From an uncultured Oscillospiraceae bacterium (GTDB taxonomy: Bacteria; Bacillota; Clostridia; Oscillospirales; Oscillospiraceae), in assembly GCA_934567355.1 (NCBI GenBank), contig CAKTJC010000023.1, forward strand, positions 1 through 44,990: a stretch of 44,990 nucleotides of DNA, read 5' to 3'. Made by a program: the position numbers and the translations under genes. Position 1 is the stretch's first letter; every line of letters begins with the position of its first letter. Shown here piece after piece: positions 1 through 44,990 of the stretch. The notes under the pieces were generated by a model that was not told where the DNA came from, ran no database searches, and saw nothing but the letters and a program-made list of their open reading frames with translations.

Positions 1-2
1 GA

Positions 3-37
3 ATATGCCAGAGCCGTCCGCTCTGGCATATTTTTTT
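3..37 (+). terminator. Intrinsic terminator of an upstream gene
   Basis: A perfect 11-bp stem (positions 3-13 with 21-31) with a 7-nt loop is followed by a run of T. It ends a transcript that begins left of the window, so sfsA probably has little read-through from upstream. Confidence 0.85.
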
Positions 38-59
38 CGGGCAGAAAGGAATTTGACAA

Positions 60-737
60 ATGACCTACCAGAATGTGGAGCCCGGCATTTTCCTGGAGCG
101 TCCCAACCGCTTTATTGCCTATGTGGAGATCGGCGGACGGGTAGAGACGGTGCATGTGAAAAATACCGGCCGATGCAGGGAACTTCTGCTTCGGGGCACG
201 CGCGTATATTGTCAGCGCTGTGAGAATCCCGCCAGAAAGACCAAATACGACCTGATTGCGGTACAGAAGGGCAGCCAGCTCATTAACATGGATTCTCAGG
301 CACCCAATGCAGCAGCAGCGCAATGGCTGCGCGGCGGGGGGCTGGGGACGCTGGAAGCACTGCGGGCAGAGACGGTTCACGGAGATTCCAGGTTCGATTT
401 CTCTTTTATGAAAGACGGCAGGCAGTGCTTCCTGGAGGTGAAGGGCGTTACGTTGGAAAATGACGGCGTGTGCATGTTCCCGGATGCGCCTACCGCCCGG
501 GGAACCAAGCATCTGCATGGGTTGATCCGGGCGGCGCAGGAGGGATACGGCGCCTACATCCTGTTTGTGATCCAGATGGCGCGGGCAAAATACCTGCGGC
601 CCAACGCGCAGACAGACCCGGATTTTGCGGCGGCGCTGTGCAGCGCCGCTGCGCAGGGCGTCCGGATCCTGGCAATGACCTGCAGCGTGGAGCCGGATGC
701 CATGACGATCGATGCCCCTGTTGCCGTACAGTTTTGA
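60..737 (+). CDS. sfsA: SfsA family DNA-binding protein/nuclease
   Basis: The 225-residue product matches SfsA in length and in conserved blocks. These are an N-terminal OB-like segment with VHVKNTGRC near residues 31-39, a central RFDF..., the catalytic-looking FLEVKGVTLE block near residues 123-132, and DAPTARGTKHL near residues 142-152. SfsA was named for stimulating maltose fermentation in E. coli; its C-terminal part has a PD-(D/E)XK-type nuclease fold, here with the E-V-K signature intact. The start at 60 has AAAGGA nine bases upstream. It lies alone between the terminator at 3-37 and the promoter at 767, so it appears monocistronic. Its physiological role in Clostridia is not established. 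Confidence 0.93.
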   Translation: MTYQNVEPGIFLERPNRFIAYVEIGGRVETVHVKNTGRCRELLLRGTRVYCQRCENPARKTKYDLIAVQKGSQLINMDSQAPNAAAAQWLRGGGLGTLEALRAETVHGDSRFDFSFMKDGRQCFLEVKGVTLENDGVCMFPDAPTARGTKHLHGLIRAAQEGYGAYILFVIQMARAKYLRPNAQTDPDFAAALCSAAAQGVRILAMTCSVEPDAMTIDAPVAVQF

Positions 738-766
738 AAATTCCAAGAAAAATTTGCCAATAAACA

Positions 767-794
767 TTGATTTATTCTTAAAATCGTTTATAAT
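767..794 (+). promoter_or_regulatory. Promoter of the nucleoside transporter lipoprotein gene
   Basis: A -35 box TTGATT (767-772), a 16-base spacer and a perfect -10 TATAAT (789-794) lie about 75 bases before the start at 871. No recognised riboswitch is visible in the short leader. Confidence 0.7.
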
Positions 795-870
795 AGGACC
801 TGTGTTTATGCTGTGGGAACGGGTCCTGCAGGTTGAACAACAGAATAACAAATGGTCAAGGAGAAGAAAA

Positions 871-2859
871 ATGAAAAAGTTTCTGGCAATCCTGCTGGCT
901 CTGAGCATGGTTCTGTCCCTGGCTGCCTGCGCATCTACGGATACCAAGGCAACTGAGGCTCCCACAGAGGCAGCGACCGAGGCTCCCACCGAAGAGGCCA
1001 CCGAGGCACCTACCGAGGAAGCCACTGAAGCACCCACCGAAGAAGTCACCGAAGAAGCTACCGAAGAAGCTACCGAAGAACCCACTGCGGCTCCCGACGT
1101 GCCCATGACTCATGCAGAGTACATCGCTGCCGAGCTGGACAGCGAAGTCTGTGTTGAGACCTATGTCCAGGCACATCAGTCCTGGTGGGAAGGCAAGATC
1201 ACTGTCTACGCCCAGAGCGAAGACGGCGCTTACTTCATCTACAACATGGCCTGCGCCGAAGAGGATGCAGACAAGCTGGTTCCCGGCACCAAGATCCTGG
1301 TCAAGGGCGTCAAGGCTGAGTGGAGCGGCGAAATTGAGATTGTCGACGCTACCTTCGAGATCGAAGAGGGCAGCTTCATCGCTGAGCCTGTCGATGTCAC
1401 CGACCTGCTGGGCAAGGAAGAGCTGATCGACCATCAGAACGAGCTGGTTTCCGTTAAGGGCCTGACCGTTGAGAAGGTTGAGTACAAGAACGATGAGCCG
1501 GGCGACGACATTTACGTCACCTTCGAGATCGGTGAGCTGACTGCGCAGTTCTGTGTGGAAGCTTACCTGACCGGTCCTGATTCCGAGCTGTACGCCGCCG
1601 TGAGCGCCCTGAATGTGGGCGATGTGGTCGACGTGGAGGGCTTCCTGTACTGGTACAACGGAGCCAATACCCATCTGACCAAGGTCACCGTGGTTACCCC
1701 CGCTCCTGCTGCTGAGGAAGCATCCGAGGCTCCCGAGGTTGCTACTGAGGCCGCTCCCGAGGAGACCAAGGCTCCCTTGAAGCTGCGCAGATCCACCACC
1801 CGCCCCACTCTCCCCACCGAGCCCGAGGTGGCAGAGGAAGAGACCGAGGAAGCTACTGAGGCTCCCGAGGCCGGCATCATCACGAAGGTAGCGCTGGTTA
1901 CCGACGTGGGCACCATCGACGACGAGTCCTTCAACCAGGCCTGCTGGCAGGGCGTTGAGGCATGGTGCAAGGCCAACGACATTGAGTACACCTACTATCA
2001 GCCCACCGAGGACTCCACCGATGCCCGCGTGCTGTCTGTGATGCAGGCTGCCAGCGACGGCGCAAACGTGATTGTTATGCCCGGCTACCTGTTCGGCGCT
2101 ACCGTGCTGGCCGTGCAGGACATGGAAGAGCTCTCCAATGTGTACTTCATCGCTGTGGACGTGAGCGCCGGCGACCTGGACAACGTTGATCCCGCTGCCA
2201 ATGTTGCCTGTCTGACCTTCTCCGAGGAGCAGGCCGGTTATCTGGCAGGCTACGCAGCTGTGAAGGAAGGCTACACCAAGCTGGGCTTCCTGGGCGGCAT
2301 GGCTGTTCCCGCTGTTATCCGCTATGGCTACGGCTTTGTGCAGGGCGCTGACGCTGCTGCCAAGGAGACCGGCGCGGAAGTGGAGATCAACTACACCTAC
2401 GGCGGCCAGTTCTTCGGTTCTCCCGAGATCACTGCAAAGATGGAAGGCTGGTACCAGAATGGTACCGAGGTTGTCTTCGCCTGCGGCGGCGGCATCTATA
2501 CCTCCGCACTGGAAGCAGCCGAGAAGAACAATGGCAAGGTCATCGGTGTTGACGTTGACCAGAGCTATATCTCCGATCTGATCATCACCTCTGCCATGAA
2601 GGGTCTGCAGAATGTGACCGAGTCCCTGCTGGACACCCTGAACAAGGGCGAGTGGGAGACCTACGGCGGCAAGGTGACCAACTTTGGCCTGCTGGAAGGC
2701 GAGTATGTGGGTCTGCCCACCGCAACCTGGAGCCTGGAGCACTTCACTGTTGAGGATTACGAGGCACTGAAGGCTCAGATCAAGTCCGGCGAGATCACCG
2801 TGAGCAACTCCACCGAGGCGATGCCCGAAGTGAGCATCACCGTCAACGAGATCGCCTGA
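871..2859 (+). CDS. BMP-family nucleoside-binding lipoprotein with inserted OB-fold-like tandem
   Basis: 662-residue lipoprotein; the start at 871 is chosen because AAGGAG precedes it and the lipobox LAAC (Cys20) follows at the right distance. Order: signal peptide 1-19; acidic Thr/Glu/Ala/Pro linker about 28-75; two consecutive OB-fold-like segments about 85-165 and 180-272 (each with a G-x-V-x-V-x-G strand pattern, e.g. KILVKGVKAE and DVVDVEGFLYW); second acidic linker about 273-333; and a complete BMP/PnrA-type binding domain from about 334 (VALVTDVGTIDDESFNQ) to the end. BMP proteins bind purine nucleosides and deliver them to the ABC importer encoded directly downstream. Usual BMP lipoproteins are about 350-400 residues, so the N-terminal half is extra. 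The second linker contains an odd basic stretch (LKLRRSTTRPTLP). Role of the OB segments is unknown; binding of nucleic acid or wall polymer is possible. Confidence 0.88.
   Translation: MKKFLAILLALSMVLSLAACASTDTKATEAPTEAATEAPTEEATEAPTEEATEAPTEEVTEEATEEATEEPTAAPDVPMTHAEYIAAELDSEVCVETYVQAHQSWWEGKITVYAQSEDGAYFIYNMACAEEDADKLVPGTKILVKGVKAEWSGEIEIVDATFEIEEGSFIAEPVDVTDLLGKEELIDHQNELVSVKGLTVEKVEYKNDEPGDDIYVTFEIGELTAQFCVEAYLTGPDSELYAAVSALNVGDVVDVEGFLYWYNGANTHLTKVTVVTPAPAAEEASEAPEVATEAAPEETKAPLKLRRSTTRPTLPTEPEVAEEETEEATEAPEAGIITKVALVTDVGTIDDESFNQACWQGVEAWCKANDIEYTYYQPTEDSTDARVLSVMQAASDGANVIVMPGYLFGATVLAVQDMEELSNVYFIAVDVSAGDLDNVDPAANVACLTFSEEQAGYLAGYAAVKEGYTKLGFLGGMAVPAVIRYGYGFVQGADAAAKETGAEVEINYTYGGQFFGSPEITAKMEGWYQNGTEVVFACGGGIYTSALEAAEKNNGKVIGVDVDQSYISDLIITSAMKGLQNVTESLLDTLNKGEWETYGGKVTNFGLLEGEYVGLPTATWSLEHFTVEDYEALKAQIKSGEITVSNSTEAMPEVSITVNEIA
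946..1092 (+). repeat. Thr-Glu-Ala-Pro low-complexity linker repeats
   Basis: Imperfect tandem repeats of 9-24 bases encode APTEEATE-type units. They form an extended acidic spacer between the lipid anchor and the first folded domain. A second, degenerate copy lies at about 1690-1870. Confidence 0.8.
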
Positions 2860-2882
2860 TCCATTTCCCATAAATAGCATTG

Positions 2883-2917
2883 TTCCCCGGGAGCATTCCG
2901 CTCCCGGGGAATTTTTT
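2883..2917 (+). terminator. Intrinsic terminator after the BMP lipoprotein gene
   Basis: An 11-bp perfect stem (TTCCCCGGGAG 2883-2893 with 2901-2911) is followed by six T. It separates the abundant binding protein from the ATPase/permease genes, which have their own promoter at 3122. From here to 3121 I see no gene. Confidence 0.88.
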
Positions 2918-3121
2918 CCCGTTCCCTGTGAATGCCGCATCCGAAGGGAAGGAGATCACAGCGCAGCATACCCAGCAGTGTGGCAGTTCCGTCCAGCCAA
3001 AGGCGATTTATTCAGAGGTTCCAAAGATAAAAATTGTGACAGACGGAAGCGGAAGAGACACACGTATGCGGATGGCAATTGAGGATGATCAACAAAAATT
3101 GAATAAATTGTATATTTTCTA

Positions 3122-3150
3122 TTGTGTTTGTTGCGAAAATACGCTATAAT
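3122..3150 (+). promoter_or_regulatory. Promoter of the transporter ATPase-permease operon
   Basis: TTGTGT (3122-3127), 17-base spacer, TATAAT (3145-3150). Transcription would start about 25 bases before the start codon at 3182. Confidence 0.65.
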
Positions 3151-3181
3151 GAGACAATCAAACCGGGATAGGAGTGACTCT

Positions 3182-4705
<1,524 letters not shown>

Positions 4706-4717
4706 GGAGGAGCCATC

Positions 4718-5938
4718 ATGCCAAAGAAAAACAATTCTCCCCGCCTGTCCACCGGCGCATCCGGCGGCGCGGCATCCCTGCTGGCCTCCCTGATTTGCGT
4801 TCTGTCAGGCCTGGCCGTGGGCTTTGTGGTGCTGCTGATTCTGGGCGGCATCACCATGAGCCAGAACGGCGACCAGTTCACCTTCGGCAATCTTCTGAAA
4901 ATCACCTGGGAGCAGGGCTTTAAGCCCATTGTGCAGGGCGGCTTCTATGCAAAGGCAAACATGATGGGCATGGCTGTCCGTATGGAGATTCTCCAGGCTG
5001 CCCCCCTGATCATGACCGGCCTTTCTGTGGCTTTTGCCTATAAAACCGGCCTGTTCAATATCGGTGCGGCCGGACAGTATACCGTGGGCGCATTCATGGC
5101 ACTGTATTTTGCCATCGTGCTGAAAATGCCCTGGTGGGTGTGCCTGATTGCTTCCGCTGTGGGCGGCGCGATCTGGGGCGCGATCCCCGGTTTCTTCAAG
5201 GCATATCTGAACGTCAACGAGGTCATTACCGCCATCATGTTCAACTGGATCGGCCTGTATGCGGTGAACCCCCTGATCTATCAGGGCGGAAACGGCCCCA
5301 TGTTCAATCTGAAAACCACCAAAACCTTCACCCTGAAGGAATCCGCCCCCCAGGCGCTGCTGCCCAGCTTTAATGTGAATGTGGGCGGCAAGGAATATTT
5401 CGGCAAAATGTTCCGGCCCACCATCGGCATTTTCATTGCCATCGGCATTGCCATCCTGATTTGGGTGATCATCAATAAGACCACCTTTGGCTATCAGCTG
5501 AAGGCATGCGGCTTTAATAAGAACGCCGCCCGCTATGCCGGCATCAACGAGAAGACGAACATTGTCCTGTCCATGACCATTGCCGGTGCGCTGGCAGGCG
5601 CGGGCGCGGGGCTGTTCTACCTGTCCGGCAGCAAGGAATGGGAGCCGCTGGTCTCCACCATGCTTCCGGCCACCGGCTTCAATGGCATCTCTGTGGCGCT
5701 GCTGGCCTCGTCGAACCCCATTGGGTGCATCTTCTCGGCCATTTTCATCTCCCATATCACGGTGGGCGGCGGCTTTATGACGGCGAAGCTCTTCCCCAGC
5801 GAGGTCTCGGATATTATCTCCGGTGTGGTCATTTACCTGTGCGCCTTCAGCCTGCTGTTTAAGAGCGCCATCATGAAGCGCCTTCACGGCAAGCCCCGCA
5901 AGAGCGCTGCCGAGGAAAAGAAGGAGGTTGAATCCTAA
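4718..5938 (+). CDS. Nucleoside ABC importer permease 1 (NupP/YufP type)
   Basis: 406 residues, BPD_transp_2 family. A strongly hydrophobic N-terminal helix (about 20-45) is followed by many membrane segments. The family hallmark GLFNIGAAGQYTVGAF lies near residues 112-127, then NEVITAIMFNWIGLY. The cytoplasmic loop GYQLKACGFNKNAARYAGI (EAA-like ATPase-coupling loop) lies near 263-281. AAGGAGG precedes the ATG by eight bases, 12 bases after the ATPase gene. It pairs with the next permease to form the transmembrane channel. The C-terminal tail is charged (KSAAEEKKEVES). Confidence 0.92.
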   Translation: MPKKNNSPRLSTGASGGAASLLASLICVLSGLAVGFVVLLILGGITMSQNGDQFTFGNLLKITWEQGFKPIVQGGFYAKANMMGMAVRMEILQAAPLIMTGLSVAFAYKTGLFNIGAAGQYTVGAFMALYFAIVLKMPWWVCLIASAVGGAIWGAIPGFFKAYLNVNEVITAIMFNWIGLYAVNPLIYQGGNGPMFNLKTTKTFTLKESAPQALLPSFNVNVGGKEYFGKMFRPTIGIFIAIGIAILIWVIINKTTFGYQLKACGFNKNAARYAGINEKTNIVLSMTIAGALAGAGAGLFYLSGSKEWEPLVSTMLPATGFNGISVALLASSNPIGCIFSAIFISHITVGGGFMTAKLFPSEVSDIISGVVIYLCAFSLLFKSAIMKRLHGKPRKSAAEEKKEVES

Positions 5939-6885
5939 TGTGGCTTTTGATGAAATATACGCTGCTGTATGCCGCGGTACTGACGCTGGTTGCTTTGGGC
6001 GGTATGTTCTCGGAGCGCTCCGGTGTGATTAACATCGCCTTGGAGGGCATCATGGTCGTCGGCGGCCTGGTAGGCGTTGTTGCCATCAATCTGCTCAATG
6101 CCTGGGGTGCCCCGGTTTTTGTGGGCGTCATCGCGGCGGTGCTGGCTTCCGCTGTGGCGGGACTTCTGTATTCGTCGCTGCTTGCCTTCTCTGCCATCAA
6201 CCTGAAGGCGGATCAGACCATCGGCGGTACGGCGCTGAACCTGCTGGCCACGGCGTTGGCCATGGTCATTGCCAAGCGCATCAACGGCTCCGATTCTCCG
6301 AAGATCGTCTACTCCACCAATTCCAACAAGATTTTTAACAGCGCCAATTTCTCCTTCCAGGTCGGCCCCCTGACCCTCAACTGGTTCCTGCTGGTCACGG
6401 TGATCGCACTGGTGGCGGCGTGGTTCATCCTGTACCGCAGCCGCTTCGGCATGCGTCTGATGGCATGCGGCGAGCATCCTCAGGCAGCGGATTCCGTGGG
6501 CATCAACGTATACAAGATGCGCTGGGCGGGTGTGCTGATGTCCGGAGCCCTGGGCGGCATCGGCGGTATGGCCTACATTGTCCCTGCCGTGGGCGAGTGG
6601 AATTTCGAGATGGGTGTGGCAGGCATGGGCTTCCTGGCGCTGGCTGTCATGATCTTCGGCCAGTGGAAGCCGCTGAATATCGCGGCAGCGGCACTGTTCT
6701 TTGCAGTGTTCCGCGCCATGGCCAATATCTATGATTCGTTCGGTTTCCTGGCACGCTTGGGCTGGCCGAAGGAGATCTACAATATGATGCCCTTCGTTGC
6801 CTCCATGATCGTGCTGGCGTTTACCTCCAAGAGTTCCCGCGCCCCCAAGGCTGAGGGTGTCCCCTACGACAAGGGAAGCCGGTAA
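5938..6885 (+). CDS. Nucleoside ABC importer permease 2 (NupQ/YufQ type)
   Basis: 315 residues, BPD_transp_2 family. Conserved RSGVINIALEGIMVVGGLVG near the N-terminus, the AINLKADQTIGGTALN block, and the coupling loop RSRFGMRLMACGEHPQAADSVGI in the middle. Its start codon overlaps the stop of the preceding permease (TAATG), which indicates translational coupling and equal stoichiometry. About nine hydrophobic segments. It closes the transporter operon; a strong terminator follows at 6913. Confidence 0.92.
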   Translation: MWLLMKYTLLYAAVLTLVALGGMFSERSGVINIALEGIMVVGGLVGVVAINLLNAWGAPVFVGVIAAVLASAVAGLLYSSLLAFSAINLKADQTIGGTALNLLATALAMVIAKRINGSDSPKIVYSTNSNKIFNSANFSFQVGPLTLNWFLLVTVIALVAAWFILYRSRFGMRLMACGEHPQAADSVGINVYKMRWAGVLMSGALGGIGGMAYIVPAVGEWNFEMGVAGMGFLALAVMIFGQWKPLNIAAAALFFAVFRAMANIYDSFGFLARLGWPKEIYNMMPFVASMIVLAFTSKSSRAPKAEGVPYDKGSR

Positions 6886-6912
6886 ATCAGCGCTTCCAAA
6901 AATCTGATGACA

Positions 6913-6955
6913 TGGTCTGCACTCTGCATAATGTAGAGTGCAGACCACTTTTTCT
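6913..6955 (+). terminator. Intrinsic terminator of the nucleoside transporter operon
   Basis: 12-13 bp perfect stem (TGGTCTGCACTCT 6913-6925 with 6935-6947), 9-nt loop, then a T-rich tract. Confidence 0.9.
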
Positions 6956-7004
6956 TCCGGAATAAGTAGAAATCTTAAGAAAAATTTATATTTTCACATT
7001 TCTA

Positions 7005-7033
7005 TTGACAATGAAAGGAAAGTATACTATAAT
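7005..7033 (+). promoter_or_regulatory. Consensus promoter of the lipoprotein/GNAT/ABC operon
   Basis: Perfect TTGACA (7005-7010), 17-base spacer and perfect TATAAT (7028-7033). It drives the four closely packed genes from 7076 to 10898. Confidence 0.85.
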
Positions 7034-7075
7034 GACACGAACGTTTTGAAACACTGTTACGAAGAGAGGAATGAA

Positions 7076-7465
7076 TTGTTGAAACAACGATTTCTGGCGC
7101 TGCTGCTGGCAGCGCTGGTGCTGCTTTCCGGCTGCGGCAAAAAGAATCGGGATGTGGAGCGGTGGAGTACCGATTCTGCCGCCGGAATGACCTATGCCCG
7201 ATATAACGGCACCGAGAGCTATACGGTGCGGCTGCCCCACTCCGGCGCCGTTGCGGTGGAGGTGACCACCCAGGCGGGCACGCTGCATCTGGAAATTGCC
7301 CAGCCGGGGCAGGAGCCGGTGTACACCGGCAATCTGACCGAGAGCGGCAGCTTCACGGTCAATCTCCAGCCGGGTATCTACGCAGTTACCGTCCGTGGCG
7401 AGGATCACGCGGGCGGCTTCCGGCTGGACTGGTCGGCGGACGCGAATGCGGAGGAGGGAGCATGA
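7076..7465 (+). CDS. Small lipoprotein of unknown function
   Basis: About 129 residues starting with TTG at 7076 (or the next TTG at 7079). No ATG in this frame has a ribosome site, whereas GAGAGG lies six bases before 7076. The product begins LLKQRFLALLLAALVLLSGC, a typical lipoprotein signal with lipobox LSGC. The mature part is about 107 residues, predicted beta-rich, with repeated short strands (TYARYNGTESYTVRLPHSG, GSFTVNLQPGIYAVTVRGED), suggesting a small beta-sandwich at the outer face of the membrane. It overlaps the next gene by four bases (ATGA). I do not recognise the family; a link to the ABC exporter in the same operon is only contextual. Confidence 0.75.
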   Translation: MLKQRFLALLLAALVLLSGCGKKNRDVERWSTDSAAGMTYARYNGTESYTVRLPHSGAVAVEVTTQAGTLHLEIAQPGQEPVYTGNLTESGSFTVNLQPGIYAVTVRGEDHAGGFRLDWSADANAEEGA

Positions 7466-8580
7466 ATATAAAACTGGTAAAGCTCACCCCGGAATACCGC
7501 CCCCAGCTGGAGGATATGATGGGGGAGTGGCTGGCTTTCGAGCAGAACTTTTCACCCTATGCCATTCGGAAAAATGACTACCGGGATTTTGACAACTATC
7601 TTGCCCACCTGGAATTGAAGGAGGCAAAGGACGGCCGTGTGCCGGACTCCGTGTTCTTCTGCCTGGATTTGGAGCGGAATATCTTTGTGGGGGCGGTGAA
7701 CATCCGCCATTATCTCAATGAGAATCTGATTCAATTCGGCGGCCATATCGGCGACGGCATCCGCCCCAGCGAGCGCCGCAAGGGCTATGCCACGGCCATG
7801 ATTCGCCTTGCCCTGGAGGAGTGCCGCAAGCTGGGCATCGAGCGGGTGCTGATGACCTGCGATAAGGATAACATCGGCTCTGCCAAATCCATCAGGAACA
7901 ACGGCGGTGTGCTGGAAAATGAAGTGATGGACGATAACGGCGTTTGGGAGCAGCGCTACTGGATTGATTTGGAGCGGCTTCCGCCTTTGACCACCGTCTA
8001 TTTCGTCCGGCACTGCCAGTCGGAGTTTTCCCACCGGGATGACCGCACCCGCCCCCTGACAGCGCAGGGCATGGCAGATGCCGTGGAGGTTGCCCGGGTT
8101 CTGCGGGATGTTCCCATTGATGCCTTTTATTGCAGCCCCTACCGCCGCAGTCTGGACACCGTTGCACAGGCCGCCCGGGAGCACAACCTGCCCATCCGGA
8201 CGGATGAGCGTCTGCGGGAACGGCAGAGCGGCGAGGGAGGCAATGCCGGGTTCAAGGACGCAGGAAATACGCCCCTGCGTCAGCGCTGGCAGGATTTTTC
8301 CTGGTGCGAGCCGGGGGGAGAGACGCTGGGTCAGACTCAGAAAAGGAATGTGGAAGCCCTGGAGGCGCTTTTGGCAGACAATCCCGGGAAGACCCTTGCG
8401 GTTGGCACCCACGGCACGGCGCTGAGTACCATCCTGAATTTCTACCGTCCGGGCTTCGGCTGTGAGGATTTTCTGCGCATCGTAGACTGGATGCCGTACA
8501 TCGTCTGCCTGACCTTTGATGGCCAGCGCCTGCTCCGGTTTGAAGAAGTATTCCATATTGAACATCCATATATGAAATGA
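7462..8580 (+). CDS. GNAT acetyltransferase fused to histidine phosphatase domain
   Basis: 372 residues in two domains. Residues about 1-172 are a GNAT N-acetyltransferase, with the acetyl-CoA loop IRPSERRKGYATAMI near 111-125 and the usual DNIGSAKSIRNNGG downstream. Residues about 175-372 are a phosphoglycerate-mutase-like histidine phosphatase: FVRHCQSEF with phospho-acceptor His184, YCSPYRRSLDTV, and the second histidine in THGTALS (His317). The usual R-H-G triad is R-H-C here, with the catalytic histidine kept. A small metabolite or phosphorylated substrate modified by both domains is possible, but the substrate is unknown. The gene overlaps the lipoprotein gene by four bases and is followed nine bases later by an ABC ATPase. 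Confidence 0.88.
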   Translation: MNIKLVKLTPEYRPQLEDMMGEWLAFEQNFSPYAIRKNDYRDFDNYLAHLELKEAKDGRVPDSVFFCLDLERNIFVGAVNIRHYLNENLIQFGGHIGDGIRPSERRKGYATAMIRLALEECRKLGIERVLMTCDKDNIGSAKSIRNNGGVLENEVMDDNGVWEQRYWIDLERLPPLTTVYFVRHCQSEFSHRDDRTRPLTAQGMADAVEVARVLRDVPIDAFYCSPYRRSLDTVAQAAREHNLPIRTDERLRERQSGEGGNAGFKDAGNTPLRQRWQDFSWCEPGGETLGQTQKRNVEALEALLADNPGKTLAVGTHGTALSTILNFYRPGFGCEDFLRIVDWMPYIVCLTFDGQRLLRFEEVFHIEHPYMK

Positions 8581-8589
8581 GGGGAAATT

Positions 8590-9294
8590 ATGCTGAAAAT
8601 TGACCATTTTACCAAAACCTACGGGGAGAAAAAAGCGGTGGATGACCTGACCCTGCACATCCGGCAGGGGGAAATCTATGGCTTCATCGGCCACAACGGC
8701 GCCGGAAAGACCACCACCCTGAAAAGCGTGGCGGGCATCATGCAGTTCGACAGCGGTGAAATTCTGATTGACGGAGTTTCCATTCAGAAAGACCCCATCG
8801 GCTGCAAGAAAAAGATGGCGTACATTCCGGACAATCCCGACCTGTATGAGTTCATGACCGGAATGCAGTACCTGAACTTTGTGGGGGATATTTTCGCCAT
8901 CCCCGCCGACCGGCGGAAGCAGCGGATTCAGGAGTTGGCAGACACCTTCGAGCTCACCGGCGACCTGAACCAGCCCATCAGCGCCTACTCTCACGGCATG
9001 AAGCAGAAGCTTGCCATTATTTCCGCCTGGATCCATGAGCCCCACCTGATCCTGATGGATGAGCCCTTCGTGGGTCTTGACCCCAAGGCTGCCCACACGC
9101 TCAAGGGCATGATGCGCCAGGTGTGCGACCGGGGCGGCGCAATTTTCTTCTCTACCCATGTGCTGGAGGTGGCAGAAAAACTCTGCGACAAGGTTGCCAT
9201 CATCAAGGGCGGCAAGCTCATTCGCTCCGGCACCATGGAGGAAGTGAAGGGGGACACCAGCCTGGAATCCGTTTTCCTGGAATTGGAGGGCTAA
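8590..9294 (+). CDS. ABC transporter ATPase (ABC-2/Ecs-like exporter)
   Basis: 234 residues, one cassette: Walker A GHNGAGKTT near residues 34-42, signature YSHGMKQKLAI, Walker B LILMDEPFVGLD, and the switch histidine in FFSTHVLE. Length and the SHGMKQ signature fit the CcmA/EcsA/BcrA class that pairs with ABC-2 type membrane proteins. The partner permease starts two bases after its stop. Ribosome site is GGGGAAATT before the ATG. Confidence 0.9.
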   Translation: MLKIDHFTKTYGEKKAVDDLTLHIRQGEIYGFIGHNGAGKTTTLKSVAGIMQFDSGEILIDGVSIQKDPIGCKKKMAYIPDNPDLYEFMTGMQYLNFVGDIFAIPADRRKQRIQELADTFELTGDLNQPISAYSHGMKQKLAIISAWIHEPHLILMDEPFVGLDPKAAHTLKGMMRQVCDRGGAIFFSTHVLEVAEKLCDKVAIIKGGKLIRSGTMEEVKGDTSLESVFLELEG

Positions 9295-9296
9295 TC

Positions 9297-10898
9297 ATGC
9301 GGAAAGCCTTGATTCGGAAGCAGTATATGGAGTGCTTCCGCTCCTATTTTGTAAGCCGGAAAACCGGAAAGCCCAGAAGCAGGGCCGGAATCGCCGGGAT
9401 GTTCCTGATGTTTGGGGCGGTTATGCTGCTGCTGTGCGGAATGTTCTTCGGCATGGGCTACATTCTGGCGGAGCCGCTGTTTGAAGTGGACATGGCGTGG
9501 CTGTATTATGTGCTTATGGGGCTGCTGTCGGTGCTGCTGGGCACCTTTGGCAGCGTGTTTAATACCTATGCCACCCTCTACATGGCAAAGGACAACGAGC
9601 TGCTGCTGTCCATGCCCATTCCCCCGGCGGACATTCTGCTGACCAGAATCAGCCTGGTGTATGGCCTGAGCCTGCTGTACAGCGGCTGCGTGTGGCTTCC
9701 TGCCTGCATCTGCGGCTGGATGCAGGGGGGCGTGGGAGCGCTGGCGGTGGTGTATCAGCTGGTGCTGATGCCGGTGATTGCCCTGCTGGTTTCGGCAATT
9801 ACCTGCATTCTGGGCTGGCTGGTGGCCCTGGCTGCCGGTTGGATTAAAAACAAAAGCCTGGCGGCGGCTGCCGCCACCCTGGTATTCCTGGGCGGATACT
9901 ATTATGTGTGCTTCAACATGATGGATTTGATTCAGCGGCTGCTGATGAATGTGGAGGCACTGGCAGACGGTGTCCGGGTTTGGGCCAATCTGCTGTATCA
10001 GCTGGGCCGGGGAGCAGCCGGAAGCACCTCCTCCATGCTGATTTTCACCGGCGTGACTCTGGCCCTTTTTGGGCTGTGCTACATGGTGCTGTCCCGGACC
10101 TTCCTGCGGATTGCCACCAAAACCCAGGGCAGCACAAAGCGCACCGGCAAGGTCAGCGTCAAATGGAGCGGTGTCCCGGCAGCGCTGCGGAAGCGAGAGC
10201 TGCGGCGGTTTGTCAGCAGCCCCACGTATTTGCTCAATACCGGTCTGGGCATTGCGTTGATGCTGCTGCTGTCGGCCTTTGCCCTGGTGAAGAAGAACGA
10301 TATGGATGGGCTGGTGGCAGCCGTGGGGGAAATGGTCCCCTTTGCACCGGCGGTGCTGCCCATGGTGATTGTGGTTGCCGTGGGCTTCCTCACCGCCATG
10401 GACATGGTTTCCACCCCCTCGGTGTCCCTGGAGGGGAAGACCATCTGGATTCTCCACACCTTGCCGGTAACCGGCAAGCAGGTGCTGCGGGCCAAGCTGT
10501 CGGTGCATATCCGCCTGAACCTGGTGCCCATGCTGCTGGCGGTGACGGTGCTGGGCTGGTGCCTGGGGCTGTCCGGCTGGACGGTTGGGCTGTGCTGCCT
10601 GTTCTTTGTGATGTTCAACTGGTTCTTCGGCGCCCTCGGCCTGACTTTGGGGGTGCTGCGGCCCAATCTGAACTGGACCAACGAGGCACTGGTGATTAAG
10701 CAGAGCCTCAATGTGTTTGTAATGATGCTGCTGGCCTTTGCAATGCCCGTGCTGGTGGCCGGTGGCGGCTACCTGACCCGGAATGTGATGGGAGCGAATG
10801 GGTATCTCGCAGCCGTGGCAGCGCTGTTTGGCGCACTTTCCGCAGCACTGACCCGCTGGCTGGACACCAAGGGCGCAAAGAGATTCGAGAATCTGTAA
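9297..10898 (+). CDS. ABC-2 type membrane protein, partner of the preceding ATPase
   Basis: 533 residues. The start at 9297 is chosen because GGAGGG precedes it and it lies just after the ATPase stop; a longer upstream reading would overlap the ATPase gene. About 12 hydrophobic segments in two halves, separated by a basic cytoplasmic stretch near residues 270-310 (TKTQGSTKRTGKVSVKW). The pattern TYATLYMAKDNELLLSMPIPP near residues 97-117 is shared by large ABC-2 exporter subunits of Clostridia that have no assigned substrate. It may export a lipid, peptide or drug; the sequence does not tell. No clear terminator follows. Confidence 0.82.
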   Translation: MRKALIRKQYMECFRSYFVSRKTGKPRSRAGIAGMFLMFGAVMLLLCGMFFGMGYILAEPLFEVDMAWLYYVLMGLLSVLLGTFGSVFNTYATLYMAKDNELLLSMPIPPADILLTRISLVYGLSLLYSGCVWLPACICGWMQGGVGALAVVYQLVLMPVIALLVSAITCILGWLVALAAGWIKNKSLAAAAATLVFLGGYYYVCFNMMDLIQRLLMNVEALADGVRVWANLLYQLGRGAAGSTSSMLIFTGVTLALFGLCYMVLSRTFLRIATKTQGSTKRTGKVSVKWSGVPAALRKRELRRFVSSPTYLLNTGLGIALMLLLSAFALVKKNDMDGLVAAVGEMVPFAPAVLPMVIVVAVGFLTAMDMVSTPSVSLEGKTIWILHTLPVTGKQVLRAKLSVHIRLNLVPMLLAVTVLGWCLGLSGWTVGLCCLFFVMFNWFFGALGLTLGVLRPNLNWTNEALVIKQSLNVFVMMLLAFAMPVLVAGGGYLTRNVMGANGYLAAVAALFGALSAALTRWLDTKGAKRFENL

Positions 10899-10956
10899 CC
10901 CATCCCCGGGGAGAGTGGCCGGATAAATGGTAAAATGTCAAATCCTCTGAGTTCCC

Positions 10957-11129
10957 GTAGGGGCGATGAAAATCGCCCGCAACCTTGCGGTTTCCGGGCG
11001 GCTGGATGAATGGTACCCGCCCTTCCCGGCTCCCTCTCTGAGGGAGCCGGGAACGGTTGCGGGGGCGGGTACTAATCAACCGGGTACTTGCTAAAATCCC
11101 GGGTTGCGGGCGATTTTCATCGCCCCTAC
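10957..11129. repeat. Nested palindromic element (MITE/REP-like)
   Basis: 173-bp non-coding element bounded by perfect 28-bp inverted repeats (10957-10984 and 11102-11129, outer end GTAGGGGCGATGAAAATCGC). Inside are a second perfect pair, GTACCCGCCC (11013-11022) and GGGCGGGTAC (11063-11072), and a 14-bp hairpin with 3-base loop (11023-11036 with 11040-11053). No open frame of note. It occupies most of the gap before the queT promoter. It is probably a small non-autonomous mobile element or a repeated intergenic hairpin family. Confidence 0.75.
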
Positions 11130-11221
11130 GGAGCGCTGGTGTCTTTACCGTTTGCCATTCGGTGTACCGCCCGGAAACGGCAATGTTTCGGGCGGTGGTT
11201 GGTTCTGGGTATTTTGAGCGC

Positions 11222-11250
11222 TTGACAAATTCCCCCAAATGGGGTATACT
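11222..11250 (+). promoter_or_regulatory. Promoter of the queT leader
   Basis: Perfect TTGACA (11222-11227), 17-base spacer, TATACT (11245-11250). It sits about 90 bases downstream of the palindromic element and about 15 bases before the putative preQ1 aptamer. Confidence 0.82.
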
Positions 11251-11266
11251 CCCAGCATAACTTCAT

Positions 11267-11307
11267 AGGACAGTTCGTGACCATCCTGTCGGTAAACAAA
11301 ACTAGGA
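11267..11307 (+). promoter_or_regulatory. preQ1-I-like riboswitch aptamer
   Basis: A short stem GACAG/CTGTC (11269-11273 with 11286-11290) encloses a 12-base loop. It is followed by an A-rich tail TAAACAAAACTAGG (11293-11306), close to the tail of known preQ1-I aptamers. It lies in the leader of a QueT-family gene, the classic target of preQ1 riboswitches, and upstream of two terminators. The loop-tail pseudoknot is not obvious by eye, so the class assignment is tentative. Confidence 0.6.
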
Positions 11308-11322
11308 TTTTGATTGTATCAG

Positions 11323-11350
11323 ATGGGCGCATTTTGCGCCCATTTGTTTT
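11323..11350 (+). terminator. Riboswitch terminator 1 in the queT leader
   Basis: 9-bp perfect stem ATGGGCGCA/TGCGCCCAT with a 3-base loop, then TTGTTTT. Lies 17 bases after the aptamer tail, as expected of a transcriptional expression platform. Confidence 0.8.
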
Positions 11351-11354
11351 ATCG

Positions 11355-11384
11355 TGGTCACGTCTGCCGTGACCATTTTTTATT
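11355..11384 (+). terminator. Riboswitch terminator 2 in the queT leader
   Basis: 8-bp stem TGGTCACG (11355-11362) with CGTGACCA (11368-11375), then six T, directly before the ribosome site AAGGAG at 11387. The right arm repeats nine bases of the aptamer loop (11276-11284), so the left arm could pair with either. Confidence 0.75.
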
Positions 11385-11398
11385 GTAAGGAGAACACT

Positions 11399-11923
11399 AT
11401 GAAAAACACATCCAAAACCACCCGCATCATCACCCAGGCGGCGGTGATTGCGGCGCTGAATACCGTGCTGACCTATGCCCAGTATTTCCTGTGGCCGGAA
11501 TCCACCAGTATGGCAATTCAGGTGCGCATCAGCGAGGCCATGCTGGTGCTGGCATTCTTCACCCCTGCCGCCGTGCCGGGCTTGACCATCGGCTGCCTGC
11601 TGTTCAATCTGACATATGCCGGAACCTTGCCCCTGGATTGGCTGGTGGGCACACTGGCAACCTTCCTGGCAGCCCAGGGAATGTGGATGACCCGGAGGAT
11701 TACCGTGAAGGGCTATCCCCTGGTGGGGCTGCTGCTGCCCGCCCTGACCAACGGCTTGCTGGTGGGCTGGGAGCTGACCTATTACATCGGGGAGGCCAGC
11801 TTCTGGTATAACGCCCTGTTTGTGGCACTGGGAGAGCTGATTGCCCTGCTGGTGGTGGGAACCATCCTGTTCTATGCGCTGAAAAGCCGGAAGCTGGACG
11901 AAAAGCTGATGAAAATTGAATAA
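11399..11923 (+). CDS. queT: QueT-family queuosine-precursor ECF transporter S component
   Basis: 174 residues, with about five to six hydrophobic helices. Family blocks are RIITQAAVIAALNTVLTY at the N-terminus, QVRISEAMLVLAFF near residues 41-54, PGLTIGCLLFNL, the helix end LVGTLATFLAA, and EL...YN..F...GE in the C-terminal half. QueT proteins bind preQ1 or related queuosine precursors and use the shared ECF energising module encoded elsewhere. The start at 11399 has AAGGAG at optimal spacing, directly after the second leader terminator. The preQ1-like leader supports the substrate. Monocistronic, closed by a terminator at 11931. Confidence 0.88.
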   Translation: MKNTSKTTRIITQAAVIAALNTVLTYAQYFLWPESTSMAIQVRISEAMLVLAFFTPAAVPGLTIGCLLFNLTYAGTLPLDWLVGTLATFLAAQGMWMTRRITVKGYPLVGLLLPALTNGLLVGWELTYYIGEASFWYNALFVALGELIALLVVGTILFYALKSRKLDEKLMKIE

Positions 11924-11930
11924 CCCCAAT

Positions 11931-11969
11931 AAAAAGGGAGGTACGTCACACGGCGTACCTCCTCTTTTT
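11931..11969. terminator. Bidirectional terminator between queT and purL
   Basis: Stem GGAGGTACG (11937-11945) with CGTACCTCC (11954-11962), flanked by A-run on the left and T-run on the right. It can end queT on the plus strand and the purine operon, whose last stop codon is at 11981-11983, on the minus strand. Confidence 0.85.
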
Positions 11970-11980
11970 GGGCTTATTGA

Positions 11981-14900
11981 TTACTTAAAATACTTCACGG
12001 CATTCCGGAACAGGTGAATGTCATATTCCCCGGGGACGTTGCGATACAGGCTCTTGCCAATGCGCTCGCTGTGCCCCATCTTGCCCAGCACACGACCGTC
12101 GGGGGAGGTGATGCCCTCGATGGCGAACACAGAGCCGTTGGGGTTGAATTCGGTGTCCATGGTGGGATTGCCTGCCAGGTCAACATACTGGGTGGCAATC
12201 TGCCCGTTGGCTGCCAGCTGCTGCACCAGCTCGTCACTGGCGTAGAACCGCCCCTCGCCGTGGGAGATGGGCACGGTGCAGATGCTGCCAACGGCGGCAT
12301 CGGACAGCCAGGGGGACTTGTTGGAGCAGATGCGGGTGCGCACCATCTTGGACTGGTGGCGACCGATGATGTTGTAGGTCAGGGTGGGGCAGGTGCTGTC
12401 GGTGTCGATAATCTTGCCGTAGGGCACCAGACCCAGCTTAATCAGCGCCTGGAAGCCGTTGCAGATGCCCAGCATCAGGCCGTCCCGGTTTTCCAGCAGC
12501 GCCGTCACCTGCTCCCGGATGGCGGGATTGCGGAAGAAAGCGGTGATGAACTTGGCGGAGCCGTCCGGCTCGTCGCCGCCGGAGAAGCCGCCGGGCAGGA
12601 AAATCATCTGGGCGGAGGCTGCCTTTCTGGCAAATTCCTCGGCACTGCGCTGCACATCGGCGGAGGTCAGGTTGCGAATCACCGCAATTTCTGCCTCTGC
12701 ACCGGCATCCATCATGGCCCGAGCGGAGTCATATTCGCAGTTGGTGCCGGGGAACACGGGAATCAGCACCTTGGGCCGGGCAGTCTTGATGGCGGGGGCG
12801 GGATAGGCGCTTGCCTCATGGCAGAAGGGGGGGATTTCGGTGGTATTTTCCGTGACCTTGGTGGGATACACGTCTGCCAGGGTGCTTTCGTTCAGGCTCC
12901 GCAGCTCCTCGATGGAAGCCTCGTCCTGACCCAGCCGGATAACCGGGGCCTGGGTGGTGTAGCCAATCTTAATAACACCGGGGAGGAACACGTCGCCGCT
13001 TAGCTCGGCAATCAGGCAGCCGGCACCCTGGGTGTACCAGTCGGAGAAGTTTTCGCCGGTGAAGCCAATCTCGTTGCCGAAGCTCATCTTCATCACAGCC
13101 TCAGCGGCACCGTTTTCCACTGCCCAGGCGGCGCAGACCTTACCCTGGTGATGCAGGTGCAGGAAGGTATCCCAGCTGGCCTTGATGGCCTCCTGGGTGC
13201 CGTCGGTGGGGGCAATCAGGTAGACAGGATGGTTGGCTGCCTTAAATTCGGGGGAGAGCACCTTAGAGGCATCCACCGGCGCAATGGCAAAGGAAATCAC
13301 CGTGGGGGGCACATCCCGGTCCAGGAAGGAGCCGCTCATGGAGTCCTTGCCGCCGATGGCAGCGGCACCCAGCTCCAGCTGGGCATCCAGAGCGCCCAGC
13401 AGGGCGGCAAAGGGCTTGCCCCAGCGCTGGGGCTCATTTCTCAGCTTCTCAAAGAACTCCTGCAATGTCAAATAGGCATCGTGGTAATCCGCACCGGCGG
13501 CCACCAGCTTTGCCATGGAATTGTAAACGGCATCATGGGCACCCACATAGGGGTCGATGCTCAGCCGGTCGGGGTCGCAGCCCCAGGTCATGACGCTGGC
13601 CTGGGTGGTGTGCTGACCGGGCAGCACCGGGAACAGGGCTGCCATGGCCTGGGCCGGGGTGGTCTGGGTCCTGCCGCCGAAGGGCATCAGCACGGAACCG
13701 GCCCCAATGGAGCCGTCAAAGCGCTCGGTAAGGCCCCGGCGGCTGGCGGTTTTCAGGCTGGAAGCCATCTGACGCAGGGAGGAGAACAGGGGGGCATCCA
13801 GCTGCTGCCGCTGCTTGGCGGCTACCTCCACGCTGGTGTGCTTGACAGCACCGTTGGTATCCAGGAAGGCACGGCTCAGGTTTGCAATTTCGTTGCCCTT
13901 CCACTGCATGACCATCCGCGCTTCCTCGGTGACCACAGCCACCCGATAGGCTTCCAGGTTTTCTGCCTGGGCCGCCGCAATAAAGGCATCGGCATCGGCA
14001 GGGTTAACCACCACTGCCATGCGCTCCTGGGATTCGGAAATTGCCAGCTCGGTGCCGTCCAGGCCCTCGTATTTCTTCCGCACGGCATCCAGGTCAATCC
14101 GCAGACCGGCAGCCAGTTCGCCAATGGCAACGGACACGCCGCCGGCGCCGAAGTCGTTGCAGCGCTTAATCAGCCGGGTGACCTGGCCGTTGCGGAACAG
14201 GCGCTGAATCTTCCGCTCCTCGGGGGCGTTGCCCTTCTGTACCTCGGAGGCCATGGTTTGCAGGGACTTCATGTTGTGGCTCTTGGAGGAGCCGGTGGCA
14301 CCGCCGATGCCGTCACGACCGGTGCGGCCGCCCAGCAGGATAACCACATCCCCGGGGGCGGGAACCTCCCGGCGCACGTTGGCGGCAGGGGCAGCGGCAA
14401 CCACAGCGCCGCATTCCAGCCGCTTGGCGATATAGCCCTCGTGGTACATTTCCGCCACATGGCTGGTGGCAAGGCCAATCTGGTTGCCATAGGAGGAGTA
14501 ACCGGCAGCAGCGGTGGTTGCCAGCTTCCGCTGGGGGAGCTTGCCCTTGACGGTGTCCTTCAGGCTGACCCGGGGGTCGCCGCCGCCGGTGACACGCATG
14601 GCCTGGTGCACATAGGCACGCCCGGACAGGGGATCCCGGATGCAGCCGCCGATGCAGGTGGCTGCGCCGCCGAAGGGCTCAATCTCGGTGGGGTGGTTGT
14701 GGGTTTCGTTCTTGAACATCAGCAGCCAGTCCTCCTGGTTGCCGTCGATGGTGGTGGGCACATGGATGGAGCAGGCGTTGATCTCCTCGCTCTCGTCCAG
14801 CTCCGGCAGCAGCCCCCGCTTTTTCAGGGTTTTGGTGCCGATGGTGGCAATGTCCATCAGGGTCTGGGGCCGGGCGGCAGCCTTCTGGGCGCCGTAGACC

Positions 14901-15667
14901 TCCACCCGGGCATCCAGATAGCGCTGGTAGGCGGCCTTTACCGCCTCGTCCTGAATGTGGGCTGCGTCAATGTGGGTGGAGAAGGTGGTGTGGCGGCAGT
15001 GGTCAGACCAATAGGTATCCACCACCCGCACCTCGGTGATGGTAGGGTCCCGGTGCTCCTGGTCCCGGAAATAGGCTTGCAGGAACCGCAGGTCGTCCAA
15101 ATCCATGGCAAGCCCCAGCTTGTCCAGCAGCTTTTGCAGGGCGGCATCCTTCATTTTGATGAAGCCCTTCACCGTCTCCACGGTTTCCGGGGCGGCATAC
15201 TCCACCTTCAGGGTTTCCGGCTTTTCCAGGGAGGCTTCCCGAGCCTCCACCGCATTGATGACGTAGTGCTTGATGGCCTCCACGTCCTTTTTGGTCAGCT
15301 TGCCATACAGGGCGTACACCTTGGCGCTGCGGACGGTGGGGCGCTCCCCCTGGCTTTGCAGCTGAATGCACTGGGCGGCGGAGTCGGCACGCTGGTCAAA
15401 CTGACCGGGCAGGGGCTCCACGGCAAACACCACATTGGCATCGCTCAGGTCCGCCTCGGCGGAAACATAGTCCAGCTGGGGCTCAGAGAACACGGTGGTG
15501 CGGGCATAGTCAAACAGGGCTTCGTCGATGTTTTCCACATCGTAGCGGTTGAGAATCCGGACATTTTCCAGCTTCTTGATGCCCAGGAAGGAGCGGCAGT
15601 CGCTGAGCAGTCCTGCTGCCTCGGGGGCGAGGCCGGGCTTCTTTTCCACAAATACGCGGTATACCAT
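11981..15667 (-). CDS. purL: Phosphoribosylformylglycinamidine synthase, long single-chain form
   Basis: 1,228 residues, converting FGAR plus glutamine and ATP to FGAM (step 4 of purine synthesis). It contains the synthetase core (ETHNHPTEIEPFGGAATCIGG near the middle of the first half; DYHDAYLTLQEFFEKL in the second half) and, from about residue 930, a class I glutamine amidotransferase domain. That domain has the nucleophile block MLGICNGFQALIKLG and a C-terminal PISHGEGRF histidine/glutamate region. One polypeptide does what PurS, PurQ and short PurL do in Bacillus. The start at 15667 (MVYRVFVEKK) is preferred: GGGAGG lies upstream and a longer reading would overlap purD. Last gene of the operon, 19 bases after purD, followed by the shared terminator. 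Confidence 0.95.
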   Translation of the reverse strand: MVYRVFVEKKPGLAPEAAGLLSDCRSFLGIKKLENVRILNRYDVENIDEALFDYARTTVFSEPQLDYVSAEADLSDANVVFAVEPLPGQFDQRADSAAQCIQLQSQGERPTVRSAKVYALYGKLTKKDVEAIKHYVINAVEAREASLEKPETLKVEYAAPETVETVKGFIKMKDAALQKLLDKLGLAMDLDDLRFLQAYFRDQEHRDPTITEVRVVDTYWSDHCRHTTFSTHIDAAHIQDEAVKAAYQRYLDARVEVYGAQKAAARPQTLMDIATIGTKTLKKRGLLPELDESEEINACSIHVPTTIDGNQEDWLLMFKNETHNHPTEIEPFGGAATCIGGCIRDPLSGRAYVHQAMRVTGGGDPRVSLKDTVKGKLPQRKLATTAAAGYSSYGNQIGLATSHVAEMYHEGYIAKRLECGAVVAAAPAANVRREVPAPGDVVILLGGRTGRDGIGGATGSSKSHNMKSLQTMASEVQKGNAPEERKIQRLFRNGQVTRLIKRCNDFGAGGVSVAIGELAAGLRIDLDAVRKKYEGLDGTELAISESQERMAVVVNPADADAFIAAAQAENLEAYRVAVVTEEARMVMQWKGNEIANLSRAFLDTNGAVKHTSVEVAAKQRQQLDAPLFSSLRQMASSLKTASRRGLTERFDGSIGAGSVLMPFGGRTQTTPAQAMAALFPVLPGQHTTQASVMTWGCDPDRLSIDPYVGAHDAVYNSMAKLVAAGADYHDAYLTLQEFFEKLRNEPQRWGKPFAALLGALDAQLELGAAAIGGKDSMSGSFLDRDVPPTVISFAIAPVDASKVLSPEFKAANHPVYLIAPTDGTQEAIKASWDTFLHLHHQGKVCAAWAVENGAAEAVMKMSFGNEIGFTGENFSDWYTQGAGCLIAELSGDVFLPGVIKIGYTTQAPVIRLGQDEASIEELRSLNESTLADVYPTKVTENTTEIPPFCHEASAYPAPAIKTARPKVLIPVFPGTNCEYDSARAMMDAGAEAEIAVIRNLTSADVQRSAEEFARKAASAQMIFLPGGFSGGDEPDGSAKFITAFFRNPAIREQVTALLENRDGLMLGICNGFQALIKLGLVPYGKIIDTDSTCPTLTYNIIGRHQSKMVRTRICSNKSPWLSDAAVGSICTVPISHGEGRFYASDELVQQLAANGQIATQYVDLAGNPTMDTEFNPNGSVFAIEGITSPDGRVLGKMGHSERIGKSLYRNVPGEYDIHLFRNAVKYFK

Positions 15668-15686
15668 TTTTTGTTTTTCCTCCCAA

Positions 15687-16952
15687 TCAGTTGGATGCTT
15701 GCAGGGCTCGCTGCCCAATGTCGCAGCGGCGATAGGCGTTTTCAAACCGAACTCCATCGCTGAGCCGGTAGGCTTCCCGGATGGCTTCTTCCAGGCTGTC
15801 TGCCACGGCGGTGGTGCCGGTGACCCGCCCGCCGGAAGTGACCAGCTTCCCGTCTTGCAGCTTTGCACCTGCCACATAGGTGTGGGCGGCAGCCTCCGGG
15901 GTCATGGTGATGGGGAAGCCCTTTTCGTAGTGAACCGGGTAGCCCTTGGAGGCGAGAATCACGCAGCAAGCATATTTGTCGGCAAATTTTACTTCGGTTT
16001 CGGCAAGGGTAGCGTTGGTGGTGGCCTGCATAATGGTCAGCAAATCGCTTTCCAGCAGGGGCAGCACTACCTGGGTCTCCGGGTCGCCGAAGCGGCAGTT
16101 GTATTCAATCACCTTGGGGCCGTTGGGGGTGAGCATCAGGCCGAAATACAGGCATCCGGTGAAGCTGCGCCCCTCGGCGTTCATGGCGGCGATGGTGGGC
16201 AGGAAGATTTCCTCCATGCACCGCCGGGCCATGGCGGGGGTATAGTAGGGATTGGGGGCAACGGTGCCCATGCCGCCGGTGTTCAGGCCGGTATCCCCAT
16301 CTCCGGCACGCTTGTGGTCCATGCTGGAGACCATGGGCTTAACCACCTTTCCGTCGGTGAAGGCCAGAACGGACACCTCGGGGCCGGTGAGAAATTCCTC
16401 AATGACAATGTGCTCGCCGCTTTTGCCGAACACCTTGTCCTCCATCATGGACTTGACAGCATCCATGGCCTCCTGGCGGGTCTGGGCGATAATCACGCCC
16501 TTGCCCAGGGCCAGACCGTCCGCCTTGATGACGGTGGGGATGGGGGCGGACTCCAGGTAGCGCAGTGCGGCCTCCATGCTGTCGAATACGGCATATTCGG
16601 CGGTGGGGATGCCGTATTTCTTCATGAGGTTTTTGGAGAAGACCTTGCTGCCTTCAATAATGGCAGCGTTGGCTCTGGGGCCGAAGCAGGGGATCCCCGC
16701 TTCGTTCAGTGCATCCACGGCACCCAGCACCAGCGGGTCGTCCGGTGCTACCACGGCGTAGTCAATGCGGTTTTCCGTGGCAAACGCCACCAGACCCGGG
16801 ATGTCCGTTGCGCCGATATTGACGCAGGTGGCATCTGCGGCAATGCCGCCGTTGCCGGGCAGGGCGTAGATTTCAGTTACGTCTTCGTTTTCTTTCAGTT
16901 TTTTAATGATGGCATGCTCTCGCCCGCCGCCACCGACAACCATGATTTTCAT
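15687..16952 (-). CDS. purD: Phosphoribosylamine-glycine ligase
   Basis: 421 residues, the usual GARS length. It opens with MKIMVVGGGGREHAI, the family N-terminus, and contains the ATP-grasp blocks VIKADGLALGKGV and EEFLTGPEVSVLAFTDG, then NTGGMGTVAPNPYY and the metal-binding VIEYNCRFGDPETQ. It makes GAR from phosphoribosylamine, glycine and ATP (step 2). GGAGG lies six bases before the ATG. A 117-base G-rich gap separates it from the formyltransferase gene upstream, the widest gap in this operon. Confidence 0.95.
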   Translation of the reverse strand: MKIMVVGGGGREHAIIKKLKENEDVTEIYALPGNGGIAADATCVNIGATDIPGLVAFATENRIDYAVVAPDDPLVLGAVDALNEAGIPCFGPRANAAIIEGSKVFSKNLMKKYGIPTAEYAVFDSMEAALRYLESAPIPTVIKADGLALGKGVIIAQTRQEAMDAVKSMMEDKVFGKSGEHIVIEEFLTGPEVSVLAFTDGKVVKPMVSSMDHKRAGDGDTGLNTGGMGTVAPNPYYTPAMARRCMEEIFLPTIAAMNAEGRSFTGCLYFGLMLTPNGPKVIEYNCRFGDPETQVVLPLLESDLLTIMQATTNATLAETEVKFADKYACCVILASKGYPVHYEKGFPITMTPEAAAHTYVAGAKLQDGKLVTSGGRVTGTTAVADSLEEAIREAYRLSDGVRFENAYRRCDIGQRALQASN

Positions 16953-17010
16953 AGAATCCTCCGTTTCGGAATGTCAACTTCCAGGATAAGGGATTGCCCC
17001 CGGGGAAAGC

Positions 17011-17032
17011 CTGGGGGCGGCTGCGCCCCCAG
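17011..17032 (-). other. G/C-rich hairpin in the purD leader gap
   Basis: 9-bp stem CTGGGGGCG/CGCCCCCAG with a 4-base loop, in the 117-base gap upstream of purD. There is no T-tract, so it is not a terminator. It may mark an RNA-processing or translation-control site; low certainty. Confidence 0.4.
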
Positions 17033-17069
17033 AGGCCGCCTATTGGGCACCCCTGGGGGAAAATGGGGC

Positions 17070-18254
17070 TTAGTGGTGGAACAGGCGCATACCGGTGAAG
17101 GCCATGACGATGCCGTCCTTGTTGCACTCCTCGATGACCAAATCATCCCGGATGGAGCCGCCGGGCTGGGCAATGTAGGAAACGCCGGAGGCATAGGCCC
17201 GCTTGATATTGTCGGCGAAGGGGAAGAAGGCATCGGAGCCCAGGGAAACCCCGGTAATGCCGTCCAGGAAGGCCCGCTTCTCGGCTTCGGTCAGCCGCTC
17301 CGGCTGGCTGGTGAAGTAATTCTGCCAGATGCCCTCGGCGCACACATCCTCTTCGTTGCCGTTGATGTAGCCGTCAATCACATTGTCCCGGTTGGGGCGG
17401 CCCAGGTCCTCCTGGAAGGGCAGCGCCAAGGTCTTGGGATGCTGCCGCAGGAACCAGGTGTCGGCCTTGGAACCGGCCAGACGGGTGCAGTGAATCCGGG
17501 ACTGCTGCCCGGCCCCCACGCCGATGGCCTGCCCGTCATAGGCAAAGCAGACGGAGTTGGACTGGGTGTATTTCAGGGTAATCAGAGACACAATCAGGTC
17601 AATTTTGGCGCTTTCCGGCAGCTCCCTCTTTTCGGTGACCAGATTGGTCAGCAGACTCTCGTCAATCTTAAAATTGTTGCGGCCCTGCTGGAAGGTGATG
17701 CCGTATACCATCTTGGTCTCCTGCTGGGCGGGAACATAGTCAGGGTCAATGGCAACTACATTATAATTCCCTTTGCGCTTGGCTTTCAGGATTTCCAGGG
17801 CCTCCGGGGTGTAGCCGGGGGCAATCACGCCGTCGGAAACCTCCCGGGCAATGAGCTTGGCGGTGGTTACGTCGCACTGGTCGGACAGTGCCACCCAGTC
17901 GCCGAAGGAGCACATCCGGTCGGTGCCCCGGGCACGGGCATAGGCGCAGGCCAGGGGGCTGTCGTCCAGCTCCGGAATGTCATCCACAAAGCAGGCCTTT
18001 TTCAGCTGAGGGGGCAGACGCTTCCCCACAGCGGCCGAGGTGGGGGACACATGCTTGAAGGAGGTGACGGCGCACAGCCCGGTGGCGGCCTTCAGCTCCT
18101 TCACCAGCTGCCAGGAGTTCAGGGCATCCAGGAAATTGATGTAGCCGGGGCGGCCATTGAGAATGGTAATGGGTAGGTCGCTGCCGTCTGCCATATAGAT
18201 GGAGGCGGGCTTCTGGTTGGGGTTGCAGCCGTATTTCAGAGCAAATTCTTTCAT
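17070..18254 (-). CDS. Stand-alone AICAR formyltransferase
   Basis: 394 residues related to the C-terminal (transformylase) part of PurH, without the N-terminal IMP cyclohydrolase (MGS-like) domain. Visible blocks: LKYGCNPNQKPASIY at the start, TSFKHVSPTSAAVG (the K-H catalytic pair), CSFGDWVALSDQCD, YTQSNSVCFAYDGQAIGVGAGQQSRIHC, and near the C-terminus GVSLGSDAFFPFADNI and GVSYIAQPGGSIRDD. It transfers formyl from 10-formyl-THF to AICAR, giving FAICAR (step 9). Immediately upstream in the operon lies an archaeal-type IMP cyclohydrolase that supplies the missing step. This single-domain form is sometimes called PurV. Confidence 0.93.
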   Translation of the reverse strand: MKEFALKYGCNPNQKPASIYMADGSDLPITILNGRPGYINFLDALNSWQLVKELKAATGLCAVTSFKHVSPTSAAVGKRLPPQLKKACFVDDIPELDDSPLACAYARARGTDRMCSFGDWVALSDQCDVTTAKLIAREVSDGVIAPGYTPEALEILKAKRKGNYNVVAIDPDYVPAQQETKMVYGITFQQGRNNFKIDESLLTNLVTEKRELPESAKIDLIVSLITLKYTQSNSVCFAYDGQAIGVGAGQQSRIHCTRLAGSKADTWFLRQHPKTLALPFQEDLGRPNRDNVIDGYINGNEEDVCAEGIWQNYFTSQPERLTEAEKRAFLDGITGVSLGSDAFFPFADNIKRAYASGVSYIAQPGGSIRDDLVIEECNKDGIVMAFTGMRLFHH

Positions 18255-18264
18255 GACGTTTACC

Positions 18265-18987
18265 TCACTTGTTCCGGTTAATCATGCGGTTTTCCTCGTG
18301 GCCGGTTGCCAGGTCCACGAAGCGGACGTACAGGGAGATTTTGTTGTTTTCATCCAGGGCGTTCCAGATGTCGGAAGTCCAGCTGTCGATGTCATTGGGG
18401 ATGCTCACCCGCTCCGGCTCCCCCTGGAAGGTGGGGATGGGGCTGCCGTCGCACACATAGGTGTGAATGAAATGCCCCACGCCGGCCTTGGCGCTGCCGT
18501 AGCTGTAGGTGTAGCGGTTGCAGAAGCTGCCTTCCTCGTCGCCGGATTTGAGAATGCTCATCTGGTAGGAGAAGTCCCCCTGGGCGAAGGTGGCCATGGC
18601 GCTGATTCTGGGGGTGAAATTGGGGGGATCCGGCTCAAAGCACCGCTGTGCCAGGGCATCTGCAAAGGGAAGCCCTGCCTTTAGCCCCTTCCAGACGGTG
18701 TCCGTCTGGTCGCCGTTGGTGACAATGAGCTTGTTTTCGTATTTCCGGATGGCGGCGTAGATAATCAGGCTGGGGTCCTCTACCTTGCTGGCATCAAAGG
18801 GCTCGGTGAACACGGCTCCGTCCTTCTCCGTAAAGATACGGTTGCGGCTGTTGGCGCTGCGGCCCATGATGAAGTAGGCGAAGGCGGCGTGCTTGCCGTC
18901 GGCGGTTTTGCCCACCACAATGCCCCGGCCGGGGTAGGTGTTGCCCTGCAAGCGGGCCGGCATGGATTGTACCTCGTAAACGTTCAT
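18265..18987 (-). CDS. purO: IMP cyclohydrolase, archaeal PurO type
   Basis: 240 residues resembling the PurO family of archaeal IMP cyclohydrolases. It begins MNVYEVQSMPARLQGNTYPG and contains GRGIVVGKTADGKHAAFAYFIMGRS, then NRIF and GDQTDTV. The start at 18987 has GGGAGG 8 bases before it; a longer upstream reading overlaps purN in another frame and is rejected. It closes FAICAR to IMP, the final step. It sits 14 bases after purN and 10 bases before the single-domain AICAR formyltransferase, so the pair replaces bifunctional PurH. Family assignment is by sequence recall only. Confidence 0.87.
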   Translation of the reverse strand: MNVYEVQSMPARLQGNTYPGRGIVVGKTADGKHAAFAYFIMGRSANSRNRIFTEKDGAVFTEPFDASKVEDPSLIIYAAIRKYENKLIVTNGDQTDTVWKGLKAGLPFADALAQRCFEPDPPNFTPRISAMATFAQGDFSYQMSILKSGDEEGSFCNRYTYSYGSAKAGVGHFIHTYVCDGSPIPTFQGEPERVSIPNDIDSWTSDIWNALDENNKISLYVRFVDLATGHEENRMINRNK

Positions 18988-19001
18988 GTTGTTCCTCCCT
19001 T

Positions 19002-19619
19002 TCATTTCTGTGGGGGCGTCTGCTGCACCAGGGCAGCGCACACCATTTCTGTGGCCTGGGGGAGCAGAACCCATTCCGCCTGCTCCATGACCCGGCGCTG
19101 CAAAATTTCGGGGGTATCTCCCGGGAGCACCTCCACCGCCTTCTGGGCGATGATTTCTCCTCCGTCGGGAATGGAATTGACAAAGTGGACGGTGGCACCG
19201 GTGACCTTTACGCCATATTGCAGGGCGGCCTGGTGTACCTTCAGCCCATAGAAGCCCTCTCCGCAGAAGCTGGGAATCAGGGCGGGGTGGATGTTGAGAA
19301 TCCGCCGGGGCCATTTGTCGGTGAAGTTGCCGGAGAGGATGGTCATAAAGCCCGCCAGCACAATCACGTCAATTTGATATTCCTCCAGAGTTTGCTGCAA
19401 GGCGCTTTCAAAGCCTGCCTGGCCGCCCAGCTGCTTTTTCAGCAGGGTAACGCCGGGGATTCCGGCGTTTTTCGCCCGCTCCAGGGCATAGGCTCCGGCA
19501 GCGTTGGAAACCACCAGGGCAATGGTGCCGCTGTGGAGGGTTCCTGCCTTCTGGGCATCTATCAGCGCCTGTAAATTGGTTCCGCCGCCGGAAACCAGTA
19601 CGGCAATCCGGGCGCTCAT
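19002..19619 (-). CDS. purN: Phosphoribosylglycinamide formyltransferase
   Basis: 205 residues. Typical N-terminus ARIAVLVSGGGTNLQALID (phosphate-binding GGGTNL), LAGFMTIL, the catalytic block ILNIHPALIPSF (Asn/His), and VHFVNSIPDGGEIIAQKAV (catalytic Asp region). It adds formyl from 10-formyl-THF to GAR (step 3). The ATG overlaps the purM stop by four bases (ATGA), so the two are translationally coupled. Confidence 0.95.
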   Translation of the reverse strand: MSARIAVLVSGGGTNLQALIDAQKAGTLHSGTIALVVSNAAGAYALERAKNAGIPGVTLLKKQLGGQAGFESALQQTLEEYQIDVIVLAGFMTILSGNFTDKWPRRILNIHPALIPSFCGEGFYGLKVHQAALQYGVKVTGATVHFVNSIPDGGEIIAQKAVEVLPGDTPEILQRRVMEQAEWVLLPQATEMVCAALVQQTPPQK

Positions 19620-20665
19620 TTCAAAATCACCTTTTCCTCACCCTGGGCAATGGTGCCGATTACATAGGCATCCTCGCCCTGCGCGGTGAGAATTTCCAGT
19701 GCCTTCTGGGCCTGGTAGGCGGGGACAACCACGCTCATGCCCACGCCCATGTTGAAGGTGTTGAACATATCCCGCTGGGGGATGCTGCCGGTTTGGGCAA
19801 TCAGCTGGAAGATGGGCAGAATGCGGATGGCGCTGCGGTCGATTTCGGCGCACAGACCGTCGGGGATGGAGCGGGGGATGTTCTCATAGAAGCCGCCGCC
19901 GGTGATGTGGCTGATGCCCTTCACGTCCACCTGCTCCAGCAGGGCCAGAATGCTCTTTACATAAATCCTGGTGGGGGTCAGCAGGGTTTCGGCAATGGAC
20001 TTGCCCCCCAGGAAATCGTTGGGCTTCATCAGCTCAGGATTGTTCTCCACATCAAAGACCTTACGCACCAGGCTGAAGCCGTTGGAGTGCACACCGGTGG
20101 AGGCCAGGGCAATCACCACATCTCCGGGAGCCATCCGGGAATTGTCGATGATTTTCTTTTTGTCCACAATGCCCACGGAGAATCCGGCCAGGTCATAGTC
20201 ATCCTCAGCCATCATGCCGGGGTGCTCGGCGGTCTCGCCGCCAATCAGGGCGGAGCCGGACTGAACGCAGCCCTCTGCCACACCGGCCACAATCTGGGCA
20301 ATCTTTTCGGGGATGTTCTTGCCGCAGGCGATATAGTCCAGGAAGAACAGGGGCCGGGCACCGCAGCAGATGACGTCGTTGACGCACATGGCAACACAGT
20401 CGATGCCAATGGTGTCGTGCTTGTCCAGCAGCTGGGCGATTCTCAGCTTGGTGCCCACGCCATCGGTGCCGGAGACCAGCACCGGCTCCTCCATGCCTGC
20501 AATGGGCAGACCAAAGCAGCCGCCGAAGCCGCCCACGTCATTCAGGCAGCCCTCGTTCTTGGTGCGGGCGATGTGCTTTTTCATCAGCTCTACGGCCCGG
20601 TAACCGGCGGTGATGTCCACACCGGCGGCAGCGTAGCTGGCAGATTGGGAGTTGTTGTGTTCCAT
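19616..20665 (-). CDS. purM: Phosphoribosylformylglycinamidine cyclo-ligase
   Basis: 349 residues (AIR synthetase, step 5). Blocks: SYAAAGVDITAG near the N-terminus, VSGTDGVGTKLRIA, CVNDVICCGARPLFFLDYIA, ALIGGETAEHPGMM, ASTGVHSNGFSLVRK and HITGGGFYENIPR. It joins FGAM to AIR with ATP. AAGGAG lies upstream of the start. 31 bases after purF. Confidence 0.96.
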   Translation of the reverse strand: MEHNNSQSASYAAAGVDITAGYRAVELMKKHIARTKNEGCLNDVGGFGGCFGLPIAGMEEPVLVSGTDGVGTKLRIAQLLDKHDTIGIDCVAMCVNDVICCGARPLFFLDYIACGKNIPEKIAQIVAGVAEGCVQSGSALIGGETAEHPGMMAEDDYDLAGFSVGIVDKKKIIDNSRMAPGDVVIALASTGVHSNGFSLVRKVFDVENNPELMKPNDFLGGKSIAETLLTPTRIYVKSILALLEQVDVKGISHITGGGFYENIPRSIPDGLCAEIDRSAIRILPIFQLIAQTGSIPQRDMFNTFNMGVGMSVVVPAYQAQKALEILTAQGEDAYVIGTIAQGEEKVILK

Positions 20666-20696
20666 ATTGTGACGCTCCTTTTATGATGTAGTGGGC

Positions 20697-22121
20697 TCAG
20701 CCCTTGCCGTTCCAGCAGTAGGTGCAGACGCATTCTTTGGGCAGGCCGATGGCCTCCAGGATGCCGTCCAGGGATTGGTATTCCAGGGAGGCAAAGTGCA
20801 GCTTTTCGCAGATGGCCCGGCGCATATTCTTGCCCCGCTGGGTGCTGCCGTCCATATATTCCTCCAGATGGTTCAGGCCCTCTTCTCCCTCCAGCTCCAG
20901 GATGGTGGCCCGGGCAATCAGCTCGTTTTCGGAGTTGGAGCGGGAGAAATTCAGGAACTTGCAGCCATAGAGAATGGGGGGACAGGCGCTGCGGATGTGC
21001 ACATCCTTGGCACCGTGCTCATACAGGAATTCAACGGTCTCCCGGAGCTGGGTGCCCCGCACCACGCTGTCGTCCACAAACAGCAGCTTCTTGTCCCGAA
21101 TCAGCTCGTCCACGGGAATCTGCTTCATTTTGGCCACCATATTCCGCTCGCTCTGGTTGGCGGGCATAAAGCTCCGGGGCCAGGTGGGGGTATACTTGAT
21201 GAAGGGGCGGGCAAAGGGAATGCCGCTTTCGTTGGCGTAGCCAATGGCGTGGGGGGTGCCGGAGTCCGGAACACCGGCCACATAGTCAATGTCCTGGGCC
21301 ACGCCGTTTTCCTTGTCCCGCTTGGCCATCAGCCGCCCGTTGCGGTAGCGCATGGCCTCTACGTTGCGGCCCTCGTAGCAGGCCGTGGGGTAGCCGTAGT
21401 AGGACCACAGGAAGGCGCAGATTTTCATGTCCTTCCGGGGCGGTGCCAGCTGGGTGATGCCCTCCGGGGAGATTTCCACGATTTCCCCCGGGCCCAACTC
21501 CCGAACCACCTCGTAGCCCAGCTTTTCACCGGCGTAATCCTCGAAGGTGACGGCGTAGCCGTCGGCATCCTTCTCAATGACAATGGGCAGTCGGCCCATT
21601 TTGTCCCGGGCGGCAATCAGGTGCCCGCCGTCCTTCATAATCAGAATGGAGGCGGTGCCCTCAATCATGTCCTGGGCATAGCGGATGCCGTCGGCGAAGC
21701 TGTCCTTCTGGTCGATGAAGGCGGCGATAAGCTCATTGGAATTCACCCGGCCGCCGGTCATACTGTCGAAGTGGCCGCCGGAGCTGTGCAGATGGGTCTG
21801 AATCAGAGCCTCTGCATTGTTGATGATGCCAATGGTGCAGATGGCGTAAACGCCCAGCCGGGAGCGAATCAGAATGGGCTGGGGGTCGGTGTCGGAAATG
21901 CAGCCGATGGCGGTGGTGCCGGTCATCTCGCTGACAATTCCCTCGAACTTGGTGCGGAAGGGGGAATTCTGAATATTGTGAATTTCCCGCTGCATTCCCA
22001 CGTCCTTGTCCCAGGCGGCCATGCCGCCTCGGCGGGTACCCAGGTGGGAATGGTAGTCCGTGCCGAAGAATACATCCAGAACACAGTTGCGGCGGGATGC
22101 AGCGCCAAAGAAACCACCCAT
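20697..22121 (-). CDS. purF: Amidophosphoribosyltransferase, variant without N-terminal Cys
   Basis: 474 residues. The Ntn-hydrolase-type domain starts MGGFFGAASRRNC, with TDYHSHLGTRRGGMAAWD next. In ordinary PurF the residue after the leader is the catalytic Cys of CG(V/I)FG; here the aligned residue is Gly. The PRTase domain is intact: KLLFVDDSVVRGTQL carries the PRPP-binding loop. C-terminal CTYCWNGKG resembles the CxxC of the Fe-S-containing Bacillus enzyme, and CPPILYGC could supply further ligands. The start at 22121 has a G-rich AAGGGGGG site, 13 bases after purE. It makes phosphoribosylamine from PRPP (step 1), probably with ammonia rather than its own glutamine hydrolysis, unless another residue takes over (inference). 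It could also be a regulatory paralogue. Confidence 0.9.
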   Translation of the reverse strand: MGGFFGAASRRNCVLDVFFGTDYHSHLGTRRGGMAAWDKDVGMQREIHNIQNSPFRTKFEGIVSEMTGTTAIGCISDTDPQPILIRSRLGVYAICTIGIINNAEALIQTHLHSSGGHFDSMTGGRVNSNELIAAFIDQKDSFADGIRYAQDMIEGTASILIMKDGGHLIAARDKMGRLPIVIEKDADGYAVTFEDYAGEKLGYEVVRELGPGEIVEISPEGITQLAPPRKDMKICAFLWSYYGYPTACYEGRNVEAMRYRNGRLMAKRDKENGVAQDIDYVAGVPDSGTPHAIGYANESGIPFARPFIKYTPTWPRSFMPANQSERNMVAKMKQIPVDELIRDKKLLFVDDSVVRGTQLRETVEFLYEHGAKDVHIRSACPPILYGCKFLNFSRSNSENELIARATILELEGEEGLNHLEEYMDGSTQRGKNMRRAICEKLHFASLEYQSLDGILEAIGLPKECVCTYCWNGKG

Positions 22122-22134
22122 GTGAAGTCCCCCC

Positions 22135-22629
22135 TTATTTACGCAGCTCCGCCTGTAGGGCGGCATCCTTGCTGAGTACCTTCTCGCTGTCGGCTGCCCG
22201 CTTGGCATCCAGCCGGGCGGCCAGAGCTTCATCGCCGACGGCCAGAATCTGGGCGGCAAGCAAAGCGGCATTGACACCCCCATTGATGGCAACAGTGGCT
22301 ACAGGAATGCCGGAGGGCATCTGGACTGTTGACAAAAGGGCGTCAATGCCGTCTAGAGTGGTGGATTTACAGGGAATCCCGATGACAGGAAGGGTAGAAT
22401 TGGCTGCAATGGCCCCAGCCAGGTGCGCAGCCATACCGGCTGCGGCAATGATTGCGCCGAAGCCGTTTGACCGGGCGTGCAGGGCGAATGCACGTGCCTG
22501 CTCCGGTGTGCGGTGGGCGGAATACACATGCGCTTCGTAGGGGATACCCAAAGCATCCAGGGTGTCCATGGCTTTGCGCAGAATTGGCAGGTCGCTGTCG
22601 CTGCCCATGATAATACCGACTTTTTTCAT
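22135..22629 (-). CDS. purE: N5-carboxyaminoimidazole ribonucleotide mutase
   Basis: 164 residues, class I PurE length. GIIMGSDSDLPIL at the N-terminus, HVYSAHRTPEQ (catalytic His), GMAAHLAGAIAANSTLPVIGIP and the C-terminal segment VAINGGVNAALLAAQIL. First gene of the purine operon, with AGGAGG seven bases upstream. No purK, purC or purB follows in this cluster; they must lie elsewhere or PurE may use bicarbonate-derived CAIR formed otherwise. Confidence 0.96.
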   Translation of the reverse strand: MKKVGIIMGSDSDLPILRKAMDTLDALGIPYEAHVYSAHRTPEQARAFALHARSNGFGAIIAAAGMAAHLAGAIAANSTLPVIGIPCKSTTLDGIDALLSTVQMPSGIPVATVAINGGVNAALLAAQILAVGDEALAARLDAKRAADSEKVLSKDAALQAELRK

Positions 22630-22748
22630 GTGAACCTCCTTATAAGGGCGGGGAAAACAAAATGGGCAGATTCGCCTGAATCAGGTGAAACGGCCCACGC
22701 GGACGAGTGTACGAGCCCGATGCGTGTGCAGGGGGAGGGACAAGCTCT
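22630..22748 (-). promoter_or_regulatory. Structured 5' leader of the purine operon, unknown class
   Basis: About 120 bases between the promoter and purE. GGCAGA near the transcription start (22746-22751) can pair with TCTGCC (22665-22670). A hairpin GATTC-AGGC-GAATC precedes CCCATTTTGTTTT, which could be a weak attenuator. CACGC/GCGTG forms an inner stem. It does not match the purine (guanine/adenine) or THF aptamer patterns I know. Confidence 0.45.
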
Positions 22749-22754
22749 GCCTGA

Positions 22755-22784
22755 ATTATAGCATAAGCGCTCGATTACCGTCAA
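22755..22784 (-). promoter_or_regulatory. Promoter of the purine operon
   Basis: On the minus strand: TTGACG (22784-22779), 18-base spacer, perfect TATAAT (22760-22755). Confidence 0.8.
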
Positions 22785-22947
22785 GAAAGCAGAAAGACGA
22801 TTCCTCTCCGCCTTTTCTGCCGGTGTCTGTGAATGTTGCTCAATGTAGCCTGCCACTGCCGCCGGGCTTCCTGAAAGGCCAAAGAACGAAAAACGGCAAA
22901 GCAGGACACAAATGCAAAAAAACACAATAAATATTATAGATACACCG

Positions 22948-22976
22948 TTGAAATCGCATTTGGATTATGATATACT
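22948..22976 (+). promoter_or_regulatory. Promoter of the cobalamin-riboswitch operon
   Basis: TTGAAA (22948-22953), 17-base spacer, TATACT (22971-22976). Transcription would begin about 20-25 bases before the riboswitch. The stretch between this and the purine promoter (22785-22947) shows nothing else. Confidence 0.75.
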
Positions 22977-23000
22977 TACCCCGCATGGATATCTCCCGTG

Positions 23001-23142
23001 AAGTGAATATCAGCATCGGAATGAAGGAACCGTGTGAAAACCACGGACTGTAACGGCAACTGTAACGCAGAGTGACCCCCATTGTGCCACTGGGTGACTG
23101 GGAAGGCGGGGCGAGCGATGAAGCGGAGTCAGGATATTTCAT
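23001..23142 (+). promoter_or_regulatory. Cobalamin (B12) riboswitch
   Basis: Conserved core in order: GGAACCGTGTGAAAACCACGG, ACTGTAACGGCAACTGTAACG, TGCCACTGGGTGACTGGGAAGG, then GAAGCGGAGTCAGGAT, a B12-box variant. Outer ends TGAATATC and GATATTTCA can close stem P1. These are the hallmark blocks of cobalamin riboswitches. With the following terminator it should switch off the surface protein/transport operon when cobalamin is plentiful. Confidence 0.93.
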
Positions 23143-23193
23143 CCGGTGAATATGTTTCCGATTAAAACGCTTTGTGTTCTGAAAAAATACCGT

Positions 23194-23231
23194 CAGAGCA
23201 GCACGTTTGTGCTGCTCTGTTTATTTTTTCC
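23194..23231 (+). terminator. Expression-platform terminator of the B12 riboswitch
   Basis: 11-bp perfect stem CAGAGCAGCAC (23194-23204) with GTGCTGCTCTG (23209-23219), a 4-base loop and a T-rich tail. About 120 bases before the giant gene, consistent with transcriptional attenuation. Confidence 0.9.
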
Positions 23232-23352
23232 GGGAGAGGGCGTCACATTTGGGCGTTTTGCGTGAGATTTTCCCATGATAAATTTTGATCCCCGTTTTGT
23301 TTGCAGATAAATGCAGGCAAGAGCGGGAAATCATAACAGGAGGTAAGCGTGA

Positions 23353-26300
23353 ATGTCTAATCTACGGACGAGAATCCTTGCATTGCTGCTGGCGGTTTCT
23401 ATGTTGGTAGGCTATGTGCTCCCTGCCGCTGCTGAGGAATATCAGCCGGGCACGGAGATCACCGGCGAAGTAGAGCCGACGCCCGCCCCGGAGGAACCGG
23501 CAACAGAGCCGCCCACCGAGGCACCCACCCAGGCTCCGACCGAGCCTGCCACAGAGGCTCCTACCCAAGAGGTGACGGAGGCCCCTACGGCGGAAACCGA
23601 CCCGGTGGAGACTGAGCCGGAAGAGACCGATCCGGAAGAGACTAACCCGGAAGAAACTGAACCCGAAGAGACAGAGCCTGAAGAAACAGAGCCCGAGGAA
23701 GAGGAGAAGGAAGCTCCCTATCCCGAACCTGTGCTCTATTTTGCTGCCCCGGCAGAGGAATCTCTGGTTTATGGCATGAATGTTGTCAATCCCGGCACTT
23801 CCGACATCTGCTGGGATTTCCCCGTCAGCAGCGCTACTGCGGTTCGCTGCGGCGGTACGCTGTTTGCGACGCTGCGCGTGCCTACGTTCAGCCCCTATCG
23901 CTATCTGTATTTCGGCTCCCAGGCGGCGCTGGAAGAGCGGATGAGCCAGGGCGGCGCGTTCCCCGTGGCAGAGGGCGTGCTCAATAACGGCGAGCGGGTG
24001 TTCCATTTCACCATTGGCACGGCTGATAATTCCCGCATCACTGTGTGCCTGATCGCCCCGGATGCAACCCAGGAGAGCGGCTATCTGCTGAAGGAGCAGG
24101 AGCTGACCATTCCCTCCGTGCCTGTTGCGGATCTTGCGCTGTATGCAGATGATACTGACGAGACTGCCGTAGCCTCCGGTTTTCATGCGGTGGAGTATCC
24201 TGCTGCCCCGGAAGAAGAGCAGGATGTGAGCGGCAAGCTGTTTGTTGCCGAGCAGGGCACCAATAATATCTGCAGCATTTTCAAGATTGAGAAGGCAACT
24301 GCTGTCAAGGACGAGAACAATATTTATGTTACCGTCTATGTAACTCCCCCGGCCCGTACGATACTTACCTACGACTATCTGTACTTCGGCGACCTTACCG
24401 CGCTGAGAGAACAGCTGGAAGCGGGCGGCGGGCTCGATGTGGTTGGCAGTGAATCTGTTGAGCTTGAGGGATTGGGCGATAGACAGGTCTTCCACTTCAC
24501 GCTGCCTGCCACAGCGGCAGGAACCCGCGTCCCTGTCTGCATCCTTAAGAGCGACCTGACCGCGAGTGCCCCCTACAACTCCAGCGAACTGGAGCTGGTG
24601 GTTCCTGCCGACATTCAGGAGGTCGAGGTCAAGAAGGATCCCGTACCTACTCCTGTTTCCTACCCTGCCGCTCCCTTCAGCGAGCAGGATGTCAGCGGTC
24701 AGCTGTTTGTCGCCAAGCAGGGCGTAGATACGGTCTATACCATGTTTAATGTGAGCACTGCTACCGCGGTGAAGGACGATAAGAACATCTACGTCACCAT
24801 CCAGGTGAATCCCGCCGCCAGCGGCGCGTTCACCTATAGCTACCTGTATTTTGGCACCCGCACCGACCTGATTGCCCAGCTGGATGCGGGCGGAGAATTC
24901 GACGTTGTTGCGGGTGTAAACGGTAGCGCAACTCAAAGTTACCACTTTACGCTGCCGCTCAGTGCGGAGGGTACCTGCGTTCCCGTGTGCATTCTGAAGG
25001 GCGACCTGACTGCAAAGAGTCCTTATAATTCCAGTGAGCTGGAATTGATCGTTCCCGAGATCCCCGAGGGGAAGATCACACCTGTACCCACTCCCGTTTC
25101 TTATCCTGCCGCTCCCTTCGATGAGGAGGGCGTGACCGGCAAACTGTTCGTTGCCAAGCAGGGCGTAGATACGGTCTACACCATGTTCAATGTGAGCACT
25201 GCTACTGCAGTGAAGGACGATAAGAATATCTACGTTACTATCCAGGTAAATCCCGCTGCCAGCGGCGCGTTCACCTACAGCTATTTGTACTTCGGAACGA
25301 AGACAGAATTGGAAGCGCAACTGAAAGTTGATGGCCCGTTCGACGTGGTCGGCGGCGTGAATGGCGCAGACACTCAGAGCTATCACTTCACCCTGCCGCT
25401 CAGCACGGAGGGGACCCGCGTTCCCGTGTGCATCCTGAAGGGCGATCTGACCGCGAAGAGCCCCTATAACTCCAGTGAGCTGGAACTGGTTGTCCCTGAG
25501 ATCGCTGAGGGAAAGATCACCCCCGTGCCTACTCCTGTCACCTATCCGGATGCCCCCGGTGAAGAGCAGGATCTGACCGGTAAGCTGTTTGTGGCGAAAG
25601 CGGACGCGCCGACTACGGTGTATTCCATGTTCAAAGTGAGCACTGCCACTGCAGTGAAGGATGATAAGAACATCTACGTCACCATTCAGGTGAATCCCGC
25701 CGCCAGCGGCGCGTTCACCTACAGCTATCTGTACTTCGGAACGAAGACAGAATTGGAAGCCCAGCTGAAGATTAATGGCCCGTTCGATGTGGTTGGCGGC
25801 GTGAACGGCACGGCCACCCAGAGCTATCACTTCACGCTCCCCCTGAATGCGGAGGGGACCAATGTTCCTGTATGCATTCTGAAGAGTGACCTGACCGCGA
25901 AGAGTGCCTATAACTCCAGCGAGTTGGAGCTGGTGGTTCCTGCCGACATTCCTGAGGTCGAGGTCAAGAAGGATCCCGTCCCCACACCGGTCTCCTACCC
26001 CGCCGCACCTGCGGACGAGCAGGATGTCAGCGGCAAGCTCTTTGTCGCCAAGCAGGGTGCAGACGCGATCTACCCCATGTTCAAGATTGAGACTGCCACT
26101 GCGATTAAGGATGAGAACCTGATTTATGTCACCGTTCAGGTAAACAAAGCCGCCAGCGGTGCATTTACCTACAGCTATCTGTACTTCGGTACCCGCACGG
26201 CGCTGGTTGAGCAGCTGGATGCGGGCGGAGAATTCGGCGTTGTTGCCGGTGTGGCTGGCAGCGATACGCAGGCCTATCACTTCACGCTGCCCCTGAGTGC

Positions 26301-29300
26301 AGCCGGAACCCGTGTTCCCGTCTGCATTCTGAAGAGTGACCTGACCGCGAAGAGTGCCTATAACTCCAGCGAGCTGGAGCTAGTGGTTCCCGCCGACATT
26401 CCCGAGGTTGAGGTCAAGAAGGATCCCGTCCCCACACCGGTCTCCTACCCCGCCGCACCTGCGGAGGAGCGGGACATCACCGGCCTGACCGTTGTGGAGA
26501 AGGAGACGGACACGGCTTATGCCGATTTCCCCATCGCCTCCGCCGCCGGCATCAAGGTGGACGGTCAGCTGTACATCACCGCGCTGGTGAGTGCGAATAG
26601 TGAGGGCAGCTTCCCCTACAGCTACCTGTACTTCGGCACCAAGGCGCAGCTGGAAGAGCAGCTGAGCAAGGGCGGCGCGTTTGGCGTGGTGGCAGCCGTT
26701 GTCAACGGCCAGACCCAGCACTACCATTTCACTCTTTCCGCCGAGCAGGCGGACACCCGTATCCCCGTGTGCCTGCTGAAGGCCGACCTTACTGCTGAGA
26801 ATCCCTATAATGCCGCAGAGCTGGAGCTGGTGATCCCGGAGATCCCGGAGGAAACCGCCGAGGCTGCTCCGACAATTCCCGCTCTGCCCGATACCCTGAG
26901 CGAGGCGGGCATCAAGGTCATCAAGGTTGACGATGGCGCGGAATTCAAGATGTTTGCTGCCAGCAAGACCGGCATGGTCGTAGCGGGTGACAAGCTGCTG
27001 ATCCACTTCGAGACCACGAACACTTCCTATGATGCCCTTTACTTCGGCAGCAAAGAGGATGGCTTGAAGTCCCCCTATGTCCAGGGCGTCCAGAAGGATG
27101 GCGTCTGGGTATTCGAGTTTGAGCTGCCTGCCTCTTACCGGGGCGCGCAGAACCCCATCTGCCTGCGCAAGACCGACGGTACCTGGTACTCCAACAAGGA
27201 TCTGCTGATCTCCATTCCTGCCGATTCCGGCGACAGCGCCACGGTGAATGACGATGCGGGCGTCCAGATGTACCCCGTGGGTCAGTTCAGCCAGACCAGC
27301 TTTGCCGTCACCGCTTCCAGCGCCATGCTGCTGGGTGACCGGATTTATGTTACCATCACCGGCAAGATGGCCGAAAACGGAAAATATTCCGACAAGGTGG
27401 CCGGCATGCTGTACCTGGGCAGCCGGTACGATAAGGATAAGACCCCCTACATCACCGGCACCGTGAACGCCGACGGCACGACCACCTTCACCTTCACCGT
27501 CCCCGCCGATAAGCAGGGCACGTCTATCTGCGCAGTGGTGGGCTTTGCCGACGGAAGCTGGGATCCCACCAACCTGGACTTCTTCCTGAATATCCCCAAT
27601 TTCGGCAGAAGCTTTGACCTGAGCTACTACACCGACGGCGTGTATGATCTCTACGGCAACGCCTATGCCTACCTGGACAAGGCGGACAGAAGGAGCCTGC
27701 CCTTCGACGTCGGCTCGACCCTGACCGTCTCCGGCAACCAGATCACCATCAAGTGGGTCACCCGCGGCAACGATACCGATAAGCTTTACTTCGGCCTGCA
27801 GACCGATGACAAGGCGACCCGGGAGGCACAGTCCGTCCTTGCGGTTGACTGCACCGATAACCCGGATACGCCCGACTACAAGGTGTTCTATGTCACCCTG
27901 CCCAAGAGCGCTTTGGGCACCAGGATCCCCTTTGTGCGGCATTCCCGCCTGTGGTGGACGGATACCGACGGCTGGCTGGAGTCTCAGGACTATGTGATTT
28001 TCTCTGATTATCTCCCCAGAACCTCTGACAAGCCCGATGACGGCACCACCATCGACGATGCCGGCATGAAGATGCTCTCAGGCGGCAGTGAAGTGGAGCA
28101 GATGTTTGTTATCACCGCTTCCTCCGCTACCCTGAAGGGTGATACCATCACCTGCACCATCACCGGCAAACCTGCCGGGCGTAACAGCGGCACGGCGGAT
28201 AAGCTGTATCTGGGCAGCCGCGACGATGCAGACAAGAGTAATTTTATCGTTGGAACACTCAATGACGACGAAACCACCACCTTTGTCTTTGACGTCCCGG
28301 CTGAAAAGCAGGGAACCTCCATCCCCGTAGTGGTCAGCTTTACCGGCAGCGGCTGGGATACCACACAGGATTATTTCCTGAATATCCCCGATTTCGGCAC
28401 CAGCTTTGATTTGAGTTACTATACCGATGGTGTGTATGACCTCTACGGCAATTCCTACGCCGAACTGAGCCGGACGCAGAACAAGGCTTTCCCCGTGGAT
28501 AAGGGCTCTACCCTGTCCGTTGCCGGCAACAAGATCGTGATTAAGTGGGTGACCCGTACCGGCTCCTACGACAAGCTGTATTTCGGCTCCGCTTCTGATG
28601 ATGAGGAGACCCGGAATGCAGGCGCGGTGGAGATCGAGGATTACGCAGGGGAGGCAACCTGGAAGGTCTACACAGTCACCCTGCCCAAGAGCGCACTGAG
28701 CGCACGCATCCCCTTCGCCCGCCATTCGACCAAGTGGTACACGGCCACCAACGGCTGGCTGACCACCCAGGATTACCTGGTGCTGGCGAACCGCCTGCCC
28801 AAGCTCTCCGATACCCCCGATGTTCCCGTAGACCCCACCGATCCTACCGACCCCAGCGAGCCCAGCGGCGAGATCAGTGACGGCACCTACAACACCACCG
28901 GCGAAACCGGCGCATCCATGTTTAAGGTGGTCAAGGCTGTGCTGGATGCCAGCGGCGGCAAGTATAAGGTGACCCTGACTCTCAGCGGCACCGGCTATGA
29001 TTATCTGTGCCCCGGCACCGGTGCGGACGCTGAAGCGAATCAGAGCAAGTGGGCGCCTGCCAAGGTGGTCAACTGTACCATCAACGGCGAAACAAAGGAC
29101 TGGTACACCTACACCTTCGAGGTGGAGGACCCCACCAAGCCCATCCCTGTTGCATCCCACAGCAAGAAAAATAACCAGTGGTATGACCGTACCGTCACTC
29201 TGGATACTGCAAACCTGAAGAGAACTGCCAAGGACGGCAGCTACCAGGTCACTACCGAATGCGATGCGGCCATGTTCCGCATCATTGACGCCAAGCTGAA

Positions 29301-31410
29301 GATCGTCAACGGCCAGATCATGGCAGACATTACCCTGAGCGGCCAGGGCTACGACTATCTGTATCCCGGCACCGGCGCACAGGCGGATGCTGAAACAGAC
29401 AAGGCCAACTGGGCCCCCTTCCGTGTGAATGAGGATGGCAAGTATGTTTATACCATTCCCATTTCCGCACTGGATGAGTTTATTCCCATTGGCTCTCACA
29501 GCTCGGCGAAGAATCAGTGGTTTGACCGCAGCGTCAAGTTCCTGTCCAACTCCCTGGTGGCAATCGGCGGTACCGATCCCACGGATCCGACTACCCCGAC
29601 CACACCCACCGATCCCACGGATCCGACTACCCCGACTACGCCTACCGATCCCACCACGCCTACGACTCCGGTAACGCCCACCGATCCGACGGATCCCAGC
29701 GATCCCACGGAAGAGCCCACCGTGCCCTCTGAGCCCGATCTGGACGGTTCCACCACCGTGGTGGACAACTCCACCGGCCTGAAGGACGGCACTTATACCC
29801 CGGATGGCTTCTCCTTCTCCGGCGGCACCGGCAAGACCCGGATCGTATGCGATAAGATAATCGTGAAGGGCGGCAAGTCCTTTGCAGTGATCCGTTTCGT
29901 CAGCACCACCGGCAGTCCCTCTGCCTACAAGTACGTCAAGGCCTCTGGCGGCGTGTATTATCCCACGGCCAGCGGCGCCTTTACGATCCCTGTGGCGCTG
30001 AACAAGAACAACCGTATCCTTGGTATGACCACCAAGATGACTGCGGCACACGAGATCAAGTATATACTTTTTGTTCAGTTGAAGAACGCTAAACCCAGTG
30101 ATCCTACTGATCCTACTGACCCTACTGACCCGGATGATGGCGGCACGACGTCTGCGGTGGATAATTCCACCAACTTGAAGGACAAAGATGGCTACAAGCC
30201 TGACAGTGTTACCTCCTCTGGCGGTACAAATGGGACGAAAGTCATCTGTGACAAGGTGATCGTAAAGGGTGGCAAGTCCTATGCAGTGATCAAAATCGTT
30301 GATGCGTCCGGTAACGTGGTGGCGCATGAGTATGTTAAGGCCTCCGGTGGTAAGTATGACCCGGCAAGCAATGGGACATTTACGATCCCGGTTAAACTAA
30401 ATGCGGAAAACCGCATTCTCGCGAAGCCGGTGGGAGAAGATGCTGACGAGGTTGAATACAAGATTAACATAAAGGTAAAAGGAGCCTCTTCCGGCGGTAG
30501 TAGCACTCAGACTGAGGAAGAGAAAGAGGAAGACGATCCTGATTCCAAGCTGGATAAGCAGGCACCGGAGATCCTGGGCCTGGAATTCAAGGAGCTTATC
30601 GCAACGCCCGGTGCCCGTTACCTCAAACTCTTCCAGTATGACCAGGGTGTTGTCCTGGCAGAGGTGGATCTGCGGCGGGATACCGTCCTGGATACCGACG
30701 AGGCCATTGAAGAACTGGCGCAGGCCGATAAGGCTGCCAAGGAAGCCCAGGGCGAGACTGCCGACGTGCAGTCCGATGAGCCGACAGACAACGCACAGAT
30801 CACTGCGGACTACATCGCGGAGCTTTATCAGAAGGATATTCTGAAATATCTGCTGGTGCCCGAGGATGTGGAGCTGCCCGCCGGCCTGGAAAAGCAGTAT
30901 CTGATCGTCCATGTGCCTGCCTCCAATGTCTACCTGATGGATGAAGATCTGGGCGATACCCTGAAGGCGCTGGACGTGCTGAATTCCGTCACCATCCTCG
31001 GCTCCGACGCATGCGAAGACGATGTGATCCAGGAGCTGCTGGAGAGCGGCGAAGCCGTCTACGGCGGCACCTGGGAGAAGCCGGACTACCGTACCCTGAT
31101 CCGTGCAAAGATGGGCATGGGCCTGATGAGCTCCGATCTGCTGCCTCTGAGTGAGGAGACCCTGAAGGAGCGCAAGGAGGACATCCCACAGCGCGAAGCA
31201 CTGACCGCAGTGGAGTACCGCGACCGCATGACCAAGCTGACCGAGCGCTTCGCCGTCCTGGGTGTTCCCATGCTGGTGGATCGCGCTGCCGATGAGCCCA
31301 CAGCCAAGGGCCAGGCCGCGTGGCTGAAGCTCTATGGCCTGCTGTACGGCAAGGAAACGCAAGCCAATAAGCTCTACGACGCTGCCATTGCGAAGGAGGA
31401 GAAAGCATGA
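23353..31410 (+). CDS. Giant secreted repeat protein, B12-riboswitch controlled
   Basis: 2,685 residues. AGGAGG lies nine bases before the ATG. Signal peptide 1-27 (cleavage after LPAAA); acidic Pro/Thr/Glu linker about 30-120. Then one divergent and six closely similar modules of about 148 residues (starting near 127, 281, 437, 583, 731, 881 and 1031), each with YPAAP..EQDVSG, a YLYFG motif, and a final VPVCIL-type strand. Next are related modules about 1177-2070, with the duplicated pair SYYTDGVYDLYGN near 1424 and 1689 and YDYL.PGTG/NQWYDR modules near 1841 and 1961. A TDPTTP linker (about 2074-2130), two VKGGKS modules (2142 and 2267) and a charged linker follow. The C-terminal domain (about 2395-2685) resembles the N-terminal half of the next gene's binding protein. 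No LPxTG, membrane anchor or lipobox. The modules look like small beta-sandwiches and recall NEAT-type ligand-capture domains (inference). Likely role: surface capture of corrinoids for the following ABC importer. Confidence 0.85.
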   Translation: MSNLRTRILALLLAVSMLVGYVLPAAAEEYQPGTEITGEVEPTPAPEEPATEPPTEAPTQAPTEPATEAPTQEVTEAPTAETDPVETEPEETDPEETNPEETEPEETEPEETEPEEEEKEAPYPEPVLYFAAPAEESLVYGMNVVNPGTSDICWDFPVSSATAVRCGGTLFATLRVPTFSPYRYLYFGSQAALEERMSQGGAFPVAEGVLNNGERVFHFTIGTADNSRITVCLIAPDATQESGYLLKEQELTIPSVPVADLALYADDTDETAVASGFHAVEYPAAPEEEQDVSGKLFVAEQGTNNICSIFKIEKATAVKDENNIYVTVYVTPPARTILTYDYLYFGDLTALREQLEAGGGLDVVGSESVELEGLGDRQVFHFTLPATAAGTRVPVCILKSDLTASAPYNSSELELVVPADIQEVEVKKDPVPTPVSYPAAPFSEQDVSGQLFVAKQGVDTVYTMFNVSTATAVKDDKNIYVTIQVNPAASGAFTYSYLYFGTRTDLIAQLDAGGEFDVVAGVNGSATQSYHFTLPLSAEGTCVPVCILKGDLTAKSPYNSSELELIVPEIPEGKITPVPTPVSYPAAPFDEEGVTGKLFVAKQGVDTVYTMFNVSTATAVKDDKNIYVTIQVNPAASGAFTYSYLYFGTKTELEAQLKVDGPFDVVGGVNGADTQSYHFTLPLSTEGTRVPVCILKGDLTAKSPYNSSELELVVPEIAEGKITPVPTPVTYPDAPGEEQDLTGKLFVAKADAPTTVYSMFKVSTATAVKDDKNIYVTIQVNPAASGAFTYSYLYFGTKTELEAQLKINGPFDVVGGVNGTATQSYHFTLPLNAEGTNVPVCILKSDLTAKSAYNSSELELVVPADIPEVEVKKDPVPTPVSYPAAPADEQDVSGKLFVAKQGADAIYPMFKIETATAIKDENLIYVTVQVNKAASGAFTYSYLYFGTRTALVEQLDAGGEFGVVAGVAGSDTQAYHFTLPLSAAGTRVPVCILKSDLTAKSAYNSSELELVVPADIPEVEVKKDPVPTPVSYPAAPAEERDITGLTVVEKETDTAYADFPIASAAGIKVDGQLYITALVSANSEGSFPYSYLYFGTKAQLEEQLSKGGAFGVVAAVVNGQTQHYHFTLSAEQADTRIPVCLLKADLTAENPYNAAELELVIPEIPEETAEAAPTIPALPDTLSEAGIKVIKVDDGAEFKMFAASKTGMVVAGDKLLIHFETTNTSYDALYFGSKEDGLKSPYVQGVQKDGVWVFEFELPASYRGAQNPICLRKTDGTWYSNKDLLISIPADSGDSATVNDDAGVQMYPVGQFSQTSFAVTASSAMLLGDRIYVTITGKMAENGKYSDKVAGMLYLGSRYDKDKTPYITGTVNADGTTTFTFTVPADKQGTSICAVVGFADGSWDPTNLDFFLNIPNFGRSFDLSYYTDGVYDLYGNAYAYLDKADRRSLPFDVGSTLTVSGNQITIKWVTRGNDTDKLYFGLQTDDKATREAQSVLAVDCTDNPDTPDYKVFYVTLPKSALGTRIPFVRHSRLWWTDTDGWLESQDYVIFSDYLPRTSDKPDDGTTIDDAGMKMLSGGSEVEQMFVITASSATLKGDTITCTITGKPAGRNSGTADKLYLGSRDDADKSNFIVGTLNDDETTTFVFDVPAEKQGTSIPVVVSFTGSGWDTTQDYFLNIPDFGTSFDLSYYTDGVYDLYGNSYAELSRTQNKAFPVDKGSTLSVAGNKIVIKWVTRTGSYDKLYFGSASDDEETRNAGAVEIEDYAGEATWKVYTVTLPKSALSARIPFARHSTKWYTATNGWLTTQDYLVLANRLPKLSDTPDVPVDPTDPTDPSEPSGEISDGTYNTTGETGASMFKVVKAVLDASGGKYKVTLTLSGTGYDYLCPGTGADAEANQSKWAPAKVVNCTINGETKDWYTYTFEVEDPTKPIPVASHSKKNNQWYDRTVTLDTANLKRTAKDGSYQVTTECDAAMFRIIDAKLKIVNGQIMADITLSGQGYDYLYPGTGAQADAETDKANWAPFRVNEDGKYVYTIPISALDEFIPIGSHSSAKNQWFDRSVKFLSNSLVAIGGTDPTDPTTPTTPTDPTDPTTPTTPTDPTTPTTPVTPTDPTDPSDPTEEPTVPSEPDLDGSTTVVDNSTGLKDGTYTPDGFSFSGGTGKTRIVCDKIIVKGGKSFAVIRFVSTTGSPSAYKYVKASGGVYYPTASGAFTIPVALNKNNRILGMTTKMTAAHEIKYILFVQLKNAKPSDPTDPTDPTDPDDGGTTSAVDNSTNLKDKDGYKPDSVTSSGGTNGTKVICDKVIVKGGKSYAVIKIVDASGNVVAHEYVKASGGKYDPASNGTFTIPVKLNAENRILAKPVGEDADEVEYKINIKVKGASSGGSSTQTEEEKEEDDPDSKLDKQAPEILGLEFKELIATPGARYLKLFQYDQGVVLAEVDLRRDTVLDTDEAIEELAQADKAAKEAQGETADVQSDEPTDNAQITADYIAELYQKDILKYLLVPEDVELPAGLEKQYLIVHVPASNVYLMDEDLGDTLKALDVLNSVTILGSDACEDDVIQELLESGEAVYGGTWEKPDYRTLIRAKMGMGLMSSDLLPLSEETLKERKEDIPQREALTAVEYRDRMTKLTERFAVLGVPMLVDRAADEPTAKGQAAWLKLYGLLYGKETQANKLYDAAIAKEEKA
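24196..26880 (+). repeat. Six tandem ~445-bp coding repeats
   Basis: Units begin near 24196, 24661, 25101, 25543, 25993 and 26443 at 440-465 bp spacing. The middle units share long near-identical DNA stretches (for example around AAGAACATCTACGTCACCAT). This suggests recent duplication or gene conversion and likely copy-number variation between strains. The outer units are more diverged. Confidence 0.85.
29569..29712 (+). repeat. Thr-Asp-Pro/Thr-Pro linker repeats
   Basis: Short tandem units of CCCACGGATCCGACTACC type encode T-D-P-T-D-P-T-T-P spacers between module 14 and the VKGGKS modules of the giant protein. A shorter version lies near 30094-30140 and another near 28830. Confidence 0.8.
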
Positions 31411-32561
31411 AGAATTACATGAAGCGGGCGATTGCGCTGCTGCTGGTGCTTGCCATGCAGTGCGCCCTCTTCGGCGGGGGCTGGGCTACGACCCAGGCCT
31501 CGGCTGACGCCCCACTTACCAAAGCACCTGAGATCCCCGGCCTGACCTTTGTTGAGAAGACGGAACTGACCTATGCCCAGTGCTTCAGCCTTTTCCGCTA
31601 CGAAGGCGGATATACCCTGATCTCCGTTCAGGATGACGGTGAATTCCTGGTCGTCCCCGAGGACGGCCAGGTGCCGGACGGCCTGGATGACTCCATCGTG
31701 GTGCTTCAGCAGCCCATGAACCGGATGTATTTGGCCGCCACCTCGGCAATGGCGCTGTTTGCAGCCATCGACGCAGTGGACAGCATCCGACTCACCGGCA
31801 CCAGGGCCTCCGGCTGGTATGTAGATGCCGCTATCGAGGCGCTGGAGTCCGGCTCAATGCTCTTCTCCGGCAAGTACAGCGAACCGGACTACGAGCTGAT
31901 GATCGGCGAGGACTGCGACCTGGCCATTGAGTCCACCATGATCCATCATACCCCCAAGGTTCGTGAGATGATCCAGGACCTGGGCATTCCCGTCATGATC
32001 GACTGCTCCAGCTATGAGCCCCACCCCCTGGGCCGAACCGAGTGGGTCAAGCTCTACGCAGCAATCGTCGGCAAGGAAGCCGAAGCGGAAGCGTTCATGG
32101 AAAAGCAGAGTGCACTGGCCAATTTCGAGGATACCGGCAAGACCATCGCCTTCTTCTATATCAACACCGATGGCTCCGTGGTGATCCGCAAGCCCACCGA
32201 TTACATCCCTAAAATGCTCTCTCTGGCGGGCGGCCATTACGTCTATGAGCATCTGGCAGATGATGAGAAGGCAAGCTCCGTTTCCTCCGTGACCATGGAA
32301 GATTTCTATAACACGGCAGTGGATGCCGATATGCTGATCTACAATGCAGCCATTGTGGCACCCATCTCCTCGATTGATGAGCTGATCGCAAAGGACAGCC
32401 TGTTCGCTGACTTCAAGGCGGTGAAAGAGGGCAACGTCTGGTGCACCGGCAAGTCCTATTTCCAGGCGACGGATACCGTGGGCGAAATGATCCGTGATGT
32501 TCATACGGCCCTGACCGGCGGCGACGAGAGCCAGATGACCTTCCTGTACCGGGTGTTCTGA
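31407..32561 (+). CDS. Periplasmic-binding-type protein for the FecCD importer (BtuF-like fold)
   Basis: 384 residues. The start overlaps the giant gene's stop by four bases (ATGA). The signal-like N-terminus MKNYMKRAIALLLVLAMQC has no proper lipobox (AMQC), so it may be cleaved after QASA near residue 34 or kept as a membrane anchor. The mature part has an N-lobe (about 40-195: PEIPGLTFVEKTELTYAQCF, LVVPEDGQVP, NRMYLA, SIRLTG, EALESG, GKYSEPDYELMI), a linking helix, and a C-lobe (about 225-384: KTIAFFYINTDGSVVIRKPTDYIPKMLSLAGG). This fits the type III (helical backbone) binding fold of B12/siderophore/heme systems. The N-lobe resembles the end of the giant protein. It likely presents the ligand to the permease. 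Confidence 0.82.
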   Translation: MKNYMKRAIALLLVLAMQCALFGGGWATTQASADAPLTKAPEIPGLTFVEKTELTYAQCFSLFRYEGGYTLISVQDDGEFLVVPEDGQVPDGLDDSIVVLQQPMNRMYLAATSAMALFAAIDAVDSIRLTGTRASGWYVDAAIEALESGSMLFSGKYSEPDYELMIGEDCDLAIESTMIHHTPKVREMIQDLGIPVMIDCSSYEPHPLGRTEWVKLYAAIVGKEAEAEAFMEKQSALANFEDTGKTIAFFYINTDGSVVIRKPTDYIPKMLSLAGGHYVYEHLADDEKASSVSSVTMEDFYNTAVDADMLIYNAAIVAPISSIDELIAKDSLFADFKAVKEGNVWCTGKSYFQATDTVGEMIRDVHTALTGGDESQMTFLYRVF

Positions 32562-32562
32562 G

Positions 32563-33639
32563 ATGATCAAACGCAATTCTGTCGATATGTCTGCGGCGTA
32601 TGCCGCAGACTATCGGGGGATCAACGCGCGCCGCAGAGCGCGCTACGCGCTGGTGTTTCTTCTGCTGGCTGCGGCTTTCTGCACCATTACCGTGCTGAAT
32701 ATCAATATTGGCAATGTGCCGATCCCGGTAAAAACCATCATCAAGATCATTTTTACCAAAACCGGCACAGCCAAAGAAGTGAACATCATCTGGAAGATTC
32801 GGCTTCCCCGTATCCTGATGGCGGCGCTGCTGGGCGGCGCGCTGTCTCTGTCCGGTTTCCTGCTGCAGACCTTCTTTGAAAATCCCATTGCAGGACCCTT
32901 TGTGCTGGGTATTTCCAGCAGCGCCAAAATGGCGGTGGCTTTCACCATGATCGGACTGATCGAGATGTTCGGAAGCGTTTCCTCCTATGCGCTGATCGGC
33001 GCGGCCTTTATCGGCTCGCTTATTTCAGTGGGCTTTATCCTGCTGTTTTCCAGACGCATCCGCGGCATGTCCACACTGCTGGTTGCGGGCATTATGATCG
33101 GCTATATCTGCACGGCGATCACGGATTTTGCCGTGACCTTTGCGGCGGATTCCGATATCATCAACTTGCACAATTGGTCAAAGGGCAGCTTTTCCGGTAC
33201 GAATTGGAGTAATGTGGGCGTAGCGGGAATCGTAGTAGGCATCACCTCGGTGATCACATTCTTTATGGCAAAGCCCATCAGTGCCTATCAGCTGGGCGAG
33301 AGCTATGCTCAGAGCATGGGTGTGAACATCAAGGTGTTCCGCACGGCGCTGATCATTCTGTCCAGTGTCCTTTCGGCAACGGTCACGGCTTTTGCAGGCC
33401 CGATTTCCTTTGTGGGCATTGCGGTGCCCTTCCTGGTCAAGCGGTTCCTGAATACCTCCAAGCCCCTGGTGGTCATCCCGGCTACCTTCCTGGGCGGCGG
33501 TGTATTCTGCATGCTGTGTGACCTGATCGCCCGCACAGCCTTCCCGCCCACGGAACTGAACATCAGCACGGTCACGTCCCTTTTTGGCGCGCCCATTGTG
33601 ATTTATATGATGCTGCACAGGAAAGGACGGCGGGATTAA
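32563..33639 (+). CDS. FecCD-family ABC permease (BtuC-like)
   Basis: 358 residues, about ten membrane helices. Family blocks: NIIWKIRLPRILMAALLGGALSLSG (the R-LPR block), LLQTFFENPIAGPFVLGISSSAK, LLVAGIMIGYICTA, AYQLGESYAQSMGVNIK (ATPase-coupling loop) and AFAGPISFVGIAVPFLVKRFL. FecCD permeases import vitamin B12, heme or ferric siderophores; the upstream B12 riboswitch favours a corrinoid. Starts one base after the binding-protein stop and ends one base before the ATPase gene. Confidence 0.92.
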   Translation: MIKRNSVDMSAAYAADYRGINARRRARYALVFLLLAAAFCTITVLNINIGNVPIPVKTIIKIIFTKTGTAKEVNIIWKIRLPRILMAALLGGALSLSGFLLQTFFENPIAGPFVLGISSSAKMAVAFTMIGLIEMFGSVSSYALIGAAFIGSLISVGFILLFSRRIRGMSTLLVAGIMIGYICTAITDFAVTFAADSDIINLHNWSKGSFSGTNWSNVGVAGIVVGITSVITFFMAKPISAYQLGESYAQSMGVNIKVFRTALIILSSVLSATVTAFAGPISFVGIAVPFLVKRFLNTSKPLVVIPATFLGGGVFCMLCDLIARTAFPPTELNISTVTSLFGAPIVIYMMLHRKGRRD

Positions 33640-33640
33640 G

Positions 33641-34759
33641 ATGGCAGAAACCTATTTTGAAACCCGCAGCCTTACCATTGGCTACCATGGCACGCCGGTC
33701 ATCCGGGATATTTCCCTGAAGATCCGCAAGGGTGAGATCGTCGCCCTGATCGGCCCGAACGGTGCGGGCAAATCTACCTTTCTGAAAACGGTTGTCCGGG
33801 ATCTTCCAATTATTTCCGGTGAGGTGCTGCTGGAGGGAAGACCGATTCAGTCCTATTCCTACCATGATCTTTCCAAAATCATGGCTGTCATTCTGACAGA
33901 GCGGATCAAGGTAGAGCTGACCACCTGCCGGGATATTGTGGCCACCGGCCGCTACCCCTATACCGGCCGCCTGGGTGTTCTGCGCCCGGAGGACGAGAAA
34001 GCGGTGGACGAAGCCATGGAGACGGTGCACGCCCTCGACCTGAGCGAGCGCGACTTCACTGCCATCAGTGACGGACAGCGGCAGCGGATCCTGCTGGCCC
34101 GAGCCATCTGCCAGGAGCCGGAGCTGATTTTGCTGGATGAGCCTACCTCCTTCCTGGATGTGCGGCACAAGCTGGATCTGCTCTCTATTCTCACCCGCAT
34201 GGCGCGGAAGAAAAACATCACCGTGATCATGTCCCTTCACGAGATCGACCTGGCGGAGAAGGTGGCAGATAAGATCATCACCGTCAAGGGAGATACGCTC
34301 TTCGGCTGCGGTGCGCCTGCTGAAATCTTTGATGAAGACAGGATCCGCCGGCTGTACGACATTGAAAACGGCTTCTTTGACCCCCTCTTCGGCAGTATTG
34401 AGCTGAAAAAGCCCAGCGGGGAAACGCCTGAGGTGTTTGTCCTGGCCGGGGCAGGGGAGGGGATCGAGGTATACCGGCAGCTTCAGCGGGAGAACATCCC
34501 CTTTGCCACCGGTATCCTGTATGACAACGACCTGGATTACCGCCTGGCGCGTCTGCTGGCGGCGGCGGTTTTTTCTGTCCCGGCTTTTGCAGAGATCACC
34601 CAGGCAGACTATGGCAGGGCGCTGGAAGCCATGCGCCGCTGCAAAAAAGTTATTCTGGCGGGAACACGTTCTCAGATTCCCAACGCCCCGCTGCTGGAAA
34701 AGGCGAGGGAACTGGATATCCCCGTCCTGAACGGATTGCGGGAGGAGGCGGCGCTGTGA
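33641..34759 (+). CDS. FecE/BtuD-type ABC ATPase with C-terminal extension
   Basis: 372 residues. ATPase core about 1-250: Walker A GPNGAGKST near residues 38-46, Q-loop region near AVILTERIK (no obvious Q), signature ISDGQRQRILLARA (LSGGQ altered to ISDGQ), Walker B LILLDEPTSFLD and the H-loop SLHEIDLAEK. A further ~115 residues (about 255-372) form a separate alpha/beta segment starting EVFVLAGAGEGIEVYRQL and containing KVILAGTRSQIPN near its end; its role is unknown. Ends by overlapping cbiL by four bases. Energises the FecCD permease. Confidence 0.9.
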   Translation: MAETYFETRSLTIGYHGTPVIRDISLKIRKGEIVALIGPNGAGKSTFLKTVVRDLPIISGEVLLEGRPIQSYSYHDLSKIMAVILTERIKVELTTCRDIVATGRYPYTGRLGVLRPEDEKAVDEAMETVHALDLSERDFTAISDGQRQRILLARAICQEPELILLDEPTSFLDVRHKLDLLSILTRMARKKNITVIMSLHEIDLAEKVADKIITVKGDTLFGCGAPAEIFDEDRIRRLYDIENGFFDPLFGSIELKKPSGETPEVFVLAGAGEGIEVYRQLQRENIPFATGILYDNDLDYRLARLLAAAVFSVPAFAEITQADYGRALEAMRRCKKVILAGTRSQIPNAPLLEKARELDIPVLNGLREEAAL

Positions 34760-35445
34760 CGGCAGGAACCTTTTATGCAGTCGGTGTCGGCCCCGGTGAT
34801 CCGGAGCTGCTGACCCGCAAAGCGGCAGCTGTGTTGGAAAGCTGCCCGGTGATCGCGGCACCCAGAGTGTCCTCCGGCGAAATGCTGGCGCTGAAAATTG
34901 CCGCCGGTGCAGTGGATCTGAGCGGAAAGGAAATCCTGCCGCTGACGTTTGCCATGGCCAGAGAGAAGTCGGTTCGCGCAGCCGGATACACCGCCGCAGC
35001 GGACTGCATTGCACAGTATCTGGATCTTGGCCGGGATGTGGCGATGGTGAACTTGGGAGATGTTTCCATCTACGCCACCGCGTACTACGTCCTTGATGAG
35101 CTGCGCCGCCGGGGCTTTGAGACCCAAATGATTCCCGGAATTCCCAGCTTCTGCGCCGTAGCGGCTGCCTTGGGCAGGAGCCTGACAGGGCCGGATGAAC
35201 CCCTGCACATCATTCCGGCAGGGGAGACGGACCTGGATGCTGCGCTTGCGATGCCGGGTACCAAGGTCCTTATGAAGTCCGGCCGCTCCATGCCTGCCAC
35301 CGCCGCTGCACTGGCACGCGCCGGCGTGGCACAAAAGAGCGCAATGGTTGCCGATTGCGGCCTCCCCACCGAGCAGGTTTTCCATTCTATGGAAGATTTG
35401 CCGGAAGAGATCAGCTATTTTGCAACCGTGATTGTCCCTGAATAA
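34756..35445 (+). CDS. cbiL: Precorrin-2/cobalt-factor II C20-methyltransferase homologue
   Basis: 229 residues with a GTG start overlapping the ATPase stop (GTGA). Tetrapyrrole methylase fold: N-terminal FYAVGVGPGDPELLTRKA (SAM-binding P-loop-like GVGPGDPELLT), then NLGDVSIYATAYYVLDELRRRG and MIPGIPSFCAVAAALGRSL. These blocks match CbiL/CobI. It methylates C20 of cobalt-factor II or precorrin-2 in corrin synthesis. It is the only corrin biosynthesis gene in the window and is in the same B12-controlled transcript as the importer. This either reflects one piece of a dispersed pathway or a repurposed enzyme. Confidence 0.88.
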   Translation: MTAGTFYAVGVGPGDPELLTRKAAAVLESCPVIAAPRVSSGEMLALKIAAGAVDLSGKEILPLTFAMAREKSVRAAGYTAAADCIAQYLDLGRDVAMVNLGDVSIYATAYYVLDELRRRGFETQMIPGIPSFCAVAAALGRSLTGPDEPLHIIPAGETDLDAALAMPGTKVLMKSGRSMPATAAALARAGVAQKSAMVADCGLPTEQVFHSMEDLPEEISYFATVIVPE

Positions 35446-35451
35446 TCCCGT

Positions 35452-35498
35452 ATCCGGCAGTACCTGAGACTGCCGGATTTGGTTGTTTGAGGTTTTTT
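35452..35498 (+). terminator. Intrinsic terminator of the B12-regulated operon
   Basis: 9-bp stem ATCCGGCAG (35452-35460) with CTGCCGGAT (35470-35478), 9-base loop, then interrupted T-rich sequence TTGGTTGTTTGAGGTTTTTT. Confidence 0.75.
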
Positions 35499-35526
35499 AT
35501 AAGAAAACCGGCTGCGGAACCGATTA

Positions 35527-35555
35527 TTGACAAAATAGCTATTCCTAATTATAAT
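35527..35555 (+). promoter_or_regulatory. Consensus promoter of the TetR-ribD_C pair
   Basis: Perfect TTGACA (35527-35532), 17-base spacer, perfect TATAAT (35550-35555). The AT-rich stretch up to 35585 could hold the regulator's own operator, but no clear palindrome was identified. Confidence 0.83.
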
Positions 35556-35602
35556 TTCTGATATATATTTCGGATTATCAATCAACGAAAGGAATGTACA
35601 GC

Positions 35603-36226
35603 ATGGCTCCACCCAACAAATTTACCAGACAGGAAATGGTTCAGGCAGCGCTTCGGGTCGTCCGGGCAGAGGGAATTGAGGGACTGACGGCAAAACGCCT
35701 GGCACAGGAATTGGGAACATCCACGCAGCCGATCTTCACCTGCTTTGGCTCCATGAACGCGGCGAAGCGGGAGGTGCAGCAGGCGGCACAGCAGGTATAC
35801 GATGCGTACACCGCCGCAGGGCTGGCGGAGAAGGTACCATTTTTCGGCGTCGGAATGCAGCATCTCCGCTTCGCCCGGGAGGAGCCGGAACTATACCGGC
35901 TGCTGTTTTTGCAAAAGTCCGCCGCTCCCGACGGTGGCGCTTTGGAGGCAATGCAGCATTCCCTGGAGATCGTCCGTCCCACTCTGATGAATATCTATAG
36001 GATCACGGCAGAAGAGGCAGATCATTATTTTCGTGACCTTTGGCTGGTGGTGTACGGGCTGGCTGCATTGATCGTCACCGGAAGCTGCCCCTATTCCGAC
36101 CGGGAGCTGGGACAGATCCTCACCGGTTTCAGCGTCGCCGTATGCAAGGCCATAAAAGAAATCCCCGGCTTTGCTGCCGGAGGCTACGACCGGGATGCGG
36201 TCTTTCGCAGCCTTATCGACCGATGA
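35603..36226 (+). CDS. TetR/AcrR-family transcriptional regulator
   Basis: 207 residues; the start at 35603 is chosen because AAAGGA lies nine bases upstream, while the ATG at 35594 abuts that site. N-terminal TetR helix-turn-helix: FTRQEMVQAALRVVRAEG then LTAKRLAQELGTSTQPIFTCFGS (about residues 9-55). The C-terminal part is a helical ligand-binding/dimerisation domain with HLRFAREEPELYRLLFL. It probably represses itself and the reductase gene 14 bases downstream. Ligand unknown. Confidence 0.88.
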   Translation: MAPPNKFTRQEMVQAALRVVRAEGIEGLTAKRLAQELGTSTQPIFTCFGSMNAAKREVQQAAQQVYDAYTAAGLAEKVPFFGVGMQHLRFAREEPELYRLLFLQKSAAPDGGALEAMQHSLEIVRPTLMNIYRITAEEADHYFRDLWLVVYGLAALIVTGSCPYSDRELGQILTGFSVAVCKAIKEIPGFAAGGYDRDAVFRSLIDR

Positions 36227-36240
36227 TTGGGAGGACGCAG

Positions 36241-36921
36241 ATGGATAGACCGATCACGACCCTGTTTATGCTTATGTCCGTGGACGGGAAGATCAGCACC
36301 GGCGCAGCGGATTGCCTGGACGTAGACAGGGATTTTCCCAAAATCGACGGAGTGTGCCAGGGACTGCATCAGTATTATGAAATTGAGCAGACCACTGATC
36401 TGTGGTCGCTGAACTCCGGCCGGGTGCAGGCGAAGATGGGCGTGAACCAGAAGGAGCTGCCGCCCAAATCGCCGGTATCCTTCGCGCTGCTGGACAACAG
36501 CCATCTGACAGAACACGGCGTCCGCTATTTCTGTGCCCTCTCCAAAGAGTTTGTACTGATCACCTCCAACCCTGATCATCCGGCTTTCGGAGTCTCGGCG
36601 GAGAATCTTCATATCGTCTATCAGCAGGAGCGCTCTCTTCCTGCCGCTCTGGCAGTGCTGAAATCGGATTTTGGCTGCCGGCGGCTCACAGTGCAGACCG
36701 GCGGTACGCTCAATGGCCTGCTGCTGCGGGAAAAGCTTTTTGATTATGTTGACCTTGTAGTCGCCCCTGTGCTGATAGGCGGCAAAGACACGGCAACACT
36801 GATTGACGGGCGTTCCCTGCTTTCGACAGGGGAGCTGCCGCAATTGGGCGTGCTGAAGCTGTTGGAATGCCGGGTGCTGGAGGATTCTTATCTCCGCCTG
36901 CGCTATCAGGTGATTGGATAA
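36241..36921 (+). CDS. RibD C-terminal domain reductase (dihydrofolate reductase-like)
   Basis: 226 residues. Opens RPITTLFMLMSVDGKIST, the usual N-terminus of RibD_C proteins. Mid-region SLNSGRVQAKMG and the NADPH-binding stretch LTVQTGGTLNGLLLREKLFDYVDLVVAPVLIGG, then DGRSLL. It lacks the N-terminal deaminase of RibD, so it is a stand-alone reductase. It may reduce a pteridine or uracil-like compound; the substrate is unknown. GGGAGG is nine bases upstream; likely co-transcribed with the TetR gene. Confidence 0.85.
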   Translation: MDRPITTLFMLMSVDGKISTGAADCLDVDRDFPKIDGVCQGLHQYYEIEQTTDLWSLNSGRVQAKMGVNQKELPPKSPVSFALLDNSHLTEHGVRYFCALSKEFVLITSNPDHPAFGVSAENLHIVYQQERSLPAALAVLKSDFGCRRLTVQTGGTLNGLLLREKLFDYVDLVVAPVLIGGKDTATLIDGRSLLSTGELPQLGVLKLLECRVLEDSYLRLRYQVIG

Positions 36922-37015
36922 AACCGGTGCCCGCCGGGTGCGCCGGGACAGGATGGATCCCCCGGCAGGGGATGGCTGCTTTGAGCGGGTTCTTTGCCCA
37001 AAGCCCGAAAAAAGA

Positions 37016-37044
37016 TTGACTTTCCATATCGAATCTGATAAAAT
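37016..37044 (+). promoter_or_regulatory. Promoter of the SCIFF peptide gene
   Basis: TTGACT (37016-37021), 17-base spacer, TAAAAT (37039-37044). Confidence 0.72.
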
Positions 37045-37085
37045 ACAATCGTTGATATATTTCCACCAGAACGGAGGTGCCATTT

Positions 37086-37235
37086 ATGAGCCACATTAAG
37101 ACCCTGGAGACCAAGAACCTGTGCCAGAGCGCCAAGAGCGGCGGCTGCGGCGAGTGCCAGACCTCTTGCCAGTCCGCTTGCAAGACCAGCTGCGGCATTG
37201 CCAACCAGCAGTGCGAGAAGAAGGGAAGCAAGTAA
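37086..37235 (+). CDS. scfA: SCIFF ranthipeptide precursor
   Basis: 49 residues, MSHIKTLETKNLCQSAKSGG at the start, with a GGAGGTG ribosome site. The core GGCGECQTSCQSACKTSCG is the near-invariant SCIFF (six cysteines in forty-five residues) signature. Cysteines at 21, 24, 28, 32, 36 and 43 are the usual six; an additional Cys13 lies in the leader part. In this family the maturase forms thioether links between Cys sulfur and other residues (ranthipeptide), and related clostridial peptides have been linked to quorum-sensing-like control. The radical SAM/SPASM maturase follows after a terminator, the standard arrangement. Confidence 0.95.
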   Translation: MSHIKTLETKNLCQSAKSGGCGECQTSCQSACKTSCGIANQQCEKKGSK

Positions 37236-37259
37236 TTTTCCCATTTACACGATCAAAAG

Positions 37260-37286
37260 TGCCGCCGTCTTTCGGCGGCATTTTTT
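37260..37286 (+). terminator. Attenuating terminator between SCIFF peptide and maturase
   Basis: 8-bp stem TGCCGCCG (37260-37267) with CGGCGGCA (37273-37280), then six T. It would give many peptide transcripts per maturase transcript. The AAGGAAG that follows at 37287 is the ribosome site of the maturase. Confidence 0.88.
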
Positions 37287-37299
37287 AAGGAAGAATATT

Positions 37300-38682
37300 A
37301 TGGTACATTGTTATAAGCTCGGAGGACTGAACATCGTCCTCGATACCTATTCCGGATCCGTCCATGTGGTGGACGACATCGCCTACGACATCATCGGGAT
37401 GTATGAGCAGAAATCAACCGATGAAATCGTTGCTGCCATCCGTGAAAAATACCCCGACTGCACCGAGGCCACAGAGGAGGAAATCCGCCAGGTTTGCGCC
37501 GATGTGGAAACCCTCAAGCAGCAGGGGCAGCTGTTTACCCCGGATACCTATGCCAGCAAGGCAACCGCCCTCAAAGAGAAAAGCGCCGGTGTGGTCAAGG
37601 CACTGTGCCTCCATGTGGCACACAGCTGCAACCTCAACTGCTCCTATTGCTTCGCCAGCCAGGGCAAATACCATGGCGACCGGGCACTCATGAGCTTCGA
37701 GGTGGGCAAGCAGGCGCTGGATTTCCTGGTGGCCCATTCCGGCACCCGGCACAATCTGGAGGTGGACTTCTTCGGCGGCGAGCCGCTGATGAATTTTGAC
37801 GTGGTCAAGCAGCTGGTGGCCTATGCCCGCAGCATTGAAAAAGAGGCGGGGAAGAATTTCCGCTTCACCCTCACCACCAATGGCGTGCTGATTGACGATG
37901 ATGTGATTGACTTTGCCAACCGGGAAATGAGCAACGTGGTGCTGAGCCTGGATGGCCGCAAAGAGGTTCACGACCGGTTCCGGGTGGACTATGCCGGCAA
38001 GGGCAGCTGGGAGCGCATCGTGCCCAAATTCCAGAAGCTGGTGAAGGCACGGGGCGGTAAGAACTATTATATGCGCGGCACCTTTACCCACCACAACCCG
38101 GATTTCCTCAAGGACATCCAGGAGATGCTGAATCTGGGCTTCACGGAGCTGAGCATGGAGCCGGTGGTTTGCGATGCCAATGACCCCTCCGCTCTGACCC
38201 AGGAAGACCTGCCCATCGTGCTGGAGCAGTACGAGCGCCTGGCAGAGCTGATGCTCCAGCGCCGCAAGGAGGGCAGACCCTTTACCTTCTACCATTATAT
38301 GATTGACCTCAAGGGCGGCCCCTGCATCTACAAGCGCATCTCCGGCTGCGGCAGCGGAACGGAATACATGGCAGTCACCCCCTGGGGCGACCTGTATCCC
38401 TGCCATCAGTTTGTGGGCGAGGAGAAATTCAAGCTGGGCAATGTGTGGGACGGCGTGACCAACCAGCCCATCCAGCAGGAATTTGCCGCCTGCAATGTGT
38501 ACGCCCATCCCGAGTGCGCCGACTGCTGGGCAAAGCTCTATTGCTCCGGCGGCTGTGCTGCCAATGCCTACCATGCCACCGGCTCCGTGACCGGCGTTTA
38601 CAAGTATGGCTGTGAGCTGTTCCGCAAGCGGATGGAGTGCGCCATTATGGTGGAAGCCGCCAAGGCGCTGGAACAGGAATGA
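37300..38682 (+). CDS. scfB: SCIFF maturase, radical SAM/SPASM protein
   Basis: 460 residues. An N-terminal peptide-recognition (RRE-like) region, about 1-95, precedes the radical SAM core with CNLNCSYC (Cys110, Cys114, Cys117 bind the 4Fe-4S cluster). FFGGEPLMNFD follows, then TTNGVLIDDD. The C-terminal SPASM domain has ISGCGSGTEYMAVTPWGDLYPCHQF, then HPECADCWAKLYCSGGCAAN and a final CELFRKRMEC, enough cysteines for two auxiliary clusters. It installs Cys thioethers on the SCIFF peptide. Its stop overlaps the next gene's start (ATGA). Confidence 0.95.
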   Translation: MVHCYKLGGLNIVLDTYSGSVHVVDDIAYDIIGMYEQKSTDEIVAAIREKYPDCTEATEEEIRQVCADVETLKQQGQLFTPDTYASKATALKEKSAGVVKALCLHVAHSCNLNCSYCFASQGKYHGDRALMSFEVGKQALDFLVAHSGTRHNLEVDFFGGEPLMNFDVVKQLVAYARSIEKEAGKNFRFTLTTNGVLIDDDVIDFANREMSNVVLSLDGRKEVHDRFRVDYAGKGSWERIVPKFQKLVKARGGKNYYMRGTFTHHNPDFLKDIQEMLNLGFTELSMEPVVCDANDPSALTQEDLPIVLEQYERLAELMLQRRKEGRPFTFYHYMIDLKGGPCIYKRISGCGSGTEYMAVTPWGDLYPCHQFVGEEKFKLGNVWDGVTNQPIQQEFAACNVYAHPECADCWAKLYCSGGCAANAYHATGSVTGVYKYGCELFRKRMECAIMVEAAKALEQE

Positions 38683-40013
38683 ACACCCCCATCTGCGATT
38701 TCGTCCGGGACTATGCCGCCGCCCAGCCCGTCCGGCTCCATATGCCGGGGCACAAGGGCAGGGGAGAAGCGGAACGCCTGGACATCACCGAGATTCCCGG
38801 GGCGGACGTGCTGTATCACCCCACGGGCATCATTTTAGAAAGCGAACGGAATGCGGCTGCCCTCTTTGGCTCCCGGCGGACGGTTTATTCGGCGGAGGGG
38901 TCGTCCCTCTCCATCCGGGCCATGCTGTTTTTAGCCATGCAGGATTCCTTGCAAAAAGGGAAGAAGCCCCGGATTGCCGCCGGGCGGAATGCCCACAAGG
39001 TGTTTATCACCGCGGCGGCGCTGCTGAATCTGGATGTGCAGTGGCTCTACCCGGAAACGGGCGGCGATTTGCTCAGCTGCAACATTACCCCGGAGGGGCT
39101 GGAAGAAGCTCTGTCTGCCGGGGAGCCGGTGACGGCGGTGTATATCACCAGCCCGGATTACCTGGGGAACGTGGCGGATATTGCCGGCCTGAGCCGGGTC
39201 TGCCGCCGCCACGGCTGCCTGCTGCTGGTGGACAATGCCCACGGGGCGTATCTGCGGTTTCTGCCCGGAGAACGCCACCCAATGGCCCAGGGGGCAGACC
39301 TGTGCTGCGACTCTGCCCACAAGACCCTGCCGGTGCTCACCGGCGGGGGGTATCTCCACATTTCCCATCACGCGCCTGTGGAATTTGACGAAATGGCCGA
39401 CAGTGCCATGGCGCTGTTTGCTTCCACCAGTCCCTCTTACCTCATTCTGCAATCCCTGGATGCGGCCAACGGGACCATGGCCGGGGCGTGGCGGGAGCAG
39501 CTGTTACATGCAGCAGAGGTGTGGGCAGGGGTGAAGGAGAAGCTGTCTGCCCTGGGCTTCCGCCTGACCGGCCAGGAGCCCATGAAGCTGACGGTGATGC
39601 CGAAGGAATACGGCTACACCGGGGAGCAGCTGGCGGAAATGTTAGAGCGGCAGAATATCTACTGCGAGTTTGCTGACCCGGATTACCTGGTGCTCATGCT
39701 GCCAGTGGAAGTTGCGCCGAATTTGCCGGAACGGCTCTGCGCCGCTTTTGCGGCCATTTCTCCCAGACCGGAAATCCACACACACGCCCCCATGCTATGG
39801 CGGGCTGTGCGCCTGCTGACGCCTCACGAGGCACTGCTCCGGGCGGCAGAGCGGGTGGAGCTTTCGGCGGCCCTGGGGCGCGTCATGGCCGACCCAACGG
39901 TCAGCTGCCCACCTGCCATCCCGGTGGTGTGCTGCGGCGAGCGGATTGACGAGTGGGCTGTGGAGGCCATGGAGTACTACGGCATCACCCATGTCCGGGT
40001 GCTTTGCCGGTGA
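38679..40013 (+). CDS. Orn/Lys/Arg decarboxylase-family PLP enzyme
   Basis: 444 residues, fold type I. PVRLHMPGHKGRG at the N-terminus, DITEIPGADVLYHP, the PLP region VFITAAALLNLDVQW, and the lysine motif CCDSAHKTLPVLTGGGYLHI (Lys of AHKTLP binds PLP). The C-terminal half matches the short YaaO/SpeA-like class rather than the longer inducible decarboxylases. Likely substrates are arginine, lysine or ornithine, giving polyamines; the exact one cannot be read. Four-base overlap with the SCIFF maturase gene is unusual. No strong terminator follows. Confidence 0.85.
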   Translation: MNTPICDFVRDYAAAQPVRLHMPGHKGRGEAERLDITEIPGADVLYHPTGIILESERNAAALFGSRRTVYSAEGSSLSIRAMLFLAMQDSLQKGKKPRIAAGRNAHKVFITAAALLNLDVQWLYPETGGDLLSCNITPEGLEEALSAGEPVTAVYITSPDYLGNVADIAGLSRVCRRHGCLLLVDNAHGAYLRFLPGERHPMAQGADLCCDSAHKTLPVLTGGGYLHISHHAPVEFDEMADSAMALFASTSPSYLILQSLDAANGTMAGAWREQLLHAAEVWAGVKEKLSALGFRLTGQEPMKLTVMPKEYGYTGEQLAEMLERQNIYCEFADPDYLVLMLPVEVAPNLPERLCAAFAAISPRPEIHTHAPMLWRAVRLLTPHEALLRAAERVELSAALGRVMADPTVSCPPAIPVVCCGERIDEWAVEAMEYYGITHVRVLCR

Positions 40014-40098
40014 GCCTTGCCCGGGTCAAGGGGGGACTTCGGGGCGGCAGATTGCTGATCCCTGCGGCTCATTTGTTGACTCTTTGCGAAAAACGGAC

Positions 40099-40127
40099 TT
40101 GACAAATATGGTGGAATACGGTATAAT
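40099..40127 (+). promoter_or_regulatory. Promoter of tRNA-Val
   Basis: Perfect TTGACA (40099-40104), 17-base spacer, perfect TATAAT (40122-40127), 20 bases before the tRNA. As expected for a stable RNA gene. Confidence 0.88.
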
Positions 40128-40146
40128 TAACCCGTTGCCACCACTT

Positions 40147-40223
40147 GGACGATTAGCTCAGCTGGCTAGAGCATCCGCTTGACGTGCGGAAGGTCATAGG
40201 TTCGAGTCCTATATCGTCCACCA
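40147..40223 (+). tRNA. tRNA-Val (anticodon GAC)
   Basis: 77 bases including encoded CCA. Acceptor GGACGAT/ATCGTCC, D-arm TAGCTCAGCTGGCTAGAGC, anticodon stem TCCGC/GCGGA with loop TTGACGT (GAC reads Val GUC/GUU), T-arm around GGTTCGAGTCC. The 3' end is partly duplicated at 40362-40383. Confidence 0.96.
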
Positions 40224-40226
40224 GTT

Positions 40227-40258
40227 AAGTACCACTCACCTGGGTGGTACTTTTGATT
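40227..40258 (+). terminator. Terminator of tRNA-Val
   Basis: 9-bp stem AAGTACCAC (40227-40235) with GTGGTACTT (40244-40252), then TTGATTT. Confidence 0.8.
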
Positions 40259-40323
40259 TACTTGGATGTTTTGCTCAGCCAGCCTCGAGCCCATCTAAAA
40301 GCGACATGCTGGTAGCATGTTGT

Positions 40324-40356
40324 GCAGCCAGTTTAGAAACTGGCTGCCTCCTTTTT
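40324..40356 (+). terminator. Intrinsic terminator in the tRNA-Val scar
   Basis: 10-bp perfect stem GCAGCCAGTT (40324-40333) with AACTGGCTGC (40338-40347), then CTCCTTTTT. No gene lies immediately upstream apart from the tRNA, so it probably belonged to an element or another RNA gene now lost. A smaller hairpin CATGCT-GGT-AGCATG lies just before it. Confidence 0.7.
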
Positions 40357-40361
40357 GAAAA

Positions 40362-40383
40362 TCGAGTCCTATATCGTTTACCA
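40362..40383 (+). other. Displaced tRNA-Val 3' end (likely attachment-site remnant)
   Basis: 22 bases match the last 22 bases of the tRNA-Val gene at 40202-40223 except for two (TT in place of CC): TCGAGTCCTATATCG plus the CCA end. It is followed by its own terminator hairpin, as the real tRNA is. Such a directly repeated tRNA end is the usual trace of integration at a tRNA gene. Confidence 0.65.
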
Positions 40384-40389
40384 AAGATG

Positions 40390-40416
40390 AAAGCCACTCG
40401 GTTTGGGTGGCTTTTC
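40390..40416 (+). terminator. Terminator after the displaced tRNA end
   Basis: 8-bp stem AAAGCCAC (40390-40397) with GTGGCTTT (40407-40414), then T. Arrangement mirrors the terminator just after the intact tRNA. From here to about 40525 I see no gene; GTCAAAG near 40420 and CTTTGAC near 40463 form a distant inverted pair. Confidence 0.6.
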
Positions 40417-40525
40417 AGATTGTCAAAGAGCCCCTGCTTTTGCTTGCTGAAGGGAGGCGTCCTTTGACGGTCTACGGTTATTTCGTTTCTGCCTCTACCT
40501 CGGCTATTGACATTGAGCCTATAAA

Positions 40526-40566
40526 CACAAAACCCCGCCGCAGAATTGCTCTGCAGCGGGGTTCGC
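40526..40566 (-). terminator. Hairpin terminator, second behind tRNA-Gln
   Basis: AACCCCGC (40531-40538) pairs with GCGGGGTT (40556-40563), with inner GCAG/CTGC. On the minus strand it is followed by TTGTGTTT. Probably a back-up terminator for the tRNA-Gln transcript. Confidence 0.6.
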
Positions 40567-40617
40567 TTATGGGCTGAAACCGCCGAAAAGCCTTATTTCA
40601 AGCGGTTTTCGGGTATA

Positions 40618-40654
40618 GAAAAAGCCCACCGTAATTCTATCAGAATTACGGTGG
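40618..40654 (-). terminator. Terminator of tRNA-Gln
   Basis: 13-bp perfect stem CCACCGTAATTCT/AGAATTACGGTGG with a 3-base loop. On the minus strand it is followed by GGGCTTTTTCT, six bases after the tRNA end. Confidence 0.88.
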
Positions 40655-40659
40655 ACTTA

Positions 40660-40733
40660 TGGCAGAGGATGAGGGATTCGAACCCCCGCAAACGGAGTCA
40701 GAGTCCGGTGTGCTACCGTTACACAAATCCTCT
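40660..40733 (-). tRNA. tRNA-Gln (anticodon CTG)
   Basis: 74 bases with encoded CCA. Acceptor AGAGGAT/ATCCTCT, discriminator G, anticodon arm CCGGA-CTCTGAC-TCCGT (CTG reads Gln CAG), T-arm GGGGGTTCGAATCCC. The first base pair of the anticodon stem is C-T instead of a Watson-Crick pair, otherwise canonical. Confidence 0.93.
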
Positions 40734-40750
40734 ATTCAGGAACCATATGT

Positions 40751-40778
40751 ATTATATCCACTTTTCCGCATTTGTCAA
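40751..40778 (-). promoter_or_regulatory. Promoter of tRNA-Gln
   Basis: Minus strand: perfect TTGACA (40778-40773), 16-base spacer, perfect TATAAT (40756-40751). Confidence 0.85.
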
Positions 40779-40940
40779 TACAAAAATGCACGATGTAGCG
40801 GATGTATTTTAACGCTCCAATTGGCTGAGACTCAAGAAATAGAACTGCTTGACAAATATAGAAAACGCAGAGTACCTCCTTTTTTAAGATCTTGCTCTAC
40901 GCCTGTGCGTCTAGCTTTTTAATAACGATTATGCTATTCC

Positions 40941-41432
40941 TCAACTGTATGTTTGCTTTTTTTCTATATTACCCGTCTTGCGGCTGGTTACAATGTCTGT
41001 TGTCAACAACACAAGCGAACATATTATAATTGATATTTTTACAATCGGCTTTTGGGCAAAACGGCCCAAATAGCCTAAATAGGGAATGTAAAAAAGACTT
41101 TTCCCATATAGATTATCCCTCCCAACACTCAGTCCGTCAGATACAGAATTCGCATCGCCTTTTGTAATCATACCTTCTGGCTCGATTTCAATAACTCTGT
41201 GTATGATGCGCACATCGTCAGAACGCCTGTTATAAACCACAATGTCTCCGGTTTGAATTTCATCATATGAAATTCTCGTATCAATGAAACACAAACTCCA
41301 TGTAGGTAAATTGGGTTCCATAGAACCTGAAATTACTGAACACGGACGGATACCACTGATTATTCCAAGCAACATAATCGCGAACACTATTACGAATATC
41401 GATGTCGAACCACCCAATTTTTTATCTCTCAT
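40941..41432 (-). CDS. SipW-like signal peptidase I (ER/archaeal type)
   Basis: 163 residues. An N-terminal membrane helix (about 11-28) precedes the catalytic SGSMEP (Ser37). IIHRV supplies His78 in place of the usual bacterial lysine, which marks the SipW/ER/archaeal class. KGDAN follows, with the third acidic residue. A C-terminal membrane helix lies about 130-148. AGGAGG is six bases before the ATG. SipW enzymes normally process a few secreted substrates (TasA-like) encoded alongside; no such partner is in the window. The gene is AT-richer than its surroundings and its upstream side abuts a recombinase fragment, so it may be a truncated cargo operon. Confidence 0.88.
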   Translation of the reverse strand: MRDKKLGGSTSIFVIVFAIMLLGIISGIRPCSVISGSMEPNLPTWSLCFIDTRISYDEIQTGDIVVYNRRSDDVRIIHRVIEIEPEGMITKGDANSVSDGLSVGRDNLYGKSLFYIPYLGYLGRFAQKPIVKISIIICSLVLLTTDIVTSRKTGNIEKKQTYS

Positions 41433-41458
41433 AAGATCCTCCTACTCAATTTCTCACT

Positions 41459-41905
41459 TTGGCACAGAGGGAAGCAGTCCAAAACCGCGAAGTCGGTGAT
41501 CTTCGGAAATCTGCCATCAAGGAATGCGCTGATAAAATCCGGATTCTTCAAAAGCAGAACGAGCAGCACAAGGCGTCCAAGCTGAGGCTCTACGAAAAGT
41601 ACGCAGCCGGAAGTATCACGAAGGAAGCATACATTCAGCAAAAGGCGGCAACGGACGCGAAAATTGCTGAAAACGATGAAGCAATCCAGCGCAGTCACGA
41701 ACGGATGAAGGAGCTTGACTCCGAGACCTCCTGTTCGGATGAAAAGCTGGATGCTGTCTGCGAACAGTACGCCGACTGCAAAGCTCTGACCTATGAGTTG
41801 ACCCACGCATTCATTTCTGCTGTCTACATTTACGATCTCGACAATATAGAAATCGTCTGGAAGTTCAAGGACTTCCTCACTACATCAGAAGGAGAAGCCA
41901 AATGA
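41459..41905 (+). pseudogene. Serine recombinase C-terminal fragment
   Basis: 149 codons corresponding to the tail of a large serine recombinase: a coiled-coil stretch (KIRILQKQNEQHKASKLRL, YAAGSITKEAYIQQKAATD) then the terminal strand segment FISAVYIYDLDNIEIVWKFKDFL. The resolvase and zinc/recombinase domains are missing and there is no ribosome site, so it is a 5'-truncated remnant. Its end overlaps the next small recombinase by four bases, as in complete copies of such elements. Confidence 0.8.
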
Positions 41906-42296
41906 AAGTATTTCTTTATATCCGCGTTGCCTGTGCGGATCAGCTTGCGGCAGAAAGCCAGCGTGAAGAGCTGGAACGCTATGCGAAGGACAGGGCTATG
42001 AGGTAGCTGCTGCGGTTGCGGCAGACGGCATCTCCGGCGTCCATACGGAAGGTATCATGAACTTCCTGTTGAACGAAGCCAAGCGTCAAGGCATCGGTAC
42101 GATCCTCACCCGTGACACCTCACGGATCAGCCGGGACGTTTCCTCTTTCATGAGGTTTGAGCGAAAGTTCAGAGAGAATGGCATCCGGTTCGAGTATCTG
42201 TCCAAACCTGACAACGAGCTTCCGGTCACTCCAATGATGGAGGCGTTTGAGACGGCGTATAAGAAACGTCACACACAGAGCGGCAAAAGAGCATAG
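41902..42296 (+). pseudogene. Small resolvase-like recombinase, frameshifted
   Basis: Begins MKVFLYIRVACADQLAAESQ and resembles the resolvase catalytic domain. A one-base shift near 41990 puts an early stop (TAG at 42004). After the shift, the reading continues GYEVAAAVAADGISG... to SRISRDVSSFMRFERKF and stops at 42296. The usual catalytic serine position reads as Ala/Cys (RVACADQ against RVSTDEQ), a feature also known in small companion recombinases. Not functional as a single protein here. Confidence 0.75.
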
Positions 42297-42304
42297 AGAA
42301 AACG

Positions 42305-42344
42305 CAAGCCGTTCACGGGTGGTTGTCCACCTATGAACGGCTTG
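42305..42344. repeat. Strong hairpin between recombinase remnants
   Basis: 11-bp perfect stem CAAGCCGTTCA (42305-42315) with TGAACGGCTTG (42334-42344) and inner GGTGG/CCACC. On the minus strand GCGTTTTC follows. Likely a terminator or element-borne palindrome. Confidence 0.65.
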
Positions 42345-43288
42345 TAAATTCTCAAAAATTTTTTAGTCCCTACTTGACACAAGAAGACCTTTCCCAGTTG
42401 GACCGTAACTACATTGAAGTGGGACGGCTCATGGAGGAGCTCTTCCTGGAACACGATATCCGCCTGGTGGCCGTTTCAGACAACATTGATACTGCCGAAG
42501 GCGAAAATGGGTTGGCCCCTATCCGTAACCTGTTCAATGAGTGGTACGCCCGGGACATCAGCAAGAAGCGCCGTATTAGCGATAAAATCAAAGGCAACGC
42601 TGGGAACCCATGGGACTACCCCCTTACGGGTACATCAAGAACCCGGATAACCCGAAGCATTAGATCATCGAGGAGGAAGCGGCTAGTGCTGTCCGGAGTT
42701 TTTTCAGTATGACCCTGGATGGTATGGGCACGGAGCAGATCGCGGCCCAGCTGGAACAGGTCGTTCTCGGAGAAATTAAGCACCTTACCAAGTATGCCAT
42801 CCGCTATGAGGATGAATTTTTGAAGGCGATTATGGGCAGCACCCAGAAAACCGCTGAATCCGAGTGTAAGCGGAAGCAAAAAGAACTTTCCGCCGCCAGA
42901 GCCAGAGACGATGAACTGGACGGCCTTTTTGAGCGGATCTATGAGGACAATCTTTCCGGCAAGCTGCCAGATGAACACTTTTCCAAAATGTCCCAGCGCT
43001 ACGAGGCGGAACAATTTGAATCCAAGGAGCGCATGAAAACCCTCCGCACGGAAATAGATAAACTGACAAGCGAATCTGTTTCCACGGATATGTTTCTCTC
43101 CATTGTCCGCAAATACACCCGTACCAAGAAGCTGGCACCCCGGATGCTGAATGAGCTGGTCAACCACATTGAAGTTCACCAGGCCAAAAAAATCGATGGT
43201 GAGTGGGTTCAGAAATTGACCATTCATTACAACTGCACTGGAGCATTGTTTGTCCCTGACACAGAAGCACTGCCCGCCCCAGAGGTGA

Positions 43289-43320
43289 CAGTTAATACCT
43301 GCAGAGGCGTGTATGTTACC
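43289..43320 (+). repeat. 32-bp direct repeat, copy 1
   Basis: Begins CAGTTAATACCTGCAGAGGC and ends TGTATGTTACC; identical to 43357-43388, 68 bases further on. Lies at the end of the recombinase remnant. Confidence 0.85.
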
Positions 43321-43356
43321 GGAAAAGGGAGCTGCCTCTGGGCAAGCGAGATTGAT

Positions 43357-43388
43357 CAGTTAATACCTGCAGAGGCGTGTATGTTACC
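43357..43388 (+). repeat. 32-bp direct repeat, copy 2
   Basis: Second perfect copy of the repeat at 43289, within 60 bases of the 3' end of the intact recombinase gene. The 36 bases between copies are unique. Confidence 0.85.
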
Positions 43389-43412
43389 TACGAGCCTGCT
43401 CAAAATGAGTAG

Positions 43413-43461
43413 TAAAAAGCGAGTGTTCCCATAGGATGTCAAATCCTATAAGAACACTCGC
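43413..43461 (-). terminator. Terminator of the intact recombinase gene
   Basis: GCGAGTGTT (43419-43427) pairs with AACACTCGC (43453-43461), and TAGGA with TCCTA inside. On the minus strand it is followed by TTTTTACT. The stem includes the last codons of the recombinase. Confidence 0.78.
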
Positions 43462-44942
43462 AATGGTGCACCAAGGCAATCCAAATCCGAACCGGTATTG
43501 TTCTTTACGGCTTCTTTCACATCGTCCAAGGTGATGGTTCTGGTGCCGTCCTTATAGTTGAAGGTTAGAACCAGTTTATCATCGTACAGGTAAATGGCGT
43601 TCACAAAGGCGTCGATCAGCATTTTGCGGTGGGACTGTTGGCGTACATCCAGCCTGCGGAATTTGTGGAGCCAGAAGGTTACGAACTCCGGGCTGATTCT
43701 GGGCCTCACAATCTTTTCGTTGGCGATCTTGATTTCCAAATTCTCCTTGGCGACTTCCAGTTCTTCCAACCGGCTTTTGGTGGACTTGGTTAGGATGCCC
43801 TGCTGGATGGCGTTCAGAAGATTCTGGATGCCGGTTTCCGCCTCCCGGAGCTGCTGTTCGTACAGGGGCAAGCTGGTGTTCTCTCTGTCCTGCAAGTCCA
43901 TCACCATGGATACGATGGCTTCAATGGCTTTGTCGTCCATGACCACCTTCATTACCTCATTGACCACCAGATCTTCCAGCCATTGCTTTCGCACAGGCTT
44001 TTTCTTGCAGTCCGTCCGCTTCTTTTTTACAGATACGCACTTGTAGTAGTGATGAACGGTTCCGTTCCTGCTTTTGCCGCTCTCGCCACAGAGGTAAGCG
44101 CCGCAGTAACCGCAGAAGAGTTTCGTGGTCAGCAGGTAATCATCCTCGGCTTTGTGACGGGCCGGGGCTTTTCTGTTTTGCGCCAGCTTTTCTTGAACCC
44201 GATCAAACAAATCTTCTGGGACGATGGCAGGGATTCCGTTGGGAACGATAATGTCCCGGTATTTGTACTCTCCAATATAACGACGGTTACTGAGCATGTG
44301 CTGAATGCTGTTGAAGTTCAGAGGTTTTCCTAATTTATTGCGGATGCCATTTTCATTTAGCCAGTCACGCAGTTCCTTCATGGTCGCACCCTTGTCGTAT
44401 TTCTTGAACACGTCCAGAACAAAGGGAGCGGTCAGCGGGTCAATCTGAAAATGCTGTTCCTCATCAATCACATAACCGATAGGCAGCGTGCCGCCGTTAA
44501 ACTTGCACTTCAGCGCATTTTCTTTTCTGCCACGGATGACCTTTTCCGACAGATCGGCGGAGTAGTATTCGGCATAACCTTCCAAAACGGATTCCAGAAT
44601 GATGCCTTCCGCACCTTCCGAAATCACTTCCGTTGCGGACACCACTTTCACGCCGTTCCGCTTCAACTGTGCTTTGTACCGTGCACTGTCATAACGATTT
44701 CTCGCAAATCTGTCCAGCTTCCAGACGATGACCATGTCAAACAGCTTCTTGCCGCTGTCCTGAATCATTTCCTGAAAATCCGGTCGGTTGTCCGTCTTTG
44801 CGGAATAGGCACGGTCAATGTAGTGGCGGAGAATCGTGATGCCGTTCTTCTCAGCAAAGGCGGTGCATTCCCGAATCTGACCTTCGATGGATTCCTCCCG
44901 CTGGCTGTCGGAGGAATAGCGGGCATAAATCACGGCTTTCAT
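43446..44942 (-). CDS. Large serine recombinase, intact
   Basis: 498 residues. N-terminal resolvase domain: MKAVIYARYSSDSQREESIE (catalytic serine in YSSDSQ), then VIVWKLDRFARNRYDS and YYSADLSEKVIRGRKENA. Recombinase domain about 160-270 (GYVIDEEQHFQIDP, FNSIQHMLSNRRYIGEY). Zinc ribbon CGYCGAYLCGES...YYKC near 278-310 with further CKKK. A coiled-coil C-terminal part is followed by the tail FVNAIYLYDDKLVLTFNYKDG. Large serine recombinases insert or excise elements at short att sites. Its start overlaps the stop of another frame upstream (ATGA), so it is downstream of a further gene cut by the window edge. Confidence 0.93.
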   Translation of the reverse strand: MKAVIYARYSSDSQREESIEGQIRECTAFAEKNGITILRHYIDRAYSAKTDNRPDFQEMIQDSGKKLFDMVIVWKLDRFARNRYDSARYKAQLKRNGVKVVSATEVISEGAEGIILESVLEGYAEYYSADLSEKVIRGRKENALKCKFNGGTLPIGYVIDEEQHFQIDPLTAPFVLDVFKKYDKGATMKELRDWLNENGIRNKLGKPLNFNSIQHMLSNRRYIGEYKYRDIIVPNGIPAIVPEDLFDRVQEKLAQNRKAPARHKAEDDYLLTTKLFCGYCGAYLCGESGKSRNGTVHHYYKCVSVKKKRTDCKKKPVRKQWLEDLVVNEVMKVVMDDKAIEAIVSMVMDLQDRENTSLPLYEQQLREAETGIQNLLNAIQQGILTKSTKSRLEELEVAKENLEIKIANEKIVRPRISPEFVTFWLHKFRRLDVRQQSHRKMLIDAFVNAIYLYDDKLVLTFNYKDGTRTITLDDVKEAVKNNTGSDLDCLGAPLRVFL

Positions 44943-44989
44943 TCTGCATCCCCACTTTCCAGTGTCAACGCCTGCGTCAATTCACGCAG
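44939..44989 (-). CDS. C-terminal end of an upstream gene, cut by the window
   Basis: The last 16 codons of a minus-strand frame, LRELTQALTLESGDAE, end in TGA overlapping the ATG of the recombinase (ATGA). Four-base overlaps are typical of recombinase gene pairs or triplets in clostridial elements. Too short to identify. Confidence 0.45.
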   Translation of the reverse strand: MRELTQALTLESGDAE

Positions 44990-44990
44990 C

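Follow-up and report, generated by a model that had tools for sequence, protein, structure and literature searches.

The window, a 44,990-nucleotide stretch from an uncultured Oscillospiraceae bacterium, carries on its forward strand an operon in which a cobalamin riboswitch precedes genes for a giant secreted protein, an ABC importer, and CbiL. The operon begins with a sigma-70-like promoter candidate, TTGAAA-17-TATACT with a TG ahead of the -10 element (22948..22976; 10 of 12 consensus positions), and a cobalamin riboswitch aptamer (22968..23158), which the RF00174 covariance model matched over positions 1 to 189 of 189 at 63 bits (E = 2.3e-13; gathering score, 31.5 bits). Behind the aptamer lies a terminator-like stem of 11 pairs (23194-23219) followed by a T-rich tail (feature, 23194..23229), and another terminator-like stem closes the operon (35452..35478). 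The promoter and both terminators are consensus matches only, of kinds that occurred 14 times (promoter-like; 6.1 expected) and 18 times (terminator-like; 10.4 expected) in the scanned stretch. The giant's 2,685-amino-acid (aa) open reading frame (23353..31410) has a signal peptide read by eye and overlaps by 4 bases the gene for a 384-aa substrate-binding protein (SBP; 31407..32561; Peripla_BP_2, 3e-31). A FecCD permease (32563..33639; FecCD, 8.7e-75) and an ABC ATPase with a C-terminal extension (33641..34759; ABC_tran, 3.5e-30) follow, each after a 1-base gap, and cbiL, encoding a precorrin-2/cobalt-factor II C20-methyltransferase (34756..35445; TP_methylase, 3.2e-44), overlaps the ATPase gene by 4 bases. 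The order of elements from promoter to closing terminator, including these gaps and overlaps, agrees with the original prediction.

The window CbiL scored 194.9 bits against TIGR01467 (cobI_cbiL), passing the cut-off of 163.25. The top NCBIfam models for the permease and the ATPase were BtuC (195.4 bits) and the corrinoid ABC transporter ATPase PRK09536 (203.7 bits, residues 8-345), respectively. With its SBP, permease, ATPase, and riboswitch control, the operon thus resembles the BtuFCD importer, and BtuCDF is a corrinoid carrier in other prokaryotes. Unlike BtuFCD, the window permease and ATPase score below the cut-offs of both models (334 and 537), which counts against a corrinoid cargo; so does the SBP, whose top model, heme-binding IsdE, scored 18.6 bits (cut-off, 298.65). 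We know of no NEAT-fold partner of BtuFCD.

From its N terminus, the giant consists of the signal peptide, an acidic P/T/E linker, seven A modules, the series P-Q-R-Q-R, two C modules, two D modules, and half of an SBP. The seven A-type NEAT-like modules (aa 128-1162; 23734..26838), of which A6 was modeled and gave NEAT structural matches, share 48 to 82% pairwise DNA identity. The P-Q-R-Q-R modules (aa 1189-1820; 26917..28812) are NEAT-like by profile kinship, with hhalign values of 96.1 to 99.2% to A and C, and are followed by the two NEAT-like C modules (aa 1840-2072; 28870..29568) and the two D modules (aa 2142-2390; 29776..30522). D1 keeps Cys2166, Met2229, and His2233, which are invariant across the 41 rows of alignment A3; D2 retains the Cys and has lost the Met and His. 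The final segment (aa 2412-2685; 30586..31407) is homologous to half of an SBP, matching residues 48 to 233 of the SBP encoded directly downstream (hhalign 99.4%, E = 1.1e-21, 184 columns). LPxT[GAS] occurs in the 2,685 residues at aa 384 and 1554 only and there is no C-terminal sortase signal, which leaves the anchoring of the giant unexplained and weighs against the corrinoid reading. The C-terminal half SBP and the D domain, as well as the sister system described below, did not figure in the original prediction.

Two of the modules have a predicted NEAT beta-sandwich fold: the models of A6 (mean pLDDT, 94.9) and C2 both matched NEAT domains in a PDB search. Sequence profiles likewise place the giant among relatives of NEAT domains. 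The C profiles matched 13 NEAT domains above the Pfam cut-off at 91.9% and 95.9%, over 81 to 84 columns that exclude the last strand, and the A, P, Q, and R profiles aligned to C at 96.1 to 96.6% (hhalign); compared directly with the same 13 domains, the A, P, Q, R, and D profiles reached 0.4 to 24.5% only. A Pfam scan of the window protein gave no PF05031 NEAT match at E <= 1, and the gathering score was not reached. A precomputed PF05031 label is present on 17 of 83 relatives of the giant, five of which scored 24.9 to 35.6 bits when rescanned, with one (P0084) above 32.8.

In having NEAT-fold modules in tandem on the outside of a Gram-positive cell and in pairing an SBP with a FecCD-type importer, the system is like the Isd/NEAT heme relays (IsdA, IsdB, IsdC, and IsdH with IsdEF; IsdX1/IsdX2; Hbp2; Shp); the Isd importer consists of a binding protein and a FecCD-type transporter. 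The original prediction had drawn a functional parallel to NEAT/Isd, and the module structure prediction that it proposed adds to this parallel a shared predicted fold. What sets the giant system apart from those relays is its cobalamin riboswitch, the corrin genes in part of its operons, and its terminal half SBP, together with the lack of a recognizable sortase tail and, for the window protein, of a Pfam NEAT match. One rival reading is nonetheless heme uptake by an Isd-like relay that is only incidentally controlled by a B12 riboswitch. Beyond the fold itself and the weak IsdE match of the SBP, it draws on the top PDB matches of A6 and C2, which are heme-binding NEAT domains; that the NEAT domains among the PDB matches bind heme or hemoglobin also argues against a corrinoid ligand. 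The heme-ligating motif YXXXY matched 15 times in the giant, always outside the final strand that DSSP assigned to C2 (aa 2055-2070) and to A6 (aa 1008-1011). This does not speak against heme, because excerpts of a 2014 survey describe YXXXY as missing from every NEAT domain in its Clostridial Group (PMC4143258).

A protein search with the giant found, at E <= 0.001, 83 proteins, of which P0006 is identical, perhaps because it shares the window's source, and the others are diverged. Of the 36 loci where the region could be tested, 35 have a riboswitch upstream of the giant and in its orientation, in 23 of the 36 within 500 bases; the exception, L011, has none in the 1.4 kb upstream of its giant. 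Of 44 loci, 41 have an SBP next to the giant, and the three without one all lie at or close to the end of a contig; 38 have a permease (four of the six without one are likewise at or close to a contig end), and 36 have an ATPase. The order proposed for the window, riboswitch-giant-SBP-FecCD-ATPase, is thus conserved, and since the homologs are diverged while other genomes repeat both the gene order and the riboswitch, the operon is more than a chance arrangement. Strong cbiL matches occur in 6 of 44 loci; cbiL is the last operon gene in the window and in L001, whose genome gave the best match to the window, and has its own riboswitch in L004. Across 18 genomes, a riboswitch lay no more than 12 kb upstream of 18 of 18 giant-linked FecCD genes, compared to at least 5 of the 28 remaining FecCD genes (Fisher P = 2.4e-8); the latter count is a minimum, since scoring in 17 of these genomes was confined to 81 of the first-look candidates. 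In the order of genome G011, RF00174 was found beside none of the NEAT domains above the Pfam cut-off (7 of 146 genomes), which favors the corrinoid reading. This absence, the near-constant riboswitch, the corrin genes within some of the same operons, and the corrinoid-type top model of the ATPase together make heme uptake improbable. Counting against a corrinoid cargo, in turn, are L011, two loci (L030 and L040) in which no permease was found within the sequence covered, and the other riboswitch-linked FecCD genes (five genes) that accompany the giant system in 4 of 18 genomes, where plain B12 uptake may already be provided for.

The number of A modules varies from 0 to 9 among relatives, as in repeat adhesins, and the giant has long P/T-rich linkers, so that it could be an adhesin or structural rod merely sharing an operon with a transporter that takes up B12 alone. 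We consider this very improbable: the half SBP is present in 82 of 83 relatives (the exception, P0088, with 3,746 aa, gave no module row), the giant stays beside an SBP, and the same C and D domains also occur as short proteins, with D fused to a full SBP in L090 and L094. A placement of homologs beside adhesion genes away from the transporter, which the original prediction had named as refuting it, is not the pattern among these loci.

Taken together, the linkage to the riboswitch and to SBP, permease, and ATPase, the NEAT fold, the BtuC and corrinoid-ATPase top models, and the nearby corrin genes point to the capture of corrinoids. Our favored reading is that the operon probably serves the B12-repressed acquisition of corrinoids through a giant NEAT-fold relay, the cargo being cobamides in finished form, incomplete corrinoids, or a cobalt-tetrapyrrole precursor close to them. 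Low intracellular cobalamin would allow transcription past the terminator behind the aptamer, and the giant would be exported through its signal peptide to the cell surface. There a rod of 14 NEAT-fold modules would catch the tetrapyrrole and pass it inward from module to module, and the D domain and half SBP, docking beside the SBP or permease, would hand the cargo over for import by FecCD and the ATPase; CbiL would tie the operon to corrin synthesis. The NEAT design may serve Gram-positive gut bacteria for catching B12-like molecules, the ligand being one that we infer. Corrinoid binding by the modules, if real, would mean that the NEAT fold is not confined to heme and that its name in Pfam, "Iron Transport-associated domain", misleads in these species.

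In a compact sister system, the C and D domains of the giant recur beside a signal-bearing CbiK of the cobaltochelatase family. Of 20 fetched loci, most of them picked for a known nearby riboswitch, 19 have the CbiK immediately before the NEAT-like C protein or fused to it. As in class II cobaltochelatase CbiK, sister-locus proteins match PF06180 (5 of ten scanned; 233.9 to 255.9 bits); the sister CbiK differs in its N-terminal signal with a lipobox pattern and in preceding NEAT-like and SBP genes. An aligned Cys at the lipobox position and the motifs TH..(M)..G.EY and GDHA.ND are present in 19 of 19 sister CbiK proteins, and the lipobox pattern lies near the start in 17. In 13 of 20 sister genomes, for which completeness is unstated, this protein is the sole CbiK above the cut-off, CbiX matches being absent or inside it, and a CbiL above the cut-off is present in nine of these 13. 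Two sister operons (L086 and L087) extend into genes read as corrin genes.

With the sister system in view, the cargo could also be a cobalt-tetrapyrrole or corrin precursor, not finished B12. On this account, a metal-free or cobalt-loaded precursor such as sirohydrochlorin would be loaded with cobalt, or have its metal swapped, by the CbiK outside the membrane, pass from NEAT-like protein to SBP, and enter the pathway at the CbiL step, in keeping with the position of cbiL at the end of the operon in the window and L001. The window's own operon lacks a CbiK. We regard this route as rather unlikely, given that the L001 genome has no CbiK or CbiX match, 7 of 20 sister genomes have a second CbiK, CysG/SirC-type chelatases could insert cobalt inside the cell, and the CbiK may serve as a binding protein only; the selection of loci and the unstated completeness also temper the counts. 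Should the signal-bearing CbiK work, cobalt insertion may occur outside the membrane, and we know of no such step in the known corrin pathway. A broader and similarly doubtful proposal is that Gram-positive gut bacteria redirected the NEAT fold from heme toward the B12 pathway. An extracellular relay under riboswitch control, joined in the sister form by an extracytoplasmic cobaltochelatase, would catch a corrin precursor outside the cell and possibly metallate it there, and the half-SBP dock and FecCD importer would deliver it to the CbiL step.

Corrinoid capture by the giant, our preferred reading, would resemble extracellular B12 capture for an importer by the surface proteins BtuG, BtuH, and BtuJ (DUF4465) of gut Bacteroides, as described in excerpts of three reports (PMC6143338, PMC10404256, PMC13398666); excerpts of a fourth place loci for such proteins under cobamide riboswitches (PMC8941943). 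Unlike the giant, BtuG1 is a beta-propeller and BtuJ1 a beta-jellyroll in these excerpts, at a Gram-negative outer membrane. The excerpted fourth report also notes that three species of Firmicutes have btuH homologs, one of which lies close to an ECF-type cobamide transporter (PMC8941943), so that binding of B12 outside the cell has already been proposed for Firmicutes, through a different protein. Our literature search found no description of a B12-linked NEAT system. The giant system is present in named strains, including Coprococcus comes MSK.16.63, Fusicatenibacter saccharivorans D41t1_190614_C8, and [Ruminococcus] faecis JCM 15917, which makes it open to testing.

The original prediction described a cobalamin-riboswitch operon pairing a giant secreted protein with a FecCD importer, and every element it listed was found in place. 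A promoter-like site (22948-22976) and a cobalamin riboswitch (RF00174; 22968-23158, 63 bits) are followed by a terminator-like stem of 11 pairs (23194-23219), the gene for the 2,685-residue giant (23353-31410), and genes for a substrate-binding protein (SBP; 31407-32561), a permease (32563-33639), an ATPase (33641-34759), and cbiL (34756-35445), which match Pfam/NCBIfam models for Peripla_BP_2, FecCD, ABC ATPase, and CbiL, respectively; a terminator-like stem at 35452-35478 closes the operon. Divergent from it, on the minus strand, lie purine synthesis genes (11981-22629) whose products include an FGAR-AT-like protein (1298 amino acids) and AIR carboxylase.

The giant itself (P0001) has no over-cutoff Pfam match. 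A protein search with it returned 83 proteins (P0006 to P0088), and module seeds taken from P0001 were run across these relatives. By this division, its modules are, in order, seven of type A, one P, a Q-R pair that occurs twice, two each of C and D, and finally S at the C terminus. Profile comparison indicated mutual homology among the NEAT-like types A, P, Q, R, and C (96.1 to 99.8%), from which D was set apart (65% at best, to C), and matched S to residues 48 to 233 of the adjoining SBP (99.4%). Judged by its sequence, S (30586-31407) amounts to about half of a binding protein that is joined to the giant and encoded directly before the complete SBP. It forms the terminal part of 82 of the 83 relatives (P0006 to P0087), most of which follow the order A-P-(Q-R)-C-D-S; A modules vary in number, from none in P0084 to P0087, which start with P-Q-P-Q-R, to nine in P0010, and P0021 has an additional D. 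No module row was obtained for the 83rd protein, P0088 (E = 2.7e-6). The second D module of the giant (30175-30522) lacks a Met and a His that are invariant elsewhere and is perhaps a degenerate copy.

To locate the giant in genomes, we scanned contigs with two peptide patterns. This yielded 45 loci, of which L036 and L037 lie together on a single contig, so that 44 contigs are represented; according to record titles, these come from Lachnospiraceae and other Clostridia. Neighbors were counted in 44 loci, with L037 dropped. The giant is adjoined by an SBP in 41 and by a FecCD permease in 38 (upstream of the giant in L038), and an ATPase is present in 36. The sequence ends at or near the edge in the loci without an SBP (L006, L011, and L042) and in L020, which has no permease; the available sequence of L030 and L040 also holds no permease. 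For the Rfam search we used 38 of all 45 loci, leaving out L037 and six whose sequence starts within or at the giant (L014, L030, L033, L041, L043, and L044); L018 and L022 were also removed, since their sequence starts at the giant. RF00174 lies upstream of the giant on the same strand in 35 of the resulting 36 loci, the sole exception being L011, with none in 1.4 kb upstream. The distance is at most 500 bases in 23 loci and 2.0 to 5.2 kb in the remainder, where C-, D-, CbiK-, or transporter-type genes intervene. Both the fold and the conservation of the system proved stronger than originally claimed, and linkage supports its regulation and its place in the pathway.

As a contrast, we took 18 whole genomes reached via 18 of the giant loci, which together hold 82 riboswitches and 46 FecCD genes over the cutoff. 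A riboswitch lies within 12 kb upstream on the gene's own strand for all 18 giant-linked FecCD genes, compared with at least 5 of the 28 others (a lower bound, since no more than 81 first-look riboswitch candidates were scored in 17 of the 18 genomes; Fisher P = 2.4e-8, the genomes not being independent). Within the order of G011, a Coprococcus comes genome, NEAT (PF05031) was over the Pfam cutoff in 7 of 146 genomes, and coordinates compared by eye placed no riboswitch by the NEAT loci of these seven; G158 has one on the NEAT contig, but 31 kb away and on the opposite strand. Because of these two contrasts, we consider the B12 link a mark of the giant's family rather than of NEAT domains sampled at large. 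The five riboswitch-bearing FecCD genes without a giant occur in 4 of the 18 genomes, which also carry the giant system elsewhere; the two kinds of importer may carry different corrinoids there.

Among the literature matches listed, judged by title and the start of the abstract and drawn from a scope outside most subscription journals, none described NEAT-fold proteins in a cobalamin regulon (scope including PMC6143338, PMC10404256, PMC13398666, PMC8941943, PMC3766115, PMC6593275, PMC7689651, and PMC12583661). The words cobalamin and B12 are absent from the main text of one survey (PMC4143258).

The original observation is real and interesting. We propose that B12 represses the operon, whose products would acquire a corrinoid or related cobalt-tetrapyrrole: the NEAT-like rod would capture this cargo, and D together with the half SBP would pass it on to the FecCD importer and its SBP. 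We infer the ligand, the direction of transfer, and the anchoring, and corrinoid binding by the giant is to be put more weakly than it originally was. By eye, the SBP of L001 has a lipobox (LGAC) and that of the window has no clear one, so the half SBP may, at a guess, also help to hold the parts together.

C and D domains also exist as short proteins. In a compact sister system (L078 to L097; e.g., L078:2284-4035 and L086:464-6949), a riboswitch accompanies a signal-bearing CbiK and a NEAT-like C(+D) protein, and many of these loci additionally have SBP, FecCD, and ATPase genes. The 20 loci were mostly picked because a riboswitch was already known nearby. CbiK precedes, or is fused to, the C protein in all except L096, and the 19 CbiK share an aligned Cys at the lipobox place (17 with a lipobox pattern near the start, some starts being over-extended) and conserve His, Glu, and Asp at matching positions, including the motifs TH..(M)..G.EY and GDHA.ND; these His residues are presumably the chelatase active site. 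Because the sister system has this signal-bearing CbiK, a precursor is a serious rival to a finished corrinoid as the cargo. The signal-bearing protein is the only CbiK over the cutoff in 13 of the 20 sister genomes (G008, G011, G014, G036, G093, G101, G136, G152, G154, G170, G195, G234, and G272), with CbiX matches absent or within the same gene and a further, subthreshold CbiK match in G195; nine of the 13 have CbiL over the cutoff, and the remaining seven genomes have a second CbiK. G001, which carries L001, the locus whose giant best matched that of the window in the contig scan, has no CbiK or CbiX. L090 and L094 encode a fusion of D with a complete SBP, and in L086 and L087 the ATPase is followed by genes read by eye as cbiA, cbiC, cbiD, cbiF, cbiG, and cbiH.

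Elsewhere in the window, a perfect sigma-70 consensus promoter (TTGACA-17-TATAAT; 35527-35555) precedes a TetR_C_33 regulator gene at 35594. The right end (40147-44942), where a DUF4368 piece (42709-43434) and a minus-strand gene for a serine recombinase (43446-44942) lie near two tRNA genes, is perhaps a mobile element.
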